DNA of 64,000 nucleotides from Kaistia algarum (GTDB lineage: Bacteria; Pseudomonadota; Alphaproteobacteria; Rhizobiales; Kaistiaceae). Both the position numbers and the translations under genes were made by a program. The stretch spans positions 741,968 through 805,967 of the forward strand of contig NZ_JAPKNJ010000003.1 of assembly GCF_026343945.1 (NCBI RefSeq). Direction: 5' to 3'. The notes beneath the pieces are model-generated. The model ran no database searches and had not been told where the DNA came from. It saw only the letters and a program-made list of their open reading frames with translations. How positions within the stretch are numbered: the first letter of the stretch is position 1; every line of letters begins with the position of its first letter. Below are positions 1-64,000 of this stretch, one piece after another.

Positions 1-1084
1 GCCCAGTCTTGGCGCTGGCGCCGTCTTCGCCGATGGCGTCCGCAGCGTCAAGGCCTTTGCGCTTAGCAGCCTCGGCTTCCTCCGGGGTCAGGAACTCCAG
101 GTACATCTCCGTCGTCTTGATTGACGAATGGCGCAGGTGCTCCTTGAGATCATAGATCCCGCCGCCGCTGCGAAGGTACTCGACGGCATAGAGATGGCGC
201 ATGTCGTGGAAGCGGAAGCCGCGAAACGGCTGCCCGGATTTTCGTGCCGCCGTTTGTGCCGCCCGGCGCGCGCGGGAGAAGATGAAGGCGGCCTGTGTGA
301 TCGGCTTCCCGCCGTGGTGAAAGACCGCATCGCATTTCAGCGCGACAGGCTGCCGGGCGAAGATCGCCGATGCCTCGTCCGACAGGCTGATGGTCCGCTG
401 CTTGCGACCCTTTCCCATGAGCAAGAGGCTGGACCTGGCCGGATCGAAGTCCTTCCGCTTGGCGGTTGCGAGTTCGTTCTGCCGCATGCCTGTGGCGCGC
501 GCGGCGCGCAGCATCTCGGCATGGGCCGGTGCCAGACGAGAGAGGATGAAGGCATAGTCATCCTCGTGAGGCAGCACAATCGGGTCGCGGTGCTCCTTGA
601 GCTTGCGCATCTTGTCCTGCGCCGGGTTGCCTTCGCGCCAGCCCTCATCCTCGGCGAAGCTGAACAGCGATGATATCGCCTGCAGGTCGCGGCGGATCGT
701 TGCGTTGGTCACGCCGCCCTTCCGCCTGTCGGCGACGAAGGCGTTGATCTCTGTCTTGCCGATGGCGGCTATCGCCATGGTGCTGAAGTGCCGGCCGGCG
801 ATGGCGAGGGAATCGGCATAGCGCTTCACCGTTCGCGCGGATCCGACTTGCTGTTCGATATAGCCACCCCACTCAGTGACGGCGTCCATCCACGACCGGC
901 TGTTCTCCGCGAACTTGGCGCTGCCGATGGCCTTCTGCCTCATTTCGGCGACCCGCCTTGCCGCAATCTTTGGAGAGTCTGTTCGTAGGCTCTCGCGGAT
1001 TTCTCGGCCTGCAACGGCAAATCGCGCCCATAGCGTGTCTTTGCGCCAGTATGTGTGCTTTGGTGCCTTCGGTCGTTCAGGCAT
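1..1084 (-). CDS. int: Tyrosine-recombinase phage integrase (3' end cut by window)
   Basis: Catalyses site-specific integration and excision of the prophage. I read 361 codons from ATG at 1084 with no stop before the edge. A SAM-like N-terminal core-binding domain (about 60-155) precedes the catalytic domain. Visible active-site residues are Arg201 (ATGMRQNE), the GKGRK beta-hairpin lysine near 225, His293-x-x-Arg296 (FHDMRH), His319 (LRHSS) and Tyr328 (EMYLEF). The reading runs on past the tyrosine for about 30 residues, so only a short tail is missing. It is the last gene of the leftward operon and its start lies inside the 3' part of the excisionase-like ORF. The gene points towards the unseen attL. 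Confidence 0.95.
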   Translation of the reverse strand, partial: MPERPKAPKHTYWRKDTLWARFAVAGREIRESLRTDSPKIAARRVAEMRQKAIGSAKFAENSRSWMDAVTEWGGYIEQQVGSARTVKRYADSLAIAGRHFSTMAIAAIGKTEINAFVADRRKGGVTNATIRRDLQAISSLFSFAEDEGWREGNPAQDKMRKLKEHRDPIVLPHEDDYAFILSRLAPAHAEMLRAARATGMRQNELATAKRKDFDPARSSLLLMGKGRKQRTISLSDEASAIFARQPVALKCDAVFHHGGKPITQAAFIFSRARRAAQTAARKSGQPFRGFRFHDMRHLYAVEYLRSGGGIYDLKEHLRHSSIKTTEMYLEFLTPEEAEAAKRKGLDAADAIGEDGASAKTG

Positions 1085-1269
1085 GTGGTCCGCTCCCTTA
1101 TCCATAGCCGCAGCGCGGATTCGTCGAACGTCCAGAGCCTGCCGATCTTCATCGCCCCCGGAAGCTCTCCCCGCGCCGCCAGAGCTTGCACGGTGCGCAC
1201 TTCAATGCCAAGGATCGCCGCGACGGCATCGGCTCGGATCCGCTCCGGCATCCTCTCGACGGCGGTCAT
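940..1269 (-). CDS. Excisionase-like DNA-binding protein (MerR/AlpA-type helix-turn-helix)
   Basis: 109 residues. The first 55 hold a compact winged-helix of the excisionase/AlpA type: an IRADAVAAILGI recognition-helix region, then the MKIGRLWTFDESALRLWI wing. Such proteins bend att DNA and set recombination direction, and its place directly upstream of the integrase fits that role. I start at ATG 1269, which shares ATGA with the upstream stop; a GTG at 1281 is possible. The C-terminal half overlaps the integrase by 145 bases in another frame and has low-complexity composition, so the functional part is probably the N-terminal half. The family is seen in the sequence; the excisionase role is inferred from position. 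Confidence 0.75.
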   Translation of the reverse strand: MTAVERMPERIRADAVAAILGIEVRTVQALAARGELPGAMKIGRLWTFDESALRLWIRERTTCLNDRRHQSTHTGAKTRYGRDLPLQAEKSARAYEQTLQRLRQGGSPK

Positions 1270-1478
1270 GGCGTCATCCACGGTTCAAGGAGATCGGCCG
1301 CGCTCCGCAGGTCGGCCGCGGCCTGCTCGTGATGCCGCCGGGATTCCTCGGCAGACGACGGCGGCGAATATTTCGCGTTGCCCTTCCATGTATTCCGCGC
1401 GGCGAAATCGTCATGGATCTTGGCAAGCGCCCGTAGGCGATCGAATAGCGGGGCTGGACCAGGCTCGACGGCGGTCAT
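1266..1478 (-). CDS. Small phage protein of unknown function
   Basis: 70 residues, rich in Ala, Arg and charged residues, with a helical C-terminal half (SAEESRRHHEQAAADLRSAADLLEPW). ATG 1478 overlaps the previous stop as ATGA, and its own stop overlaps the next start the same way. It begins with the same MTAVE pentapeptide as the following gene, probably chance. No recognised domain. It is supported by unbroken translational coupling and codon use like its neighbours. Confidence 0.6.
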   Translation of the reverse strand: MTAVEPGPAPLFDRLRALAKIHDDFAARNTWKGNAKYSPPSSAEESRRHHEQAAADLRSAADLLEPWMTP

Positions 1479-1678
1479 GGTGAGGGGGCCTTGGAGGGAG
1501 CAGGTGCATCGCATCGGAAATGGCGATGAAGAGCCGGCGCGGCGTCATAATCGCCGTCCTCTTCATCGAAGGCGTCGTCTACGTCGTCGCTCCAGCACTC
1601 AGGTTCGTCACATCCGTCACATCCACATCCGCCGAAAAAATCCATACCGCAGCAGACGTTCCCGCAGGCGTTGCACAT
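1475..1678 (-). CDS. Cys- and Asp-rich small protein, putative metal binding
   Basis: 67 residues, not recognised. The N-terminal third has seven cysteines (MCNACGNVCCGMDFFGGCGCDGC) followed by a very acidic stretch (DDVDDAFDEEDGDYD). The CxxC and CC clusters suggest zinc or another soft metal; this is inference from composition. It sits 3 bases after the 368-residue coiled-coil gene and is coupled by ATGA to the next gene. Confidence 0.6.
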   Translation of the reverse strand: MCNACGNVCCGMDFFGGCGCDGCDEPECWSDDVDDAFDEEDGDYDAAPALHRHFRCDAPAPSKAPSP

Positions 1679-1681
1679 CTG

Positions 1682-2788
1682 CTACCCCTCCGTCTCGCGC
1701 GAGGTGGGGGTAAGAGCCGGACGAAAGAGAGAGCGGAGGGCGCCGATCGCCGCTGCGGCATAGGAAATCAAATCCGCCTTATCGACATCCGAGGCGTTGA
1801 CGGTTTCAAAATCGTCCCAGTCCCTGCCGAAGGCGTTCTTCGCAATAGCGCGAGCGACAAGGCGTCGTGTCGCATCATCTTCTGGCGCCGTGGCCCACTG
1901 TTCAAGGTCGTCCGGCTGCGTCCCAGCGGCGCGGAGCCGGGAGAGCGCCGCAATGATCGCTTCGGCGTCGTGATGCGGCTCGGGTCCGCGCAAGAGGACC
2001 GCTTCTTCGCTCTCAAGAGACGCCAACGGCCCAAACATCTCGCCGATCGCATCGCGGACCATGCGCATCGCCGCCGCGTGAGCTTGGACGTTGTCGCGCC
2101 AAATCGTATCGGTCGCGCGGAGGCGGGAGAGCACCAGTTTGATCTCGTTCGGCACGCCCATGAGGAAATCGGTCGAGACGGAATCGGAAAGCCCGGCGCC
2201 AGCCTCCCGTCCGGCTTCGATCAGCGCGGCGCGGAGGCGGGAGAGTTCGGCTTCGGCAGCGATAGCTCGGGCTTCCCAATCAATATCCGGCTTGGCGATC
2301 GGCTCGTGCATCTTTTGGATGAGCGCGATCACAGCCACGTAGCCACCTTGAACCCGGTCGTAGGCCGCGTCGAACGCCTTCTGTGCCTCTTCCGAAACCT
2401 CGACTTCCTCAGGAAGGGAGAGATCGCTCAGCGCGATCAAAAACGCCTGCATGCATTCGATCAGATCATGGTGCCGGGCCTGCCGCTCGGTTGGCGTGCT
2501 CGGCCCCCAGCCGCGGCGAAGGCGGTCAAGTTCCTGCAGTTCGGTCGGAGACGCATTGTCCCATAACCGCATGATCTCGACGTTGCGAGCATAGGTGTGC
2601 TGCAGTTCGATGCGAAGATTTCGGATGAACTTGATGGCGACGCCCGGCTTCTGGACGCAGCCTAGTTCTTTGCAGATTTCGGCATACTCCGCCTCTGCCT
2701 TCTCCACGCGGGCCTCAAGCTCGGCGATGCGGGAATCGGGTCCGATGGCGCGGCTGTCGCTGGCGCCACAGCATGGGCACGGGAACAT
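1682..2788 (-). CDS. Coiled-coil phage protein of unknown function
   Basis: 368 residues. It opens with a CPCCG mini zinc-knuckle, then a heptad-rich coiled coil (about 18-75: RIAELEARVEKAEAEYAEI). Three further helices repeat an AALSRLRAA/AELSRLRAALIEA motif (near residues 180, 215 and 285). Repeats of this SRLRA module within one protein suggest internal duplication. No enzymatic motif is seen. Start ATG 2788 overlaps the upstream stop (ATGA). It lies in the unstudied part of the leftward early operon, where phages often place host-takeover genes. Confidence 0.7.
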   Translation of the reverse strand: MFPCPCCGASDSRAIGPDSRIAELEARVEKAEAEYAEICKELGCVQKPGVAIKFIRNLRIELQHTYARNVEIMRLWDNASPTELQELDRLRRGWGPSTPTERQARHHDLIECMQAFLIALSDLSLPEEVEVSEEAQKAFDAAYDRVQGGYVAVIALIQKMHEPIAKPDIDWEARAIAAEAELSRLRAALIEAGREAGAGLSDSVSTDFLMGVPNEIKLVLSRLRATDTIWRDNVQAHAAAMRMVRDAIGEMFGPLASLESEEAVLLRGPEPHHDAEAIIAALSRLRAAGTQPDDLEQWATAPEDDATRRLVARAIAKNAFGRDWDDFETVNASDVDKADLISYAAAAIGALRSLFRPALTPTSRETEG

Positions 2789-3081
2789 CAGCAGACCTCT
2801 TCGAAATAGCGGGTGAGCAGATCGTCAGTGAACGGCGGCGCCGTAGCGCGAATCGCTTCGGTTTCTGGCTCGTCCTCTCCGCCGCAGCAGAAGGTATCGA
2901 GATCGTCATCGGAGAGCGCGACCAACCAAGCGTCGATCGCCGGCAGAACGTCGCCTGGCTGCTTTGCCAGCCATTGCGTCATTTCACGGTTTTGCTGCAC
3001 TTCGGATCGGTCGCGGTTGATGCCGCCATTGTCGAGCGCGATCAGCAGGCACGCGCGGGCTATGCCGGGATAGTCGGCCAT
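2788..3081 (-). CDS. Hypothetical phage protein
   Basis: 97 residues, unrecognised, acidic C-terminal half with a CC pair (TFCCGGEDEPETEAI). I choose ATG 3081, which overlaps the upstream stop as ATGA; the open frame extends further upstream, but that part reads as antisense-type Arg-rich sequence. Confidence 0.62.
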   Translation of the reverse strand: MADYPGIARACLLIALDNGGINRDRSEVQQNREMTQWLAKQPGDVLPAIDAWLVALSDDDLDTFCCGGEDEPETEAIRATAPPFTDDLLTRYFEEVC

Positions 3082-3317
3082 CACCGCTCCTCCCTGTTCT
3101 GGCTGGCTGCCCATGCCTCCATCGCATCCGCGCATTGGCGCGCTTCGGAGACCTTGGCGAACTGCCTGGCGGTGACGGCTACCGCTTCGCGCTGATCGGC
3201 CCATTCGCGCACGAGACCAGGCGCCAACGGATCTCTAGCGAGCAAGATGAACATGGGTTCGTCCGGCTCGGCGTTGTGGTAGCAATCGAAGGCGCTTGGA
3301 TTGTTCTTGGTGCCCAT
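3081..3317 (-). CDS. Hypothetical phage protein
   Basis: 78 residues with a small globular look (FILLARDPLAPGLVREWADQRE), resembling short conserved phage proteins that I cannot name. Start ATG 3317 lies 3 bases after the preceding stop; the stop overlaps the next start by ATGA. Confidence 0.65.
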   Translation of the reverse strand: MGTKNNPSAFDCYHNAEPDEPMFILLARDPLAPGLVREWADQREAVAVTARQFAKVSEARQCADAMEAWAASQNREER

Positions 3318-3320
3318 GGC

Positions 3321-4895
3321 TCACGTCTCCCCGTTCTGGCTGGGGTGCAAGTCTTCGAACCTGCCGTCTTCGAACTCGTCGCTGAAGCGCGCCCACAGCT
3401 TGCCGTCGTGCTCGGCCTGGTAGACGGTGAGGCGGCTACCCTCCCGTAGCGGCCTCCAGGCATCCGGCGTGAAGACGCCATCAGATGGCTTCGCCAATTG
3501 CGCCTCCGCCTCGCCGATCACGCGATAGGTCGAGCCGCGCTTCTTGTGGCGGACGCGGCGGCTGGCGGGCTGGGGCGCGGCGGCGAGAAGAGCCGCAAGT
3601 TCACGCTCTACGATTGCCAACTTCTGATCGACGTGTCCGACATAGGAGCCCAGACGGATGCGCCTGGACCGTTCCGCAAGGCACAGCGCGCCGGCACGTT
3701 CGAGATTGCGCTGCCTGGACTTCGGCTTCCACCAACGCGCATCCCATGGCCAACTGAGAGGCGTACCGTCCTTTTGGATCGGCGCTTCCTTGTCGGTCCC
3801 GTGCCACAAATAGATGCCGGCGACGCGCAGCAGATGGCCGTCCTCGTGCTCGTCATCGTGATCCGCCGTCCAGCCTTCGACTTCAATCTGCCGGAGACGT
3901 TCGCGCAGTATGAGCACCCTGGCAGCATTGATCGACGAGTCTTGCACCGCAGCACGAGCCTCGGCAGGCGCGGGCTCCAGCGCAAGGCTCTCCGGATAGT
4001 CCGCCGGATCATAGGGCTCGCCCGCGGGGATCGGATCGTCGGGGCCGAGCGGCTCGCCGGTGTCGATGTCTTTGACGTAGCCGTCGCGGTCCTCGCCGTA
4101 GCAGGCGCGATGGCCGAGCCCTTCATCGATGTCCGGCAGCACCATCTCGCCGCGGCGGAAGGGCTCCGCGCAGATGAAACACCGATGGATATTCGGGGAG
4201 GCGCCCGGGCGCCTCGGAATGCCATTGATGGCCGCGTCGGCCTTGCGGAAGGTGCCGATCGCAAGGTGCGGAAGGTCGTATCCGCCGAGGGCGAGCGAGA
4301 TGAGATCGTCGTCTTCGTACCCCTCGGTCTCGGCGCAGATCAGGCGGCCGATGTCCGCAAAAGGCTCAAGGGCGGATCTCAGGGCACTGATGTGGAGCGG
4401 GGAGGTAGGCTTGGACTGCTCGGCGAGGGCGGAGCGTATGTCGCGCTCTCGCCTCGGCCGGAGATTGTCCAGCGCCGATACGATCGCTCTGTTAGCCGCG
4501 CAATCGAGCCTCGGATCGGCATAGGCAGCGCGAAACTCGTCGAAGCAAGAAAGTGCCTTGGCCGCGACCGGCTCTGCGGGCGCGCTGGCGGGAGGGGTGC
4601 GGGCCTTGAAGTGCGAACGGATGCGATCCGCCATGATGGCGAAGACCTCCCCCGCTGCGCGGTTCTCGATCCCGATGATCGGCCGCGTCAGCGATTCAGG
4701 GGCTCCCGGCTCCGCATCCATGCTATTCGCGAATGCGCGGAGGGCGGTGACTCGGATATCCAAACGGCGGGCGCCGGCTTCGAACTTGGCGACGGTAGCG
4801 GCATCATCGCCACTGTATAATTTTCGGACCTCGGCGGCAGCCCACTCGTCATTTTGGGCAATCTCCTCGATCTCTTCCTTCGTGAAATCAGTCAT
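3321..4895 (-). CDS. Multi-module phage protein of unknown function
   Basis: 524 residues that look like several small phage modules joined together. Residues about 1-60 are helical. A zinc-knuckle-like CFICAEPF...GHRACY lies near 235-265. A module recurrent in phage proteins (RLRQIEVEGWTADHDD, then WPWDARWWKPK and ERAGALCLAE) lies near 330-410. The C-terminal segment (VRHKKRGSTYRVIGEAE to EFEDGRFEDL) is a small beta-rich domain also seen as a free-standing phage protein. No catalytic residues can be assigned. ATG 4895 overlaps the upstream gene by 8 bases. Confidence 0.75.
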   Translation of the reverse strand: MTDFTKEEIEEIAQNDEWAAAEVRKLYSGDDAATVAKFEAGARRLDIRVTALRAFANSMDAEPGAPESLTRPIIGIENRAAGEVFAIMADRIRSHFKARTPPASAPAEPVAAKALSCFDEFRAAYADPRLDCAANRAIVSALDNLRPRRERDIRSALAEQSKPTSPLHISALRSALEPFADIGRLICAETEGYEDDDLISLALGGYDLPHLAIGTFRKADAAINGIPRRPGASPNIHRCFICAEPFRRGEMVLPDIDEGLGHRACYGEDRDGYVKDIDTGEPLGPDDPIPAGEPYDPADYPESLALEPAPAEARAAVQDSSINAARVLILRERLRQIEVEGWTADHDDEHEDGHLLRVAGIYLWHGTDKEAPIQKDGTPLSWPWDARWWKPKSRQRNLERAGALCLAERSRRIRLGSYVGHVDQKLAIVERELAALLAAAPQPASRRVRHKKRGSTYRVIGEAEAQLAKPSDGVFTPDAWRPLREGSRLTVYQAEHDGKLWARFSDEFEDGRFEDLHPSQNGET

Positions 4896-5259
4896 GGCTC
4901 TTGTCCTTGGGCTGGAGGAGGGCGCGGGCGCCCTTGATCGCCCCGCGAATTGTGTTGGCGGTGCACAGAAGCTCCCATTCGCGATCGTTCACACCACCGG
5001 AGACGAGGTGCGCTTCCCATGCCGACTTTTCGTCGAACCGGTTAAGGCCGATCTCGACAGTCGGGTTCGCTTCCAGCCAATTGAGCAGAGATGTGTCCAC
5101 CTCCAGCTCCTTCACCCGCGCTTCGAGGGCGGTGACGCGGGCTTCGGCGGCCCATCTGGAGTTGATGCTTTTCGCGGCCTTTTCCGTTGCAGCATTCAGC
5201 ATCCCGGAGAGCATTTTTACCTCCGTCTCCAGGTCGGCGATGCGGCTGGAGTCGGTCAT
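4888..5259 (-). CDS. Coiled-coil protein of unknown function
   Basis: 123 residues. The first 60 form a predicted coiled coil (RIADLETEVKMLSGML, then VTALEARVKELEV), followed by a small domain with LLNWLEANPTVEIGLNRF. Similar coiled-coil plus short-domain proteins are common in alphaproteobacterial prophages and have no known function. ATG 5259 overlaps the upstream stop (ATGA); the longer frame to 5475 is rejected because it crosses the upstream gene in an Arg-rich frame. Confidence 0.68.
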   Translation of the reverse strand: MTDSSRIADLETEVKMLSGMLNAATEKAAKSINSRWAAEARVTALEARVKELEVDTSLLNWLEANPTVEIGLNRFDEKSAWEAHLVSGGVNDREWELLCTANTIRGAIKGARALLQPKDKSHD

Positions 5260-5531
5260 GGCTTCTGGCCTTCCTTGCTGGCGGCGGCTCGACACGCTGC
5301 AATGATGAACTCCGCGAGAGCGTCCTGAGCGGCTCGGGCGGGCTCGAAACTGAGGCCAAGTGCTCCGTGGCCCTTGCCGGTCAGGTAGCCCCAGCCACGA
5401 ATATCGATGACGAGCGTGTCGCCGCCTTTTGCCGACGCGCCCACGATTTGAGAACCGAGCTGGTCGTAACGCCACGTGTCAGGGTGTGGGACCGGGGAAA
5501 TAGGCCAGATCGATGTCGGAAGATCGCTCAT
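5256..5531 (-). CDS. Hypothetical phage protein
   Basis: 91 residues with a beta-rich core (TLVIDIRGWGYLTGKGHGALGLSFEPA) and a C-terminal helix (AQDALAEFIIAACRAAAS). Unrecognised. Start ATG 5531 follows the upstream stop by 4 bases; the in-frame codons further upstream lie inside that gene. Confidence 0.65.
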   Translation of the reverse strand: MSDLPTSIWPISPVPHPDTWRYDQLGSQIVGASAKGGDTLVIDIRGWGYLTGKGHGALGLSFEPARAAQDALAEFIIAACRAAASKEGQKP

Positions 5532-5535
5532 TGCG

Positions 5536-5940
5536 TCACCTCGGGTGATCAGCCGGCCAGCCGGCCATATGCGCCCGCTCATGGGCGAGGATGCTGCGGC
5601 GCCACATAGTGGGCGTGCAGCCTGGATAGCGGCCTGGAGGCGGGTTGGCGGCGATCAGGACGCGATAGGCGATCACGGTGCGGCCGAGCAGGATCGATGT
5701 CGTACAGCCCACGGCCTTGTCCGTGCCGGAGCTCCGGCATTCGCGGGCAACCCTGGTCGCGACGACATAGTGCGGGCCGTCGATGCCGAGCTTGATCTCG
5801 CGGCCTCGGCTGTAGCGGGCCGGCGGGATCTCGATGCCGCAGATGTCGCGCGGTACGGGCAGGTGCGGCACGGCGGGGAGGGCGAGGGCCGGGGAGGCGG
5901 CAAGGCAGAGGATGATGGCGAGGGGGAGCCGCATGGTCAT
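5536..5940 (-). CDS. Secreted HExxH-motif protein, putative metallopeptidase
   Basis: 134 residues. The N-terminus is a clear Sec signal peptide (MTMRLPLAIILCLAASPALA). The mature part carries four cysteines and ends with ILAHERAHMAGWPADHP, in which H-E-R-A-H matches the zinc-metallopeptidase HExxH signature; the downstream His of ADH is a possible third ligand. The size is small for a full peptidase, so activity is inference. It would act in the periplasm, odd for a gene in the early leftward operon rather than the lysis module, and could be a lysogenic-conversion protein. ATG 5940 shares ATGA with the DUF3850 gene. Confidence 0.72.
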   Translation of the reverse strand: MTMRLPLAIILCLAASPALALPAVPHLPVPRDICGIEIPPARYSRGREIKLGIDGPHYVVATRVARECRSSGTDKAVGCTTSILLGRTVIAYRVLIAANPPPGRYPGCTPTMWRRSILAHERAHMAGWPADHPR

Positions 5941-6215
5941 GCGGCTGCCCGCACTGGCTCTAGCTGAAACACGCAATAGCCCGGCTCTACGCCGAACTGG
6001 CCGCCCTGCAGGAACCAGCCGATGCGGAACGTCAGATCCCGGAATTCGCCGTCGTAGTCTCTAATCGGGCCGGGATCGCCCGTCATGATGCGGCGAAGGA
6101 TCACTGTGTCGCCCGGCTGAAAGAACCGATCGTTGCGCCGAACTTCGAAGCGCTTGTCGCCGCGTTCGACCGCGTCCCATGCTCCAGCAACGGTCTTCAG
6201 AATATGCTCAGCCAT
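5937..6215 (-). CDS. DUF3850 / ASCH-fold protein
   Basis: 92 residues matching DUF3850, a PUA/ASCH-like small RNA-binding fold: HILKTVAGAWDAVERGDKRFEVRRND, then FQPGDTVILRR and GWFLQGGQFGVEPGYCVFQLE. Family members are frequent in phages, and a role in RNA or modified-nucleotide recognition is assumed but not proven. ATG 6215 gives the usual family N-terminus; GTG 6227 would add four residues. No good ribosome site is visible, so translation may depend on coupling to the 16-codon ORF upstream. Confidence 0.85.
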   Translation of the reverse strand: MAEHILKTVAGAWDAVERGDKRFEVRRNDRFFQPGDTVILRRIMTGDPGPIRDYDGEFRDLTFRIGWFLQGGQFGVEPGYCVFQLEPVRAAA

Positions 6216-6216
6216 G

Positions 6217-6267
6217 TCATTCACCACTGGCTTTGAGGAAGGAGAAGGCGAGGGGAGCGCGGGTCAT
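6217..6267 (-). CDS. 16-codon ORF linking methyltransferase and DUF3850 genes
   Basis: ATG 6267 shares ATGA with the methyltransferase stop and the frame ends within two bases of the DUF3850 start. The peptide would be MTRAPLAFSFLKASGE. It may simply carry ribosomes across the gap (reinitiation) rather than make a functional product. Confidence 0.35.
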   Translation of the reverse strand: MTRAPLAFSFLKASGE

Positions 6268-8450
6268 TCCGCCGCCTCCAGAAACAGCGGCAGCGCGGCT
6301 TCTTCCTCGCCGTCCTCGATCTCTGCCGGGATATAGTTCGCCGCGACGAGGGCGCGGGCCTCGGTCGGGCAGACGGCGTTGCCGCACATGTAGCCCTGCT
6401 GCTCCAGCGTGAAGGCGATCCGGTTTCCGTGCTCGTCGATGCCATGGTCGATGACGTAGCCGGGCGGGAAGCCGTTGGCGTTGAAGCGCTCGCGCGGGGT
6501 CAGCATCCGCATGCCGATATCGACAAGGACGAGCATGACACCCTCGACCTCGATCGTGACGAACTCGCCGCCGTCCCAGCAACCCTCGGCCCGCAGGAAA
6601 TCGGCGACGGCGCGGGCGCGCGGCTCGTGATCGGCCGAGAACGGCGGCACGGCGGCCAAGGCCTCGACGAGGCCGAAGCGGTCGCGCGTCGTCTCCGTCC
6701 GTCCCGGCGTGTCGACCGGCTCGCCGTCCTGCTCATTGCCGTAATAGACGGTCATCAGCGGCAGCGAGACGAGGGCGTCGTGCTGACCCTGCGCCGAGTT
6801 CGTGCGCGCCGGCTCGTCGGCCGGAGCATCCCGCCGGTCGCTGCCGCGCAGTGACAGCATCGAGGCGGCGACGAGCTGCTGTGTCGAGCCCTTGCCGACG
6901 ATCGTGCTGATCGGCTTTGGCAGTTCATGGCCGACAAGCCCGGTATTGTGCTGGGCGACGAAGGAAGCGGCCAGCATGGCCGATTTCCCGCCGCCGCCCG
7001 CCGTATCCGTGCCGTTCGGCGCTTCCGCCGACCCGCCGACCGAATTGCCGAACTGGCGCTGCACATGCACCGCCACCAGCGTCTCGGCGGCGCCATCGGC
7101 GACCAGCGTTCGCCCCGGATGGTCTGCCGGCGAGGACGGCGCGCCAGAATCGCGCATCGTCATCATGTGGACAGCCGCGAGCGATCCCTCATTGCCGGTC
7201 GGCACCGGCGTCGGACCCGGACGATCGGCTGGTGCCGTGCGCGGTTCCTGCCCCTCGCGCTCGCCATAGCGCGGGACGAGATAGGGTGCGAGCAGCACAT
7301 TCTGGTCCTTCGCCGAGGCTGTGAAGGTGTGCGCCGGATCCTCGGCCGACCGGATGCCGCCGCCCTGCTGCGCATAGGCCAAGACAGGCGCGACCAAACC
7401 CATTGGCGCCGCGCCGCCGCCATGCGTCTCGCTGGCATGCGGCGTGATCGTATGGGCCGGCTCGACCACAGGATGGCCGATAGAGTTCTGGCGAAACTTG
7501 GTGACGAAGGGCGTCACCAGCGCATCGTCGCGCTTGCCCGTCATAGCCCCGGCCGGCGCCTCGGCCGAACGGTCCCGCGCCTCGCCCCGGGCCGTGTGGT
7601 TGACCTTGACGAGGAACGGCTTCGGCGCGTCCAGCACATAGCGCTTCACGCCCTTGGCGACGCGGCTCATCGTCTTCGGCGCCAAAGGCCGCTTGGCGCG
7701 GACGCCGTGCCGCTCGCGGATCTCCGCGACGCTGGCGAAGATCGACGGACAGGGCAGACCGAAATCGAGGCAGTCGGCCACCGTCACCCAGGGCCTCAGA
7801 GCCCCTGCCGAGATCGCCGCCGCATCGGCGGCATCGTTCGGATTGCCGAATTCGCGCTCCGGCCAGACGATCGGCTGGCCGTCGCGGCGCATGATCATGT
7901 AGAGCCGCTTGCGGATCGTCCCCGACCCGCTCCACCATGCGCGCCGCTGCCGCCATTCGATGTTCGTGTAGCCGAGCGCCCGCCAGGCGGCGACAAAGGC
8001 CTTGAAGGTCTCGCCCTTGCGTCCGGCCTCACGCCGCCCGTCCTCGCCGAGCGGACCCCAGTCGACATATTCCTCGACATTCTCGAGGAAGACGACGCGC
8101 GGCCGCTGCCGCTTCGGCAGGGCCTTGACCCAGCCGACGATCGCCCAGCCGATGCCTCGCGTCGTCCGGCCGGCTTCGCGGCGCGGCGCGGCGCCCTTGG
8201 CCTTGGAATGATCGGTGCAGTCCGGCGACATCCACAGCATGCCAATCGGCCGCCCGGCGCACATGCCGACCGAATCGACGGTCGCGACGTCCTGGACCAT
8301 ATGGCGCGTGCCGGGATGGTTGACGCGGTGCATGGCAAGCGCGAAGGGGTCATGATTGACCGCGATGTCCGGATCGCGCCCGAGCGCCATGCAGATGCCC
8401 TCGGAAGCCCCGCCGCCGCCGGCAAAACTGTCGATTACCAGCTCACGCAT
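6264..8450 (-). CDS. DNA (cytosine-5)-methyltransferase with repeat-built recognition region
   Basis: 728 residues. C5-methyltransferase motifs are in normal order: I (SFAGGGGAS, 8-16), IV with the catalytic cysteine in SPDC (Cys78; PDC replaces the common PPC), VI (ENV, 123-125), VIII (QRRAWW...RKRLYMI, 168-186), IX (LTPRERFNANGFP, 650-663) and X (CGNAVCP, 689-695). The target-recognition region between VIII and IX is very large (about 277-597) and consists of some nine imperfect repeats of 33-41 residues. It probably methylates phage DNA against host restriction or for regulation. ATG 8450 overlaps the HerA-like gene by 8 bases, so the two are translated together. Confidence 0.95.
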   Translation of the reverse strand: MRELVIDSFAGGGGASEGICMALGRDPDIAVNHDPFALAMHRVNHPGTRHMVQDVATVDSVGMCAGRPIGMLWMSPDCTDHSKAKGAAPRREAGRTTRGIGWAIVGWVKALPKRQRPRVVFLENVEEYVDWGPLGEDGRREAGRKGETFKAFVAAWRALGYTNIEWRQRRAWWSGSGTIRKRLYMIMRRDGQPIVWPEREFGNPNDAADAAAISAGALRPWVTVADCLDFGLPCPSIFASVAEIRERHGVRAKRPLAPKTMSRVAKGVKRYVLDAPKPFLVKVNHTARGEARDRSAEAPAGAMTGKRDDALVTPFVTKFRQNSIGHPVVEPAHTITPHASETHGGGAAPMGLVAPVLAYAQQGGGIRSAEDPAHTFTASAKDQNVLLAPYLVPRYGEREGQEPRTAPADRPGPTPVPTGNEGSLAAVHMMTMRDSGAPSSPADHPGRTLVADGAAETLVAVHVQRQFGNSVGGSAEAPNGTDTAGGGGKSAMLAASFVAQHNTGLVGHELPKPISTIVGKGSTQQLVAASMLSLRGSDRRDAPADEPARTNSAQGQHDALVSLPLMTVYYGNEQDGEPVDTPGRTETTRDRFGLVEALAAVPPFSADHEPRARAVADFLRAEGCWDGGEFVTIEVEGVMLVLVDIGMRMLTPRERFNANGFPPGYVIDHGIDEHGNRIAFTLEQQGYMCGNAVCPTEARALVAANYIPAEIEDGEEEAALPLFLEAAE

Positions 8451-10089
8451 TGCTCGCCTCCCGATTGCGGTTCAGTTCGGCCGGCGCGAATAGGTCAGTG
8501 AGCCGCGCGATGTTGCCGTTGATGGTCACGATCCCGTTGTCGCGAAGCTCCTTCCACGCGGCGTTCCAATGACCGCCTCGAGGCTGCATGCCGAGCTGCT
8601 CGGCGATCCATTCCTTGGTGCCCTGGCGTCCGCCGAGGCCGTCGCGGCTCTCGCCGAAGAGGAAGCGGAGGATCTTCGGCGCGGCGCCCGATAGCGACGC
8701 CGCCCACATGTCGACAATTGCGGCAGGATCGCTGACCGATTCCGCCGCACCCGGCGACGGGTTCGCATGCTCGATCAGGCCATCGCGTTCGATGATGTAG
8801 CCGCCGTCGATGATGGCCTTCCGGCCGGCATTGAAGTGGCCGCCGCGCGCCTTCAGACCGGCGAGCGTCGCGACCTGCTGCCAGGACCGACGCACCGGCG
8901 GATTGGTGTCCAGCACGGCCAGCATCTTGCGGGCAGCGCTGTTGAGAGCTCCATCCGCGCTCGCCACCGCGGATGGCTTGGGGCCGGCGCCTGATGTCGG
9001 CCGGTGGTTCCCCTCGGGGCCTGCATCTTTCCGACCGTCGTCGGCGACGAGCGAGCCCGCTGGTATTTCTTGAATGCGCAGCGCGTCCAGCGCCGACCTC
9101 ATCCGAGTGAGCGCGAGCGCCTGGCCTTGCACGACGCCGCGCTTCTCGCCTTCCGCCAAGCCGCGCTGATAACCGCGTTGTTCCGCTGCCGCTAGATCGG
9201 CTGCTGTGGCCTTGGTCGGCTCGATCGCCTTGGCGCCCACAGCGCCCAGCGCGGCCCGGATCGCCGCAACATCAACCCTCGCAACAGCCCGGGCCTCGAC
9301 CAGCTTCTTGCCGGGCTCCGGCGTCTTCGACGTGTCGAGCGTCCTGATGAGAGGAAAGGTCTTGCGCTTCAGGATGTCGGCGCCAGGGGACCAGATCCAA
9401 CCCTCGCCCCGCGCCAGCTTGGGCAGGCTGGCGAGAACGTCCTTGGCCATGTTCTCGTCGGCATTGCCCTTCACCCAGCCTTCGATCGCCTTGCGGTCCT
9501 GAGGGCTGCGAAGCCCCATGGCGATCAGAGTGGCGATCTGGCTCAGCACGCTCTTGTCGAGCACGGCCGGCCGCTGCGTGATCGTCATCAACCGGAAGCC
9601 CTTCACCCGGCCCCGGCGAGCGATCTTGTCGACGGCGCCCTTGAGACGTTCCGCACCCGGGACCGGGTTTTGCGGAGCAAAGGCATCGGCCTCGTCGATG
9701 ACGAGAAGGAGTGCCTCCCTGTTCTTCGCGAACAGGGTCTCGAAGAACGGCGTCATCAGCTTGATCGTCTCGCCGCCGGTCAGGTCGCTGGTGTCGACGA
9801 TCGAGGCTTGGACAAGACCGTCCGCGATGACGGCGCCGAGCGCGGCGCCATCCTCTGTTGTGATGGGAAAGTCGGCGCGGTCGCCGCCGAAGATCGTGAC
9901 CGGAAAGGCGGGAGCCTCGCCATCTGCCGTCGTGCGGAGTCCGTACCAGACCCCCAGCGGGTCGATGATGCAGACCCGACGGCCACGCGCGAGCAGATCC
10001 TCGACGATGCCCTTTGCGGCATAAGTCTTGCCGGACCCGGTGGTGCCGACGATCGCGATGGGCTCAATGATCGGGGTTGTGAGCGTCAT
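8443..10089 (-). CDS. HerA/FtsK-like ATPase with two winged-helix repeats
   Basis: 548 residues. Walker A is GTTGSGKT (15-22) and Walker B is LLLVIDEADAF (near 150); ITQRPAVLDKSVLSQ fits the sensor region of HerA/VirB4-type hexameric motors. The C-terminal part holds two copies of a winged-helix-like segment, each with a RGGH-F/W-NA signature (ARGGHFNAGRKAI and PRGGHWNAAWKEL), which may bind DNA. Such pumps translocate DNA, usually with a nuclease partner; none is adjacent here, but a methyltransferase is directly coupled. Start ATG 10089 shares ATGA with the upstream stop. Confidence 0.88.
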   Translation of the reverse strand: MTLTTPIIEPIAIVGTTGSGKTYAAKGIVEDLLARGRRVCIIDPLGVWYGLRTTADGEAPAFPVTIFGGDRADFPITTEDGAALGAVIADGLVQASIVDTSDLTGGETIKLMTPFFETLFAKNREALLLVIDEADAFAPQNPVPGAERLKGAVDKIARRGRVKGFRLMTITQRPAVLDKSVLSQIATLIAMGLRSPQDRKAIEGWVKGNADENMAKDVLASLPKLARGEGWIWSPGADILKRKTFPLIRTLDTSKTPEPGKKLVEARAVARVDVAAIRAALGAVGAKAIEPTKATAADLAAAEQRGYQRGLAEGEKRGVVQGQALALTRMRSALDALRIQEIPAGSLVADDGRKDAGPEGNHRPTSGAGPKPSAVASADGALNSAARKMLAVLDTNPPVRRSWQQVATLAGLKARGGHFNAGRKAIIDGGYIIERDGLIEHANPSPGAAESVSDPAAIVDMWAASLSGAAPKILRFLFGESRDGLGGRQGTKEWIAEQLGMQPRGGHWNAAWKELRDNGIVTINGNIARLTDLFAPAELNRNREASNA

Positions 10090-10556
10090 CGGGCCATCTC
10101 TAGACTTGGGGTGACATGGCTCGACCGTCCGACCGAGGCGCACAGTTCGACGACCCGCCGGCACGTTGCGGCATCCATCATTCCGATGTGGCAGTCGGCG
10201 GCTTCGATGCCGAGCTGATCAGCAAGCCAGGCATAGCCGGCGCCGCGAGCCGCCTTTTTCGAGCAACCATCGCGCTCGATCTTCGCCTTCCACAGGCGGT
10301 CGAAGGCGGCGTGGGCCGCACTCTTGGCCTGACGAAGTTCAGCGGTGGCCAGAATCCCCAACGGTCGTGTCGTACCGTCGTGGCAGCCGACCCAGGCGCT
10401 GCATGGAACGCAGCGATAGAATTGCTTCGCAGCGAGGTCGGGACGATGCGGATACATTGTCGCGCCGGTGACCAGTTCCGCCGCCTTGCCGCAATAGGTG
10501 CAAGGCACGATCCCGTCGCCCACCAGATGCTCTCGCCGACTTCTCCGCTGGCTCAC
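10086..10556 (-). CDS. DUF3268 zinc-finger protein
   Basis: 156 residues matching DUF3268: CTYCGKAAELVTGATMYPHRPDL, FYRCVPCSAWVGCH and RPLGILATAELRQAKSAAHAAFDRLW. The two CxxC pairs make a zinc ribbon. Function unknown; found in phages and integrated elements. I use GTG 10556, which overlaps the previous stop as GTGA; the frame above it is Arg-rich antisense-like sequence. Confidence 0.85.
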   Translation of the reverse strand: MSQRRSRREHLVGDGIVPCTYCGKAAELVTGATMYPHRPDLAAKQFYRCVPCSAWVGCHDGTTRPLGILATAELRQAKSAAHAAFDRLWKAKIERDGCSKKAARGAGYAWLADQLGIEAADCHIGMMDAATCRRVVELCASVGRSSHVTPSLEMAR

Positions 10557-10771
10557 GGCACCAGCCTCCCGGCATCGATCGTCAGGGGGAAGAACCCCCG
10601 CGCCAGGCCGCCGATTTCGACAAGGCGGGCCGCAACCGGAATGGCCGCCGGATCGGCGTCGCGGTGGTGGCGCAGGATCCGCATGGCGCCGTCGGCCGTG
10701 CGGGCGTAGCCGATCGGCTTCATGGCCGGCCACATGGCGGCGGGGAGGGGATAGACGGGAGCTTGGCGCAT
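10553..10771 (-). CDS. Hypothetical phage protein
   Basis: 72 residues (MRQAPVYPLPAAMWPAMKPI start), unrecognised, with a central helical segment. ATG 10771 and the stop are both in four-base overlaps with neighbouring genes, which is the main support. Confidence 0.62.
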   Translation of the reverse strand: MRQAPVYPLPAAMWPAMKPIGYARTADGAMRILRHHRDADPAAIPVAARLVEIGGLARGFFPLTIDAGRLVP

Positions 10772-10953
10772 CAGCGGACTTCCCTTCTCGGACGATGAAA
10801 GCTGTTGCCGGCTGCCCAAGCGACCAAGTCGGCGAATCGCAGCGCATCGGCGCGGGTCAGAACCAGCTCGGCATCGCCGATGGTCACCGTTACGGTCCCG
10901 TCCTTTGTCGGAGCGGCCGTGATCTCGATCTCAGAGGCAGGGGCGTCGCTCAT
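10771..10953 (-). CDS. Small beta-rich phage protein
   Basis: 60 residues: EIEITAAPTKDGTVTVTIGDAELVLTRADALRFADLVAWA. A short beta-sheet plus one helix; unrecognised. ATG 10953 shares ATGA with the upstream stop. Confidence 0.62.
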   Translation of the reverse strand: MSDAPASEIEITAAPTKDGTVTVTIGDAELVLTRADALRFADLVAWAAGNSFHRPRREVR

Positions 10954-11138
10954 TTGATTTCCCAGAAGTCGCGATCGATGGATTTCGCCCGCCACGCCTT
11001 CCGTGCCGCGGCGATTTCCTCGGCGGCGTCCCAATAGGCGTAACGAACTGCCGACCGGGCTTCGCGAACGAGGCGCGCCACGACGGCATACGCGACGATG
11101 AACGGAAGGAAGATGCAGATCGCGATGCGAACCCACAT
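10950..11138 (-). CDS. Small single-pass membrane protein
   Basis: 62 residues with one N-terminal membrane segment (IAICIFLPFIVAYAVVARLV) and a basic cytoplasmic tail (RKAWRAKSIDRDFWEIK). Unrecognised. The stop overlaps the next start (ATGA). Confidence 0.6.
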   Translation of the reverse strand: MWVRIAICIFLPFIVAYAVVARLVREARSAVRYAYWDAAEEIAAARKAWRAKSIDRDFWEIK

Positions 11139-11141
11139 GGC

Positions 11142-11810
11142 TCAGAACCGGATTTCGTCGGCGACGGCAGGCGCCGGTACCGGGCGCGCCATCGGGGTCG
11201 TTGCCGGCTGGGCACGATCGAGGCAGGCGAAATAGATCGCCGTCGAAGCATCGACATCGGCGAGCGCCGAGTGCGCGTTCTCCAGGTCGTTGCCGAAGAA
11301 GAACCGATAGGCCTCGGCGAGCTTCGGCATCTTCGCGGTGTAGCGGCCCGCCGCCATCATCCTGTCGGTCGGCGCCATGTTGACGATCGGCGTCGCCATG
11401 CGAGCCGAGCACTTCACGGCTCCGTCCTTCCATTCATCGGCGCGATCGTGGCCGACATGGCGCATGTACGCGATGCGCAGGATCCGGTCGTCGAAGCTGG
11501 CATTGTAGGCGAGCCGGAATTCGGCCTGCCGCCACATGTCGTCAAAGGCCGCCAATGCCTCGTGCTCCGGAATACCTTCGGCCAGGGCGCGTTCCGTCGT
11601 GATGCCGTGGATTGCCGCGACCTCATCCGGGATCGTCCAGCCATCCGGCTTGATGATCGTGTCGAGTGTATGCACCGGTACCCGCGTCTCGATGTCGATC
11701 AGGCGGGCGCCGATCTGCACGATATGCGGTTGGTCGGGGTGCTCGGACGGCTCCTTGAACAAGGGCAGACCAGAGGTCTCGACATCGAAGGACAGAAATA
11801 TGCGGCCCAT
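11142..11810 (-). CDS. DEDDh 3'-5' exonuclease (RNase T/DnaQ fold)
   Basis: 222 residues of the DnaQ/RNase T superfamily. Exo I is FLSFDVETSG (Asp9, Glu11), Exo II is RLAYNASFDDRILRIAYM, and Exo III is AHSALADVDAS with the HxAxxD signature, giving the DEDDh set. It should degrade single strands from the 3' end using two metal ions, and in a phage it fits replication proofreading or recombination end-processing. A good SD (GAGAGG) lies about 8 bases before ATG 11810, one of the few in this operon, so it may be translated independently. Confidence 0.92.
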   Translation of the reverse strand: MGRIFLSFDVETSGLPLFKEPSEHPDQPHIVQIGARLIDIETRVPVHTLDTIIKPDGWTIPDEVAAIHGITTERALAEGIPEHEALAAFDDMWRQAEFRLAYNASFDDRILRIAYMRHVGHDRADEWKDGAVKCSARMATPIVNMAPTDRMMAAGRYTAKMPKLAEAYRFFFGNDLENAHSALADVDASTAIYFACLDRAQPATTPMARPVPAPAVADEIRF

Positions 11811-11827
11811 AGGGGAATCCTCTCTGG

Positions 11828-12223
11828 TCAGGTCTCGGTCATGGCGATTTCGGCGACAGGCGGCTGGACCGGCGGCATCGGGTCGTCGCCGTCGTCAGCG
11901 ACGGGCTCCGGCTCCAGCAATTCGATCCGATTGAGATCGGCCGTTACCGGCTTCGGCGCGCCGTCGAGCTTGATCCACGCGCTGTCGGTCGCGATCGCCA
12001 GGATGGTCCCGGCTCCGGCGTCGCAACGGACCCGCTCGCCTACAGCGAAGGCGCGGCGCACCACCGCCTCGATCTGCCGCGGCTCGAGTAGCAGCGGCGA
12101 ATAGGAGCCTTCGACCTTCAGGTGGACATAGGTGTCCGCACGCCGCTTGGGCGCATAGGTGACGGTGGCGAGCACGGCGACAATGTCGCCTTCGCGCAGG
12201 CGGATTTCGACGGTGAGCGGCAT
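11828..12223 (-). CDS. Hypothetical phage protein, beta-rich
   Basis: 131 residues, mostly beta (REGDIVAVLATVTYAPKRRAD, GERVRCDAGAGTILAIATDSAWIKLDG, a small SH3/KOW-like barrel) with an acidic Pro-rich tail. Unrecognised. ATG 12223 follows the upstream stop closely; the upstream M in the longer frame lies within the preceding gene. Confidence 0.62.
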   Translation of the reverse strand: MPLTVEIRLREGDIVAVLATVTYAPKRRADTYVHLKVEGSYSPLLLEPRQIEAVVRRAFAVGERVRCDAGAGTILAIATDSAWIKLDGAPKPVTADLNRIELLEPEPVADDGDDPMPPVQPPVAEIAMTET

Positions 12224-12225
12224 GA

Positions 12226-12495
12226 CTACAAACCCTCCTCTTGTGGCGCCCATGCCTCGGGCTGATCGATCGGAAAGCCGTTCTCGTCATCGACCCAGCC
12301 TTCCCCGAGGCGGGGTCCGCCGCCTGGATGACTGCGCTCCGGTTTCCACCTGATCGAGTTCCTCACATCGTCAGGGAACAGCCCAATGATGATGCTGCCG
12401 TCTTGCGGCGCGTCGTGGATCGGCCGGCAGTCGATATCGACATGTTCGAAGATGGATGCGACGCGAGCGCCGCAGGTTGGGCAGCGGTCGGCCAT
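12226..12495 (-). CDS. Zinc-ribbon plus DUF551-like phage protein
   Basis: 89 residues. It opens with CPTCGARV, half a zinc ribbon, followed by a module common in phage proteins (PIHDAPQDGSIIIGLFPDD ... RWKPE ... EAWAPQEE) that resembles the DUF551-type Trp-Pro-rich fold. Function unknown. Confidence 0.65.
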   Translation of the reverse strand: MADRCPTCGARVASIFEHVDIDCRPIHDAPQDGSIIIGLFPDDVRNSIRWKPERSHPGGGPRLGEGWVDDENGFPIDQPEAWAPQEEGL

Positions 12496-12497
12496 AA

Positions 12498-13724
12498 TCA
12501 GCGATCCCCCGGAAAGTCGAAGCCTGCGCCTTCGGCTTCGGCCACTTCATCGACCGATTCCTCGGTGACTGCGTCGTGGCCGGCGAACCAGGCTCCGACG
12601 ATCTCGGGGCCTGCCGCCTTCACGTCATCGGGAACCTCGCTGCGCTCCTTTCCGGACTGCGCATCGGCCCGGCCGCGATCCATGGCGACGGATGCCGTCA
12701 GGTGCGCGGTCGTCTTGGCGGAAGCGGCCGAGGCGCGGCGCTGCGGGGCGGTCGCGCCGGCCTCGGCCTTCGCCGACGTCTCCGGGGCCTTGGAGACGTC
12801 GGGGTTCTTGTCTTCGGGCTGATTCTTGTCTTCGCTGACGACGCCATCGGCATCGTGGGCCGGCGTCTTCGCATCCGCCTTGCCAGCCTTGGCGAGCTTG
12901 TCCAGACCTTCGGCGAGGTTTTTTGGCTTCTCGCCTGGCGCCGCCGGCTTCGGGAACATCTCCTCGACCGTTGCCTCGCCGCTCTTGAGCGCGGAACGCA
13001 TGCCGGTCAGCGTGCCCATATGCTCAAGGGTGAGGTCATCGAGGCCACCGATGCCGAGCGCTGCGCAAACCTGCTCCGGGGTCACCCCGAACGCTGCGAA
13101 TGCCTTCATCACGAGGTCGCGGCGCTCCGCCAGCGTCTTGATGTCGCCCGCGATCACCTGTTCGACGGCGGCATACGCCTTGCGCCAGACTGCCTTCGGA
13201 ACGGCGCCGAGGATGGCGTTCCGCTTGGCGATCGAGCACGCGGCATTGCCGGTGACGACGATCATGTCGTCGTTCAGCAGGTTGCCGCGCTTGTCCGAGA
13301 TCCGGCGCCGGACGCGCGCCGTCGTTGCCGCATTGGTCTCCAGATCATGGAAGACGCCTTCGGCCTCGACGTATTTCTCGATCCGATCGACATGCACGAC
13401 GCGGGCGCCGACGCGACAGTTTCCCCACTGGCTGGCGATGATCTCGGCGAGGCGAACGCTCGGACCCTTGATCGGCTTCCCGCCGCGAGGAAGCGCGTAG
13501 ACGCACTCTTCCGCGCTTTCCTCGTCAATCGTCGCGAGGCTCATGATGTTCTGTACCGCCCGCGTCACGCTGCGGGGGTAGGCGTGTGCCGTCGTGATTT
13601 GCTGATCGACCTCGGCCCGGGCGAGGCTCACGGCCAGGCTCTGGTTCCCGGCAGCATAGCCGGACGGCAGGCCGGCGACGACTTCGCCGTCTTCATTGAT
13701 GGTTTCGACTGCCTGTCCGGCCAT
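12498..13724 (-). CDS. Putative single-strand annealing / recombination protein
   Basis: 408 residues, not a clear match to a named family by eye. The first 240 are a conserved globular domain (RSVTRAVQNIMSLATIDEESAEECVYALPRGGKPIKGPSVRLAEIIASQWGN... SIAKRNAILGAVPKAVWRKAYAAV). The rest is a disordered Ala/Lys/Glu-rich region with an acidic tip (EESVDEVAEAEGAGFDFPGD), reminiscent of SSB-type tails. It lies next to a YqaJ exonuclease and a helical partner, the usual place of a RecT/Rad52-like annealing protein, so that is my inference. SD CGGAG precedes ATG 13724. Confidence 0.65.
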   Translation of the reverse strand: MAGQAVETINEDGEVVAGLPSGYAAGNQSLAVSLARAEVDQQITTAHAYPRSVTRAVQNIMSLATIDEESAEECVYALPRGGKPIKGPSVRLAEIIASQWGNCRVGARVVHVDRIEKYVEAEGVFHDLETNAATTARVRRRISDKRGNLLNDDMIVVTGNAACSIAKRNAILGAVPKAVWRKAYAAVEQVIAGDIKTLAERRDLVMKAFAAFGVTPEQVCAALGIGGLDDLTLEHMGTLTGMRSALKSGEATVEEMFPKPAAPGEKPKNLAEGLDKLAKAGKADAKTPAHDADGVVSEDKNQPEDKNPDVSKAPETSAKAEAGATAPQRRASAASAKTTAHLTASVAMDRGRADAQSGKERSEVPDDVKAAGPEIVGAWFAGHDAVTEESVDEVAEAEGAGFDFPGDR

Positions 13725-13765
13725 GGTCTGAATCTCCGATTGAAGGGATGGAGCCGTGCCGCCGC

Positions 13766-14503
13766 TCAGCGGCGCTTGGCCTTGAAATCCTCGAAGAACT
13801 CGATTCCGGGGATCGCCCGCGAGCCCTTGTTGATGCGCGTGAACTGGCGCAGCGCCTTCTCGATCACGTCGCTGCCGATGAAGGCGCCGAGCGGGCCAAG
13901 CGTCGCCAGCAGCGCATCGGGATCGACGACGCGGAATGCCCATTCGGCCTTGGCGCCGTCGAGAACGACCGGCGCGATCTCCAGCCGCTCGGCGCGCTCC
14001 GCTGCGGCCTCGGCCTTGTCTTCGGCCTTGGCGGCGGCGGTCGGACGCGCGGCGGCGGCCTGGCGCTCGGCGATCTCGCGCTGGCGCTGCTCTTCCTCGC
14101 GGGCCTTGCGCGCTTCTTCCTCGCGACGGCGGCGTTCCTCAGCGGCCAATTCGCGGGCGCGGTCATCCTCGACGCCGATGAAGAACTTCATCATCTTCTC
14201 GGCGCGGTCCTTGAGCGGGCGGAAGAAGTCGTCGACATCGCGCGACGCCTGCAGGTGCGGCTCCTTCTCCTGGACGCGGATGCCATCGGCCTTCTTGAAG
14301 AAAGCGGACGCCTCCTTGCGGATGGCGACGACGGCTTCGCCGGTCGCCTCGTCGATGATCTTGCGCGGCGCCGCATTGGCACGCTCGGCGATCTTCTCTA
14401 CCTCGGCGATCAGGTCGGCATGGTCGAGCGCCAGCCGATCGGCAAGCGGGGGATGGTTGGCGCCGATATGTTCGAGCGGGTTCGCGGCAAGCACTGCGGA
14501 CAT
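13766..14503 (-). CDS. Helical phage protein of the recombination module
   Basis: 245 residues, almost all helix. A long charged coiled coil (about 110-165: EERRRREEEARKAREEEQRQ) joins an N-terminal helical domain to a small C-terminal domain (AKAEWAFRVVDPDALLATLGPLGAFIGSDVIEKALRQFTRIN). Proteins of this layout recur between annealing protein and exonuclease genes in alphaproteobacterial phages; the role is unknown. ATG 14503 shares ATGA with the exonuclease stop. Confidence 0.7.
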   Translation of the reverse strand: MSAVLAANPLEHIGANHPPLADRLALDHADLIAEVEKIAERANAAPRKIIDEATGEAVVAIRKEASAFFKKADGIRVQEKEPHLQASRDVDDFFRPLKDRAEKMMKFFIGVEDDRARELAAEERRRREEEARKAREEEQRQREIAERQAAAARPTAAAKAEDKAEAAAERAERLEIAPVVLDGAKAEWAFRVVDPDALLATLGPLGAFIGSDVIEKALRQFTRINKGSRAIPGIEFFEDFKAKRR

Positions 14504-15492
14504 CAGAATTCTCCCTGGTAGGCGGCGACCGAATGGATCGGCCCGGCCTTGATGCGGATGGATCGGTAGGAGGATGGCGCGACCGAATAGGCTGCGCGGT
14601 TCACGGTCTTCGCGGTGATGACACGGCCGTCCGCGAGCCTGCCGGCGGCGGCGTTGCCGAGCTTCGACAGGAACGCGGCCTTAATGATCTTGAGGCTGCG
14701 ATCGACCGCAGCCTTCTCGGCGGCAAGGCTTTCGTACTCGTCGACGAGCTCCGGAAGTTCGTTGTCGCCGGAGAGATCGATCGTCTCGCCGTTGTCCTGG
14801 CCGAACATCGCGGCGATGGTCTCGCCGTCGCGGGCGAAGTCCGGGTCCGGTGCCGTGCCGGCGTCGACCATGGGCCAGAACCGGGCCGCGGCCTCTCGGA
14901 CGCGATCCACGATGCCTGGATGAATCGGGACATCGACGATATGCAGTTCGAGGCCGGCGCCGACGACAAGCGCACCGATCGCGGCCCATGACGCGCCGGA
15001 TAGGTGCGCGTCGAAAATGGCCTGGACACCAATCCACAGCGGCGGGACGACGTCTTGGGTATCGGGGTCGCGCCAACCCTCGCGGAAGATGCGGCCGTCG
15101 ACGCTCTTGATCTGGACGACGCCGTATCCGGCCCGATCGGGATCGATCACGAAGGCGTCCGGCGTTGCCGAAAGCCGCGCGCCCCGATCCACGAAATACA
15201 TGCCGCCCGGCATCGGGTTGGCGATGACCTTCCAGCGCGGGAAATCCTCGCGCAGCAGTTCGATCGCGACGGGCTCCAGGTGGCGGCCGCGGCGCATGGC
15301 GGGCGTCTCTTCCGGGTCGGCCTCGATCGCGCCGGACTTCAGCGCCCATTGCTCATAAAGCGTCGTGTAGCTGTGGACACCCAAGAGAGCCCCGACGACC
15401 GATGCGCCGATATTCGGCCGGCGCGCGGCAAGCCAGGCGTCGCGGCTCTTCGGCTTGATGATGTCGACGGAGGCGGGAACGCGGAACCTCAT
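14503..15492 (-). CDS. YqaJ-type viral recombinase exonuclease
   Basis: 329 residues of the YqaJ/lambda-exonuclease PD-(D/E)XK fold. RRPNIGASVVGALLGVHSYTT is the typical start, RRGRHLEPVAIELL carries the family Glu, and SATPDAFVIDPDRAGYGVVQIKSV gives the catalytic D...QIK (in place of the usual ExK). It should resect double-strand ends 5'-3' and hand single strands to an annealing protein. ATG 15492 overlaps the upstream stop by one base. Confidence 0.88.
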   Translation of the reverse strand: MRFRVPASVDIIKPKSRDAWLAARRPNIGASVVGALLGVHSYTTLYEQWALKSGAIEADPEETPAMRRGRHLEPVAIELLREDFPRWKVIANPMPGGMYFVDRGARLSATPDAFVIDPDRAGYGVVQIKSVDGRIFREGWRDPDTQDVVPPLWIGVQAIFDAHLSGASWAAIGALVVGAGLELHIVDVPIHPGIVDRVREAAARFWPMVDAGTAPDPDFARDGETIAAMFGQDNGETIDLSGDNELPELVDEYESLAAEKAAVDRSLKIIKAAFLSKLGNAAAGRLADGRVITAKTVNRAAYSVAPSSYRSIRIKAGPIHSVAAYQGEF

Positions 15493-15716
15493 CACCGCCC
15501 CCCGTCGAGCTTCGCGACGACATCGGCCGCAATCGGCCCAATGCGTCGGAATGGATAGACCGGGTCGGCCTCGTCTTCGTCGGTGACGAGCTCGCTCATG
15601 GGCTCATCCTCGGAAGGATTGGCCTTGAAGCCGTAGTGGACGCGAAGCGCGATTATGATAACGAGCGCGCATAGGCCGCCGATGATCACGACGCTGAGGA
15701 TGGTATCGCCAGACAT
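15492..15716 (-). CDS. Small single-pass membrane protein
   Basis: 74 residues: N-terminal membrane segment (TILSVVIIGGLCALVIIIAL) and an acidic cytoplasmic tail. Unrecognised. Placed directly upstream of the exonuclease gene. Confidence 0.6.
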   Translation of the reverse strand: MSGDTILSVVIIGGLCALVIIIALRVHYGFKANPSEDEPMSELVTDEDEADPVYPFRRIGPIAADVVAKLDGGR

Positions 15717-15718
15717 GA

Positions 15719-15970
15719 TCAGGCGTCCTCCGGTTCGATGCCGGAGAGCGCGAGGAATTCGCGGCCGATATGATCCTCGGAGAGCATGGCGATCGCGGCG
15801 TCGCGGGGCTCGACGCCGGCCTCATAGGCGTCGGCATATTCCCAATCGCGGAAGTCGTCGCGGCCGAAGGCGGTGAGCTTCTGTACCTCGGCGTCGATGA
15901 GCTTCAGCCATTCCTCGAAGGCGAGCGGTCCGGCTTCGAAGTCGACGAGATCTTGGGCGAGGATGTCCAT
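15719..15970 (-). CDS. Small acidic phage protein
   Basis: 83 residues, acidic and helical (EEWLKLIDAEVQKLTAFGRDDFRDWEYADAYEAGVEPRDAA). Unrecognised. ATG 15970 shares ATGA with the ProQ-like gene upstream. Confidence 0.65.
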   Translation of the reverse strand: MDILAQDLVDFEAGPLAFEEWLKLIDAEVQKLTAFGRDDFRDWEYADAYEAGVEPRDAAIAMLSEDHIGREFLALSGIEPEDA

Positions 15971-16368
15971 CACGCCGCCTCGCTCGCTGCCGGGCACGGC
16001 GCGAATGCGGTATCGCGGCGAAAGCCATGGGCCTCCCATCGCGCCAGCATCGCCGCGGCAAAGGTGCGGTGCTCCGGCGTGATCTCGCCGGCCGGCTCGC
16101 CGCAGAGATCGACGCGATGCGCGGCGGTGACGACGGCGAGGAAATAGGTCGGGCCCCGCGTGTAGTCCTTCAGGAAGAAGGCGAGATGCGGCCTTGGGAT
16201 TTCAGGAACCGCCGCAGCGATATCGTCGAGGATGCCGATCTTCAGCGGCTTCTTCGGCTGGCGGCGCGGGACAATCGCATCCGGGAACCGCTCGACCAGG
16301 ACGGCGCGCGTCCTCTCGGCGTAGCGGCGCAGATGCTTGGCCGGCTTCCAGAGTGCGGGGAGCTTCAT
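15970..16368 (-). CDS. ProQ/FinO-family RNA-binding protein
   Basis: 132 residues. The core matches the ProQ/FINO domain: VERFPDAIVPRRQPKKPLKIGILDDI, then PRPHLAFFLKDYTRGPTYFLAVVTAAHRVDLCGEPAGEITPEHRTFAAAMLARW. This fold binds structured RNA and terminator hairpins and assists sRNA pairing. A phage copy in the leftward operon could stabilise or silence phage or host transcripts; that part is inference. It consists of little more than the domain. ATG 16368 shares ATGA with the upstream stop. Confidence 0.82.
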   Translation of the reverse strand: MKLPALWKPAKHLRRYAERTRAVLVERFPDAIVPRRQPKKPLKIGILDDIAAAVPEIPRPHLAFFLKDYTRGPTYFLAVVTAAHRVDLCGEPAGEITPEHRTFAAAMLARWEAHGFRRDTAFAPCPAASEAA

Positions 16369-16769
16369 ATCGCCATCCTCCAATCCGAGGCCGGCATTTC
16401 CGCCTCATGGATCGGCACGACCTCGACGTGGACGAACCGGCGGAGATAGCGCAGTGCCAGCCGGGCCTCGCGAAGGGCGACCATCCGGCCGGGGCTGGCG
16501 AGATAGGCTTGCGGGCTCCGGGCCAATTGGCGCTCAAGGTCGATACGGGCTTCGGCGCGCTGCAGGCGGCCGGCGATGGAGGCCGGCACCGGGCCATAGA
16601 GATCGGGGCGCAGGGCTCGCTCGATCCGCCAGGGCTGATCGACCATCAATCGGGCGCCAGCCTTGACCTCGATGCGGATGGCGCGACTGGCCCGGGCGAT
16701 CAGCGCCCGTTCAAGATCGGCCTGCGGCAGGGAGAGAAGGGAACGGGGGAGCGCGGACATCGCCGTCAC
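16365..16769 (-). CDS. Hypothetical helical phage protein
   Basis: 134 residues from GTG 16769 (GTGA overlap) or 131 from ATG 16760. Arg-rich helices dominate (LERALIARASRAIRIEV, RMVALREARLALRYLRRF). Unrecognised. Confidence 0.62.
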   Translation of the reverse strand: MTAMSALPRSLLSLPQADLERALIARASRAIRIEVKAGARLMVDQPWRIERALRPDLYGPVPASIAGRLQRAEARIDLERQLARSPQAYLASPGRMVALREARLALRYLRRFVHVEVVPIHEAEMPASDWRMAI

Positions 16770-17002
16770 GCCGCGCTGCGACGGAGCGGAACGGCCACGG
16801 AAGCCGCAGCGTCGATCTCGGCCGTCAGCCAATCGCGAAGTCGGCGAGCCTCGGCCAGGTCAAGACGGCGGATGGCCGTGAAGCCGTTGCCGTCGAGCAC
16901 CATCTTGAACGGCTGCCCAACGAACAGATCGTCGGTCGCGAATTGCGCGCGGCACAGGGCGCCGGCGTGCTCGGCTTCGCGGAGAACGAGGGGGTTCTTC
17001 AT
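16766..17002 (-). CDS. Hypothetical phage protein
   Basis: 78 residues (GFTAIRRLDLAEARRLRDWLTAEIDAAA), unrecognised. A strong SD (GGGGAGG) lies 5 bases before ATG 17002. Confidence 0.68.
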   Translation of the reverse strand: MKNPLVLREAEHAGALCRAQFATDDLFVGQPFKMVLDGNGFTAIRRLDLAEARRLRDWLTAEIDAAASVAVPLRRSAA

Positions 17003-17014
17003 CAGCGCCTCCCC

Positions 17015-17308
17015 TCAAGCCGCGACGCGAAGGATTGCGAGGCGGGCATGGTCGGCGCTCGTCAGGCGATCCTTGGTCTCGATTGCGAGGATGGCGGAGC
17101 GGCGCGCCGCGACGGCGGCGTCATAGCCGGGAGCCGCTTGCTGGGCGGCGATCTCATCGGACCAGAACAGCGCCTCTTTCGCGTTCTTCCACTGCTGCCG
17201 GAGGCGGAGGGCGAAGACCGTGCTGTAGGGAACGCCGGGACGGGCGATCATGCGGGCCTCGGCATGGGCCTTGCGCAGGATCTCGGCGACGTCGTAGCGG
17301 CTGGCCAT
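17015..17308 (-). CDS. First gene of the leftward early operon, unknown function
   Basis: 97 residues, helical (MASRYDVAEILRKAHAEARM ... QQWKNAKEALFWSDEIAAQQ), not recognised. Start ATG 17308 has SD GGAG six to nine bases upstream. It is the first gene after the promoter at 17349-17377, so it will be the earliest leftward product, a place that in lambda-like phages holds regulators such as N; no antiterminator motif is visible. Confidence 0.7.
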   Translation of the reverse strand: MASRYDVAEILRKAHAEARMIARPGVPYSTVFALRLRQQWKNAKEALFWSDEIAAQQAAPGYDAAVAARRSAILAIETKDRLTSADHARLAILRVAA

Positions 17309-17348
17309 TTCTGATCTCCATCGGCGCCGGGTGGCGGCTGATGGAGGG

Positions 17349-17377
17349 ACAATACGATACGGATTGGATTGCGTCAA
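17349..17377 (-). promoter_or_regulatory. Leftward early promoter (PL-like)
   Basis: On the minus strand: -35 TTGACG (17372-17377), 17-base spacer, -10 TATTGT (17349-17354), about 40 bases before the first leftward start. Half-sites of the form GTATTG overlap both elements (17350-17357 and 17375-17382) and recur at the repressor/Cro gap, so this is probably a repressor-controlled promoter. Confidence 0.75.
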
Positions 17378-17434
17378 TACACTTCGGATTATTTGCTGAT
17401 AGATAAATCCGATAGGGATTTTCTAGGCGAATGA

Positions 17435-17462
17435 AAAAGCCCGCCGGAGGGGCGGGCTTTTC
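17435..17462. terminator. Bidirectional intrinsic terminator
   Basis: Perfect 7-base stem GCCCGCC (17440-17446) / GGCGGGC (17452-17458), 5-base loop, with a T tract of five on the minus strand and four on the plus strand. It ends the repressor-HicA-HicB transcript and insulates it from the leftward promoter. Confidence 0.9.
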
Positions 17463-17482
17463 TAATCTGGGTCAATCGGCGA

Positions 17483-17896
17483 TCAAGAAGGATGCTTGTC
17501 TCGAACAGTCTCGCGAGCAGCCGGAACTCCGGCCAGAACCGCGAACCGCTCCCACGCACCGACGTGCTCGATCTTCTCTTCGATTTCGCGCACCATGCGC
17601 TCGACCGCATCGACCCTAGCCTCGACGGCATCAATGCTGGTGGCTACTGCGCGCAGTTCTTTCAGCAGTGTTGCCTTTTCGGCTGCCTGACGCTTGCTGG
17701 CAGAACCAGGCGCGGGCACATCCATGCCTCGCCGTTTGGCGAGATCAATCCACTCCTCGATAGCCCGCTGAATGGCGACGGCAGCCTCTCCCGGAGTCTC
17801 GCCGTCGCTCATGCATCCGAGAAGGTCAGGGGCCAGGGCCACATAGCCTCCCCCGTCGTCCTCCGAGAGAGGAGCAATAACAATGGGATAATCCAT
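17483..17896 (-). CDS. hicB: HicB-family antitoxin
   Basis: 137 residues. The N-terminal 60 are a HicB degraded-RNase-H fold (DYPIVIAPLSEDDGGGYVALAPDLLGCMSDGETPGEAAVAIQRAIEEWI). A C-terminal extension forms a coiled coil (VDAVERMVREIEEKIEHV) in place of the usual short DNA-binding domain, which is atypical. It should neutralise HicA and may autoregulate. It follows hicA by 2 bases and ends before an intrinsic terminator. Confidence 0.9.
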   Translation of the reverse strand: MDYPIVIAPLSEDDGGGYVALAPDLLGCMSDGETPGEAAVAIQRAIEEWIDLAKRRGMDVPAPGSASKRQAAEKATLLKELRAVATSIDAVEARVDAVERMVREIEEKIEHVGAWERFAVLAGVPAARETVRDKHPS

Positions 17897-17898
17897 GT

Positions 17899-18177
17899 TT
17901 ATCTCCCTTTCTTCCGTGCGACTTCGTGCGCATCAATCATCGATACCAGTGCCGAAATGTAGACTGGCTTAATGGGTTTGCGCGCTACAATTGTCTGGTG
18001 TCCGGCCAGATAGAGGCTAATCGCCTTGAAGTGCGAGCCTCCGCCTGACGGTGGTTCAAGCTCTATATCGTGCAAAGCGCACAGCTTTGCCACGTCGTCA
18101 ATCGTCCAGTCGCCTCGCGGGTTCCGGCGCATCTGCTCGAGCAGAGTGACTTTTCCTGCCAAGCCGGTCCCCCTCAC
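17899..18177 (-). CDS. hicA: HicA-family mRNA interferase toxin
   Basis: 92 residues from GTG 18177. The HicA double-stranded-RNA-binding-like fold is clear: LLEQMRRNPRGDWTIDDVAKLCALHDI, the active-site histidine in PSGGGSHFK, and ARKPIKPVYISALVSMID. It would cleave mRNA when free of HicB. The start overlaps the repressor stop as GTGA, so toxin, antitoxin and repressor share one mRNA. This stabilises the prophage or links toxin level to lysogeny. Confidence 0.9.
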   Translation of the reverse strand: MRGTGLAGKVTLLEQMRRNPRGDWTIDDVAKLCALHDIELEPPSGGGSHFKAISLYLAGHQTIVARKPIKPVYISALVSMIDAHEVARKKGR

Positions 18178-18983
18178 ATCCTCGTCACCCGGCCGACGAC
18201 GCGGCCGATAATCCGCAGATTGTCCAGTTCCGCCCGCTCTTCCCGCCGGGCCGCCGGGTTGTCCGAAATGATCGCAACTGCGCGTGGGTCGGAAAAATGG
18301 ACCTTGTTCAACCGTTTCACGCGCGGCGTACCATCGCCGTCATCGAACACATAAACCGCATCCTCGCCGAACGCGTTCTGCCCAGTGTCGACAAGCACGC
18401 GGTCGCCCGGGTCCAGCGTCCCTTTCATGGAGTCGCCGACGACTTCCATGATGACAATACTGCCGGGCCGCGCGCCAAGCTCGTGGCGCAAATAGTCCGG
18501 CGGGAATACCCATTCCGCGACGACGCGATGCCCGGTAACGATGCCTTTCGATTCGATGCCGAATTCCTGTCCGGCCATACCAAGGCCGGCGCCGGGCTTG
18601 CCGTCCAGCTCGGGCGAGGCTCCGGGGATCGCCGGCCGGTACGGCTCTGCAGGTGAAAACGCCGCGCCGCCATCGGGATCAAACTCGGGGTCCGGATCGA
18701 ATTCTCGGCCGGGCGGAACGATCCGACGACCATCGGTTGATGCGCGATCATCCAGTTCCGCTATCGGCGCTTTGCGTGGCTCTTCGCCCAGGATCAACCA
18801 TGCCGCCCTGACGCCGAAACGCCGGGCATACTTGGCGCCGGAATCATTATCGAAGTCCCGCGTTCCATTCTCATGATGGACATAGGTCGGCGCGGATATG
18901 CCAAGCCGCTCCGCGGCCTCAGCCGCAGTCTGAATATTCGCGCCAATGCGGGCGGCGCGGAGTCGATCGCTTTTCTCTGACAT
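18174..18983 (-). CDS. cI/LexA-type phage repressor (XRE helix-turn-helix + S24 peptidase)
   Basis: 269 residues. An N-terminal XRE helix-turn-helix (about 8-60: RIGANIQTAAEAAERLGISAPTYVHHENGTR) is followed by a Pro/Asp-rich linker and a C-terminal S24 domain. The catalytic pair is Ser185 (GDSM) and Lys223 (RVKRLN), 38 apart as in LexA. An Ala-Gly in the linker (137-138) is a likely self-cleavage site, so induction by RecA/SOS is expected. It represses the leftward and rightward promoters. ATG 18983 is used; the frame to 19013 would start upstream of the expected transcript start. Confidence 0.92.
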   Translation of the reverse strand: MSEKSDRLRAARIGANIQTAAEAAERLGISAPTYVHHENGTRDFDNDSGAKYARRFGVRAAWLILGEEPRKAPIAELDDRASTDGRRIVPPGREFDPDPEFDPDGGAAFSPAEPYRPAIPGASPELDGKPGAGLGMAGQEFGIESKGIVTGHRVVAEWVFPPDYLRHELGARPGSIVIMEVVGDSMKGTLDPGDRVLVDTGQNAFGEDAVYVFDDGDGTPRVKRLNKVHFSDPRAVAIISDNPAARREERAELDNLRIIGRVVGRVTRM

Positions 18984-19004
18984 CCGGAAAGGATCGCATC
19001 GGTT

Positions 19005-19033
19005 GCAATACAAGGGGGATTGACCAAATTCAA
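19005..19033 (-). promoter_or_regulatory. Repressor-operon promoter (PRM-like)
   Basis: Minus strand: -35 TTGAAT (19028-19033), 17-base spacer, -10 TATTGC (19005-19010). It overlaps the rightward promoter back to back. The transcript would start about 15 bases before the repressor ATG. Confidence 0.65.
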
Positions 19034-19066
19034 TCCGGATCGTATGGATAAATCCACATTGTATTG
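19006..19066. promoter_or_regulatory. Candidate repressor/Cro operators
   Basis: Two dyads share one centre region: CAATACAA (19006-19013) with TTGTATTG (19059-19066), and GGATTG (19017-19022) with CAATCC (19031-19036). The GTATTG half-site recurs twice at the leftward promoter, which suggests a common binding protein. The assignment is inference from symmetry. Confidence 0.55.
19020..19048 (+). promoter_or_regulatory. Rightward early promoter (PR-like)
   Basis: -35 TTGACC (19020-19025), 17-base spacer, -10 TATGGA (19043-19048), about 27 bases before the Cro-like start. Confidence 0.68.
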
Positions 19067-19075
19067 GAGCGACCC

Positions 19076-19264
19076 GTGACGAACGACGAAGTCAGGCAAA
19101 TCCGGGAGCGGCTTGGTTGGTCTCAGAAGCGGCTCGCCGAATTTCTTGGGGTGTCGCAGCCGACCGTTTTCAGGATCGAGAACGACCAGCCAGTTCCGGG
19201 CCCGATCGAACGCTTGCTGCGTCAGGTTTCCGTGTCGGCGGAGCAAGAGGCCCGCACCTCATGA
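19076..19264 (+). CDS. Cro-like XRE helix-turn-helix regulator
   Basis: 62 residues, a bare HTH: NDEVRQIRERLGWSQKRLAEFLGVSQPTVFRIENDQ. First rightward gene, opposite the cI-type repressor, so it is the expected lytic antagonist. GTG 19076 is preferred because GGAG lies 7 bases upstream; TTG 19064 would place the start on the SD. The stop overlaps the next ATG. Confidence 0.85.
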   Translation: MTNDEVRQIRERLGWSQKRLAEFLGVSQPTVFRIENDQPVPGPIERLLRQVSVSAEQEARTS

Positions 19265-19359
19265 CCGCGTGGCTCTCCGTCTCCGGCTACCTTGCCTTCG
19301 CGATCCGCGCCGGCGCCGTCGTCTACCTCGCAGCTCTCGCCATGGCGGTGCTGGCATGA
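19261..19359 (+). CDS. 32-residue membrane micro-protein
   Basis: MTAWLSVSGYLAFAIRAGAV start, one hydrophobic segment covering most of the chain. ATGA overlaps join it to the Cro-like gene and to the next micro-protein. Unrecognised. Confidence 0.6.
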   Translation: MTAWLSVSGYLAFAIRAGAVVYLAALAMAVLA

Positions 19360-19457
19360 CCGCCGCCAAGTTCCGCTCCCGCGCATGGATCATCGTCATC
19401 GGCCTGCTCATCGCGTTCTGGGCCATCGTCACGCTTGTCTCGTGCGGTGTCCTATGA
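19356..19457 (+). CDS. 33-residue membrane micro-protein
   Basis: Basic N-terminus (MTAAKFRSR) and one membrane segment (AWIIVIGLLIAFWAIVTLVS). ATGA overlaps on both sides. Unrecognised. Confidence 0.6.
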   Translation: MTAAKFRSRAWIIVIGLLIAFWAIVTLVSCGVL

Positions 19458-19594
19458 GCGACGGGTGGGCGATCACGCGCGGGCTCGTGCTGATCGTCAT
19501 CATCTGCATCGTCGCGCTTGCTGCTGCCCATGCCAAGCGGGCCGCGCGCATCGAAGCGCCGACCATCAACGATCTCCAGCGGGGGCCATCATGA
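19454..19594 (+). CDS. 46-residue membrane micro-protein
   Basis: One membrane segment (ITRGLVLIVIICIVALAAAH) and a basic cytoplasmic tail. Third member of the coupled chain of micro membrane proteins after the Cro-like gene. Confidence 0.6.
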   Translation: MSDGWAITRGLVLIVIICIVALAAAHAKRAARIEAPTINDLQRGPS

Positions 19595-19811
19595 TTCCCG
19601 CGTCCTCTATCGCTTCGCGTGCGACCTCCTCCCCGCGCGCGATGCCGGCGGCGCGCTGTGGTTTCCTGCCCGTGGCGCGCCGTTCCGTTTCATCGAAGTC
19701 GATGGTGGTCCGCGCTGTCGATCTTCCATCCCCCACGGTCCTTTCGTCTCCCGGCTCTTCGCCGCTGTGTCTCTCGCAAAGCCACAGTGCCAGCGAAGGG
19801 GACCAGAGTGA
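19530..19811 (+). CDS. Possible small protein, frame and start uncertain
   Basis: Between the membrane micro-proteins and the GTG at 19808 two frames are open. This one (93 residues from ATG 19530) has the high third-position GC of its neighbours and protein-like sequence (RVLYRFACDLLPARDAGGALWFPARGAPFRFIEVDGG), and ends with GTGA overlap into the next gene, but it starts inside the preceding gene. The alternative, ATG 19591 to 19863, has the ATGA start but Ser/Arg-rich non-coding-like sequence. Function unknown. Confidence 0.4.
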   Translation: MPSGPRASKRRPSTISSGGHHDSRVLYRFACDLLPARDAGGALWFPARGAPFRFIEVDGGPRCRSSIPHGPFVSRLFAAVSLAKPQCQRRGPE

Positions 19812-20263
19812 CGGTGCATCGAACCGCGCCCACGGACAATTCAACCGCAACTACGGAGCCTGAAATGGAATGGGCGGCGACGCCTCAGGAGCTTATCGGA
19901 CGAATCGACCCTGTCTCCGCTGAGGCGGGGGCTGCGAAGCGGCTGATCAATTCGGTCACGAAGGCTGTCGCGCCGTACCTCAAGGATGCGGGTCGGGACC
20001 CGATGAAGCCGAGCCGTGTCGAGGACATCTGGCGGGGCGAGGCCATACCTCGCTTTTGGGAAATGGATGCGCTTCGCCGAGCTGCTGCCAGCGATGCAAT
20101 GGCCAGGGAGGCCAAGCGTGAATTCACCGAATTGGAACGACGCATCGTGCGGCTCGAGGAAGCCTTGGCTCTTCGATCTGCGGAACTGGGCGGCGCTGAA
20201 GCTGATGCGCTTCGGGAAATCAGCGGCCGTTCTGATCGCGCCTTGGATCGAGGAGGACGATGA
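19808..20263 (+). CDS. Hypothetical helical phage protein
   Basis: 151 residues from GTG 19808 (GTGA overlap), or 132 from ATG 19865. Helical, with VEDIWRGEAIPRFWEMDALRRA and a charged coiled coil (EFTELERRIVRLEEALALR). The first half resembles short alphaproteobacterial proteins linked to XRE regulators, but I cannot name it. Confidence 0.65.
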   Translation: MTVHRTAPTDNSTATTEPEMEWAATPQELIGRIDPVSAEAGAAKRLINSVTKAVAPYLKDAGRDPMKPSRVEDIWRGEAIPRFWEMDALRRAAASDAMAREAKREFTELERRIVRLEEALALRSAELGGAEADALREISGRSDRALDRGGR

Positions 20264-20559
20264 TGAGGCGCGCTAGTTTCGCCGCCGCTGCCGCCGGCTC
20301 TCTTTTGGCAGCAATGAGCATCGCCCCATCCACGCCGATCGCTGAACAGACCACGGTCGTAAGGGCCTCGCCAGCGGCCGACACACGCACGGCTCCGGCG
20401 CCGGCCGCCGCGAACGAGATCGTCAAGGCGGTTCGGCAAGCCGACCCGCTCATCTGGCGCGGCGGGGGCTCGCCGACGAAGCACAAGAACCGCCGCCCCG
20501 GCGAGCGAGCACATCGTCGCTGGCGCAAACGCCGTTCGTCAGGAAGGGCACGCCGATGA
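20260..20559 (+). CDS. Putative exported small basic protein
   Basis: 99 residues with a signal-peptide-like N-terminus (MMRRASFAAAAAGSLLAAMS), an Ala/Pro linker and a very basic C-terminus (RRPGERAHRRWRKRRSSGRARR). Unrecognised. ATGA overlaps on both sides. Confidence 0.6.
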   Translation: MMRRASFAAAAAGSLLAAMSIAPSTPIAEQTTVVRASPAADTRTAPAPAAANEIVKAVRQADPLIWRGGGSPTKHKNRRPGERAHRRWRKRRSSGRARR

Positions 20560-20741
20560 CCCGGTCGATCCCCGTCCTCCTCTACGGCGAGACACCAAGG
20601 ACTTCCCCGTCCTTCATCGCGCGCCTCTTGGCCGCCGCCGATGTCTCGATCGGGGATGACCTGCCCGATTTCGAGCTCCCCCGATTTCCGTGGATCCGTC
20701 GCTCCCCCGGCGATGGTCGAGGCCGCGACACGGCCGCCTGA
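20556..20741 (+). CDS. Small hypothetical phage protein
   Basis: 61 residues (IPVLLYGETPRTSPSFIARLLAAADVSIGDDLPDFELPRF), unrecognised. ATG 20556 overlaps the previous stop. Confidence 0.55.
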   Translation: MTRSIPVLLYGETPRTSPSFIARLLAAADVSIGDDLPDFELPRFPWIRRSPGDGRGRDTAA

Positions 20742-20753
20742 GAGGACAAGAGC

Positions 20754-21317
20754 ATGGCACGAGGCAGGAAGAAGGCAGCGCAGCAGGATCTCGGTCCGAA
20801 GCGGCTGCCGAGCGCTGACGAGGTCAAGAAGGCCGTCGAGGAAGCCAATCGGCAGAAGGCCCATGCCGCCGAATATTCCGGTCTCGCCGGGCAGGCGACT
20901 AAGACCTTCACGGAACGCTACGGCATCCATCGCAAGGCGTTCGGCTGGGCGACATCGCTCGAGAAAATGGATGACCAGAAGCGCCAGTCCTGCATCCGGG
21001 ATTTCATGGTGCTGGCCGATCGGCTCGGGTTCTTCTCGCAGACCGACATGTTCCACGACCTGGGCGATGCCGTCGCCGACGTCATCAACGACGCCGCCAT
21101 CGGCAATGATGCGGAACGCGCCGCGCGAACCGAGGAAGAACTCGAGCAGCCCATCGCGGCGATGGACACGACCGTCACCGAACGGCTGTCGGAGCAGGAG
21201 CAATGGGATTCTGCCGGCGAGGTCGCCAAGGCCAAGGAATCGATCAAGCGGAAGTCGTCGGGCAAGGCTGACCCAGCGCTCGTCGCCGACATCAACAACG
21301 CGCTGCGGCCGAACTGA
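20754..21317 (+). CDS. Hypothetical phage protein, helical
   Basis: 187 residues. The conserved-looking core is ERYGIHRKAFGWATSLEKMDDQKRQSCIRDFMVLADRLGFF, followed by an acidic helical tail. It recurs in alphaproteobacterial phages near replication genes, and a DNA-associated role is possible but not shown. SD GAGAGGA precedes ATG 20754. Confidence 0.72.
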   Translation: MARGRKKAAQQDLGPKRLPSADEVKKAVEEANRQKAHAAEYSGLAGQATKTFTERYGIHRKAFGWATSLEKMDDQKRQSCIRDFMVLADRLGFFSQTDMFHDLGDAVADVINDAAIGNDAERAARTEEELEQPIAAMDTTVTERLSEQEQWDSAGEVAKAKESIKRKSSGKADPALVADINNALRPN

Positions 21318-21331
21318 GGGCAGGGCAGACA

Positions 21332-21910
21332 ATGGCGGACAGGAGCATCCTGTGTCTCGACCTGGCGACGGTCGTCGGCGTTGCGGAGGGCCCTGTCGGA
21401 GAGCTTCCGCGCTCGACTGTCTGGCGCCTGGCCGAAGCGCCAGGCACTTCGCATGGCGAGCGCTATGCCGTGCTCTTCCGCCACCTCTGGGAGCGCACCG
21501 AAGCATTCAAGCCGGCTGCCATCTACTATGAGGCGCCGTTGCCGCCGACGCATATGCGCGGCCAGTCCAACATAGACACCGCCTCGTTCCTCATGGGGCT
21601 GCCGGCCATCGTCAAGCTGGTCGGGCAATTGCGGGGGATCTGGCGCGTCGAGCCCTGCAATGTCCAAGATGTGAGGGGTCATTTTATCGGCGGGCGGCAA
21701 TTCCTTTTCCAGGGAAAGCCGGTGGTCGGGCGTCGCAATCTCGATAGCAAGGCCGCGAAGTTCTGCACCGTCGCCCGGGCCCGTGAGCTCGGCGCCTCGC
21801 CGGCCACTCATGATGAGGCCGACGCCATTGCGCTGCACTCCTATGCCTCGGCGCTGATCCGCCCGGAGACGGGCACCGCGTCGACACCGCTGTTCGCAGG
21901 AGCGGCGTGA
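21332..21910 (+). CDS. RuvC-fold Holliday junction resolvase, phage type
   Basis: 192 residues of the RNase H-like/RuvC fold. Metal-binding acids are Asp10 (CLDLATVVGVA), Glu67 (IYYEAPL), Asp161 and Asp164 (HDEADAIAL). It should cut four-way junctions made during phage recombination or before packaging. It lies in the rightward replication operon and its stop overlaps the next start. Confidence 0.85.
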   Translation: MADRSILCLDLATVVGVAEGPVGELPRSTVWRLAEAPGTSHGERYAVLFRHLWERTEAFKPAAIYYEAPLPPTHMRGQSNIDTASFLMGLPAIVKLVGQLRGIWRVEPCNVQDVRGHFIGGRQFLFQGKPVVGRRNLDSKAAKFCTVARARELGASPATHDEADAIALHSYASALIRPETGTASTPLFAGAA

Positions 21911-22110
21911 TGCAGAAGCGCTCGCTCTCCCGCCAGCTTGAATCGACCCGCACCGCGATTCGCATCGTTCACGGCGGCACCACTCCGCGTCCGTCCGAGC
22001 GGGCGATGATCGCCGAGGACCTCGAATGCGTGCTCGGCACGCTGCAATGGCTCCAGGCCAACGAGGAAATGATCCGGAAGATCAAGGCAGAACAAGGAGA
22101 CGCATCATGA
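21910..22110 (+). CDS. Small helical phage protein
   Basis: 66 residues from ATG 21910 (TGATG overlap), GTG 21907 also possible. Helical (RAMIAEDLECVLGTLQWLQANEEMIRKI). Unrecognised. Confidence 0.62.
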   Translation: MQKRSLSRQLESTRTAIRIVHGGTTPRPSERAMIAEDLECVLGTLQWLQANEEMIRKIKAEQGDAS

Positions 22111-22661
22111 GTACGATTACGGACGCCATCGATCTGATCGTTGTCGAACGCGACGCGAAGGCGGCAGAGATCCAGCTGCTGACGTCGCAGGTGTCGGGCC
22201 TCGATACTGCCATCGCGGCGCTCCAGGCCATCTGCCTGCGCGGCGACAAAACCAAGCTGCCCTTCAGGCCCGCTGGTGACCAGCAGGAAGAACGCGCGGG
22301 AGAGCAGGACACGCCTGCAGCGTCGATCGGGCAAGGCGACGCGCCGGCCAGCCCTGTCGAGGGCGCACCGAAGACGATGGCCTCGATCGTCGCGGCGGTC
22401 GACACTCAGCCGGCGGCGGTCGGTGCGGTCTCGGCAGGCGAAGCGCTGGCGACCCTGATCCTCAACGACATGCCGGCGCTGATGACCCGGTTCCGTCACG
22501 GCCCGAATGCCAGGGATCTGATGCTCGAATACGGCGCCGACGGCAATCGTGTCCGCGATGCGTGCCGCCGGCTTCACAACTCGGGTCGCGCTCTGTTTGC
22601 GGTCAATGAAGAGACGGGGACCCTTCACCTCACGCCGCGCCAGCAGAAGAGCGCAGCATGA
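22107..22661 (+). CDS. Hypothetical phage protein with possible DNA-binding C-terminus
   Basis: 184 residues: helical N-terminus (AKAAEIQLLTSQVSGLDTAIAALQAI), disordered Ala/Pro middle, and a C-terminal small domain (GPNARDLMLEYGADGNRVRDACRRLHNSGRALFAVNEETGTLHL) that looks like a winged helix. Unrecognised. It lies directly upstream of the GcrA-like gene with ATGA coupling. Confidence 0.65.
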   Translation: MSTITDAIDLIVVERDAKAAEIQLLTSQVSGLDTAIAALQAICLRGDKTKLPFRPAGDQQEERAGEQDTPAASIGQGDAPASPVEGAPKTMASIVAAVDTQPAAVGAVSAGEALATLILNDMPALMTRFRHGPNARDLMLEYGADGNRVRDACRRLHNSGRALFAVNEETGTLHLTPRQQKSAA

Positions 22662-23593
22662 CCCACTGGACCGATGACCAGATCGCCGATCTGAGGGACT
22701 ATTTCGCCCTCGGCTACAAGCTGGACGAAATTCTAACGGAGACCGATCGCCCTCTCGGCGAGGTCGAAGCAAAGATGCGCGAGCTTGGGATCTGGGCTTC
22801 GGCCACATCTCCAGAGCGCGGATCGGAGAGCCGCGAGGACGGCCCGGAGTTCCGCGCTCCGGCTCCGTCGTCCGAAGCCGACGTTGGCGACGAGAAGCCC
22901 AACGGAACAGCGGCACCGCTTTCGAACCTGCCGGACGCCTTGGCGCACGGCGGAAGGACGGAGGGGGATAGCCGACCAGCGCCGGCATCTTCCTCCGTCG
23001 ATGATCGCCACCACCCAGCACCGCGGGCCGCGCACCCATCGGACGGCAAGCGATGGGATGACCTGTCGCAGGATGGCCGCCTCTATCAGGTCCGCACTCT
23101 GGCCGACGGCCGGGCATCGTTCACAGAGATCGGCCGCATGCTGGGCACCAGCCGGAACGCGATCAGTGGCTTCGTCGACCGAAACCGGGACGAACTCGGC
23201 ATCGCCAAGACGCAGCCGGGGAAGAACGGTGGTGGGCGGCCCAAGTCCAAGGCCGAGCCGAAGCCGAAGGCAATCCCAGCCCCTCGGAAGGCAACGACGA
23301 CGCCGCCGCGCTCGCCCTCCATGGTGACGCCGCTTCCAGCCCCGAAGCTGGTCAAGCTGCCACCGGCGCCGATCGTACCTCCCGATCCTTCGGCAGTGAT
23401 CGCACTCGCCGATGCCGGCGCGCTGCGCTGCCACTTCCCGCTCTGGGCTCACCATGAACCGGCGCCGAACATGGAAGACGGCAAGGCCTGCGGCATGCCG
23501 GTGCGTCCCGGCGCGCCCTACTGCGAGCATCACTTCCGGCTCACCCACCAGCCGCCCGCCGCGCGCCGGCCGTCTGAAGCGGAGGCCGCATGA
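22658..23593 (+). CDS. GcrA-like cell-cycle transcription regulator, phage encoded
   Basis: 311 residues. The C-terminus matches GcrA (LRCHFPLWAHHEPAP ... KACGMPVRPGAPYCEHHFRLTHQPP). Two helix-turn-helix segments are visible: residues 1-45 (HWTDDQIADLRDYFALGYKL) and about 145-175 (FTEIGRMLGTSRNAISGFVDRN), the second like GcrA's DNA-binding helix. A Pro/Lys-rich linker separates them from the C-terminal domain. In alphaproteobacteria GcrA binds sigma70 and activates promoters carrying CcrM-methylated GANTC. A phage copy may redirect that circuit; this is inference. At 311 residues it is much longer than host GcrA (about 170). Confidence 0.8.
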   Translation: MTHWTDDQIADLRDYFALGYKLDEILTETDRPLGEVEAKMRELGIWASATSPERGSESREDGPEFRAPAPSSEADVGDEKPNGTAAPLSNLPDALAHGGRTEGDSRPAPASSSVDDRHHPAPRAAHPSDGKRWDDLSQDGRLYQVRTLADGRASFTEIGRMLGTSRNAISGFVDRNRDELGIAKTQPGKNGGGRPKSKAEPKPKAIPAPRKATTTPPRSPSMVTPLPAPKLVKLPPAPIVPPDPSAVIALADAGALRCHFPLWAHHEPAPNMEDGKACGMPVRPGAPYCEHHFRLTHQPPAARRPSEAEAA

Positions 23594-23883
23594 TGTCGGA
23601 CATGCCGATCCCGCTTCCTGCCGCCAGCTTTGGTGAGCTTGCGGTCGACCTGTTTTTCGAAGCCCGCGAAAGGGCCGGCATTGTGCATCAGCTTGAGGTC
23701 TACGCCGCAAGGTGGCCGAGCTTCACCGTCAACCATACCCTCGCCGAGGCCAAAGCCGCCGCCGATCGAACCGCGCAGTTCTACCACTTCGTCAAAGCCA
23801 TGATCCCTTACGAGGCGGAGATCCGGGCCATGGTTGCGGCGATGCCGGTGTCGCCCGCTCTTTCGAAGGAGAAGGCGGCATGA
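23590..23883 (+). CDS. Small helical phage protein
   Basis: 97 residues, helical (LAVDLFFEARERAGIVHQLEVYAARWPSFTVNHTLAEAKAAADRT). Unrecognised. It is coupled to both neighbours by ATGA and lies just upstream of the helicase-methyltransferase. Confidence 0.68.
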   Translation: MMSDMPIPLPAASFGELAVDLFFEARERAGIVHQLEVYAARWPSFTVNHTLAEAKAAADRTAQFYHFVKAMIPYEAEIRAMVAAMPVSPALSKEKAA

Positions 23884-26405
23884 CGATCGACGCCTATCGG
23901 CAGTTTCTCGCTGAGAAGGTGCCCCTGGCACCGTCTGATGGCATCGTCGTGTCGCTCGACGAAGTGACGGCAGAGCCGATCCTGAAGCCCCATGTTCGCG
24001 CGATCGTTCCATGGGCGCTTCGTGGCGGCCGTCGCGCGCTCTTCCTGAATTTCGGCTTGCACAAGACGCGCCTGCAGCTCGAACTCATGCGCCTTGTTCT
24101 GGCGAAGGTCGGCGGCCCCGTCCTGATCGTGATGCCGCTTGGTGTCCGCCAGGAGTTTCGCCGCGATGCCGTGGCGATCGGCGTTGCCATCAAGTTCATT
24201 CGGTCGGCGGGCGAGATCGACGCCGCCGCAATCAACATCACGAACTACGAGACGATCCGCGACGGCAAGCTTGATCCGAATCTGTTCATAGCCGTCTCGC
24301 TGGATGAAGCCGCGGTGCTGCGCTCCTACGGCTCCAAAACGTTCCAGGAGTTCCTTCCGCTCTTCGAACGGGTCCGGTTCAAATTCGTGGCGACGGCGAC
24401 GCCCTCGCCGAACCGGACCAAGGAACTGATCCACTATGCCGGTTTCCTCGGAGTCATGGATACCGGCCAGGCCCTGACGCGGTTCTTCCAGCGCGATTCG
24501 GAGAGCGCCGGCAATCTGACGCTCTATCCCCACAAGGAAGAGGAATTCTGGCTCTGGGTGCATTCCTGGGCGATCTTCGTCCAGGCGCCATCCGATCTCG
24601 GTTTTTCGGACGATGGCTATGTCCTGCCGCCGGTGACCGTGAACTGGCACGAGGTCCCGGTCGACCATGCCACAGCGGCCCCGGATCGTGACGGGCAAGG
24701 GGCGCTGTTCCGCAATGCCGCCCTAGGCCTCTCCGAAGCCGCTGGCGCCAAGCGTGACAGCCTGCCGGCGAGGATCGAGAAGCTGACAGAGATCATCGCC
24801 GAGGATCCGGAAAGCCACATGTTGATCTGGCACGACCTCGAGGCGGAGCGCCGCGCGATCGAGGCAGCCGTGCCGGACGCCCTGTCTATTCACGGCTCGA
24901 TGGATCTCGATATCCGCGAAGCGCGTGTGGTCGAATTCTCCGACGGCAAGTTCCGCCATTTCGCGACCAAGCCCATCCTCTCCGGCGCTGGCTGCAATTT
25001 CCAGCGCCACTGCCACCGGGCCGTCTTTCTTGGCATCGGCTTCAAGTTCCACGACTTCATTCAGGCCTTTCACCGCATCGTCCGCTTCGGCCAAGCCGAG
25101 GCGTGCACTCTCGACCTCATTTATTCCGAAGACGAACGAGAGATCCGGCGAGAGCTGGAACGTAAATGGGCTGAGCACGATCGCATGATGGCCAAGATGA
25201 GCGAGATCATCCGCGCTTACGGCCTCGACCAGTTGCCGATCGACGACGTTCTGTCACGCTCGGTCGGTGTTGCGAGGCGCGAAATCATTGGCGAGCGCTT
25301 CCGCATCGCTCACAATGATTGTGTCGATGAGGCGCGCCGGACGCCGGACAACAGCGTCCACCAGATCATCTCGTCGATCCCGTTTTCGAACCACTACGAA
25401 TACACGGCCAGCTATAACGATTTTGGCCATACCGACGACAATGATCATTTCTGGCGTCAAATGGATTTTCTGACGCCGGAACTTCACCGGATCCTTCAGC
25501 CCGGACGGCTGGCCTGCATCCACGTCAAGGACAGGATTCTGTTCGGCAACGTCACCGGCGAGGGTGTCCCGACCGTCTCGCCGTTCCACGCCGAGGCGAT
25601 CTTTCACTACCGCCAGCACGGCTTCCAGTATTTCGGGATGATCACGATCGTCACAGACGTCGTCAGGGAGAACAACCAAACCTATCGGCTCGGATATACC
25701 GAGATGATGAAGGACGGGACCAAGATGGGCGTTGGCTGCCCCGAATATGTCCTGCTTTTCCGCAAGCGACAGTCGGATCGGTCGAAGGGTTACGCCGATC
25801 TGCCGGTCAGGAAAACCCCGGAAGACTACAGCCTGGCGCGCTGGCAGATCGACGCGCATGCGTTCTGGCGGTCTTCGGGCGATCGGCTGTTGACCGTCGA
25901 TGAACTCGCCGCGCTTGGGCCGGCGAAACTCGCCAAGTTCTTCACCGACATGTCATTGGCCGAACCTTATGACCACGAGCGTCATGTCGCTCTGGGCGAG
26001 GCGATAGAGGCCCGCCGGCCGGGCGCTCTGCCGCGGACCTTCATGGCGCTGGCGCCGGGCTCGCACGATCCCGCCGTATGGCACGACATCGTTCGGATGC
26101 GGACGCTGAACGGCAACCAGTCCAGCCGCAACGTCGAGAAGCACGTCTGCCCGTTGCAGTTCGACATCGTCGACCGGCTCATCGATCGCTATTCCAACCC
26201 GGACGAGATCGTCTACGACCCCTTCGGCGGCCTCATGACGGTGCCCTATCGCGCGATCTTGAAGGGGCGCCGGGGCGCGGCGTCCGAGCTCCACACCGAC
26301 TATTTCCGGGACGGTCTCCACTATTGCCGGGAGGCAGAGGCCAAGCGGGCCGTTCCCGGTCTTTTCGACACCATAGGCGACGATATGACGGAGGCGGCGG
26401 AGTAA
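23880..26405 (+). CDS. SNF2-like helicase fused to a beta-class DNA methyltransferase
   Basis: 841 residues. The N-terminal half is a superfamily-2 helicase-like domain: degenerate motif I (NFGLHKTRLQ, about 57-66), motif II LDEAA (near 143) and motif VI QAFHRIVRFGQ (near 395-405). The C-terminal half is an amino-methyltransferase in beta-class order: motif IV-like SSIPFS (near 498; SIPF in place of the usual S/D/N-PP-Y/F/W), then motif I DPFGG (near 780). It should bind S-adenosylmethionine and methylate adenine N6 or cytosine N4. SIPF-type proteins recur in phages and integrated elements. It sits two genes after the GcrA-like regulator. Confidence 0.88.
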   Translation: MTIDAYRQFLAEKVPLAPSDGIVVSLDEVTAEPILKPHVRAIVPWALRGGRRALFLNFGLHKTRLQLELMRLVLAKVGGPVLIVMPLGVRQEFRRDAVAIGVAIKFIRSAGEIDAAAINITNYETIRDGKLDPNLFIAVSLDEAAVLRSYGSKTFQEFLPLFERVRFKFVATATPSPNRTKELIHYAGFLGVMDTGQALTRFFQRDSESAGNLTLYPHKEEEFWLWVHSWAIFVQAPSDLGFSDDGYVLPPVTVNWHEVPVDHATAAPDRDGQGALFRNAALGLSEAAGAKRDSLPARIEKLTEIIAEDPESHMLIWHDLEAERRAIEAAVPDALSIHGSMDLDIREARVVEFSDGKFRHFATKPILSGAGCNFQRHCHRAVFLGIGFKFHDFIQAFHRIVRFGQAEACTLDLIYSEDEREIRRELERKWAEHDRMMAKMSEIIRAYGLDQLPIDDVLSRSVGVARREIIGERFRIAHNDCVDEARRTPDNSVHQIISSIPFSNHYEYTASYNDFGHTDDNDHFWRQMDFLTPELHRILQPGRLACIHVKDRILFGNVTGEGVPTVSPFHAEAIFHYRQHGFQYFGMITIVTDVVRENNQTYRLGYTEMMKDGTKMGVGCPEYVLLFRKRQSDRSKGYADLPVRKTPEDYSLARWQIDAHAFWRSSGDRLLTVDELAALGPAKLAKFFTDMSLAEPYDHERHVALGEAIEARRPGALPRTFMALAPGSHDPAVWHDIVRMRTLNGNQSSRNVEKHVCPLQFDIVDRLIDRYSNPDEIVYDPFGGLMTVPYRAILKGRRGAASELHTDYFRDGLHYCREAEAKRAVPGLFDTIGDDMTEAAE

Positions 26406-26935
26406 TGCACTGCGAAGGCGAATTCGATCGCACCCATATCCCGCGCGCCGCGAAGTTCTTGTCGTGCCGTCGTGCCCTGGCGGTGCTCCTGAAGCACCAC
26501 GGCTATATCCAGCCTGAAGCGGGGGCCTCGCCGCAGGCCATCATGATCCGGAACAGGATCGCGGATGCCGTCCGCCGCGTCGGGTCATCGGACGATGAGG
26601 TCCGTCATCAGCAGCGTCTCGCCGCGCGCCGAGATCGGGATCGGCTCCGTCGCGCCCGCCAGCGGATCGAGAAGGGGGCGCCGGCAACAATCGAGGATAT
26701 GATCGCCACCGTTACCTCCGCCCATGGCATCGCCATCGACGATGTCATGCGGCGCCATACCTTCGCCGACAGAGATTCGCCTCAGGCCCGTGCCCTTGCC
26801 GAGATCTGTTACCGCGCCAAGGCCGCCGGTTATGCCCTGCCGGCGATCGGGAAGGCACTCGGCGGCCGGCATCACACTACGATCATCTACCAGGCATCCA
26901 GGCATTGCGCGTGTGGCGGGAGCATTCCGAATTGA
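26405..26935 (+). CDS. DnaA domain-IV-like DNA-binding protein (no ATPase)
   Basis: 176 residues. The C-terminal 80 match DnaA domain IV: IEDMIATVTSAHGIAIDDVMRRHTFADRDSPQARALAEICYRAK, then the signature GGRHHTTI (163-170) that reads DnaA boxes. The N-terminal 90 are basic and helical with no Walker motifs, so the DnaA ATPase is absent. It precedes dnaB directly, so it probably marks the phage origin or recruits helicase. The start overlaps the previous stop as TAATG. Confidence 0.85.
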   Translation: MHCEGEFDRTHIPRAAKFLSCRRALAVLLKHHGYIQPEAGASPQAIMIRNRIADAVRRVGSSDDEVRHQQRLAARRDRDRLRRARQRIEKGAPATIEDMIATVTSAHGIAIDDVMRRHTFADRDSPQARALAEICYRAKAAGYALPAIGKALGGRHHTTIIYQASRHCACGGSIPN

Positions 26936-28359
26936 ATGCCCATGCCCTCCCGGAACCGCGGCCGCTGCCGCAGAACATCGAAGCCGAGCAAGCCCTGCTC
27001 GGTGCCATCCTGGTCAACAACAAGGCGTTTGATCGTGTCGCCGGGTTTCTTGAGGCGGATCACTTCATCGAGCCCCTGCATGGTCAGATCTACGACGTTG
27101 CGGCGAAGCTGATCCGCTCGGAGCGGATAGCGAACCCGGTGACGATGCGTCACTTCATGCCGCCAGACCTCGCCGTCGGCGAACTGAATGCGGCGCAATA
27201 TCTGGCCCGGCTCGCGGCTGAGGCCACGACGGTCATCAACGCCGAGGATTTCGGTCGCGCCATTTATGATCTCGCCGTGAGGCGGTCGCTGATCAAGATC
27301 GGCGACGATGTCGTCAATATCGCCTATGACGCGCCGGCTGACCTCAACCCGGCCGAACAGATAGCGCGCGCCACGGGGCGCCTTGAGGCGCTGTCCGGTG
27401 TCGCCGAGAACGTCGACCCCGCGGCGGTGTCGATCACCCTCAAGGATGCTGTCGTCAAGGCGCTACAGCATGCCTCCGCGGCAGCGGCAAATGGAAACAG
27501 CGCCGCCGGCATCACGACCGGACTGGTCGATCTCGATCGCATGACTGGCGGCTTTGCGCCGGGAGATCTCATCCTGGTCGGGGGTCGGCCTTCGATGGGC
27601 AAGAGCGCGCTTGCTGGTTGCCTGGCACGGGCCGCGGCACGATCAGGCATCGGCGCCGGCATCGCATCGTTGGAAATGAGCGACGTCAGCCTGACGACGC
27701 GCATGTTGACCGACGAGGCCTTTGATCACGTCGGCTCCATCGCCTATGAACAGGTGGCGAAGGGCCATTATGGCTCGCACCTCGGCGCGATCGAGACTGC
27801 ATCATTCGAGCTTGCGAAGCTTCCGGTCCTGATCCACGACCGCGGCGGACTGTCGATTACCGGCATCACGACGCTGGCGCGATCCTGGGAGCGAGCATTC
27901 AAGCGCGACGGCTGCAATCTCGGCATCCTCATCGTCGACTATCTCCAACTGGTGCGTCCAGCGGATCGCTATCGCGGCGACCGCAACAATGAGGTCAGCG
28001 AGGTTTCGGCCGGGCTCAAGGGGCTTGCCAAGTCCCTCGGCATCGCCGTCGTAGCGCTGTCGCAGCTGTCCCGGAACTGCGAGACCCGCGAAGACAAGAG
28101 GCCGATGTTGTCGGACCTCCGCGATTCCGGATCGCTGGAACAGGATGCCGACAAGGTCATCTTTCTCTATCGCGACCACTACTACCTCAAGAAGCAGAAG
28201 GCCGACACCATCGAGGATCAGGCCATGCTCGAGCACACCGAGAACCAGCTTGAGGCCATCGTCGCCAAGAACCGGATGGGGCCGACAGGCACGGTGAAGC
28301 TCTTCATCGACCTTCCCGCGTCTGCGATCCGAAATCTCAAGATCGAAAGCATGTTCTGA
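26932..28359 (+). CDS. dnaB: Replicative DNA helicase DnaB
   Basis: 475 residues from TTG 26932, which overlaps the upstream stop and has GGGAG nearby; GTG 26911 is an alternative. The N-terminal domain (LPQNIEAEQALLGAILVNN) and RecA-like domain are standard: Walker A GGRPSMGKSA, Walker B ILIVDYLQLV, SQLSRNCETREDKRPMLSDLRDSGSLEQDAD (the canonical block), and the arginine region KNRMGPTG. It unwinds DNA at the phage fork. Confidence 0.95.
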   Translation: MNAHALPEPRPLPQNIEAEQALLGAILVNNKAFDRVAGFLEADHFIEPLHGQIYDVAAKLIRSERIANPVTMRHFMPPDLAVGELNAAQYLARLAAEATTVINAEDFGRAIYDLAVRRSLIKIGDDVVNIAYDAPADLNPAEQIARATGRLEALSGVAENVDPAAVSITLKDAVVKALQHASAAAANGNSAAGITTGLVDLDRMTGGFAPGDLILVGGRPSMGKSALAGCLARAAARSGIGAGIASLEMSDVSLTTRMLTDEAFDHVGSIAYEQVAKGHYGSHLGAIETASFELAKLPVLIHDRGGLSITGITTLARSWERAFKRDGCNLGILIVDYLQLVRPADRYRGDRNNEVSEVSAGLKGLAKSLGIAVVALSQLSRNCETREDKRPMLSDLRDSGSLEQDADKVIFLYRDHYYLKKQKADTIEDQAMLEHTENQLEAIVAKNRMGPTGTVKLFIDLPASAIRNLKIESMF

Positions 28360-28532
28360 TGAAGCGCTCCGGTCTGCCCGCGCCATTGGTCCCGCCGGAA
28401 GTCGATCTTCGCGACACGCCCCCGCCGCGCGATCTCTTCATTAGCATGGCAATGCAACAGTTCGGTCTAAGTCGCGAGGCGGCAACGGCGCTGGTCGATG
28501 ATGCTCTTCAGGGGGTCAACAATGTCCATTGA
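28359..28532 (+). CDS. 57-residue hypothetical protein
   Basis: A Pro-rich start then a helical half (DLFISMAMQQFGLSREAATALVDDALQGVNNV). It starts on the last base of the dnaB stop (TGATG) and its end overlaps the next gene by 11 bases. Unrecognised; such small helical proteins beside dnaB can be loaders or regulators, which is speculation. Confidence 0.55.
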   Translation: MKRSGLPAPLVPPEVDLRDTPPPRDLFISMAMQQFGLSREAATALVDDALQGVNNVH

Positions 28533-29544
28533 AGGTCTTCCGGCACCGCTAACACCATCGGATTGCGATCTCCGCGGAATGCCGTACATGCCGGTCGATA
28601 TCGTCCGTCTCTTTGACAGCGATCTATACGCACTGGCGACAGGAGATGAGTTTAAGGCCGCATTCTCACTTTGGGGACGTAGCTTTCTGCAAGTCCCCGC
28701 GGCAAGCATTCCCGACGATGACCGAATTCTCGCCCATCTCAGCGGCGCAGGGACCCGATGGAAAAAGGTTCGCGACATGGTTTTGCGGGGCTGGATTAAA
28801 TGCAGCGACGGCAGGCTCTACCATCCGGTTGTCGCGGAAAAGGCTTTGGATGCGTGGGATGCAAGGAGTTCGCAGAGAGCCAGAACTGAGGCCGCTCGCG
28901 CCGCGCGCGCGGCTCAGAGACAGACCGGCGCCGCCCAACGTAACAATGTAAGCGACAGAGGCCAGACAGACGATGTGACAACGTCTGTGACAGAGCTTGT
29001 AACAGGATCCAAGGGAGAGGGAGAGTTAAGTAAAGAAGAAGAAACCTCACTTCGTTCGGTTGGCGCGCCGCAGTCGCGCTCCGACCAGAAAACGCCCGAA
29101 AAGCCGAAATCGAAGACCGGAACCCGGATTGCACCCGATTGGTCGGCCAACACGGATGATCGCGAATTTGCGCGAACTCTCGGCTTTGGCGATGTCGGGA
29201 TCGACCGGGAATGCGGCAGATTCCGCGACTATTGGATCGCCAAACCGGGACGGGACGGCGTCAAGCTCGATTGGTCCGCCACCTTCCGGAACTGGTTTCG
29301 TCGAGCCGCGGAGCAGGCTGGGATTGCGCCAATTGCCGAGGTTATCCAACTCCCGACGCAAGAAGATCGAACCCGTTGGCAGGCGCGCATCTCATGGGCC
29401 CGTCGACACAAATCCTGGTCGAGAGCTTGGGGGCCATTGCCGTCGCAGCCAGGGTGCCGAGCGCCGCCTGACCTGCTGAAGCCTGACGATGGAGCAGGCT
29501 GGGCTGAAGCCGATGAAGCCGAAATGCGAAGGGAAGCGCAGTGA
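28522..29544 (+). CDS. DUF1376/YdaU-like replication protein
   Basis: 340 residues. The N-terminal winged-helix domain (MPYMPVDIVRLFDSDLYALATGDEFKAAFSLWGRSFLQVPAASIPDD ... GWIKCSDGRLYHPVVAEKALDAW) is DUF1376, found at the N-terminus of phage replication initiators. A low-complexity charged linker follows, less GC-rich than the flanks, then a C-terminal domain (FARTLGFGDVGIDRECGRFRDYWIAKPGRDGVKLDWSATFRNWFRRA) typical of phage O-like proteins. ATG 28522 has GGGGG 8 bases upstream. Confidence 0.85.
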   Translation: MSIEGLPAPLTPSDCDLRGMPYMPVDIVRLFDSDLYALATGDEFKAAFSLWGRSFLQVPAASIPDDDRILAHLSGAGTRWKKVRDMVLRGWIKCSDGRLYHPVVAEKALDAWDARSSQRARTEAARAARAAQRQTGAAQRNNVSDRGQTDDVTTSVTELVTGSKGEGELSKEEETSLRSVGAPQSRSDQKTPEKPKSKTGTRIAPDWSANTDDREFARTLGFGDVGIDRECGRFRDYWIAKPGRDGVKLDWSATFRNWFRRAAEQAGIAPIAEVIQLPTQEDRTRWQARISWARRHKSWSRAWGPLPSQPGCRAPPDLLKPDDGAGWAEADEAEMRREAQ

Positions 29545-29849
29545 TGGAATCGGAAGACCAAGCGATCGATCGGATCCTGTGGCAGGGCAGGCAATGGCGC
29601 GTCGTCGACGGCTTCCTGCTCGCCGATACCGAAAGCGGCGTTTACGACGTTCCGTGGGCTCGCCTTGGGCCTGCGATGCCGGGGATTCACTCGACCATCC
29701 ACGCCGATTTGATCGGAAAGAGGTGGGTCGATTTCGACGATTTCTGTGCCGCCTACCGTCATGCCGTCGTCTTCGCCGGGACCGAATCCCACGACATTGA
29801 CGCGATGGAAGCCGGTGCACGGCAGATCAAATCGGGTGAGCGGATATGA
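29544..29849 (+). CDS. Hypothetical phage protein
   Basis: 101 residues from ATG 29544 (GTG 29541 possible). Acidic, with ILWQGRQWRVVDGFLLADTESGVYDVPW. Unrecognised. It is ATGA-coupled to the NusG paralogue. Confidence 0.62.
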   Translation: MESEDQAIDRILWQGRQWRVVDGFLLADTESGVYDVPWARLGPAMPGIHSTIHADLIGKRWVDFDDFCAAYRHAVVFAGTESHDIDAMEAGARQIKSGERI

Positions 29850-30472
29850 GCGGGTGCGAGCCAAATCGACGCTGGTACGTTGGGGTTCTCAAGCCGGGGG
29901 CCTCGCATAAGGCGCCGCCGCGGCGTGGGATCCCTGACGAATTCAAGGATGAGTCCGTCGTTGAGCGGTCGTTGCGGGAGGCAGGGCTGGAGGGCTACCT
30001 TCCTCGGATGCGCCGCGAGATCTATCTCCGGAAGAGCCGCAAATCGGTGGTGCGACGGTTTCCGCTCTTCACGGGGTACATCTTCGTCGCTCAGCCGATG
30101 CGGCGGGACGGTTCATTGGCGCAAATGCCATGGGATGTTCTGGGCGCCTGCGACGGTATCGGCAGCGTGTTGGGGAACGACGGCTGGGCGCTCGTCGTGC
30201 CGAACGGCTATGTCGAGCGAATGCAGGCGGCACAGATCGCCGGTCTCTTCGACAAGATGATCGAGCCGGTCGTGAAGGGGCGGGCGCGGAAGAAGACCGC
30301 GGCAGAACGCTTTCCGGCTGGGACGGCCGTGCGCCCAAAGGAAGGTCCGTTCGCCGGCTTCAACGGTCTCGTCGAGGACGTCACCGCACAGGGCTTGATC
30401 AAGGTCGCGATCGAGATCTTCGGGCGCGGGACGCCGGTCGAGTTCGAGGCGAAGCAGCTGGAGGCCTTGTGA
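29846..30472 (+). CDS. NusG/RfaH-like transcription elongation factor, phage encoded
   Basis: 208 residues. The NGN domain (RRWYVGVLKPG ... VVERSLREAGLEGYLPRMRREIYLRKSRKSVVRRFPLFTGYIFVAQP) and a C-terminal KOW domain (GTAVRPKEGPFAGFNGLVEDVTAQGLIKVAIEIFGRGTPVEFEAKQLEAL) are complete. It should bind RNA polymerase at the clamp helices. As the last gene before the late region it is a good candidate for the late-gene antiterminator, replacing a lambda Q-type protein; that role is inferred from position. Confidence 0.85.
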   Translation: MSGCEPNRRWYVGVLKPGASHKAPPRRGIPDEFKDESVVERSLREAGLEGYLPRMRREIYLRKSRKSVVRRFPLFTGYIFVAQPMRRDGSLAQMPWDVLGACDGIGSVLGNDGWALVVPNGYVERMQAAQIAGLFDKMIEPVVKGRARKKTAAERFPAGTAVRPKEGPFAGFNGLVEDVTAQGLIKVAIEIFGRGTPVEFEAKQLEAL

Positions 30473-30640
30473 ATGATCGTCGCCTACATCTTGACATCTT
30501 CGATCAATTGCTCCCATATCCTGCGTCAGGATGATTCGGGTGCTCTGAGAGGACCGGCGCTGCGGCGCTGAAGCAATTCTCCGGCCTGGACCCAGGAGCC
30601 GAATGTGGCTTCCGCGATGTTGTCCTATCGACCAGATTTC
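30473..30640 (+). promoter_or_regulatory. Gap before late genes, candidate late promoter
   Basis: No gene. A perfect -35 TTGACA (30491-30496) is followed after 18-20 bases by weak -10 candidates (CATATC 30515-30520 or TATCCT 30517-30522). A short dyad CCTG-CGT-CAGG lies just downstream. The poor -10 suggests dependence on an activator or that this is only a leader. Confidence 0.4.
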
Positions 30641-30717
30641 AGCAGCGTAGAGCAGTCCGGTAGCTCGTCAGGTTCATACCCTGAAGGCCGGCGGTTCGAA
30701 TCCGCCCGCTGCATCCA
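30641..30717 (+). tRNA. tRNA-Met (CAT), initiator-like
   Basis: Full cloverleaf: acceptor 30641-30647 with 30707-30713, D stem GAGC/GCTC, anticodon stem TCAGG/CCTGA with loop TTCATAC (anticodon CAT 30675-30677), T stem GGCGG/CCGCC with loop TTCGAAT, and encoded CCA 30715-30717. First acceptor pair is A-A, unpaired, and position 11:24 is A:T; both are initiator features. The 29-31 pairs are A-T, G-C, G-C rather than three G-C, and the discriminator is T, so initiator function is not certain. 77 bases. Confidence 0.9.
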
Positions 30718-30746
30718 ATTCCCTCCACCACCAAAGGCCGATCGCC

Positions 30747-31028
30747 ATGTCGCTCGATTTCAGCCCGCTCGAATCGCATGTCTCCGCGCTGGAGGCGACC
30801 GCCGCCATGGTGATCGAGAAGCTGCGGGCGCCGTCGCCGCTCGTGGCCGAACTCGATGCGACCAAGGCGGATCTGGCGCAGGTCAACGAGCAACTCGCCG
30901 CAGCGCAGGCGGAGATTGCCGCGCTGGACGCCCGCGTGCAGGCCGCAGTGCAGAGCGTTGCCGACGTACTCGCTGTGGATGTCGATCCGGCGTCCGTTGA
31001 GGCCGTTGCCGCGGCTGTCACGAGTTGA
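30747..31028 (+). CDS. Coiled-coil phage protein
   Basis: 93 residues, almost wholly coiled coil (VAELDATKADLAQVNEQLAAAQAEIAALDARVQAAVQSV). Lies between the phage tRNA and the small terminase. Function unknown; short coiled coils here may be head accessory proteins. Confidence 0.7.
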   Translation: MSLDFSPLESHVSALEATAAMVIEKLRAPSPLVAELDATKADLAQVNEQLAAAQAEIAALDARVQAAVQSVADVLAVDVDPASVEAVAAAVTS

Positions 31029-31054
31029 GAGGGGCGCCGTTGCGCCACGGGTGA

Positions 31055-31660
31055 ATGCCTCGCCTCGATAATCCGCGCCATGAGCGCTTCGCCCAGGCCA
31101 GGGCCAAGGGCGAGGCGGTCGGTGTCGCCTACATCACCGCCGGGTACAAGCAGCACGACAGCAACCCGACGAGGCTGGATAGCTATCCGGAAGTGGTTGC
31201 GCGCATCGCCGAAATCCAAGGGCGCGGCGCCGCACGGGCGGAGATCACGATCCAGCGCGTTCTCGAAGAACTCGCCAAGGTCGGCTTCGCCAACATGGCC
31301 GACTATATGCGGGCCGGCGCCGACGGAGATCCCTATCTCGACTTTTCCGCGCTCTCGCGGGACCAGGCGGCGGCGCTCGCCGAGGTCACGGTCGAGGATT
31401 TCAGGGATGGCCGCGGCGAGGACGCCCGCGATGTTCGCCGGGTGAAGTTCAAGCTGGCCGACAAGCTCGGCGCTCTCGAGAAGATCGGCAACCACCTCGG
31501 CATGTTCAAGAAAAAGCTTGAGGTAACCGGCGCTGACGGCGGCCCGATCGAGACGAAGGACGTATCGGCTCGTGACATCCTCGCTGATCGCCTCGCTCGC
31601 CTCGCTGCCGGAACGCGATCGGACCAGCCTGATAGCGAGCCTGACGGAAGCGCAGGCTGA
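31055..31660 (+). CDS. terS: Terminase small subunit
   Basis: 201 residues of the Terminase_2 type: N-terminal HTH (NPRHERFAQARAKGEAVGVAYITAGYKQ), central ITIQRVLEELAKVGFANMADYM, and KFKLADKLGALEKIGNHLGMFKKK. It recognises packaging-site DNA and stimulates the large subunit. The 3' end overlaps terL by 89 bases. Confidence 0.88.
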   Translation: MPRLDNPRHERFAQARAKGEAVGVAYITAGYKQHDSNPTRLDSYPEVVARIAEIQGRGAARAEITIQRVLEELAKVGFANMADYMRAGADGDPYLDFSALSRDQAAALAEVTVEDFRDGRGEDARDVRRVKFKLADKLGALEKIGNHLGMFKKKLEVTGADGGPIETKDVSARDILADRLARLAAGTRSDQPDSEPDGSAG

Positions 31661-32915
31661 AGAGCTTCTTTGGGATTGGCGAGCTTGGGCCCGGCCTGAA
31701 CAACTCGCGCCACCCGGCGACTGGCAAACCTGGGCCTATGTCGCCGGGCGCGGCTCCGGTAAAACCAGGGCCGGTTCGGAATGGGTTCGGGAAAAGGTCC
31801 GCTCCGGTGCGTCCCGCATCGCCTTGATCGCGCCGACGTCCGGCGATGCCCGCGACGTCATGGTCGAGGGCAACAGCGGTCTGATGTCGGTGTGCTGGGA
31901 ACATGATCGGGACCATCGCGGTGCCATCGTCGGGCGTCCGGTCTATGAGCCGTCCAAGCGCCGCGTGACATGGGCAAATGGCGCCATTGCGACGACGTTT
32001 TCGGCGGACGAGCCTGATCGTCTTCGCGGACCGCAGCACGATGCCGGATGGGCCGACGAGCTCGCCGCATGGCGCTACGGGCAAGACGCCTGGGATATGT
32101 TTCAGTTCGGCCTTCGCCTTGGTCAGCATCCGCAGGCCATGGTGACGACCACACCTCGACCGATCTCGCTCGTCCGGCAGATCCTGGCCGATGCGGTGGT
32201 GACGCGGGGCTCGACGTTCGACAACCGCGCCAATCTGGCGCCGTCCTATCTGCAGAAGATCCTGGCGCGGTTTGAAGGCACCCGTCTCGGTCGCCAAGAG
32301 CTCTACGCCGAGATCCTCGACGATGTGCCCGGCGCGCTCTGGACACGGGCCATGGTCGATGCGGCCCACGTCCGCACCGCTCCGGAAATGTCGCGCATCG
32401 TGATCAGCGTCGATCCGTCCGGGACGGGAGGCGAGGAAGACGATGGCGATTCGATCGGCATCGTCGCAGCCGGCAAGGGTGTCGATGGTATCGGCTACGT
32501 TCTTGCCGACCGAACCTGCAAGCTCTCGCCGGACGGCTGGGGGCGCCGGGCTGTAGAGGCCTACCGGGAATTTGGAGCCGACCGCATCATCGCCGAGCGC
32601 AACTTCGGTGGCGCGATGGTCCAGCACGTCATCCGCACCGTGGACAAGTCGGTCTCCTACAAGGAGGTCACGGCGTCGCGGGGCAAGATCGCCCGAGCCG
32701 AGCCGGTCGCTGCGTTGTTCGAGCAGGGTAAGGTCAAGCTCGTTGGCAAGGTCGACGAACTGGAGGACCAGCTCTGTTCGATGACATCTGAGGGCTATAT
32801 CGGCAAGGGCTCGCCAGACCGAGCCGACGCGATGGTTTGGGCGATTGCCGAGCTGATGCTCGATCTCAACGCTCATGATCCGGCGACATGGATAAAGGCG
32901 TTCGCCGATGGCTGA
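31572..32915 (+). CDS. terL: Terminase large subunit
   Basis: 447 residues from GTG 31572. ATPase: Walker A GRGSGKT (59-65), then WADELAAWRYG as the Walker B region and TTTPRP as coupling motif. Nuclease: VISVDPSGTG, AERNFGG and SPDRADAMVWA give the RNase H-like acidic triad. It pumps and cuts DNA at the portal. The start lies inside terS in another frame, consistent with coupled translation. Confidence 0.95.
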   Translation: MTSSLIASLASLPERDRTSLIASLTEAQAEELLWDWRAWARPEQLAPPGDWQTWAYVAGRGSGKTRAGSEWVREKVRSGASRIALIAPTSGDARDVMVEGNSGLMSVCWEHDRDHRGAIVGRPVYEPSKRRVTWANGAIATTFSADEPDRLRGPQHDAGWADELAAWRYGQDAWDMFQFGLRLGQHPQAMVTTTPRPISLVRQILADAVVTRGSTFDNRANLAPSYLQKILARFEGTRLGRQELYAEILDDVPGALWTRAMVDAAHVRTAPEMSRIVISVDPSGTGGEEDDGDSIGIVAAGKGVDGIGYVLADRTCKLSPDGWGRRAVEAYREFGADRIIAERNFGGAMVQHVIRTVDKSVSYKEVTASRGKIARAEPVAALFEQGKVKLVGKVDELEDQLCSMTSEGYIGKGSPDRADAMVWAIAELMLDLNAHDPATWIKAFADG

Positions 32916-34380
32916 CACGAAGCGAGGCGCTATGACCAAGAAGCCGCGCCTCGCCGAAGCCAAGAAGCCGACGGGCGATTCGTTTCAGAATATCTCGGCC
33001 AGGCTCGGCATCGGCGCTGATAACCTCTCGTCGGGCTCGTCCTATTCGCTGAACCCGATCACGCGCCAGCGCGCGCAACTGGAATGGATGTATCGCGGCT
33101 CCTGGCTGATCGGAAATGCGGTCGACTGCGTCGCCGAGGACATGACGCGAGCCGGCATCGATATCTCGTCGGCGATCGAGCCCGACCAGATCAGCCTCAT
33201 CTTGAAGAGGTTCGAGCGCCGCGGCATCTGGCAGGCACTGAACGACACCATCAAATGGGCGCGCCTCTATGGCGGGGCCATAGCCGTCATCCTGGTCGAG
33301 GGGCAGGACCTCGCAACCCCGCTGCGGATGGAGACCGTTGCGCGCGGCGCATTCAAGGGGTTGCTCTGCCTTGACCGATGGGTCGTCGTTCCGGCGATCG
33401 AAGAGGTGGTGGAAGAGTTTGGCCCCGATCTCGGCCGGCCAGCCTGGTACGATGTGATGATATCGGCGCCGGCTTTGCGCGGACAGCGGATCCATCACAG
33501 CCGCGTCATCAGGATCGATGGGCACGATCTGCCGTATTGGCAGCGTGTCGCCGAATACGGATGGGGCCTGTCGATCGTCGAGCGCATCTACGACCGGCTC
33601 GTCGCCTTTGACAGCACGACGCAGGGCGCCGCACAACTCGTCTACAAAGCACATCTTCGGACTGTCTCTGTTGAAGGTCTCCGCGACATCCTGGCCGCGG
33701 GTGGCCCCGCCGAAGCGGCGCTGATCAAGATGTTCGAGATGATCCGGCTGATGCAGTCCAGCGAAGGACTGACATTGCTGGATGCCAAGGACACCTTCGA
33801 GGCGCACAGCTATACGTTCGCCGGGCTGTCGGATCTGTTGCTGCAGTTCGCACAACAGCTTTCCGGCGCCCTACAGATTCCTCTCGTTCGCCTCTTCGGT
33901 CAGTCGCCGGCCGGCCTGAATGCGACCGGCGACGCGGACATCCGAAACTATTACGACCAGATCAGTGCACAGCAGGAAAGCCGGATGCGCTTCGGCGTCG
34001 AGAAGGTGCTGGAACTCACCTATCGGTCGGATATCGGCGGTGAGCCGCCGGAGGAATTGGACTTCTCCTTCAACAGCCTCTGGCAGATGTCCGAGACCGA
34101 GAAGTCCACGATCGCGGTCGGCACTACGGCGGCCACGACGCAGGCCTTTGAAGCTGGAATCGTAGATCGGCCCACCGCCATGCGTGAACTGAAGCAGTCG
34201 TCCGATGTGACCGGCATTTGGACAAATCTCACCGACGATCTGATCACGGAGGCCGAAAACGAGCCCCCGGAGCCGGGCGAGGGCGTTGATGTTGCAGAGC
34301 TACCAGCCCTTGCCGCGGCTCTCCCTGACGATGGATCGGTCGGCGTCGAAGAAGCGGCCGAATTGGAAGCGAGCCCATAA
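32908..34380 (+). CDS. Portal protein (DUF1073 family)
   Basis: 490 residues. DUF1073 features: NPITRQRAQLEWMYRGSWLIGNAVDCVAEDMTRAG, WARLYGGAIAVILVEGQD, HSRVIRIDGHDLPYW, and FAQQLSGALQIPLVRLFGQSPAGLNATGDADIRNYYDQI. It forms the dodecameric DNA gate. The C-terminus is acidic. It overlaps terL by 8 bases and the next gene by 50. Confidence 0.93.
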   Translation: MADTKRGAMTKKPRLAEAKKPTGDSFQNISARLGIGADNLSSGSSYSLNPITRQRAQLEWMYRGSWLIGNAVDCVAEDMTRAGIDISSAIEPDQISLILKRFERRGIWQALNDTIKWARLYGGAIAVILVEGQDLATPLRMETVARGAFKGLLCLDRWVVVPAIEEVVEEFGPDLGRPAWYDVMISAPALRGQRIHHSRVIRIDGHDLPYWQRVAEYGWGLSIVERIYDRLVAFDSTTQGAAQLVYKAHLRTVSVEGLRDILAAGGPAEAALIKMFEMIRLMQSSEGLTLLDAKDTFEAHSYTFAGLSDLLLQFAQQLSGALQIPLVRLFGQSPAGLNATGDADIRNYYDQISAQQESRMRFGVEKVLELTYRSDIGGEPPEELDFSFNSLWQMSETEKSTIAVGTTAATTQAFEAGIVDRPTAMRELKQSSDVTGIWTNLTDDLITEAENEPPEPGEGVDVAELPALAAALPDDGSVGVEEAAELEASP

Positions 34381-35071
34381 GGACGAGCAGGACTACGGGA
34401 GACGCCTTCGACGGGTTGCGGCGCACGTCGCAGACCTCGTCTCTGCCTTTGACCAGGATGACCCGCGATCGGCTGAGCGCGTCGCAGCTGCTCTCGATGG
34501 ATATGCCGCCATCATCACGGGATGGGCGACGGCGACCGCGAAAGCCATGATCTCTGACGTCAGTCGTCGTGACGAGCGCATGTGGAAGGATGCATCGAAG
34601 GAGATCGGCAGGCTGCTGCGCGCCGAAATCGGCCAGTCGGAAGTCGGCCGCGCGATGAGAGCCGCGCTTGATCGGCAAACGGCCCTGATCACCAGCCTAC
34701 CGACCGAAGCGGCCGATCGGGTCCGCAAGCTGACCTTGGAAGGGATAACGACGGGCCGCCGCGCCACGGACATCGCGGACGAAATCATGCGAACCGGCGA
34801 GGTCACGAAGAGCCGCGCAACCTTGATCGCCCGAACCGAGGTCAGCCGCACGGCGACGGAACTGACGAAGGCGCGTGCTGAATCGATCGGATCGACGCAG
34901 TTCATTTGGAGGACGGTCGGCGACAGCGATGTCCGGCCGACGCATCGGGTGCTGAATGGCAAGGCGTTCCGATGGGATGACCCGCCGGAATGTGATCCCG
35001 GCCATCATGCCTTGCCCGGCGCGATCTGGAATTGCCGCTGTTGGGCGGAACCGATCATCCCTGAGGACTAG
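34331..35071 (+). CDS. Minor head protein, Mu gpF-like
   Basis: 246 residues. The C-terminal phage-Mu-F domain is clear: KSRATLIARTEVSRTATELTKARAESIG, WRTVGDSDVRPTHRVLNGKAFRWDDPP, then HALPGAIWNCRCWAEPI. It joins portal and head in assembly and may be ejected. ATG 34331 is chosen; it starts within the portal gene. Confidence 0.88.
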   Translation: MDRSASKKRPNWKRAHKDEQDYGRRLRRVAAHVADLVSAFDQDDPRSAERVAAALDGYAAIITGWATATAKAMISDVSRRDERMWKDASKEIGRLLRAEIGQSEVGRAMRAALDRQTALITSLPTEAADRVRKLTLEGITTGRRATDIADEIMRTGEVTKSRATLIARTEVSRTATELTKARAESIGSTQFIWRTVGDSDVRPTHRVLNGKAFRWDDPPECDPGHHALPGAIWNCRCWAEPIIPED

Positions 35072-35475
35072 GGCTTAAACGTCTGTCGCTTGGTCAGAAA
35101 GTCTTGATCCTGCTGCTGGTTGAGTTGAGCGACGACGCAGGCGTTGAGGTATGTCAGCGGGAACGGCTGGCTGATTGCCGTCTCATGGAAGTAGTCCATG
35201 CAGGTCGCCTGGCGTTCTGCCGATAGGGCCGGCCACATCACCTGCAGTTGATCGTACGCACCCTGCTCGGCGGCGATGCACTGATTGACCTCTGGGATGC
35301 CACCCCGCTTCGAACAGATCGAATCGACATCGATAGTCGGCATGTCCATCGCGGAAGCCCGATGCGAAGATCCGATGGCGAACAGAACGATGAGTGCGAC
35401 GCAGACGAACGCGGCGCGCAAAAGGCCAGGGAACAGGATCGCGAGCAGTATCAGGACGAGCAGGGCGATGATCAT
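35068..35475 (-). CDS. Inverted-strand membrane-anchored protein (moron candidate)
   Basis: 135 residues on the strand opposite the head operon. An N-terminal membrane region (IIALLVLILLAILFPGLLRAAFVCVALIVLFAIG) precedes an extracytoplasmic domain with three cysteines (SICSKRGGIPEVNQCIAAEQGAYDQLQVMW ... ATCMDYFHE). Unrecognised. It could be expressed from the lysogen, as morons are. Its stop overlaps the gpF stop end to end. Confidence 0.7.
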   Translation of the reverse strand: MIIALLVLILLAILFPGLLRAAFVCVALIVLFAIGSSHRASAMDMPTIDVDSICSKRGGIPEVNQCIAAEQGAYDQLQVMWPALSAERQATCMDYFHETAISQPFPLTYLNACVVAQLNQQQDQDFLTKRQTFKP

Positions 35476-35744
35476 GTGTCAGATGCCTCCGTCGGCTCTG
35501 TGAGTGCGGCAACGGCAACCCCCCGCGGGTCAGCGGCGCCGCTTTCTATTTCCTGCAGCGCGCCGCGATAGCGCTCTATCAGATCCGCAGCCTGCCCTTC
35601 GGTCGTGTCTTCCGGGCGCCAGGTCGGAACGTCCATCACCTTTGCGAGGGCGGCATTGTCCTCGTTCATTTCATCGGCGGCAAGATCGGCGAGTTCCCGC
35701 AGGTCGTCGACGATTTCAGCCGGCGTGCTTCGCAATCCGGTCAA
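35472..35744 (-). CDS. Inverted-strand small acidic protein (moron candidate)
   Basis: 90 residues from TTG 35744, which has GGAGAGG 5 bases upstream. Acidic and helical (AEIVDDLRELADLAADEMNEDNAALAKVMD ... QAADLIERYRGALQEIE). Unrecognised. ATGA-coupled to the membrane-anchored gene downstream, so the pair is one minus-strand unit inside the plus-strand head operon. Confidence 0.66.
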   Translation of the reverse strand: MTGLRSTPAEIVDDLRELADLAADEMNEDNAALAKVMDVPTWRPEDTTEGQAADLIERYRGALQEIESGAADPRGVAVAALTEPTEASDT

Positions 35745-35773
35745 GCGGGCCTCTCCAACACAGGATCACGACC

Positions 35774-36190
35774 ATGGTTCTTCCCGCCTATGTCCGCAAG
35801 GGCAAGAATTCGGCCGCCGTCGGTGACTTCGGCTCGCTCGCCGTGGCCGGCAACGCCGCGATCGGCGGCTATCCGCTGCTCTCCGTCGCCACGACGATCA
35901 CGGCGCGCGCCGGTGGCGGCAAAACGAATGCGACGCTGCTCGCCGCCGCGATCAATCATGTCACCGTGGTCGCCACTGCAGCAGACAGCGTCAAGCTGCC
36001 GGCTTCTGTTGCCGGCATGGTCGTCGTCGTGATCAACGGCCAGGCGTCGAATTCCATGCAGGTCTTCGGATCCGGTAGCGACACGGTCAACGACGTCGCC
36101 ACCGGTACCGGCGTCGCGCAGGGTGCCGGGCTCACGGCGATCTATTTCTGCCCGGTCGCCGGCAAGTGGTACCGCACACTGAGCGCCTGA
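35774..36190 (+). CDS. Head-module protein, putative decoration or fibre-like
   Basis: 138 residues, beta-rich (VATTITARAGGGKTNATLLAAAINHVTVVATAADSVKLP ... MVVVVINGQASNSMQVFGSGSDTVNDVATGTG ... FYCPVAGKWYRTLSA type end). Resembles short phage surface proteins. Position before the protease suggests a head accessory protein. Confidence 0.7.
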   Translation: MVLPAYVRKGKNSAAVGDFGSLAVAGNAAIGGYPLLSVATTITARAGGGKTNATLLAAAINHVTVVATAADSVKLPASVAGMVVVVINGQASNSMQVFGSGSDTVNDVATGTGVAQGAGLTAIYFCPVAGKWYRTLSA

Positions 36191-36192
36191 TC

Positions 36193-37524
36193 ATGACACA
36201 GGCGACCGCTGATCGCTCGCCGGTGCTCGTCGATGGGCAGATCGGCCGCACCCGTTATCTGACGCCGGAAGGCTTCCTGTTCTGCGACGGCGTCCGGATC
36301 GCTCGTGTCGGCCCGATGCTCTATCGGCATGACGAGGTGCCGGACATCGAGCCATCCGGTCCCGGCATGGTCACGATCACGCGGGACCCCGACGTTCTAT
36401 TCTCCAGCGAGACGCTGGCCTCTTTCAACGGCAAGCCGGTGACCAATAACCATCCGCCGGAATTCGTGCTGCCGGCGAACTGGCGCGCCTATTCGATAGG
36501 GACCGTGCTCGATCCCCGCCGTGGCGACGGTATCGAGGCCGACTATCTGATCGCCGATCTGCTGATCACTGACAAGGACGGCATCGACGATGTCCTTGCC
36601 GGAAAGCGCGAAGTGTCATGCGGCTACGACGGGCCGCGCGAACAGGTGAAGCCTGGACTCGGACGCCAGACCAAGATCGTCGGAAATCATGTCGCCCTTG
36701 TCGAGCGTGGTCGCGCCGGCCCGGCATGCGCAATTCAGGATCAATCTCAGGAAGAGGAGCCGAAGATGGCTGCCAAGAAGAGGTCCCCATGGGATCGCAT
36801 CCGGACGGCCTTCAAGGCCCAGGATGAGGCCGCTCTTGAGGAAGAGCTGCAGGCCGCGCAGGCCGAAGAGGCCGGCGATGAGCCGCAGCGCATCGTGATC
36901 GAGGTCAAACAGCCCGATCCCGTTGAGGCCAAGGCTGAAGATGAGGGCGAGACCGGGAAGGGTGAATTCCCTGAATCCCTCGACGCGCGCCTGACCAAGA
37001 TCGAGCAGTCCATTGCGACGCTCGCGGAGACTGTCGGCAAGCTCGCCAAACCTCCCGTGGCCGACGAGGATCCTGCCGTCACGGAGAAGGACAAGGACAA
37101 GGACAAGCCCGACGCCACCATGGATTCGGCCACGCTCCGCGACGCCTTCGCCGATGTCCGCGCCAAGGCGGAAATCCTGTCGCCCGGTATCTCGCTGCCG
37201 ACCTTCGACGCCAAGGCGAAGCCGACGTCGACACAGGATGCCATGGCGGGCCTGCGCCTCGCCACGCTGAAGGCCGCCTATGCCGATCCGAAGCGGAAGC
37301 CGCATGTCGAAGCGGCATTCGGCGGCAAGGCGATCAATTTCGACACCCTGACGGCGGATGCCGCCGAGGTGATCTTCAATGCCGCTTCCGCCATCGCGGC
37401 CGCGGCAAACAAGAGCGGACGTCCGTCCGTGGCCGATCGGACGTTCCCGCAGGGTCCGATGACCGCGGCGAAGTATGACGCCCTGATCAAGGAACGTCGC
37501 GCCTCGGCGCGCGCCGGCGCCTGA
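36193..37524 (+). CDS. DUF2213 head maturation protease with scaffold C-terminus
   Basis: 443 residues from ATG 36193. Residues 1-190 are the DUF2213 domain (RYLTPEGFLFCDGVRIARVG ... PVTNNHPPEFV ... AGKREVSCGYDG ... VGNHVALVERGRAG), the prohead protease in this phage type. The rest is a Glu/Lys-rich coiled coil (RLTKIEQSIATLAETVGKLA) typical of scaffold. Fusion of protease and scaffold in one chain is normal for the family. Confidence 0.88.
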   Translation: MTQATADRSPVLVDGQIGRTRYLTPEGFLFCDGVRIARVGPMLYRHDEVPDIEPSGPGMVTITRDPDVLFSSETLASFNGKPVTNNHPPEFVLPANWRAYSIGTVLDPRRGDGIEADYLIADLLITDKDGIDDVLAGKREVSCGYDGPREQVKPGLGRQTKIVGNHVALVERGRAGPACAIQDQSQEEEPKMAAKKRSPWDRIRTAFKAQDEAALEEELQAAQAEEAGDEPQRIVIEVKQPDPVEAKAEDEGETGKGEFPESLDARLTKIEQSIATLAETVGKLAKPPVADEDPAVTEKDKDKDKPDATMDSATLRDAFADVRAKAEILSPGISLPTFDAKAKPTSTQDAMAGLRLATLKAAYADPKRKPHVEAAFGGKAINFDTLTADAAEVIFNAASAIAAAANKSGRPSVADRTFPQGPMTAAKYDALIKERRASARAGA

Positions 37525-37555
37525 GCCCCACCAGCAACCCGAAGAGGATATCATC

Positions 37556-38047
37556 ATGGTTGCCTATGCTACGCGGGTGCCGGCGGGTTTCGCCGGTACC
37601 GTCTCTCGAACCGACAGCTTGACGATCGAGCAGGGGATCATCGATTCCGGCACGCCCCCGACGGCCTATGGCGCCTTCACGAAGGTCGTTGCCGGCAAGA
37701 TCCAGCCCCTGGCTTCCGGTGACGCCGGCACGGTCAGCAATGGCCTCGCCGTCCGCCCCTACCCGGCGCAGTCGACCACCAACGGCCTCGGTGCCGCGAC
37801 GCCGCCGACGTCGGGCATCATCGACGTCCTCCGCCGTGGCTACATGTCGGTTGTCCTGAAGCTGGGCACCGCGGCCAAGGGCGGCCAGGTCTATGCCGTG
37901 ACGACGGCCGGCGGCACTGTCGTCGTCGGCGACATCGTCACGGCGGCATCGCCGGCTGGCGGCGGCACCGGCGTCGCCATCACTGGCGCGTTCTTCACCG
38001 GCCCTGCGGATGCCAACGGCATCGTCGAGGTCGCCTACAACATCTAA
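37556..38047 (+). CDS. Head decoration protein (DUF2190/cement-like)
   Basis: 163 residues, beta-rich with repeated GT/AG turns (IIDSGTPPTAYGAFTKVVAGKIQPLASGD ... VLRRGYMSVVLKLGTAAKGGQVYAV). Matches the small structural protein usually next to the DUF2184 capsid gene. SD GAAGAGG before ATG 37556. Confidence 0.8.
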   Translation: MVAYATRVPAGFAGTVSRTDSLTIEQGIIDSGTPPTAYGAFTKVVAGKIQPLASGDAGTVSNGLAVRPYPAQSTTNGLGAATPPTSGIIDVLRRGYMSVVLKLGTAAKGGQVYAVTTAGGTVVVGDIVTAASPAGGGTGVAITGAFFTGPADANGIVEVAYNI

Positions 38048-38052
38048 GGCCC

Positions 38053-38070
38053 GGCGGGCATCGCCCCGCC
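38053..38070 (+). other. RNA hairpin before the capsid gene
   Basis: GGCGGG (38053-38058) pairs with CCCGCC (38065-38070), 6-base loop, in the 109-base gap between decoration and capsid genes. No U tract, so transcript protection rather than termination is likely. Confidence 0.55.
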
Positions 38071-38156
38071 GTCGTCCCCCGCCCTTGCACCCGCCCTTCG
38101 GCAAGGCGCACGGCCCGTCGAGACGACGCGCCCGGCCCCCTGATGGAGCCTTTTTC

Positions 38157-39209
38157 ATGTCCTTCCATTCTCGCGACTTCGTGGGGTCGACGGCGCTTGT
38201 CCCGGCCCCTTATGTTCCCCGCGCCTTCACGCGGGACGCCTTCACCACCTTCGATCAGGCGACGTATGACAGCGCCGGCGCCTTCCTGATCGGCGAGCTC
38301 GAGCGCCTCGACCCGGTCATCCACGAGCCGCTGATCGCGACGACGTGGACCCGCGATATCGATCTGCGCACCGACGTCCAGATCGGCGATACCTCGTCGA
38401 GCTACACGCTCTCGACCTTCGGCGCCAATGGCGGCGTCACGCCCGGCGGTGTCGCATGGGCCGGTCGCGATACGACGACGCTGCCGCGCGCACAACTCGA
38501 CATCGGCAAGATCGTCTCGCCGTTGAACATGTGGGCGATGGAAGTCGCCTATACCGTTCCAGAGTTGGAATCGGCACGTCTCACCGGCCGACCGATCGAT
38601 GTCCAGATGCTGGCGGCGTTGAACCGCAAGCATCAGATGGATGCCGATCAGGTCGCCTATGTCGGCGCCACCGATATCGGCACGACCGGCCTGCTGAATT
38701 CGGCCAACGTGACCAATTCGGCCACCGTGGCCGTCGGCGCAGCCGGGTCGACGACCTGGGTCAACAAGACGCCGGACGAGATCCGCGCCGACGTCAATGA
38801 GCTGCTGATCTCGGTCTGGGCGGCATCGGGCTACACCAGCCCGCCGACCAAGCTCCTCGTGGCGCCGACCCCGTTCGGATACATCTCGACCACGGTCGCA
38901 TCGTCGGCGGCCAACACGACCATCCTCGAGTTCCTGAAGGCGAACAACATCCTCACCGCTGAGAAGGGCATCCCGCTCGAGATCATGTCGGTGAAGTGGC
39001 TGGCCACGGCGAACCTTCCCAGTGCGTCGGCGGATCGCATGGTTGCCTACAGCCAGCGTCCGGAGTTCGTCCGCTTCCCGATGGTGCCGCTGCAGCCTGT
39101 CGCGCCGCAGTATCAGGGCATCTACGTCAAGGTGCCATATTTCGGGTCGCTCGGCGTCGTCGAGACCGTCTACCCGGAAACCATCGGTTACCGCGACGGC
39201 ATCGGCTGA
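38157..39209 (+). CDS. Major capsid protein (DUF2184 family, HK97 fold)
   Basis: 350 residues from ATG 38157, with GGAG upstream. DUF2184 features: FITGELERLDP-like segment (LIGELERLDPVIHEPLI), WTRDIDLRTDVQIGD, and a C-terminal NLPSASADRMVAYSQRPEFVRFPMVPLQPVAPQYQGIYVKVPYFGSLGVVETVYPE block. It builds the icosahedral head. RNA hairpins flank the gene on both sides, which fits very high expression. Confidence 0.93.
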   Translation: MSFHSRDFVGSTALVPAPYVPRAFTRDAFTTFDQATYDSAGAFLIGELERLDPVIHEPLIATTWTRDIDLRTDVQIGDTSSSYTLSTFGANGGVTPGGVAWAGRDTTTLPRAQLDIGKIVSPLNMWAMEVAYTVPELESARLTGRPIDVQMLAALNRKHQMDADQVAYVGATDIGTTGLLNSANVTNSATVAVGAAGSTTWVNKTPDEIRADVNELLISVWAASGYTSPPTKLLVAPTPFGYISTTVASSAANTTILEFLKANNILTAEKGIPLEIMSVKWLATANLPSASADRMVAYSQRPEFVRFPMVPLQPVAPQYQGIYVKVPYFGSLGVVETVYPETIGYRDGIG

Positions 39210-39230
39210 TCGCCGTTCACGCGCTAACGG

Positions 39231-39253
39231 CCCGGCGGCGCGATGCCGCCGGG
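39231..39253 (+). other. RNA hairpin after the capsid gene
   Basis: Perfect 9-base stem CCCGGCGGC (39231-39239) / GCCGCCGGG (39245-39253), 5-base loop, no U tract. It lies 22 bases after the capsid stop and probably blocks 3' decay or attenuates downstream transcription. Confidence 0.65.
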
Positions 39254-39279
39254 ACATCCTCTGAATGGCAGGGCAACCG

Positions 39280-39669
39280 ATGACTGCGACCGTTCAGACC
39301 TTTCTCGCGCATTTCCCCGAATTCGCCGATCAGGACGTCTTTCGCACGGAGACAATCCAGTTCTGGCTCGATCTCGCCGCGCAGATGTTGCCGGCGGATC
39401 GGTGGGGAACGGTCCTCGATACCGGCATCGAACTCTATGCCGCGCACAATGTGGCCCTCGCCGGGCCCGCCTATCGGGCCGGACAGAACGGCGGCTCGCC
39501 GGGGCAGTCCAGCGGCCCGGTCGCGTCGAAGACGGTCGATAAGGTGTCGGTCTCCTACGATACCGGAGCCGGCACTCTGGAGGGCGCCGGAGCCTGGAAC
39601 CTGACGACCTATGGCGTCCGTTTTCAACAGCTGGCGCGCATGTTCGGTGCCGGCGGGATCCAGCTGTGA
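39280..39669 (+). CDS. DUF4054 head-tail connector protein
   Basis: 129 residues from ATG 39280 (CAGGG upstream); ATG 39265 would add five. DUF4054 features: VQTFLAHFPEFADQDVFRTETIQFWLDLAAQML and SVSYDTGAG ... LTTYGVRFQQLARMFGAGG. It acts as the portal-side adaptor. Confidence 0.85.
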   Translation: MTATVQTFLAHFPEFADQDVFRTETIQFWLDLAAQMLPADRWGTVLDTGIELYAAHNVALAGPAYRAGQNGGSPGQSSGPVASKTVDKVSVSYDTGAGTLEGAGAWNLTTYGVRFQQLARMFGAGGIQL

Positions 39670-40145
39670 CCGTCAAGCTGACGATCGACCGCAGCGAGGA
39701 TCTGATGAAGCAGATCAAGAGCCTGACGCAGAGCCGTGTCCTGGTCGGCGTCCCGGCCGGCGAAACCGAGCGACAGGACGGCGAGCCGATCACGAATGCG
39801 GCCCTGGCCTACATCCACGACAACGGGGCGCCGGAGGCCAATATCCCGGCGCGACCTTTCATGCGGCCCGGCATCGAATCCGCAGAGGGCTCGATCGCGA
39901 ACAAGATGAAGGCGGGCGCCGTCAAGACGCTTCAAGGCGACAAGGAAGCCGTCGACCAAACCATGATGGCCGTCGGCCTGATCGCGCAGTCGTCCATCAA
40001 GAGCAAGATCAACGAGGGTATCCCGCCACCGCTGGCACCGAACACCCTGGCTGATCGTCGCCGCCGGGGCCGCACCGGGGAAATCCCGCTGATCGACACC
40101 GGCCAGCTGCGGAACTCCATCAACTTCGTCGTCCGCAAGAAGTGA
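39666..40145 (+). CDS. Head-tail completion / neck protein
   Basis: 159 residues from GTG 39666 (GTGA overlap). RVLVGVPAGETERQDGEPITNAALAYIHDNGAPEANIPARPFMRPGI and PLIDTGQLRNSINFVVRK are typical of the gpS-like/HK97 gp10-type completion proteins. Confidence 0.82.
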   Translation: MTVKLTIDRSEDLMKQIKSLTQSRVLVGVPAGETERQDGEPITNAALAYIHDNGAPEANIPARPFMRPGIESAEGSIANKMKAGAVKTLQGDKEAVDQTMMAVGLIAQSSIKSKINEGIPPPLAPNTLADRRRRGRTGEIPLIDTGQLRNSINFVVRKK

Positions 40146-40152
40146 GGCGTCC

Positions 40153-40518
40153 ATGCCGTTGCTTGACGTCTCCGATGTCCTCGCCGACCCGGATTTCGCC
40201 GACACGCTGGTGCTGACCCGCTCGACGCAGACCACGGGTAGCAACGGTCGCGCGACCCGGACGTCGGTGCAGAGCACGATCTCCGGCGTCGTGACATCGA
40301 ACAGCGGTGATGTCCTGAAGCGGTTCCCGGATCTGGCGCGGGTCGGCGGCTCGATCCTGGTGCATACCACCGCGCGCCTTGTCGCGAGCGCCGACAATGT
40401 CGAGGCCGACGTCCTGACGTGGCGCGGCCGCGACTATACCGTTTCGGCGCTCAACGACTATTCGTCCTTTGGCGCCGGTTTTGTCGTTGCCGGCTGTGAG
40501 CTGGTGCAGTTGACATGA
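40153..40518 (+). CDS. Head-closure-like neck protein
   Basis: 121 residues, beta barrel-like (TLVLTRSTQTTGSNGRATRTSVQSTISGVVTS ... VLTWRGRDYTVSALNDYSSFGAGFVVAGCELV). Matches the stopper/closure position in this phage type; no specific family named. Confidence 0.75.
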   Translation: MPLLDVSDVLADPDFADTLVLTRSTQTTGSNGRATRTSVQSTISGVVTSNSGDVLKRFPDLARVGGSILVHTTARLVASADNVEADVLTWRGRDYTVSALNDYSSFGAGFVVAGCELVQLT

Positions 40519-41123
40519 GCAACACCAGCGCGACGGGTGGCTATCTGGTTCCAACCGGGACGCCGCCCGGCGAAGACGATAGCCTCGCCGATGCGTTGCA
40601 GGCCGCCGTTGTCGGCATCACCGGTCTCGACGGCACTCTGGTTCGGCCGCGTTGGCAGGCCACCCCGCCACAGCAGCCCAGCGCGGCGACGTCATGGGCG
40701 GCCGTTGGCGTCGTTTTGGCGACACCCGATGCCAACGCCTATATCGCGCACGACCCGACGGGCGACGGCGCCGACAAAATGCAGCGCCACGAAACCCTTG
40801 AGGTGCTGGTCTCATTCTATGGACCGCAGGCCTCGGCCAATGCGGCCCGGCTCCGCGACGGTCTCGCGCTGGCGCAGAACCGCGACATGATCCGGACGGC
40901 GACCACGACGGCAGGGGTCGATATCGGCCTCTCCTTCATCGCCTGCGGCACGGTCATTGCCGTGCCCGATCTCGTCAACCAGCGCTGGCTTCGCCGCTGC
41001 GACCTTCCGCTGACCTTCCGCCGCCGGATCGATCGGACCTATCCGGTTCTCAACCTTCTTTCGGCTCAGGGCTCCTTCGAGGCCGAACCCGATCATTCGC
41101 AATCCTGGGAGACACCGACATGA
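40515..41123 (+). CDS. Neck/tail terminator protein (LIC_12616-like)
   Basis: 202 residues. [66 protein letters not shown] and [30 protein letters not shown] fit the phage neck terminator family found before DUF3383 sheaths. It caps the tube. Confidence 0.83.
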
Positions 41124-42601
41124 GCGCGGGCCTTTCCGTCAACGACGTCGTCAATGTGGACATCGTCATGTCCCCTCTGGCGACGCCGTATCGCAATTTC
41201 GGCGCCGGCCTCATCGTCGGTTCGGTCAACACGATCGATACCCGCGAACGGATCCGCAGCTACGCCACCATCGCCGGTGTCGCTCAGGACTTCTCGTCGA
41301 CCGATCCGGAATATCTCGCAGCGGTGCGGTTCTTCTCCCAGAGCCCGCAGCCGGATCTCCTCTATATCGGCAAATGGGCCGCCGCGGCGACGCATGGCAC
41401 CCTGAAGGGCGGTGTCCTCTCCGCTGCCGAACAGGTACTCGCCAACTGGACCGCGATCACGACGGGATCGCTCAAGATCACCGTCAACGGCACGCTGAAG
41501 ACGCTGACCGGCCTCGACTTCTCGGCGCAGACCAATCTGAACGGTGTTGCCACCGTAATCACTACAGCGCTCAGCGGCGCGACCGTCGTCTGGAATGCCG
41601 TCTATGGCCGCTTCGAGGTGACGAGCCCGACGACGGGCGCCTCCTCGACCCTGACCTATGCCATCGCGGCGGGCTCCGGCACCGATATCTCGGCGCAGCT
41701 CAAGCTCACCACAGGGCTCGCTTCGGCGCCGGTCGACGGCATCGCTGCCGAGACGCTCGTCACCGCCTTGCAGGCGCTCGCCAATGTGTCCGGCGACTGG
41801 TATGCCGCCATCATCGCGGCGGCGCTCCCGAGCAACTCCGATGTCCTCGCCGCTGCCGACTATATCGAGGCCAGCGCCAAGAAGCGGCTGCTCGGCATCA
41901 CGGTCCAGGCCACCACGGCTATCGACGGCTCGTCGACGACCGACATCGGCTATCTGCTGAAAGTCGGTGCCTATAAGCGGTCGTTCGTCCAGTACAGCAC
42001 CAGCGATCCCTATGCGGTGGCCTCGTTCTTCGGCCGCGCCGCAACTGTCGACTTCGAGGGCTCGAACACGACCCTCACGATGAAGTTCAAGACAGAGCCA
42101 GGCATCGTTGCCGAGACGATTACGGAGACGCAGGCCGCCGCGCTCAAGGCAAAGCACATCAACGTTTTCGTCAACTATGACAACGGCGCCGCCATCATCC
42201 AGGAAGGGGTGATGTCGAATGGCTACTATTTCGACGAGGTCCACGGCACCGACTGGCTCGAGAACAAGGTCCAGACCGATGTTTGGAACCTGCTCTATAC
42301 CAGCCTGACGAAGATCCCGCAGACCGACGCCGGCACGCACCTCATCGTCACCACGATCGAGGCGGCGCTCGGCCAGTCCGTCACCAACGGACTCGTCGCT
42401 CCCGGCGTCTGGAATGCCGCCGGCTTCGGCCAACTGGCCCAGGGAGACACGCTGACGAAGGGCTTCTACGTCTATGCCCCGCCGGTCGCGTCGCAGGCGC
42501 AGGCCGATCGCGAGGCCCGGAAGTCGGTCCCCATTCAATGCGCGATCAAGCTCGCCGGTGCCGTCCATTCCGTCGACATCACCATCAACGTCAACCGGTA
42601 A
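41120..42601 (+). CDS. Tail sheath protein (DUF3383)
   Basis: 493 residues of DUF3383, the contractile sheath in this phage group: [22 protein letters not shown], a beta-rich insertion domain, [51 protein letters not shown], and an end with [20 protein letters not shown]. It proves that the phage is a myovirus. ATG 41120 overlaps the preceding stop. Confidence 0.92.
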
Positions 42602-42613
42602 GGGCGATAGGTC

Positions 42614-43072
42614 ATGAGCGGTACGTATAGCTTTCTCGACGTCCAGGCCGCCATCACTGGCCCGGGCGGCGCCTTCACGATCGGCGGCCCCAATGCCGCC
42701 AACGCCGAAGAGGGCATCACCATCGCCCGCGGTGAGGACAAGAACACGATGACGATGGGCGCCGACGGCTCCGGCATGCACTCGCTGCACGCCGGCCGGC
42801 ACGGCACCCTTGCCATTCGTCTGCTGAAGACCTCGCCGGTCAACCAGATGCTGATGGCGCTCTACAATTTCCAGACCTTCTCGTCGGCGAACCATGGCCG
42901 CAACGTCATCGTGGTCCGCAATCCGATCTCCGGCGACACCACGACGGCGCGGGGCTGTGCCTTCAAGAAGGTGCCGGACCTCTCCTATGCCAAAGACGGA
43001 AATACCCATGAATGGTCGTTCGACGCCATCGCGATCGACACCATTCTGGGCAACGGCACCCCGGCGATCTGA
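42614..43072 (+). CDS. Tail tube protein (DUF3277)
   Basis: 152 residues of DUF3277: YSFLDVQAAITGPGGAFTIG, GITIARGEDKNTMTMGADGSGMHSLHAGRHGTLAIRLLKTSPVNQMLM and HEWSFDAIAID. It forms the inner tube within the sheath. Confidence 0.9.
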   Translation: MSGTYSFLDVQAAITGPGGAFTIGGPNAANAEEGITIARGEDKNTMTMGADGSGMHSLHAGRHGTLAIRLLKTSPVNQMLMALYNFQTFSSANHGRNVIVVRNPISGDTTTARGCAFKKVPDLSYAKDGNTHEWSFDAIAIDTILGNGTPAI

Positions 43073-43082
43073 GGCCTGACAC

Positions 43083-43511
43083 ATGGCAGAATTCGAAGTC
43101 GGCGGCATCGCCTACAAGTCGCGCAAGATGGATGCGTTCCAGCAGTTCCATGTCGCGCGAAAACTGACGCCGGCCGTGGCGCCGTTCATGCAGTCGCTCG
43201 CCCCGATGCTCGCCGCCGGGGCCGGCCTCGGCGACGATCTGGTCGGCGCGATGATGCCGCTCATGCAGGCCATTGCGGCGATGCCGGCGGAGGATTGCGA
43301 CTTCGTCATCCAATCCTGCCTCGCCGTGGTCGATCGGCAGCAGTCCGGCGGCGCAGGCTGGTCTCCTGTCTTCAATCGCGACGCGAAGCGGATGATGTTC
43401 GAAGACATCGACATGCCGCAGATGCTGGCGATCACGGTGCGGGTGATCCAGGACAATGTCGGGTCTTTTTCCGCCGCCCTCCGTTCCGTTTCGAGCGGCG
43501 CGGGCCGGTAG
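43083..43511 (+). CDS. Tail assembly chaperone (G-like)
   Basis: 142 residues, helical (DAFQQFHVARKLTPAVAPFMQSLAPML ... AEDCDFVIQSCLAVVDRQQ). Standard position between tube and tape measure. Near the 3' end lies TCTTTTTCC (43464-43472); a -1 slip on TTT there would continue into the overlapping frame to 43708 and make a longer GT-type product. Confidence 0.84.
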   Translation: MAEFEVGGIAYKSRKMDAFQQFHVARKLTPAVAPFMQSLAPMLAAGAGLGDDLVGAMMPLMQAIAAMPAEDCDFVIQSCLAVVDRQQSGGAGWSPVFNRDAKRMMFEDIDMPQMLAITVRVIQDNVGSFSAALRSVSSGAGR

Positions 43512-43558
43512 GGCCGTCCTTCGACGCGATCAGCCTGCCCGATGGGGAGGACTGGATC

Positions 43559-43708
43559 ATGAGGCCGGTTCTGCGTGGCCTCTGTCGCTATGAGAGCCTG
43601 AAGGACGGTTCGGTCGATCTCATCGACCTTGTCCGAATGAACGACGCCATCAGCGTCGAGAGCGAGAACGCGGCCCGGTATCGCGAGGCGACGAAAACCG
43701 ATGGCTGA
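43559..43708 (+). CDS. Second tail assembly chaperone segment (T-like)
   Basis: 49 residues if started at ATG 43559 (MRPVLRGLCRYESLKDGSVDLIDLVRMNDAISVESENAARYREATK), with GGGGAGG 8 bases upstream. The same frame is open back to 43295, so this may instead be the C-terminal part of a -1 frameshift product of the preceding gene. The stop overlaps the tape-measure start by 8 bases. Confidence 0.7.
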   Translation: MRPVLRGLCRYESLKDGSVDLIDLVRMNDAISVESENAARYREATKTDG

Positions 43709-45716
43709 CGAGAACATCCTCCGCGAATATCTGGTCGCGCTCGGCTTCAAGATCGACGCGGCCGGCGAGAAGCGGTTTCAGGGCTCGCTCGAATCTGCAG
43801 GCAAGACAGCCGCCGCCGTCGCGGCCGGCCTCACCGCTGCAGTAACCGCCATCCAGGTTGCTGTCATCAAGATCGCATCTGGTTTTGACGATCTCTATTT
43901 CGCGGCGCAGCGGACCAACACATCGGTCAGCAATATAAAGGCGTTGAGCTACGCGCTCGGTCAACTCGGCGCTGACGGTTCGACGGCCGAACGAGCCATC
44001 GCAGCGGTGGCGCAGTCGCTTAGGACCAATCCGGCAAAGGAAAGCCTTCTTCAGCAACTCGGCGTTCAGACCCGCGATGCCAAGGGTGGCCTTCGCGAGA
44101 CCGTCGACATCCTGGTCGACCTCGACAAAGCTCTGTCGAAGCAGCCGCAGTATATTGGCGCGCAATACGCCGCTTTGTTCGGCCTCGACGAGAACACGTT
44201 CAACATCATCCGTGGACGTGCGGATGAAATTCAAAAGCTCATGGAGCGGCAGAAGAAAGCTGCCGCCGAAATGGGCGTCGACCCGGACAAGGCCGCCAAG
44301 GCCGCGAACGAGCTGATGACGAACTTCCGCGACCTGCAGATGCAGATCGGGCTGGTCGTCGACAAGATCGCGGTGGAACTTGGGCCGGCCATCAACGAGG
44401 CGCTGAAGAACCTTCAGACGTGGATCGCAGAACACAAGGACGAAATCGTCGCCGCTGTCACGGCCGTCAGCAAAGCGCTGGTCGGTGTCGCCGAGGATCT
44501 CGTGTCGCTGGCGAAGAATTTGGAACCCGTTTGGACCGCGTTCGACGGCATGGCGAAGTCGGTCGGTAAAGACGGGCTCCAGGGTGCACTCGAATTAGTC
44601 TTGGCCTACACGGCCGGCCGATGGCTCCTCGGCATGAAGGCTGCCGCCGGAGAGGCCGCAGGTGCCTTCGGATGGCTGACGCCTATTCTCGCTTTGATCG
44701 GCGGCGGTTCCATGGCGATCAATGCTGTGACTGACCAGCCGATGCGCTCGCCGGTCACCGGCATGTGGAACCGCGGCTATTCGGGCCCCGGCATGATCAA
44801 CCCGGCCGGCGAAGCGCCCCGGGGCCGTTGGACATGGGGAGGGCTTTGGCAAGGGTTCAAGGAGAAGATCGGGCTTGGCGGCGGCAGCGGCGGGAACGTC
44901 TCAAGCGAAGGCGGCCCTCTCCTCGACCTGATCATGAAGGCCGAAGGCACCACGACCCGCGGCTTCGACGACAGTTTCGGACACCAGATCAAGGGCACGC
45001 TGACCGACAAGACGGTCGCGCAGATCCTCGACATTCAGAAGGGCATGTGGGGCTCGTCAGCGATCGGCGCCTTCCAGATCATGCGAAGCACGTTGCGAGA
45101 CGCCATCAAGGCCGGCGTTGTCGGGACCGATGATCTGTTCACCCCGGAAAACCAGCGGAAGATTGCCAACTGGCTCGTGGCCCGGCGCATGAAGGAGGCC
45201 GATGCCCTACAGGCCAGGTACGGCGGGGATATCGCCTACTGGCGCCGGTTCACGCTTTCGAAGGAATGGGCGTCGTTCCCGGATCCTGCGAACGGCGATC
45301 GTAGTCACTATGCCGGCCAGCGCTCGTCGATTTCTGCGGATAGCGTGACGGCCGCCCTGGCTGACAGCGACAAGCCCATCGCGAAGCCTGTTCCGGTCTA
45401 TGGCGAAATCCTGCCGGTGCCGCGGAAGCCGGTCGAACCGAATGGCGATAGCTATAAGGCCTATCCGCCGCCGCTGACCGCCCCGGCGCCGGCCGCCTCG
45501 GACGACTGGTGGTCGCGCGACCGCTGGCTTGCCCCGGGGCCCTTGCTGCCGGTCGGCACCACGAACTCTTCGTCGAAGACCACGACGATCGCGCCGAACA
45601 CGACGGTCAATGTCTATGGCGCCTCCGATCCGGTCGCGACGGGTGCTGCGGTTGAAAAGGCGCAGGGCCGCGTCAACAAGAACATCATCAGCAATGTGAC
45701 GGGCGCCGTCCAATGA
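43701..45716 (+). CDS. Tape measure protein with muramidase-like domain
   Basis: 671 residues. The N-terminal 400 are helical with a membrane-like stretch (SAGKTAAAVAAGLTAAVTAIQVAVIKIASG), as in tape measures. Residues about 405-530 look like a lysozyme/transglycosylase domain (LLDLIMKAEGTTTRGFDDSFG, then SAIGAFQIMRSTLRDA), with Glu near 414 as candidate catalytic acid. The C-terminus is Pro-rich. It sets tail length and may cut peptidoglycan on injection. The size implies a tail of only about 100 nm or less, by the usual 0.15 nm per residue. Confidence 0.87.
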   Translation: MADENILREYLVALGFKIDAAGEKRFQGSLESAGKTAAAVAAGLTAAVTAIQVAVIKIASGFDDLYFAAQRTNTSVSNIKALSYALGQLGADGSTAERAIAAVAQSLRTNPAKESLLQQLGVQTRDAKGGLRETVDILVDLDKALSKQPQYIGAQYAALFGLDENTFNIIRGRADEIQKLMERQKKAAAEMGVDPDKAAKAANELMTNFRDLQMQIGLVVDKIAVELGPAINEALKNLQTWIAEHKDEIVAAVTAVSKALVGVAEDLVSLAKNLEPVWTAFDGMAKSVGKDGLQGALELVLAYTAGRWLLGMKAAAGEAAGAFGWLTPILALIGGGSMAINAVTDQPMRSPVTGMWNRGYSGPGMINPAGEAPRGRWTWGGLWQGFKEKIGLGGGSGGNVSSEGGPLLDLIMKAEGTTTRGFDDSFGHQIKGTLTDKTVAQILDIQKGMWGSSAIGAFQIMRSTLRDAIKAGVVGTDDLFTPENQRKIANWLVARRMKEADALQARYGGDIAYWRRFTLSKEWASFPDPANGDRSHYAGQRSSISADSVTAALADSDKPIAKPVPVYGEILPVPRKPVEPNGDSYKAYPPPLTAPAPAASDDWWSRDRWLAPGPLLPVGTTNSSSKTTTIAPNTTVNVYGASDPVATGAAVEKAQGRVNKNIISNVTGAVQ

Positions 45717-46243
45717 CGATCCTTGACGACGCCGTCGCCATCCTGATCCAGCCGCAGCGGATCATCGGCACGGTCATACCCGACGTCGTGATCGAAGAGA
45801 CGGCGCGCGACACGCTCTTCATCACGCAGCACCCCGTCGAGAAGGGGGCGTCGATCTCCGATCACGCCTTCTCGATGCCGATCGAACTCGAAATGCAGTG
45901 CGGCTGGTCGGACAGCACGGCCGGCTATGTCGGCTATGCCGACGAGGTCTACCAGGAGATGCTCGCGCTCCAGGAGATGCGGGAGCCCTTCACCGTCTTC
46001 ACGCCATCGCGCTCCTATCCGAACATGCTCATCGCCGGTCTGGAGCGGACGACGAACGAGCAGACGCCCAATGCGGCGATGCTGCGCGTTCTGCTGCGCG
46101 AGGTCATCATCGTCTCGACCGAGGTGACGTCGGTTGGAAATTCGAAGTCGTCGCAGGCCATGCCGCAGAAAACGACCACGACCGTTTCGAGCGGGACGAA
46201 GCAGCTCGCGACCACATCGATCGGGGGTATCGGATCAAGATGA
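45713..46243 (+). CDS. Baseplate Dit-like protein
   Basis: 176 residues: FITQHPVEKGASISDHAFSMPIELEMQCGWSDS and SYPNMLIAGLERTTNEQTPNAAMLRVLLREVIIVST match the Dit N-terminal domain seen after tape measures. It forms the hub ring at the distal tail. Confidence 0.83.
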   Translation: MTILDDAVAILIQPQRIIGTVIPDVVIEETARDTLFITQHPVEKGASISDHAFSMPIELEMQCGWSDSTAGYVGYADEVYQEMLALQEMREPFTVFTPSRSYPNMLIAGLERTTNEQTPNAAMLRVLLREVIIVSTEVTSVGNSKSSQAMPQKTTTTVSSGTKQLATTSIGGIGSR

Positions 46244-46554
46244 CGAAAGTCTATGAGGTCCCGCTCTCCGCGACGCCGCAGGTCTTTTCAATCACGTTGG
46301 GATCGACACAGTACCGACTTCGGCTCGCCTATCTCGACACCATCGAAGGCGGATGGATCCTCGATATCGCCGACACCAACGACAACAGCATCCTGGCCGG
46401 CATCCCGCTCGTCACCGGCCGCGATCTTCTCGAGGCCTATGCCTATCTCGCCCTCGGCGGCGAACTCTGGGTGCAGACCGATGCGGACGTCGACGCGGTG
46501 CCAACCTTCGATAATCTTGGCGCTGCCGGCAACCTTTATTTCCAGGTGCTGTGA
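46240..46554 (+). CDS. Small baseplate/hub protein
   Basis: 104 residues, beta-rich (KVYEVPLSATPQVFSITLGSTQYRLRLAYLDTIEGGWILDIADTNDNSILAGIPLVTG). A conserved phage plug protein family; exact role unknown. ATGA coupling upstream, TGATG downstream. Confidence 0.78.
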   Translation: MTKVYEVPLSATPQVFSITLGSTQYRLRLAYLDTIEGGWILDIADTNDNSILAGIPLVTGRDLLEAYAYLALGGELWVQTDADVDAVPTFDNLGAAGNLYFQVL

Positions 46555-47498
46555 TGGCGCGTCAATGGATTCGAAAGGTAAAACTGACGCTCGGCGACGG
46601 CGGCGAGGAAATGGACCTGTCGGCGCTGCGCATCCGGTTTCAGGTTCGGCAGTTCGATCTGCAGACCCCAAATTGGGCTGAGATCACGGTCTCCAACCCG
46701 GCGCCGAACACCGTCGACAAGGCCAAGAAGGAATACACGAAGGTCACGCTCCAGGCAGGCTATGCCGAGAATTTTGCGACGATCTTCGAAGGCGAGATTC
46801 GCCAGATCCGCTATGGCCGCGAGAACCCGACCGACACCTATTTGACGATCCTCGGAACGGACGGAGGGCGGGCGCACAATTATTCGGTGGTGAACCGGAC
46901 GCTCGCGGCGGGGTCGACGTTCCGGCAGCAGGTCGATGCCGCGCTGGAGCCGATGAAGGCGATGGGGATCAAGGTCGGCTACATCGCCGATCTCGGCTCC
47001 GCCAAGATGCCGCGCGGCGTTGTCCTGTTCGGCATGGCCCGCGACATCCTTCGCAACATCGCCCAGGCCACGAACACGTCGTGGTCAATCCAGAACGGCG
47101 AGTTCCAGATGATCAAGAACGATGAGTCCCGGCCGGGAGACGCGATCGTCGTGAACAGCCGCACCGGCATGATTGGGCTGCCGACGCAGACCTTAGACGG
47201 GATCGAGGTCAGGACGCTGCTTAACCCGCAATTCAAGATCGGCAGCATCATCCAGATTGATCAGGCATCCGTCCAAGACGCGCCGCTCGGCCCATCGATC
47301 CCCGACGAAGTCAAAAACAGCATGATTCCGAGCACGGCGGACGATGGTTTCTACAAGGTCTATGTCGTTGACCACGCGGGTGATAGCCGCGGCAACCCAT
47401 ACTTCACCGATCTTGTCTGCATTCGCGCCGACGGCAAGGGGATCATCCCGGCAGCGATATCGCAACGGGGTGTCGTCCTCGACCCGAACGCTCGATGA
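46554..47498 (+). CDS. Baseplate hub protein (gp27-like)
   Basis: 314 residues from ATG 46554. LRIRFQVRQFDLQTPNWAEITVSNPAPNTVDKAKKEYTKVTLQAGYAENFATIFEGEIRQ and SWSIQNGEFQMIKNDESRPGDAIVVNSRTGMIGLPTQTLDGIEV are typical of the hub domain found before the spike gene. It trimerises to join tube and spike. Confidence 0.84.
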   Translation: MARQWIRKVKLTLGDGGEEMDLSALRIRFQVRQFDLQTPNWAEITVSNPAPNTVDKAKKEYTKVTLQAGYAENFATIFEGEIRQIRYGRENPTDTYLTILGTDGGRAHNYSVVNRTLAAGSTFRQQVDAALEPMKAMGIKVGYIADLGSAKMPRGVVLFGMARDILRNIAQATNTSWSIQNGEFQMIKNDESRPGDAIVVNSRTGMIGLPTQTLDGIEVRTLLNPQFKIGSIIQIDQASVQDAPLGPSIPDEVKNSMIPSTADDGFYKVYVVDHAGDSRGNPYFTDLVCIRADGKGIIPAAISQRGVVLDPNAR

Positions 47499-47530
47499 CG
47501 ATCTATTCATTCACATAGGGCTCACACCGA

Positions 47531-48193
47531 ATGGACCTCCGCCAGCGCTTCGACGACCATACCGAACAGCAGGATGCCGCCGGCCGTGCCCTTCAGGCCG
47601 GCATGTGGACTGCGGTCCCGTGCACCATCATCAGCGTCGATTTCGGGAAGCAGACCTGCTCGGTACAGCCGACGCAGAAGGTGGCAATCCGCAAGCCGGA
47701 CGGCTCGCAGGAATGGCAGTCCATGCCGGTGCTGCCCGACGCCCCGATTCACTTTCCTGGGGGCGGCGGCGTGTCGATGACGTTCCCGGTGAAGGCGGGA
47801 GACGAAGCGCTCGCCATCATCGCGTCGCGTCCCGTCGATAGCTGGCACCAATCCGGCGGAGAGCAGCAGCAAGGCGCGCGCCGCATGCACGATCTCTCCG
47901 ATGCCTTTGTCATGGTCGGCTTCCGCTCGAACCCGAAGGCCTTGCCAGGGGTGTCTTCGGACGCCGTGCAACTCCGTAGCGATGACGGGACCTCGTCGAT
48001 CTCCCTGAAGCCGAATGGCGATATCGATCTCAACACGCCCGGCGCCGTCACCGCGGCGGCAGCGGGCGGCATCACCTATACCGGCGACCTCACGGTGAAC
48101 GGCGACATCATCCTGAACGGCATCAGCCTCGCAAATCACAAGCATACCGGCGTCACGACGGGCGCCAGCAACACCGGAGGGCCGACGTCGTGA
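47531..48193 (+). CDS. Baseplate spike protein (Gp138/gpV type)
   Basis: 220 residues. An OB-fold N-terminus of the Gp138 type (VPCTIISVDFGKQTCSVQPTQKVAIRKPDGSQEWQSMPVLPDAPIHFPGGGGVSMTFPVKAGDEALAI) is followed by a beta-helix and a C-terminal apex with NHKHTGV, the HxH iron-binding tip motif of membrane-piercing spikes. Confidence 0.9.
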   Translation: MDLRQRFDDHTEQQDAAGRALQAGMWTAVPCTIISVDFGKQTCSVQPTQKVAIRKPDGSQEWQSMPVLPDAPIHFPGGGGVSMTFPVKAGDEALAIIASRPVDSWHQSGGEQQQGARRMHDLSDAFVMVGFRSNPKALPGVSSDAVQLRSDDGTSSISLKPNGDIDLNTPGAVTAAAAGGITYTGDLTVNGDIILNGISLANHKHTGVTTGASNTGGPTS

Positions 48194-48546
48194 GGGTCCG
48201 GAGGATTGATGCCGACGGCGACATGGTGTTCGGCGGCGGACAGCGCTCCTACTGGCGCGACCAACGCGACGCGCCGGCCCAAGCGGTTCTGTCGCGGCTC
48301 TATCTCTTTCTCGGAGAGTGGTTCCTCGATACCGACGATGGCACTGCCTGGAAGACGCGAGTGCTCGGCAAATACACGGGAGACACTCGCGATGCCGTGA
48401 TCCGTTCTCGGATTTTGGGTACCCCCGGCGTTACCGGCATCGCGGCCTATGAAAGCAATCTCGATCGCGAGCCGCGAGCCTTCACCGTCGCAGCGACGAT
48501 CGACACGCAATACGGCCAGACCATCGTGACGGGAACCTTCTCATGA
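48190..48546 (+). CDS. Baseplate wedge protein (gp46/gp25-like)
   Basis: 118 residues from GTG 48190. QAVLSRLYLFLGEWFLDTDDGTAWKTRVLGKYT and IRSRILGTPGVTGIAAYESNLDREPRAFTVAATIDTQYGQ match the small wedge protein between spike and baseplate J. Confidence 0.84.
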   Translation: MRVRRIDADGDMVFGGGQRSYWRDQRDAPAQAVLSRLYLFLGEWFLDTDDGTAWKTRVLGKYTGDTRDAVIRSRILGTPGVTGIAAYESNLDREPRAFTVAATIDTQYGQTIVTGTFS

Positions 48547-49712
48547 GCGCGCCGGTCTGCACCATCGACGCGACGGGCATTCATGTCCCGAGCTATGACG
48601 ACGTGCTGGCGTATTTCCAGACGGAGTTCCGCGGCATCTACGGCAGCGACGTCTATCTCGGCAACGATAGCCAGGACGGGCAATGGGTGGCGATCCTTGC
48701 GCTCGCCCACTACGATTCCTGCACGATGGCGGCCGCGGTCTATAATTCCTACTCACCGACGACCGGGCAGGGTGCCGGGCTTTCCAGCAACGTCAAGATC
48801 AATGGCATTGCACGGGCGATTCCGACACATTCCACGGTCGACCTGACGATCATCGGCCAGGCCGGGACCGTCATCTCGACCGGGATCGCAACTGATGGCA
48901 CCCATCGGTGGTTCCTGCCGTCGACGGTGACCATTCCGCCAGGCGGCGAGATCATCGTGACAGCATCCGCAGAAGATGCTGGCGCGGTCGAGGCGGACCC
49001 CGGCACGATCACCACGATCGGGACGCCGACCCGCGGCTGGCAGACCGTCACCAATGTGCTTGCCGCGACGGCTGGCGCACCGGTCGAAAGCGATGCTGAT
49101 CTCCGCCGCCGGCAGAAGGTCTCGACGGCGTTGCCGTCCCTCACCGTTCTGGAAGGCATCGCAGGGGCTGTCGCGACGATCGAGGGCGTGACCCGCTATG
49201 CCCCCTATGAAAACGATACGAATGTGACCGATGGCGACGGCGTCCCGCCGCATTCGATCGCGATGGTGGTTGAGGGCGGCGACGCGCAGGCCATCGCGGT
49301 GGCGATCGCCTCGAAGAAGACGCCTGGCGCCTATACCTATGGCACAACGGCCGAGGTGGTGACCGACCGATATGGGCTCGATCATACCATCCGGTTCTTT
49401 CGGCCGACGGCGAAGCGCGTCAAGGTCGAAATCAGCCTCACGGCCCTGACCGGCTATACATCCGGCATCGGCACGGAGATACAAACCGCCGTTGCCCAAT
49501 GGCTCTCGGAGCTCGCGATCGGCGAAGATGTCCGTTACTTCCGCATCGCGGTCCCGGCAAACCTCGACAATGGCGCGGACAGCAAGACATACACGCTCAC
49601 CGACATGCAGATCGCATTCAATGGCGACCCACTCGGCTATGTCGATCTGACGATCGCCTTCAACGAAGCGGCCTTCGCCGATCCGGCCGATATCACGCTC
49701 GTGGTGACCTGA
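48543..49712 (+). CDS. Baseplate J-like protein
   Basis: 389 residues. FQTEFRGIYGSDVYLGNDSQDGQWVAILALAHYDSC, EADPGTITTIGTPTRGWQTVTN and ESDADLRRRQKVSTALPSLTVLEGIAGAVATIEGVTRYAPYENDT match the BaseplateJ family. It forms the outer wedge. Confidence 0.92.
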   Translation: MSAPVCTIDATGIHVPSYDDVLAYFQTEFRGIYGSDVYLGNDSQDGQWVAILALAHYDSCTMAAAVYNSYSPTTGQGAGLSSNVKINGIARAIPTHSTVDLTIIGQAGTVISTGIATDGTHRWFLPSTVTIPPGGEIIVTASAEDAGAVEADPGTITTIGTPTRGWQTVTNVLAATAGAPVESDADLRRRQKVSTALPSLTVLEGIAGAVATIEGVTRYAPYENDTNVTDGDGVPPHSIAMVVEGGDAQAIAVAIASKKTPGAYTYGTTAEVVTDRYGLDHTIRFFRPTAKRVKVEISLTALTGYTSGIGTEIQTAVAQWLSELAIGEDVRYFRIAVPANLDNGADSKTYTLTDMQIAFNGDPLGYVDLTIAFNEAAFADPADITLVVT

Positions 49713-49714
49713 TC

Positions 49715-50416
49715 ATGGCGTCGGCGGAGGACTATGTCGGCCTGATCACGAGCTACTGGCGCGGGAAACCTCGGTTCACGGCCACGATCCAGATCTCGGC
49801 CGATGCCTCGGTTGAGCAACAGGCCATGATCCGGAGCCTTGTCGAGGCCTTCGATCTCGATGTTTCGATCGGGGCCCAGGAGGACGTCGACGGCGAATGG
49901 ATCGGGCGGACCCGGTACATCAATACGCCGATCGCGGGGGCATGGTTCGCCTGGGACACGGCCGGCTTGGGATGGGAGCAGGGCGTCTGGAAAGGCCCCT
50001 ATGATTCGACGACGGGCATCACCCGGCTCGATGACGAGACCTATCGGCTCCTGCTCCGGGCCAAGATCGCAGCGAATTCCTGGGATGGCACCGTCGACGG
50101 CGCCGCGACGGCGCTGGCCTACATCTTCAACGGCATCGGCACCACCGTCTTCATCGAAGATCCGCAGGACATGACGATGACGGTCGGCCTCGCCGGCACG
50201 ATCCCGTCCGCGCTTGTCCTCTGCATCCTGATCGGCGGCTATATCCCACTGAAGCCGGCCGGCGTCCGGGTCAACTATTACCTGACCTCGGTGAGCGGGG
50301 AGCCGATCTTCGGCTTCGATGTCCCGTTCGCCGACGGCATTCCCATCGCGGGATGGGATGAAGCCGCGTGGGCCGTGACGCCGGAATACGCGCTGACGCA
50401 CGACCTCGTGGCCTGA
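49715..50416 (+). CDS. DUF2612 baseplate/tail protein
   Basis: 233 residues of DUF2612: YINTPIAGAWFAWDTAGLGWEQGVWKGPYDSTTGITRLDDETYRLLLRAKIAANSWDGT and AYIFNGIGTTVFIEDPQDMTMTVGLAG. Usual follow-on to baseplate J, a wedge-to-fibre adaptor. Confidence 0.9.
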   Translation: MASAEDYVGLITSYWRGKPRFTATIQISADASVEQQAMIRSLVEAFDLDVSIGAQEDVDGEWIGRTRYINTPIAGAWFAWDTAGLGWEQGVWKGPYDSTTGITRLDDETYRLLLRAKIAANSWDGTVDGAATALAYIFNGIGTTVFIEDPQDMTMTVGLAGTIPSALVLCILIGGYIPLKPAGVRVNYYLTSVSGEPIFGFDVPFADGIPIAGWDEAAWAVTPEYALTHDLVA

Positions 50417-50456
50417 CAAGAGCCGCCACTATCCTTCGCATTCCCCGGAGTTCGAT

Positions 50457-51419
50457 ATGCCAACCAACGACTTTCTGGCGTGGGCCAGCGGCGGCTCGGC
50501 CAACATCATGACGCAGGCCGACTATGCCGCGCTGGCGGGGCGTCCGAATGGCGTCCAGGCCGGCACGGCGTCATCGGCACTCGCCAACAAGACATGGCGG
50601 CAGGGCGCCAACATGGCGGCGATGCTCGGCAAGTTCATATCCGACCATGGATATGATGCGCTCGACAACGGAGACGTCCCCGCTCTTGAAGTCAACTACG
50701 AGCTGGCGCTTTCCGAGTTCGTTGACGCGCTAATCACCGCAGGCGCGACGCCCTTCGCAACCCTCGCGGAGGTCCGCGCCGGCACCGTAACCGGCAAGGC
50801 CGTTGACCCGGCAAAACTGGCGACCCTCATGCAGGGCGGGGATAACACGTATATCGCCGGTGGCGGCAGTGCGAATGCCATCACGGCCACGCTTGTTCCG
50901 GCCCCGTCCGCCTACAAGGAGGGCATGGAGTTCCGCGTCAAGCTCTCGACGACGAACACGTCGACCTCGGTGACGCTCAATCTGAACTCGCTCGGGGCCA
51001 AGACGATCAAGCGTATCGATGGCACCAACCCGGCCATCGGCTACCTCGCCAGCGGGCAGATCCATACCTTCATCTATGACGGCACCAACCTCGTCGACAC
51101 GACGCCGGTGTTCGGTTCCGCATCGCTGTCGGGCAGCGGCTACTACCGGTTCCCAGACGGTTTGACGATGCAATGGGGGACCTATTCCTCCACTGGCGGG
51201 TCCGGAACTGTCACGTTCCCGATCGCATTTTCAGGCGGGCCGTACAGCGTGCTCGCAATAGACGGCGGCGCCAGCGGATGGAGCACGAGTAACGCGACGT
51301 TCCTTGGCTATGCATCGGGCAACGCTACCACAGCAACGTTCAAATACGTCAATTGGAACGGTTCGGCATTCGTTACCTCGAACTGTTTCATCCAGTGGTT
51401 TGCCATCGGCCCGACCTGA
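50457..51419 (+). CDS. Tail fibre protein
   Basis: 320 residues. The N-terminal adaptor region includes DFLAWASGGSANIMTQADYAALAGRPNGVQAGTASSALANKTWRQ, common in phage fibres. The tip domain has GYYRFPDGLTMQWGTYSS and ends NCFIQWFAIGPT, typical of gp37-type tips. It binds the host surface. Confidence 0.88.
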   Translation: MPTNDFLAWASGGSANIMTQADYAALAGRPNGVQAGTASSALANKTWRQGANMAAMLGKFISDHGYDALDNGDVPALEVNYELALSEFVDALITAGATPFATLAEVRAGTVTGKAVDPAKLATLMQGGDNTYIAGGGSANAITATLVPAPSAYKEGMEFRVKLSTTNTSTSVTLNLNSLGAKTIKRIDGTNPAIGYLASGQIHTFIYDGTNLVDTTPVFGSASLSGSGYYRFPDGLTMQWGTYSSTGGSGTVTFPIAFSGGPYSVLAIDGGASGWSTSNATFLGYASGNATTATFKYVNWNGSAFVTSNCFIQWFAIGPT

Positions 51420-51428
51420 GGATATCGC

Positions 51429-51983
51429 ATGACCAAAGCCGCCATATTCGACGCGTCGGGCTTCCCGACCGCTTTCTATGATCCCAGCTTCCAGACCGTG
51501 CCGGACGGCGCCGTCGAAATCTCCGACGAGCAGTGGCAGGAGTTCCTCGGCAATCAGGGCGCACGGTATTGGAACGGTGCCGACGTCGTCGTCTATATGC
51601 CTCCGCTCGATACCCTGCGGGCCGCCAAGCTCTACGATCTCTCGGCATCGTGCGCCGCCGAAATCATGGGCGGCTACACCTCGTCTGCGCTCGGCTCGCC
51701 GCACCTCTATCCGAGCCGGCCGACCGATCAATCGAACATGCAGGCCTCCGTGATCCGGTCCCTGCTGCCGGGCCTGGCGCCGGATTGGATGACGCCGTTC
51801 TGGTGCGCGGATGGAGCGGGCGAATGGTCCCGCCGCGACCATAGCGCGGCGCAGATCCAACAGGCCGGGCAGGACGGTGTCACCGCAGTGCTCGCGGCGC
51901 AGGACAAGCTTGCCGCGCTTTCCGCCGAGGTTGCCGTCGCGGCGACGGCCGAGGCCATTGCGGCCGTCATCTGGACGGCCTGA
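51429..51983 (+). CDS. Tail fibre assembly protein (DUF4376)
   Basis: 184 residues. LYDLSASCAAEIMGGYTSSALGSPHLYPSRPTDQSNMQASV is the DUF4376 core, found in fibre assembly chaperones; the N-terminal part (AAIFDASGFPTAFYDPSFQTVPDGAVEISDEQWQEFLGN) is the matching fibre-assembly region. Confidence 0.83.
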   Translation: MTKAAIFDASGFPTAFYDPSFQTVPDGAVEISDEQWQEFLGNQGARYWNGADVVVYMPPLDTLRAAKLYDLSASCAAEIMGGYTSSALGSPHLYPSRPTDQSNMQASVIRSLLPGLAPDWMTPFWCADGAGEWSRRDHSAAQIQQAGQDGVTAVLAAQDKLAALSAEVAVAATAEAIAAVIWTA

Positions 51984-51997
51984 GACCCGAGGGCATC

Positions 51998-52339
51998 ATG
52001 GCAACGGCAACCCGTGCGGACCTCACGATCTGGCGAGGCAATGATGCCCCGGCGCTGGTCTGGAACTTCCCGTCGCTCGATTTCACCGGCTCCGCCTTCG
52101 CGCTGGCGGTCACGATCTATCGCGAGCTCGTCCTGTCGCTGACCTCCGATGCCGGCGATCTCGTCATCGATACCGAGGCCAAGACCGTCTCGTGGACGCC
52201 GACGATCGAGCAGTCCCGTTCGATCCCGCTCGGCAAGCTGTCCCGTTACGAGCTTTCGCGCCTCGTGACGGATGGCGAGACCCGGACCTATGTCTATGGC
52301 TGGTTGACCGGCCTCGGGGGCGACAACTCGAATGTCTGA
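51998..52339 (+). CDS. Small tail/baseplate accessory protein
   Basis: 113 residues, beta-rich immunoglobulin-like pattern (ADLTIWRGNDAPALVWNFPSLDFTGSAFALAVTIYRELVLSLTSD ... YELSRLVTDGETRTYVYGWLTG). Resembles small proteins that carry fibres. It overlaps the tailspike start by 8 bases. Confidence 0.7.
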   Translation: MATATRADLTIWRGNDAPALVWNFPSLDFTGSAFALAVTIYRELVLSLTSDAGDLVIDTEAKTVSWTPTIEQSRSIPLGKLSRYELSRLVTDGETRTYVYGWLTGLGGDNSNV

Positions 52340-54347
52340 CGTCGTCGTCGTCGAGCCGGATCCTGTTGCCGTCGTTGTCGTCGAGCCGGGGCCGCAGGGC
52401 ACCCCGGGCCCCAATGGTGCGCCGCGCACGGATGCCGATATCGTCACCGGCGTCTTCAACATTCGCCAGACCAGGCACTTTCTGGACACCGTGACGTCGT
52501 CGATGCGCGACGACATCATGTCCGGCTCGCCGATGCAGGACCATACCGCCGCCGTCGCGGCGGCGCTCGCCGATACCACGTCGCGCTGCATGGTCTTCCC
52601 GGACGGCGGCACGCTGCTGGTCGATCGCTTTCATCTCAACCCGGCCTCGCGGCTCCGCGAATTCGGCCTCGAGGGAGTAACGATCAAGCAGCGCTCCGAC
52701 TATGTCACCGGTCTGGGCCACTTCTTCCGCGCCTATCAGGCCGCGCCGGGCTACGGCACCTATGACGATATCCGCGTCGTCGGCGGCACGTTCGATCAGA
52801 ACGGAAAATGGATGGCCGGGCACCTGTTCTGGCTCGCCTACGGCGCGCGGGGAACATTGGAAGACGTCTCCGTCAAACACCGCACCGCGCAGATACAATC
52901 GGCCGTGCTTGATCCGGCCTCCGACGTCTTTACCTGTGTCGGCCATGGCTGGTCGAACGGCTCCCGCGTCGGGATCGAGGTCGACGGCACGTTGCCGTCC
53001 GGAGCGCTGCCGAGCGGCTCGACCTATCTCATCGCCAACGCGACGACTGATACCTTCAAGCTCACCACGACGGCCGGCGGTTCGATCGACTTCACCGATG
53101 CTGGCGGGTCCAACCTCATCGTCTTCGACAAGGGGTGTTGGGCCTTTGCCGTCGGCGGCCGCGACATGATGATCGTTCGCCCGCGCGTGCTGAACGGTAG
53201 CGCTCTCTATCAGGACGGCGTCCACGTCACCCATGGCGACGGCATCGAAGTCCATGGCGGGCACTCTGAATCGGGCGATGACGCCTATGCCTTCGGTTAT
53301 GAGGCCGGTGACACGAACCTGACCGAAACGACGCTGGCCAACGTCAATCTCGTCGGCTGCTATGGCAGGAGCAATTCGGCGTTTCTGTTCAAGACCTATG
53401 TGTCGGACCCAACCCGATCGGTGAAGAACATCTTCGCGTCCGGCTTGGTCGGTTCATCTGGGTGGCTGCGAAACGGCGGGGTCAAGATCACCGATTCGAC
53501 CGGTACCGATGCCCGCACCGATGCGCCGAAAATCGACAATATTCAGGTCGAGGGGGTTATCGCGAAGGTCGGCAGCTCCAGCCGCGTCCAGACCACGGGC
53601 GCCGAATTCGTAACGATCATCGGGGCCTCTCGCGTCGGCGTCAAAGGCTCCTTCGAGGCCGACAGCTTCGCCGTGAAGGAATGGTCGACCGACAAGTCAA
53701 TCGACGTCAATCTCGACCTGCGGACCAAGGTCGGCGTCACCGGCGTCGTCGTCGGCGCCGCGACGAACTCGCGGCTGGTCACCCGCAAGATCCGGCCGGC
53801 AAAGAACTATGCCTTCAGCCCCGATATGGAGGGTGCTACCGCGGGAATTCGCGGGATCTCGTCGGGTTCCATGCCGACCGGCTGGGCCGGTCTGACGAAC
53901 CTTCAAAGCGGGATATCGCGCGTCAACATCCTGCCGACTGCGCTCATTCGCGAACGGCAGACGTTCGGCATCAATCTCTATGGCACGGCGTCCGCCGCGA
54001 ATAGCTGGCAGTTCATGCCATGCCAGTTCGGCGCCGGCACCTCGTTCATCATTCCGGCTGTGGTCGGGCAGACCCGTAGATTCCGGATGGGAATTGCATT
54101 GTGGGCCGGCACCCTCAACGGATGCGGGCTGCAAATTCGCCTGCAGGAACGCGATGCCAGCGGCGCCGTTCTGGCGGCAACGGCCAACGATATCAAGTTT
54201 CTGGCTCCGGACTTCGCTGAGTTCGAGGCCGTGCGGACCATTGTCTCCGCATCGGTGGCGATCATCACCGGATCATTGTCCTGCGACATCAGCAATGCCG
54301 CCCAGGTCGAGATCTCGCTCGGACTGATCGACCCCATCATCGAATAG
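52332..54347 (+). CDS. Tailspike with beta-helix and collagen-like start
   Basis: 671 residues. A short collagen-like stretch (GPQGTPGPNGAP, about 18-30) follows a Val-rich N-terminus. Residues about 60-480 show the repeated short beta strands of a right-handed beta-helix (LNPASRLREFGLEGVTIKQRSD, DIRVVGGTFDQNGKW, DGIEVHGGHSESGDDAYAFG), a fold used by spikes that bind or cut surface polysaccharide. The C-terminal part is a separate beta domain. Probable depolymerase or receptor-binding protein. Confidence 0.85.
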   Translation: MSDVVVVEPDPVAVVVVEPGPQGTPGPNGAPRTDADIVTGVFNIRQTRHFLDTVTSSMRDDIMSGSPMQDHTAAVAAALADTTSRCMVFPDGGTLLVDRFHLNPASRLREFGLEGVTIKQRSDYVTGLGHFFRAYQAAPGYGTYDDIRVVGGTFDQNGKWMAGHLFWLAYGARGTLEDVSVKHRTAQIQSAVLDPASDVFTCVGHGWSNGSRVGIEVDGTLPSGALPSGSTYLIANATTDTFKLTTTAGGSIDFTDAGGSNLIVFDKGCWAFAVGGRDMMIVRPRVLNGSALYQDGVHVTHGDGIEVHGGHSESGDDAYAFGYEAGDTNLTETTLANVNLVGCYGRSNSAFLFKTYVSDPTRSVKNIFASGLVGSSGWLRNGGVKITDSTGTDARTDAPKIDNIQVEGVIAKVGSSSRVQTTGAEFVTIIGASRVGVKGSFEADSFAVKEWSTDKSIDVNLDLRTKVGVTGVVVGAATNSRLVTRKIRPAKNYAFSPDMEGATAGIRGISSGSMPTGWAGLTNLQSGISRVNILPTALIRERQTFGINLYGTASAANSWQFMPCQFGAGTSFIIPAVVGQTRRFRMGIALWAGTLNGCGLQIRLQERDASGAVLAATANDIKFLAPDFAEFEAVRTIVSASVAIITGSLSCDISNAAQVEISLGLIDPIIE

Positions 54348-54398
54348 GGGCGCCGACGCGCCTCCCCGTCATCACCCCACAGACCCTGAGGGCCCGCG

Positions 54399-54980
54399 AT
54401 GTCCACGATCCCGTACGCGATGATCGTCTATGAATTCCCGCCCGGCCATAAGCAGGCCGCGGCGCTCGTCGGCACCATTCCGATCGACCCCGTGACGGGG
54501 TTGCCCGTTGATATGACGGCAGGGCTCCCGGTGCGCGGCGGCAACGAGGATGTCTTCGATGTCACGCTGGTGCTCGATACCAGCGCCTATGCGGACAACG
54601 ATGTCCTCTTCATCGGCCAGGAGATCACGAATTTCTTTTCGGCAGCAGGCGGCAAGCGGATGATCCAGAACCTCGCCGTTATCGATGAAGATGATCAGGG
54701 GGTCGGCTTCGATCTCCTGCTCTTCAACGCCGACCCGTCGATCGGCACCATCAACTCGCCGCCCAGCATTTCCGATGCAAATGTTCGTAAGTTCCTCGGC
54801 AAGGTCTCTGTCGCCGCTGGCGACTATATCGACCTCGGAGGCTGCCGCGTCGCCGATGTCACGCCAATCGGGAAGGAGCTGAAGGGCGTCACTACATCGC
54901 TCTGGATCGCCGGCATCACGCGCCTCGGCACGCCGACCTATACCGCCGCGGGCCTCAAGCTCAAGATCGGGGTCATCTGA
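54399..54980 (+). CDS. Phage structural protein, tail appendage
   Basis: 193 residues, beta-rich (VFDVTLVLDTSAYADNDVLFIGQEITNFFSAAGGKRMIQNLAVIDEDDQGVGFDLLLFNADPSIGT). A small domain found in phage virion proteins; role unknown. Coupled to the next gene. Confidence 0.75.
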   Translation: MSTIPYAMIVYEFPPGHKQAAALVGTIPIDPVTGLPVDMTAGLPVRGGNEDVFDVTLVLDTSAYADNDVLFIGQEITNFFSAAGGKRMIQNLAVIDEDDQGVGFDLLLFNADPSIGTINSPPSISDANVRKFLGKVSVAAGDYIDLGGCRVADVTPIGKELKGVTTSLWIAGITRLGTPTYTAAGLKLKIGVI

Positions 54981-55753
54981 TGTTCGTCGGCGCGCGACGG
55001 GCCCTGCTTTCGGCCGTCCGCTATCAGCCGGAGACCCGCGCCCTTATCGCCCGTATGACGACGGCGCCGACGCGGCAGCGCGCTAGGCTACTGGACGCGC
55101 TGATCGTTTCGATGAAGGCGGCTGGCGTCTGGACCAAGCTCGACGCTCTCTATCTGCTCGCCGCGGCGGACAGTCAGGCGGCACGGCTCAACATCGTCCA
55201 GAACGCCTATAACCTTTCGGCAGTGTCGAGCCCGACCTTTGTGGCGGATCGCGGCTATACCGGGGACGGCGTGGCCTCCTATCTCGACACCGGCTTCAAC
55301 CCGACCACGGCGCCGTCGCCGAAATTCACGCTGAACAGTGCTCACCTCGCCATATGGTCGCGGACAAACCTGATCAGCGGGACGCTGTTCGACGCCGGTA
55401 ACGGCAATGCCCGCATCAATGCCGGGTCGAACGCACTGAATACGATGCGTGCCGGTCTCAACGACGCCACGCTCAACAACTATGGCGCCGTCGGCGTCTC
55501 GACAGGCCATTTTGCCCTCAACCGGTCGGCTTCCGGCGCGCTGCAGGGCTATCGAAACGGCGGGTCGCTCGCTTCGCAGACGACGGCTTCGACGGCGCTC
55601 AGCAACGCCAACATCCTGCTGTTGACCAACCAGACCAGCTATTCGACCCGCCAGCTCCCGGCTGCGCATTTTGGTCAGTCTCTGACCGCGACCGAAATAG
55701 CCGCGATTTACGCGGCCTTGAACGTCTACCTGACAGCCGTCGGCGGCGCGTAA
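54980..55753 (+). CDS. LamG-like tail appendage protein
   Basis: 257 residues. VWTKLDALYLLAAADSQAARLNIVQNAYNLSAVSSPTFVADRGYTGDGVASYLDTGFNPTT and the later strand pattern fit the jelly-roll/LamG-like domain of phage surface proteins. Probable receptor-binding accessory. Confidence 0.75.
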   Translation: MFVGARRALLSAVRYQPETRALIARMTTAPTRQRARLLDALIVSMKAAGVWTKLDALYLLAAADSQAARLNIVQNAYNLSAVSSPTFVADRGYTGDGVASYLDTGFNPTTAPSPKFTLNSAHLAIWSRTNLISGTLFDAGNGNARINAGSNALNTMRAGLNDATLNNYGAVGVSTGHFALNRSASGALQGYRNGGSLASQTTASTALSNANILLLTNQTSYSTRQLPAAHFGQSLTATEIAAIYAALNVYLTAVGGA

Positions 55754-55779
55754 CCCACCCCATCCATCGGAGATATCCC

Positions 55780-56217
55780 ATGACCCTGCGCATGAGTGCG
55801 GACGGGCGGCAGAAGCTCGCCCTTCGTGAAGGAAGGCGGCTGAAAGCCTACAAGGACACGGTCGGTGTCTGGACAATCGGTATCGGCCACACCAGCGCCG
55901 CCGGGCCGCCGACAGTGACGCCCGATCTCGTCATCACCGACGCTCAGTGCGATGAGATCTTCATGCGCGACCTGGGCAAGTACGAGGCGGCGGTGAATGG
56001 CGCGCTGACGCGTCCGGTTTCGCAGACCTCGTTCGATGCCCTGACCTCGCTTTGCTACAATATCGGACCCGACGCCTTCGCCAAGTCGACGGTGGTGAAG
56101 CGGATCAATGCCGGCGATCTCAAGGGTGCGGCGGAAGCCTTCCTGATGTGGAACCGGCCGCCGGAGATCATGGGCAGGCGCAAGTCGGAATATCAGCAGT
56201 TCCTCGCGGGGCTTTGA
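55780..56217 (+). CDS. Phage lysozyme (GH24, T4-type)
   Basis: 145 residues. The catalytic set is Glu17 (LREGRRLKAYKD), Asp26 and Thr32 in YKDTVGVWTIGIGHT, as in T4 lysozyme. It cuts peptidoglycan at lysis. No signal peptide or N-terminal anchor is seen, so a holin is needed for release. GGAGA precedes ATG 55780. Confidence 0.95.
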   Translation: MTLRMSADGRQKLALREGRRLKAYKDTVGVWTIGIGHTSAAGPPTVTPDLVITDAQCDEIFMRDLGKYEAAVNGALTRPVSQTSFDALTSLCYNIGPDAFAKSTVVKRINAGDLKGAAEAFLMWNRPPEIMGRRKSEYQQFLAGL

Positions 56218-56218
56218 C

Positions 56219-56509
56219 ATGGCCGCCAAGGCATCCGGCGAGCCCGGATGGCGCCGCCGATGGGCCTTCGCCTCGATCGTCCTGACGTTCTGCGCCTGGC
56301 GCCTCATTGCCCTTGAGCACGCCGCCGATACGCAGGTCAACCAGACCATCGCATGGGGCTATGTCCTTCTCGGCGTGACGGTGATCCTCGGCATGATGGG
56401 CTTCGCCACCGCGCAGGACATCGCCGCGATCGTCACGACTAAGAGCGGGCTGCCCTATGCGAACCCGGCCGTGCCGAGCGCTCAGCCGACAGAGGACCCG
56501 CAGCAATGA
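56219..56509 (+). CDS. Holin-like membrane protein
   Basis: 96 residues with two membrane segments (ASIVLTFCAWRLIALEHAA and TIAWGYVLLGVTVILGMMGF), basic N-terminus and a Pro-rich cytoplasmic tail. Placed directly after the lysozyme, so probably the holin; no family signature seen. Confidence 0.72.
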   Translation: MAAKASGEPGWRRRWAFASIVLTFCAWRLIALEHAADTQVNQTIAWGYVLLGVTVILGMMGFATAQDIAAIVTTKSGLPYANPAVPSAQPTEDPQQ

Positions 56510-56574
56510 CCCCCAAGCCTCTCCCTCCTTTCGAGCCCGACAAGCTTCCTGACGATGAGGTGCCGATGTGGTGA
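56506..56574 (+). CDS. 22-codon linking ORF
   Basis: MTPKPLPPFEPDKLPDDEVP plus two residues; it starts in the holin stop (ATGA) and ends in the i-spanin start (GTGA). It probably serves only to keep ribosomes coupled across the gap. Confidence 0.4.
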   Translation: MTPKPLPPFEPDKLPDDEVPMW

Positions 56575-57014
56575 GTGCGATCCTCGACGTCATGGCCATG
56601 ATCGCCCGCGCGATCGGTATCGGCGGCTGCATCGCGATCGGTCTGCTCGGCTACTACGAGGGCGTGCCCTGGATCGGCGATATACCCTTCATCGGGGCGA
56701 TCCCGATCGTTGGCGAGATCGCTACCGGGCGGGTCCGCACCGCATCTGCCGATGCCGCGCGCCAAGCGACGGATGGTCTCGTCTCCGGCAGCAAGCTTGC
56801 CGCCAGCGAGGCCCTCCTTGCTCGCGCCAAACAAGACGCCGCCGCCAATGCCGCGTTGCTTGCCGCGGCGCAGGGGCGGGCCTTTGCCGCCGCTTCCGAA
56901 ATCAAAGCCAAACTGGACGACCTCGATGCGCTTTCCGTTGCGGATACCGATCCTGCTCTCAGTCGTTGGAAGCCTGTCGATCTTGACCGGCTGCCAAGGC
57001 GACCCGGCCGCTGA
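56571..57014 (+). CDS. i-spanin (Rz-like)
   Basis: 147 residues from GTG 56571. An N-terminal membrane segment (AIGIGGCIAIGLLGYYEGV) and a long Ala-rich helix (ADAARQATDGLVSGSKLAASEALLARAKQDAAANAALLAAAQGRAFAAASEIKAKLDDL) match an inner-membrane spanin. It joins the outer-membrane lipoprotein encoded in the overlapping frame to fuse membranes in the last step of lysis. Confidence 0.78.
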   Translation: MSAILDVMAMIARAIGIGGCIAIGLLGYYEGVPWIGDIPFIGAIPIVGEIATGRVRTASADAARQATDGLVSGSKLAASEALLARAKQDAAANAALLAAAQGRAFAAASEIKAKLDDLDALSVADTDPALSRWKPVDLDRLPRRPGR

Positions 57015-57243
57015 CGTCAACCGCGCGGCGATCGAACGCGCTCTAGCCGAGGCGCCTGCGGCAAAGCCGGTAGCTCCGGACTACTGCACGACGCCGATGC
57101 CGTCTGTGCAGCCGAAGCTCGGCGAGCCGGTCTACATCACGCAGCTCCGCTGGGAGATCGTCCGCGAGCAGGAGAACAAGCGCAATGCCTGGTGCGCCGC
57201 CCAGGGGTTCGCCGTGATCGGGAAGGGGCCGGCTGGGAAATGA
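56926..57243 (+). CDS. o-spanin lipoprotein (Rz1-like), overlapping the i-spanin gene
   Basis: 105 residues from ATG 56926. Signal peptide with lipobox: PILLSVVGSLSILTGCQG, lipidated at the Cys of L-T-G-C. The first 89 bases lie inside the i-spanin gene in another frame, the classic Rz/Rz1 layout. The mature part is Pro- and Ala-rich, then QLRWEIVREQENKRNAWCAAQG. Confidence 0.82.
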   Translation: MRFPLRIPILLSVVGSLSILTGCQGDPAADVNRAAIERALAEAPAAKPVAPDYCTTPMPSVQPKLGEPVYITQLRWEIVREQENKRNAWCAAQGFAVIGKGPAGK

Positions 57244-57617
57244 CGACGGAAGCCGCTCTTCAGGAGATGAATCGCACCATCGGAATGATGCTTGCGTCCG
57301 TCGATGGACTGAGGCGCGACTTCGCGGGGGCCGATCTAAAATCGGATCAGCGCATGGCGAATGTGCACCGCAGGCTCGACGAACTCGTCGATCAGTTCGG
57401 CGACATGGAGACGAAGCTGGAGCGTTTCGGCGACCGCCTCATCGGCGTCGAAAGCGAGATGGCATCGGATGTCCGCCCGACCGTCGCTGATGTCCGGAAC
57501 TGGAAGCAGCGCGGCATGGGCGCCTTGGCCGTAACGGGGGTCGCCAGCGCCGCGATCGGCGCGTTCGTCGCATCGTTTTGGCACGAGATCATCGCGAAGC
57601 TGACATCGCTGAAGTGA
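57240..57617 (+). CDS. DUF1515-like coiled-coil protein with C-terminal membrane anchor
   Basis: 125 residues from ATG 57240. A coiled coil (EAALQEMNRTIGMMLASVDGLRRDFAGADLKSDQRMANVHRRLDELVDQFGDMETKLERF) and a C-terminal membrane segment (GALAVTGVASAAIGAFVASFW). DUF1515-type proteins accompany lysis genes in Rhizobiales phages; a lysis-control or second-holin role is possible. Confidence 0.75.
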   Translation: MTTEAALQEMNRTIGMMLASVDGLRRDFAGADLKSDQRMANVHRRLDELVDQFGDMETKLERFGDRLIGVESEMASDVRPTVADVRNWKQRGMGALAVTGVASAAIGAFVASFWHEIIAKLTSLK

Positions 57618-57626
57618 TTTGCCGCG

Positions 57627-57872
57627 CTACGGATATTCCCCGCGCCGGAGCGCGTCGCCGGCATCGATCTCTGGCGCCGCCGGCAACCTGACATGCGCGC
57701 TCATCGGGCCGCCGTCCTTCATCTTCTGATAGACCCGGTTCGGCCGCCCGACAGGCTGCCATTCCCGCCCGCCACAGACCGAGCATTTGAGCCGCTCGGC
57801 TTTCGCGGTTGGAGCTATGCCCTCATGGTCGCATGATCGGCAGCGGATCCATGTCGTCTTTTCCTTTGTCAT
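57627..57872 (-). CDS. Zinc-ribbon protein
   Basis: 81 residues with two CxxC knuckles (RCRSCDHEG and KCSVCGGRE), a zinc ribbon, and an unstructured tail. Minus strand, convergent with the last late gene. Function unknown; it begins the right-end cargo region. Confidence 0.72.
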   Translation of the reverse strand: MTKEKTTWIRCRSCDHEGIAPTAKAERLKCSVCGGREWQPVGRPNRVYQKMKDGGPMSAHVRLPAAPEIDAGDALRRGEYP

Positions 57873-57952
57873 GTTTCTATTTCGTTCTCGTCTCAGCGGG
57901 AGTCAATCGACCCTGAATTGAGCGGCAGTCGCGCCTATGGCAGGGTGGGCGC

Positions 57953-58666
57953 ATGTGCAATCTCTATTCCATGACATCGACGCAGGAGGCGATCCGGTTC
58001 TTCGCCCGTGCGATGCGTGACACGACCGGCAATCTTCCGCCGCAGCCGGGGATCTTTCCCGACTATGCGGCGCCGGTCGTGCGCAACACGCCCGACGGGC
58101 GCGAACTGGCCATGGTCCGGTGGGGCATGCCAACGCCGACGTCGATCCTGCACAAGGCGGCTGACGCCCGCGCCGACAAGCTCGAGGCCAAGGGGAAGAC
58201 CGCCAATCGGGAGGTCCTTCGCCGCGCCGAGCCCGACGCTGGCGTAACCAACGTCCGCAATGTGAAGTCGCCGCATTGGCGCCGTTGGCTCGGCGTCGAG
58301 AGCCGCTGCGTCGTTCCCTTCACCAGCTTTTCGGAATGGGATGCCGCCATCAAGGCACCCGCCTGGTTCGCGCTCGACGACAGTCGCCCGCTGGCCTTCT
58401 TCGCCGGCATATGGACGCCGCACTGGACGTCCGTACGGAAGGCCAGGACGGGCATCGAGACGGCGGATCTATTCGCATTTCTCACCTGCGAGCCCAACGC
58501 GGTTGTCGCGCCGATCCATCCCAAGGCGATGCCGGTGATCCTCACGACACAGGACGAAGTCGAGATGTGGCTGGATGCGCCCGCCGATATCGCCCTGGCG
58601 CTGCAGCGGCCGTTGCCGGACGACGCGCTGAAGATCGTGGCGCGCGGGCGCAAGCAGGACCCATGA
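57953..58666 (+). CDS. SRAP domain protein (YedK/HMCES-like)
   Basis: 237 residues. Cys2 (MCNLYSM) is the residue that crosslinks to abasic sites in single-stranded DNA. Other family residues are Asn in TNVRN (near 100), Glu128 (RCVVPFTSFSEW) and His in IHPKAMP. It shields abasic sites from cleavage and releases them by its own chemistry. Family members often sit in phages and near SOS genes. It has its own gap upstream and could be transcribed in the lysogen; no LexA-type GTTC repeat was seen. Confidence 0.93.
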   Translation: MCNLYSMTSTQEAIRFFARAMRDTTGNLPPQPGIFPDYAAPVVRNTPDGRELAMVRWGMPTPTSILHKAADARADKLEAKGKTANREVLRRAEPDAGVTNVRNVKSPHWRRWLGVESRCVVPFTSFSEWDAAIKAPAWFALDDSRPLAFFAGIWTPHWTSVRKARTGIETADLFAFLTCEPNAVVAPIHPKAMPVILTTQDEVEMWLDAPADIALALQRPLPDDALKIVARGRKQDP

Positions 58667-58767
58667 CGATCGGCCAATGGCTCGCCGCGGGCTTCGCGTC
58701 ATGGATCGTCGTCTCGACGGCCGTGCTCTGGTTCAACGGCGGAAGCCGGGAGCATCGAGACCGCTAG
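58663..58767 (+). CDS. 34-residue membrane micro-protein
   Basis: One membrane segment (IGQWLAAGFASWIVVSTAVLWF) then a charged tail (NGGSREHRDR). ATGA-coupled to the SRAP gene. Unrecognised. Confidence 0.6.
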   Translation: MTIGQWLAAGFASWIVVSTAVLWFNGGSREHRDR

Positions 58768-58855
58768 GCGTTGCCCTATCTACCTGGCGGCGCGCATCTT
58801 AGCGATGTGTTGGTCCAGCTTGGTGGTCCTCGCCGGTGTGATGCCGCGCGCCAAG

Positions 58856-59203
58856 TCAACCGATCCCTCCCGCGGCTTCGATCGCGGCCCGCTTGCAGGC
58901 CCGCCAGAGCCGCGCCAAGGCGGCGCCATCCTTCCCCAAGCGCCACGCCCGCCGCCGGATCGCTTTCAGCCGGCGCGGGACGGCGCGCCAGTGTTCGCCG
59001 CATATCCACTCGGCGCCGCTCTGCATCGGTTCCTCGCCCTTGTGATCGCCGCGTGTCCGTCGGCAGAACGGGACGAGGCAGGCCACCCGCAGCGGCTCTC
59101 CGGCTGGCTGCGCCGATCCGGCGCCGCAGCTATCGCAGGACAACACGCCCGCCCATTGCGTGTGCTGGAAGCGTCCGGCACAGAGGGGGCAGGGGTCAGC
59201 CAT
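58856..59203 (-). CDS. Zinc-finger cargo protein
   Basis: 115 residues. CPLCAG and CDSCG near the N-terminus and a further Cys/His set (VACLVPFCRR, WICGEHW) suggest two zinc sites; the C-terminus is basic and helical. Unrecognised. Overlaps the PcfJ-like gene by 8 bases, so they form one minus-strand unit. Confidence 0.68.
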   Translation of the reverse strand: MADPCPLCAGRFQHTQWAGVLSCDSCGAGSAQPAGEPLRVACLVPFCRRTRGDHKGEEPMQSGAEWICGEHWRAVPRRLKAIRRRAWRLGKDGAALARLWRACKRAAIEAAGGIG

Positions 59204-60353
59204 CGCCCGCTCCTCCGGTCCACCACTTCATGTCCTTCGGCGCCTTGCGCCGAGCATCGCGCTCCGCTCTCCACTCGTCGGCGAGCCGTAAGTTCTCGCG
59301 CTGGACGAAGAGCAAGGCGGCCAGTTTGATTTCCTTCTTAGGATCGGCGTTGCACGGCCCGACCAGTTGCACCGTCTTGAACGCGTGCCGATTGTTGGGC
59401 TGTTGCGGGGCGACTTCCAATGTCGCGACGCGCCGCTCGCCATGCCGGATCGAGTAGATGAAGGACTGACCGGCCACGACCTTCCGTGAATAGGTCGATA
59501 CGCAATGCCGCATCGCCGCGCCTTCGGTAAAGAGGTCAAGGCCAGATCGGAGCGCGACGAACTCGAAGCTGGCGACCGCACGGCGATCTGGAAGGTGGCC
59601 GTAGTCGATAGGGTCCTCGAACCCGATTCCGTTGGCGGCAAGGAATACCTCCTCGTCGCGCCGCTTGCCGAGTTCGCCGTGCCAGCGATCGACGGCCGCC
59701 AAGGCGGCGCCCATAGTCCAGCGCGGGTTGAGCGAGCCGGGCGGATTGCTGAAGACAAAATCAACGATATCGCGAACCGTATGATGGGCGCCGAAGCCTT
59801 CCTGCGCCTCCCGGCCGAATGTCATCGCGGCCCAGCGATAGAGATCGCGGAGCTTCACGGCGCTGTCCGAGCCGCCGTAGCGCTGCTCGTAGCTGTGCCA
59901 GTCCCGCATGACCCGCAGCCACTTCGCCTGAGCGACAGGCGTGTCCGGGATCGCCTGGGCGAGGTCGGAGAGCTCAAGCCTGCGCAGATCGACGATCGCA
60001 GGGAAGTAGGACGGACAAATCGCGACGCTGCGGAGCTTGCGGATCGGCAGCGGCGCGCTGAACTCGGCGAGGAAGTCGCGAAGCTTGAGGCCACGGCTCG
60101 CCGCCGAGCCGAAGCGCTGCGCTATGTAGGCGCGATCGGTCCGGGTCCTCGGCACGGCGCCCCAGCCGACATAGGCGAGGACGGCCGGCGCCTGATCGAG
60201 ATAGTCGATCGCGAAGCGGTGCGTCAGAGTGCAGAGTGCCGCGAGGTCCCGCGCGCCTTGGTTGGGAAAGATCGCGGGCAGTCGCACCAAGGCGTTCTCT
60301 CGCCAATCCTCCTCAAGCAGGTTCGGGATGACGTGCGGGATCGCCTCGATCAT
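59196..60353 (-). CDS. PcfJ-like protein
   Basis: 385 residues. The C-terminal half matches the PcfJ-like domain: SFEFVALRSGLDLFTEGAAMRHCVSTYSRKVVAGQSFIYSIRHGERRVATLEV and KTVQLVGPCNADP. The invariant CV-x-Y block is present. PcfJ was named from conjugative plasmids; biochemistry is unknown. The N-terminal 200 are helical and resemble nothing I can name. No membrane segment. It lies in the cargo zone, so it may act in the lysogen. Confidence 0.84.
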   Translation of the reverse strand: MIEAIPHVIPNLLEEDWRENALVRLPAIFPNQGARDLAALCTLTHRFAIDYLDQAPAVLAYVGWGAVPRTRTDRAYIAQRFGSAASRGLKLRDFLAEFSAPLPIRKLRSVAICPSYFPAIVDLRRLELSDLAQAIPDTPVAQAKWLRVMRDWHSYEQRYGGSDSAVKLRDLYRWAAMTFGREAQEGFGAHHTVRDIVDFVFSNPPGSLNPRWTMGAALAAVDRWHGELGKRRDEEVFLAANGIGFEDPIDYGHLPDRRAVASFEFVALRSGLDLFTEGAAMRHCVSTYSRKVVAGQSFIYSIRHGERRVATLEVAPQQPNNRHAFKTVQLVGPCNADPKKEIKLAALLFVQRENLRLADEWRAERDARRKAPKDMKWWTGGAGDG

Positions 60354-60423
60354 CTCTTCACCCTCTCGGTTGCTTGGCGGTTAGCACCCGCCGTTCGCTT
60401 TCGCTGGATGCGGATGGGGGAGG

Positions 60424-61110
60424 TCATGGGGCCTTTTCCAAGATCGCTGGATCGGCGGCAGGGAACGATCGCTGGCGCAATTGGCGACACACCGCCTCTG
60501 CAATCTCGCGGCCGGTCATAAGCCAAGCCATTTGCTCGATCATCGGCCAACGTGGCGTCCGCGACGTGACCGAAATCCGAGACCTAAAGCACTCGGTGAC
60601 AAGTTCATCGCGCCAGAGCAGATCGAGGAAGGTGCACGCCTGCGGCTGCCGGAGTGACGGACGCGGGAGGGCCCAGCGGTGGCCGTATGGCGACCATTGG
60701 GGATCCGGATAGGCCCATACGTATGGTGTCCGCCCACAATGGCTCTGCAACGGGTGCGGCCACGCAATGCGGCGATTCCCGTTCTGATAGGTCGCCGTGT
60801 CGAAGAACTTCTCGTGCGCAACGATCACTGTGTCGTGCGCCGCGGCCGAGAACTGCCGGACCTGTTCGTCCAGCCGCTTCAGCACGTCGCGTTCGGATTT
60901 GATCTCGAACAGGATCAATCGGTCGCGGAACACCGCACCGACATCGGCCCGGCATCCGCCGACGACAAGCTCGTGCACCACGCGAGCGCTTGGAGCGTGA
61001 CGGTGCAGAAACCCGACCAAGGCGTCTCGGATCTCGTGCTCGGCCGATGAGCCCCTGCTATAGGCGGGAACACCTGCTGCCGGCGCCAATTCGACGGCAG
61101 TGTCGGTCAT
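60424..61110 (-). CDS. sce7726-family nuclease-fold protein
   Basis: 228 residues from ATG 61110. The first 110 fit the sce7726 family with a PD-(D/E)XK-like core: SAEHEIRDALVGFLHRHAP ... VHELVVGGCRADVGAVFRDRLILFEIKSERDVLKRLDEQVRQFSAAAHDTVIVAHEKFF. Candidate catalytic residues are the Asp of CRADVG and the EIK of FEIKSE. The C-terminal part (WRDELVTECF ... MIEQMAWLMTGREIAEAVCRQLRQRSF) is helical and may read DNA. Family function is untested; nuclease activity is inferred. Last prophage gene before the tRNA-Thr junction. Confidence 0.8.
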   Translation of the reverse strand: MTDTAVELAPAAGVPAYSRGSSAEHEIRDALVGFLHRHAPSARVVHELVVGGCRADVGAVFRDRLILFEIKSERDVLKRLDEQVRQFSAAAHDTVIVAHEKFFDTATYQNGNRRIAWPHPLQSHCGRTPYVWAYPDPQWSPYGHRWALPRPSLRQPQACTFLDLLWRDELVTECFRSRISVTSRTPRWPMIEQMAWLMTGREIAEAVCRQLRQRSFPAADPAILEKAP

Positions 61111-61291
61111 CGCCGGCCACCATGCGAACGGGTCGCGAACATGGCGGATCTGGCATGTGCCGTTGTGCGTGACGGTTGAAACCGCTGCTTGAGGCGGGAG
61201 AGACGTTTCATGCGCCGGGCTCCTTGGAGCAAGGCGTTGAAATCTCTGATGCTTTATGCCGAAAATGGGTGCGGGACGCGAGTGCAATGCT
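61111..61291. other. Prophage right-end non-coding segment
   Basis: No gene seen between the sce7726-type start and the tRNA fragment. It should contain the phage side of attR and integrase arm sites, which I cannot define by eye. Confidence 0.5.
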
Positions 61292-61331
61292 GGTTTACAA
61301 AACCGCTGCTCTACCGCTGAGCTAATCCGGC
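61292..61331 (-). pseudogene. Truncated tRNA-Thr (TGT), 5' half: right attachment site
   Basis: On the minus strand the 5' 40 bases of tRNA-Thr are intact: acceptor GCCGGAT, D stem GCTC/GAGC and anticodon loop TTTGTAA (anticodon TGT). Identity ends in the anticodon stem (GGTTTTGTAAACC), where a tRNA would continue with GC; no T arm, 3' acceptor strand or CCA follows. The palindromic anticodon stem-loop is a classic tyrosine-recombinase crossover site. The matching 3' half should lie left of base 1. Confidence 0.85.
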
Positions 61332-61604
61332 ATTGCCCTCCGTTTAGAGAGGAGGCGCGCCCCCGGTCAAGGCCGGCGGCGACACAGTTCGCTTTTTGCG
61401 GGCGCAAGGCCTCGCGATCGACCTTAGGGGCGGGCGAGGATGGGCATGTCGCGGGCCGGGGCGAGGGGCGCCATTTCCTGACGGCGATCTCTTGGGTAAT
61501 CTCCGGCCGACTCGCCAGTCGGAAGTCGGGGCCATGCTGGTACCTGCATTCGGCGGCGTCGCTTGCGGCCTGCCGACGCCGGGCAGGCACAACCGGGATA
61601 TGAG
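61332..61604. other. Host intergenic region
   Basis: Between the tRNA-Thr 5' end and the AI-2E-family gene. It should hold the tRNA-Thr promoter and the permease leader. I see no convincing ORF; several antisense frames are open only because of GC content. Confidence 0.5.
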
Positions 61605-62735
61605 ATGGCGCGCCGCGAAACCGATCCCGTTGAAAGCCGGAACAGCGCTTGGACCCGGACGGTCCTGCTGGCGGCAGCCGTTACCGCGGGCGCAACCCTT
61701 TGCTACTTTCTCGCGCTGCCATTTATCGGCCCGATCGTAACGGCTTTGACGCTCGCAATCCTGTTTGCGCCGCTGCACGCGCGAATCGAGCCGCGGTTCA
61801 AACATCCGAGCCTCGCCGCGCTGGTCTCGGTTTTCGCCGTCCTGTTGATCGTCGCCGTCCCTGCGACCTTTGTCGTGGAGCGGCTCGTGGCCGAGGCGGC
61901 GGCGAGCGCGACGCTGATCCAGCAGAAGGTCGCCGCCGGAGCGGTCCAGGAGATCATCGACGCCCATCCGACCATCGCGCCCATCGGCCGCTGGATCTGG
62001 CAGCAGTTCGATCTTCCCTCGCTGATGTCCGGGCTGGCGACCTGGCTGAGCAATTTCGGGGCGTCCTTCGTCCGCGGTTCCTTGGTTCAGGTCGCGGGCG
62101 TCGCGCTTGCCTTCTATCTGCTGTTCTATTTTCTGCGCGACCGGCGCGCGGCGCGGCTCGCGCTGCTGGATCTGATGCCGCTGACGCAGCCCGAATCGGA
62201 GCGGCTGTTCCAGCGGACCGTCGATACCGTTCGGGCCATCGTCTATGGCACCGTGGCGGTCGCTATCGTTCAAGGCGCGCTTGGCGGTCTCATGTTCTGG
62301 ATCCTCGGCCTGCCGGCTGCGCTGCTCTGGGGCCTCGTCATGGCGATCCTGTCGGTCGTGCCCGTGCTCGGCTCCTTCGTCGTCTGGATCCCGGCCTCGT
62401 TGCTCCTGGCGCTGAATGGCGATTGGGTCAGCGCCATCATCCTGGCGGCTTGGGGCTCGCTCGTGATTGGCAATATCGACAACATCCTGCGGCCGATGCT
62501 GGTGGGCAATCGGCTGCAGCTCCACACCGTCCCCGCCTTCATCTCCATGATCGGCGGGTTGGTGGTATTCGGACTGCCAGGGTTCATTCTCGGGCCGCTC
62601 ACCGTCACGCTGACGCTGACGCTCATCGATATCTGGCGAGGGCGGACGGAGATCACGCGGCCGACGGGGGTCCCAGATGCCGCCGCGCCAGATAAAGCGA
62701 CAGCACGGCCGCGTTCGAAACATTCAGGCTCTTGA
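61605..62735 (+). CDS. AI-2E family transporter (UPF0118/PerM-like)
   Basis: 376 residues from ATG 61605 with about eight membrane segments, including the paired N-terminal helices and the large soluble loop (AEAAASATLIQQKVAAGAVQEIIDAHPT) of the AI-2E exporter superfamily. C-terminal GNIDNILRPMLVGNRLQLHTVPAFISMIGGLVVFGLPGFILGPL is the family signature. Substrate unknown; AI-2 is only one proposed cargo. Host gene. Its end overlaps the convergent rlmB gene by 83 bases. Confidence 0.9.
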   Translation: MARRETDPVESRNSAWTRTVLLAAAVTAGATLCYFLALPFIGPIVTALTLAILFAPLHARIEPRFKHPSLAALVSVFAVLLIVAVPATFVVERLVAEAAASATLIQQKVAAGAVQEIIDAHPTIAPIGRWIWQQFDLPSLMSGLATWLSNFGASFVRGSLVQVAGVALAFYLLFYFLRDRRAARLALLDLMPLTQPESERLFQRTVDTVRAIVYGTVAVAIVQGALGGLMFWILGLPAALLWGLVMAILSVVPVLGSFVVWIPASLLLALNGDWVSAIILAAWGSLVIGNIDNILRPMLVGNRLQLHTVPAFISMIGGLVVFGLPGFILGPLTVTLTLTLIDIWRGRTEITRPTGVPDAAAPDKATARPRSKHSGS

Positions 62736-63498
62736 TCGGGCCGGGCATGTCGAGACGCGCGACAACGTCGCATTTCTCTCGGCTGAGACGGCGAAGTCCC
62801 TTGCCTTCCGCGCCGAGGACGAGCGCGATCCGGTCGCCGCCCATGGCGCCTTCGAGCACCGTGCTGCCCTCACTGTCGAGGCCGATGCGCGTGAACCCCA
62901 TGTCGCCCAGTTCGTCCAGAGCGCGGGCGAGGTTCGGAACCTCGACGACGAGAATCGATTCGAGCGCGCCGGAAGCCGCCTTGGCGAGAACGCCCGTCTC
63001 GGCCGGGGCGTGACGCCCCGTAACGACGATCGCTTCGGCACCGAAGGCGACGGCGGAGCGCAGGATCGCGCCGACATTATGGGGATCGGTCACCTGATCG
63101 AGGACGACGATCAGCTTCGCGTCGCCAAGCGCATCGAGCGGCAGCGGATCCAGCGGAGCGACCTCCACGGCGACGCCCTGGTGCACAGCGTCGGCGCCGA
63201 GCAGGCGATCGAGATCGCGCGGCGCGGTTTCCTCGACCGTCGGGGGCAGGGTGCTGCCTTCTTCCTTCAGCCGCGCTGCCGCATTTTGCGTCGCAAGCAG
63301 GCGAAGGACATTGCGCCTCGGATTGGCGAGCACCGCAGCGACAGCGTGGATCCCGTAGATCCAGAGCTGGTCGGCCTGCCGTTCGGTCGGCTTCCGGGAG
63401 CCGAAATGCCGGGCCGCCGGCCCGTCCGACTTGTCTTTGGAGCGGTTGAAATAGCCCGGGTGGCGGGGGCGCTTGGAGGACTTGCGATCATCTGACAT
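62653..63498 (-). CDS. rlmB: 23S rRNA (guanosine-2'-O-)-methyltransferase RlmB
   Basis: 281 residues from ATG 63498. SpoU N-terminal substrate-binding domain (WIYGIHAVAAVLANPRRNVLRLLAT) and C-terminal SPOUT knot domain: VVLDQVTDPHNVGAILRSAVAFGAEAIVVT, LVLGAEGKGLRRLSREKCDVVARLDMPGPIKSLNVSNAAVLSLYLARR. It methylates G2251 (E. coli numbering) of 23S rRNA. Disordered basic N-terminus. Host gene, upstream of tRNA-Tyr on the opposite strand. Confidence 0.94.
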   Translation of the reverse strand: MSDDRKSSKRPRHPGYFNRSKDKSDGPAARHFGSRKPTERQADQLWIYGIHAVAAVLANPRRNVLRLLATQNAAARLKEEGSTLPPTVEETAPRDLDRLLGADAVHQGVAVEVAPLDPLPLDALGDAKLIVVLDQVTDPHNVGAILRSAVAFGAEAIVVTGRHAPAETGVLAKAASGALESILVVEVPNLARALDELGDMGFTRIGLDSEGSTVLEGAMGGDRIALVLGAEGKGLRRLSREKCDVVARLDMPGPIKSLNVSNAAVLSLYLARRHLGPPSAA

Positions 63499-63581
63499 GG
63501 CTGACTTATAGGGTAGCGGCCGGTCAGCGGCAATCGGCGCGGCGCGCGTCGCGGCGACGTGGAAAAGCACTGCAATATGCG

Positions 63582-63610
63582 TTGACAGGGCAGGGCAACC
63601 TCTCCATAAC
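63582..63610 (+). promoter_or_regulatory. Promoter for the tRNA-Tyr/tRNA-Gly/tuf transcript
   Basis: TTGACA (63582-63587), 17-base spacer, CATAAC (63605-63610). About 65 bases upstream of tRNA-Tyr, and G-rich after the -35 as in stable-RNA promoters. Confidence 0.7.
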
Positions 63611-63682
63611 ACGCGCCACGCAGCCGGCTTTCGGGTCGTTTGCGGGGATATCCTGATCGCTGGACGCTCTGCCGAATTGTCT

Positions 63683-63767
63683 GGAGGGGTGCCCGAGTGG
63701 TTAAAGGGGACGGACTGTAAATCCGTTGGCTATGCCTACGTTGGTTCAAATCCAACCCCCTCCACCA
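63683..63767 (+). tRNA. tRNA-Tyr (GTA)
   Basis: Class II cloverleaf with long variable arm: acceptor GGAGGGG pairs CCCCTCC, anticodon loop CTGTAAA (GTA), T loop TTCAAAT, encoded CCA at 63765-63767. Host gene. Confidence 0.96.
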
Positions 63768-63786
63768 TTCGTCGGAACGTCGGCGC

Positions 63787-63860
63787 GCGGGTGTAGCTCA
63801 ATGGTAGAGCAGCAGCCTTCCAAGCTGAATACGAGGGTTCGATTCCCTTCACCCGCTCCA
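63787..63860 (+). tRNA. tRNA-Gly (TCC)
   Basis: Acceptor GCGGGTG pairs CACCCGC, D stem GCTC/GAGC, anticodon loop CTTCCAA (TCC), T loop TTCGATT, encoded CCA. Host gene between tRNA-Tyr and tuf, the usual proteobacterial order. Confidence 0.96.
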
Positions 63861-63968
63861 TCAACTGAGTTTTGAATTTGGTGACGATACGGACCGCCCT
63901 GGGCGGCGCATCGTAATGTTGGTTGAGCCGTCTGGCTCGTTCGATCGAGACGACAGGAAACGACGTCG

Positions 63969-64000
63969 ATGGGCAAAGAGAAATTCGAGCGCAATAAGCC
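63969..64000 (+). CDS. tuf: Elongation factor Tu (5' end only)
   Basis: ATG 63969 then GKEKFERNKP, the conserved N-terminus of EF-Tu; the rest is outside the window. SD AGGAAA lies about 10 bases upstream. Position after tRNA-Tyr and tRNA-Gly supports it. Confidence 0.93.
   Translation, partial: MGKEKFERNK

What the first reader, a model, noticed from the sequence alone, without database searches (positions are those of the whole stretch)
22658..23593. Phage-encoded GcrA-like regulator beside two DNA methyltransferases
Seen: a GcrA-type C-terminus (PYCEHHFRLTHQP block) and a GcrA-like helix (EIGRMLGTSRNAISGFVDRN), with a second N-terminal helix-turn-helix. Known: host GcrA couples sigma70 promoters to CcrM methylation at GANTC. 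Inferred: the phage uses its own regulator, perhaps with its own methyltransferase two genes away, to time gene expression by DNA methylation state or to redirect the host cell cycle. The extra N-terminal HTH and doubled length suggest a changed DNA specificity.
Basis: partly seen in the sequence, partly recalled or inferred. Interest (0 to 1): 0.78.

Follow-up and report, generated by a model that had tools for sequence, protein, structure and literature searches.

The report
Prophage GcrA-type cofactor with doubled DNA-binding head
A dormant virus in a Kaistia-like bacterium carries its own altered copy of GcrA, a protein that helps such bacteria switch on genes at methylated DNA; viruses were already known to carry GcrA, but this copy appears to have two DNA-gripping heads instead of one.

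Summary
ORF 22658-23593 (311 aa) matches Pfam GcrA above its cut-off (51.3 bits), lies in the early operon of a prophage inserted at a tRNA-Thr, and keeps a GcrA-like sigma-interacting C-terminus. The N-terminal 'extra HTH' is best read as a second, degenerate GcrA-type DNA-binding domain: its profile match exceeds 300 of 300 column shuffles, and in the predicted model it superposes on 44 of 45 residues of the Caulobacter GcrA domain, though generic HTH domains score almost as well. Phage-borne GcrA is itself known (phiCbK gp222 and others). The proposed pairing with the phage's own methyltransferase is not supported: that enzyme is a helicase-methyltransferase fusion without CcrM signature; 73 of 80 viral loci with it show no GcrA in the stretch held; the sister prophage keeps GcrA but lacks it. 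The host has CcrM, and the GcrA-bearing fusion loci are among the GANTC-poorest. Most likely: an early sigma70 cofactor that reads host CcrM methylation. Sigma contact and methylation dependence remain untested.

The parts
22658..23593 (+). GcrA-family gene, 311 aa (whole protein)
   Evidence: PF07750 51.3 bits, cut-off 26.9; 7ye1_G E 5.2e-07; NCBIfam GcrA equivalog only 28 of 280 bits
22658..22795 (+). N-terminal head, residues 1-46: HTH best matching a degenerate GcrA DNA-binding domain
23054..23203 (+). Second head, residues 133-182: GcrA-type DNA-binding domain
   Evidence: hhalign 96.5% to a profile of 49 GcrA domains; part of the PF07750 match; pLDDT blocks 91-95
23423..23560 (+). C-terminal tail, about residues 256-301: sigma-interacting-domain-like, C258, C278, C289, H292
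   Evidence: these four invariant in 26 aligned sequences; alignment to 7ye1_G and weakly 5yix_B (E 0.16)
22107..22661 (+). 184-aa gene upstream, overlapping by 4 bases; kept in the sister prophage
   Evidence: L054 hit E 3.4e-38
23590..23883 (+). 97-aa gene between GcrA and the helicase-MTase; kept in the sister prophage
   Evidence: L054 hit E 3.5e-28
23880..26405 (+). Helicase-methyltransferase fusion, 841 aa
   Evidence: phrog_16 E 6e-115, residues 7-835; PF01555 residues 493-809
26405..26935 (+). DnaA C-terminal-like protein
   Evidence: PF08299 E 1.2e-06 but under its cut-off, 28.9 of 31.5 bits
26905..28359 (+). DnaB-like replicative helicase
   Evidence: PF03796 E 6.1e-75
18174..18983 (-). 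CI-type repressor (S24 peptidase)
   Evidence: PF00717 E 4.3e-13, phrog_4 E 1.2e-32
6264..8450 (-). C5 cytosine methyltransferase, the second MTase of the finding, about 14 kb away
   Evidence: PF00145 44.8 bits, cut-off 22
30491..30537 (+). Candidate promoter TTGACA-N18-CATATC followed by GATTC (30533-30537, in a YGAKTCG match); possible target, not shown
   Evidence: hexamers kept in the sister prophage, GANTC not kept; not listed by the promoter scan
61292..61334 (.). attR-like 43-bp direct repeat of the tRNA-Thr that lies left of the window

Best explanation
The gene encodes a prophage sigma70 cofactor of the GcrA family with two DNA-binding heads. SHOWN by sequence or prediction: GcrA-family match; one GcrA DNA-binding domain (133-182); an N-terminal domain most like a second, degenerate one (1-46); a conserved sigma-interacting-like tail; a place in the early replication operon of a prophage; a host with its own GcrA and CcrM and GANTC-poor DNA. 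INFERRED: when repression ends the operon is expressed; the tail binds domain 2 of host sigma70; the heads hold promoter DNA at GANTC sites methylated by host CcrM and so speed open-complex formation at phage promoters, perhaps the one near 30491, and/or at host S-phase genes. As Caulobacter GcrA is reported to be a dimer (PMC3667746, passages), the tandem heads may act as a built-in pseudo-dimer, the degenerate head clamping DNA rather than reading the site.
Confidence: 0.55

Rival explanations
1. The first reader's module: the regulator reads marks laid by the phage's own helicase-methyltransferase two genes on, a self-contained epigenetic timer.
For: The two genes are one gene apart; GcrA lies upstream on the same strand of the fusion gene in 6 other viral loci, 12 to 5018 bases before it; Caulobacter phage DMCA has GcrA, two genes, then an adenine MTase.
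Against: 73 of 80 fusion loci show no GcrA in the stretch held; the sister prophage stretch has GcrA without the enzyme; MTase-like ORFs in only 6 of 23 other GcrA-centred stretches, with no matched control; no CcrM match.
Confidence: 0.12
2. It interferes with the host GcrA: the prophage protein occupies sigma70 or GANTC promoters and blocks rather than activates.
For: Family resemblance at both the head and the tail; the N-terminal head lacks the RNAVIGK-type recognition motif (sequence); some related prophage copies keep heads but not a GcrA tail.
Against: The window's own tail keeps the family's invariant residues, which fits an active cofactor.
Confidence: 0.13
3. It serves phage DNA replication or origin recognition, not transcription.
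For: Neighbours are a DnaA C-terminal-like protein, DnaB and a replication protein; GcrA lies in the same stretch as DnaB in L054, L056, L075 and L076.
Against: It leaves the sigma-interacting-like tail unexplained; the other GcrA-centred stretches gave no DnaB hit with the window's DnaB as query.
Confidence: 0.1

Closest known systems
GcrA of Caulobacter crescentus (PDB 7ye1, 5yiv, 5yix)
   Same: GcrA-type DNA-binding domain, long disordered linker, C-terminal sigma-interacting-like domain
   Different: 311 aa instead of 173, an extra N-terminal GcrA-type head, low identity, prophage gene
Phage GcrA homologs: phiCbK gp222, Atu_ph08 gp5, Caulobacter phage DMCA
   Same: GcrA-family genes on phage genomes
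   Different: tblastn with the window protein found none of the 50,697 phage records; the DMCA protein as read has one HTH at its start
P0002 and the sister prophage protein L036
   Same: Same architecture of two heads; 64% identity for P0002, 67% over residues 1-48 for L036
   Different: Context of P0002 not seen; L036 lacks a Pfam-recognisable tail and its operon lacks the fusion enzyme
Double-HTH prophage GcrA proteins L062, L066/P0003, L073, L056
   Same: Two HTH-like regions (by inspection), GcrA family match
   Different: The first HTH of the L062/L066/L073 group matches GcrA domains at only 6.8%, the second of L056 at 2.9%; L056 has no GcrA tail match
phiLM21 methyltransferase with CcrM-like specificity
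   Same: Prophage MTase in a CcrM host (title seen in a reference list; listing)
   Different: The window's fusion enzyme has no CcrM match

Membership tests
GcrA family (Pfam PF07750) | Profile match above the curated cut-off | tested here: met
   51.3 bits, cut-off 26.9
GcrA family (Pfam PF07750) | GcrA-type DNA-binding domain | tested here: met
   Residues 131-185 match 49 GcrA domains at 96.5%
GcrA family (Pfam PF07750) | Conserved sigma-interacting tail residues | tested here: met
   C258, C278, C289, H292 invariant in 26 sequences
GcrA family (Pfam PF07750) | Binding to sigma70 domain 2 | not testable with these tools
   Needs a binding assay
GcrA family (Pfam PF07750) | Preference for m6A-methylated GANTC DNA | not testable with these tools
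   Needs a binding assay
GcrA equivalog (NCBIfam NF050816) | Score above the equivalog cut-off | tested here: not met
   28 bits against 280; it is not filed as the cell-cycle GcrA itself
GcrA equivalog (NCBIfam NF050816) | One DNA-binding domain at the N-terminus | tested here: not met
   Canonical domain starts near residue 133, behind another HTH
Tandem GcrA-type heads | N-terminal domain is GcrA-type by fold | tested here: inconclusive
CcrM methyltransferase (for the fusion enzyme) | CcrM or RAMA profile match | tested here: not met
   No NF050803 match at E 0.001; BLASTP to host CcrM E 0.038; the only RAMA match in the genome is in host CcrM
phrog_16 helicase-methyltransferase (fusion enzyme) | Match across nearly the whole protein | tested here: met
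   E 6e-115, residues 7-835 of 841

The most novel reading that the evidence does not exclude
A double-headed phage GcrA is a class of methylation reader of its own: two tandem GcrA-type domains in one chain engage DNA together, for instance both strands of one GANTC or two neighbouring sites, so that the phage senses the replication-dependent full or hemi-methylated state set by host CcrM and times lytic or late transcription by it.
Probability: 0.12. Interest if true: 0.72.

Novelty: new variant of a known kind. Interest (0 to 1): 0.42.

Why it matters
Phage GcrA homologs have been noted since 2012 with their function only proposed in the passages that I read. A doubled DNA-binding region, with related prophages that keep or lose single parts, gives a natural comparison set for asking how GcrA reads methylated promoters, whether two heads are needed, and whether temperate phages time themselves by the host's CcrM methylation rather than by a methyltransferase of their own.

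Tried and rejected
GANTC enrichment at phage promoters: 13 of 83 sites lie in the 7922 intergenic bases of 64000, a weak excess, and none lies in the cI/cro gap. The order-2 expectation is imperfect: control palindromes in the window gave O/E 0.60 to 1.45 against 0.30 for GANTC, and a mostly host stretch (L077) gave 0.54, so the depletion at the host side is milder there.

Promoter scan of 18500-31600: 1 promoter-like site against 2.1 expected in shuffles; the 30491 site was not listed, as its second hexamer fails the scan's rule.

GcrA-methyltransferase module: the 80 fusion loci are the best 80 of 247 confirmed and several are short; GcrA in 7 of 80, or 6 of 79 without the own prophage. Fisher p 0.00015 (7 of 25 against 0 of 55) used a threshold of 0.35 chosen after seeing the data, and p 0.0005 without the own locus. 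The rank test without the own locus gives p 0.0009, and 0.0096 among loci with G+C of at least 0.6. GcrA is an alphaproteobacterial gene, so host range alone could give this link. DnaB loci made no useful control: GcrA in 1 of 50 (the own prophage), 2 of 50 with O/E under 0.35.

Structure: no Foldseek PDB match at E <= 0.001. Sequence searches of the PDB with each HTH alone listed no GcrA. The N-terminal domain's single-sequence score against GcrA domains is 23.2; a phage XRE-type HTH of the window (19076-19264) scores 21.4, so the margin over a generic HTH is small. N-terminal domain against the protein's own second head: 0.3%, so a recent duplication within the gene is not supported.

Related loci: two scans with alignment A3 added nothing beyond the own prophage. 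The homolog searches found only P0002 as a close relative; these score only candidates that share short words.

Literature: the listings showed no paper on a tandem-head GcrA; I read passages only. PMC5887438 and PMC4647560 are not held and are known here only as cited by others.

Full report
What is there. The ORF at 22658-23593 is exact. Its product matches Pfam GcrA at 51.3 bits (cut-off 26.9), residues 143-304, and Caulobacter GcrA by sequence (7ye1_G, E 5.2e-07). It falls far short of the curated GcrA equivalog (28 of 280 bits), so it is a member of the wider family, not the cell-cycle GcrA itself. The genome has three GcrA-family places: the 180-aa host GcrA (187.9 bits), a second copy at 77.3 bits, and this one. 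The closest named relative of the host GcrA is that of Kaistia hirudinis, 75% identical, so the host is Kaistia-like.

Setting. The window holds most of a prophage: a tyrosine integrase at its left edge beside a tRNA-Thr, a 43-bp repeat of that tRNA at 61292-61334 as the other end, a CI-type repressor and replication genes, and terminase, portal, capsid, tail and lysozyme genes. IMG/VR holds it as a 58,416-base contig. The gene lies in the rightward early operon and overlaps both neighbours by 4 bases.

Tail. C258, C278, C289 and H292 are invariant in 26 aligned sequences; a metal site is an inference. In the sister copy L036 Pfam matches only profile positions 10-104, and in L056 only 2-51: their tails are changed or lost.

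The methyltransferase idea. The near enzyme is a helicase-methyltransferase fusion (phrog_16, E 6e-115) with no CcrM match. Of the best 80 viral loci with it, 7 have GcrA in the stretch held, the own prophage included. These seven have GANTC O/E of 0.15 to 0.34 and all lie among the lowest 25 of 80; without the own locus the rank test gives p 0.0009, or 0.0096 at G+C of at least 0.6. Reading: GcrA is carried where the host methylates GANTC, while the fusion enzyme is used more widely. The sister prophage stretch L054 (19 kb) keeps 187-aa gene, RuvC-like gene, 184-aa gene, GcrA, 97-aa gene, DnaB, NusG-like gene and terminase in order, but gave no hit for the fusion enzyme or the DnaA-like gene. 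Among the 23 other stretches, 6 had an MTase-like ORF by three query proteins; two of the 23 (L059, L070) gave no GcrA hit, and there was no matched control. Caulobacter phage DMCA does have GcrA, two genes, an adenine MTase, one gene, DnaB, so such neighbourhoods recur.

Host methylation. The host has CcrM: NF050803 at 631.6 bits, under that model's cut-off of 830, with a RAMA domain. GANTC is rare: 75 found against 253.5 expected in 1-58409; 8 against 22.3 in 58410-64000, part of which is still prophage. Within the prophage the extended motif YGAKTCG is intergenic only at 30532 and 10833. The first lies just behind TTGACA-N18-CATATC, ahead of a tRNA-Met and the structural genes; hexamers and tRNA are kept in the sister prophage, the GANTC is not. 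It is a candidate target, no more.

Mechanism. Passages of PMC7403470 say that Caulobacter GcrA binds sigma domain 2 by its tail and methylated promoter DNA by its head; passages of PMC3667746 that it is a dimer in solution and prefers methylated sites. By analogy the prophage protein would join host RNA polymerase and activate at methylated promoters, with two heads standing in for the dimer. That is inference. Against it, passages of PMC9437464 report no positional asymmetry of GcrA-type sites in phage genomes.

Novelty. Phage-borne GcrA is known: phiCbK gp222 (PMC3556154, passages), Atu_ph08 gp5 (PMC6630229, passages), a table entry for phiLM21-like prophages (PMC12429752, passages), a coral-associated virus (PMC11309003, passages); the host GcrA hits 32 of 50,697 phage records. 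A Brevundimonas prophage-like operon expressed in a GcrA-dependent manner is also reported (PMC7987155, passages). A GcrA with two GcrA-type heads did not appear in the listings. I file this as a new variant of a known kind.

Noticed in passing
L060 6182-8850 (own genome, contig C1): The second GcrA-family copy of the genome lies next to an ORF resembling the window's C5 methyltransferase (E 1.1e-39), with a CI-like ORF nearby; it looks like another prophage.
   Followed up: partly
window 29846-30472: NusG-domain protein (PF02357, E 3e-06) in the prophage, kept in the sister prophage; a phage antitermination factor is possible.
   Followed up: no
window 30641-30717: tRNA-Met (cat) between early and structural genes; a similar tRNA sits at the same place in the sister prophage L054.
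   Followed up: partly
window 19006-19066: Inverted repeat CAATACAA ... TTGTATTG in the gap between the CI-type repressor and the next rightward gene, a possible operator pair.
   Followed up: no
L036 1396-2196 and L056 6920-7657: GcrA-family prophage proteins whose tail is not matched by Pfam GcrA; L056 has a weak zinc-ribbon match there instead (PF09297, under its cut-off).
   Followed up: no
L075 3885-4496 (Synechococcus phage Ssp-JY42): A GcrA gene and GANTC O/E of 0.40 in a phage recorded for a cyanobacterium; the true host may be an alphaproteobacterium.
   Followed up: no
control genomes: The GcrA family search also rang above its cut-off in Sulfolobus acidocaldarius, an archaeon.
   Followed up: no
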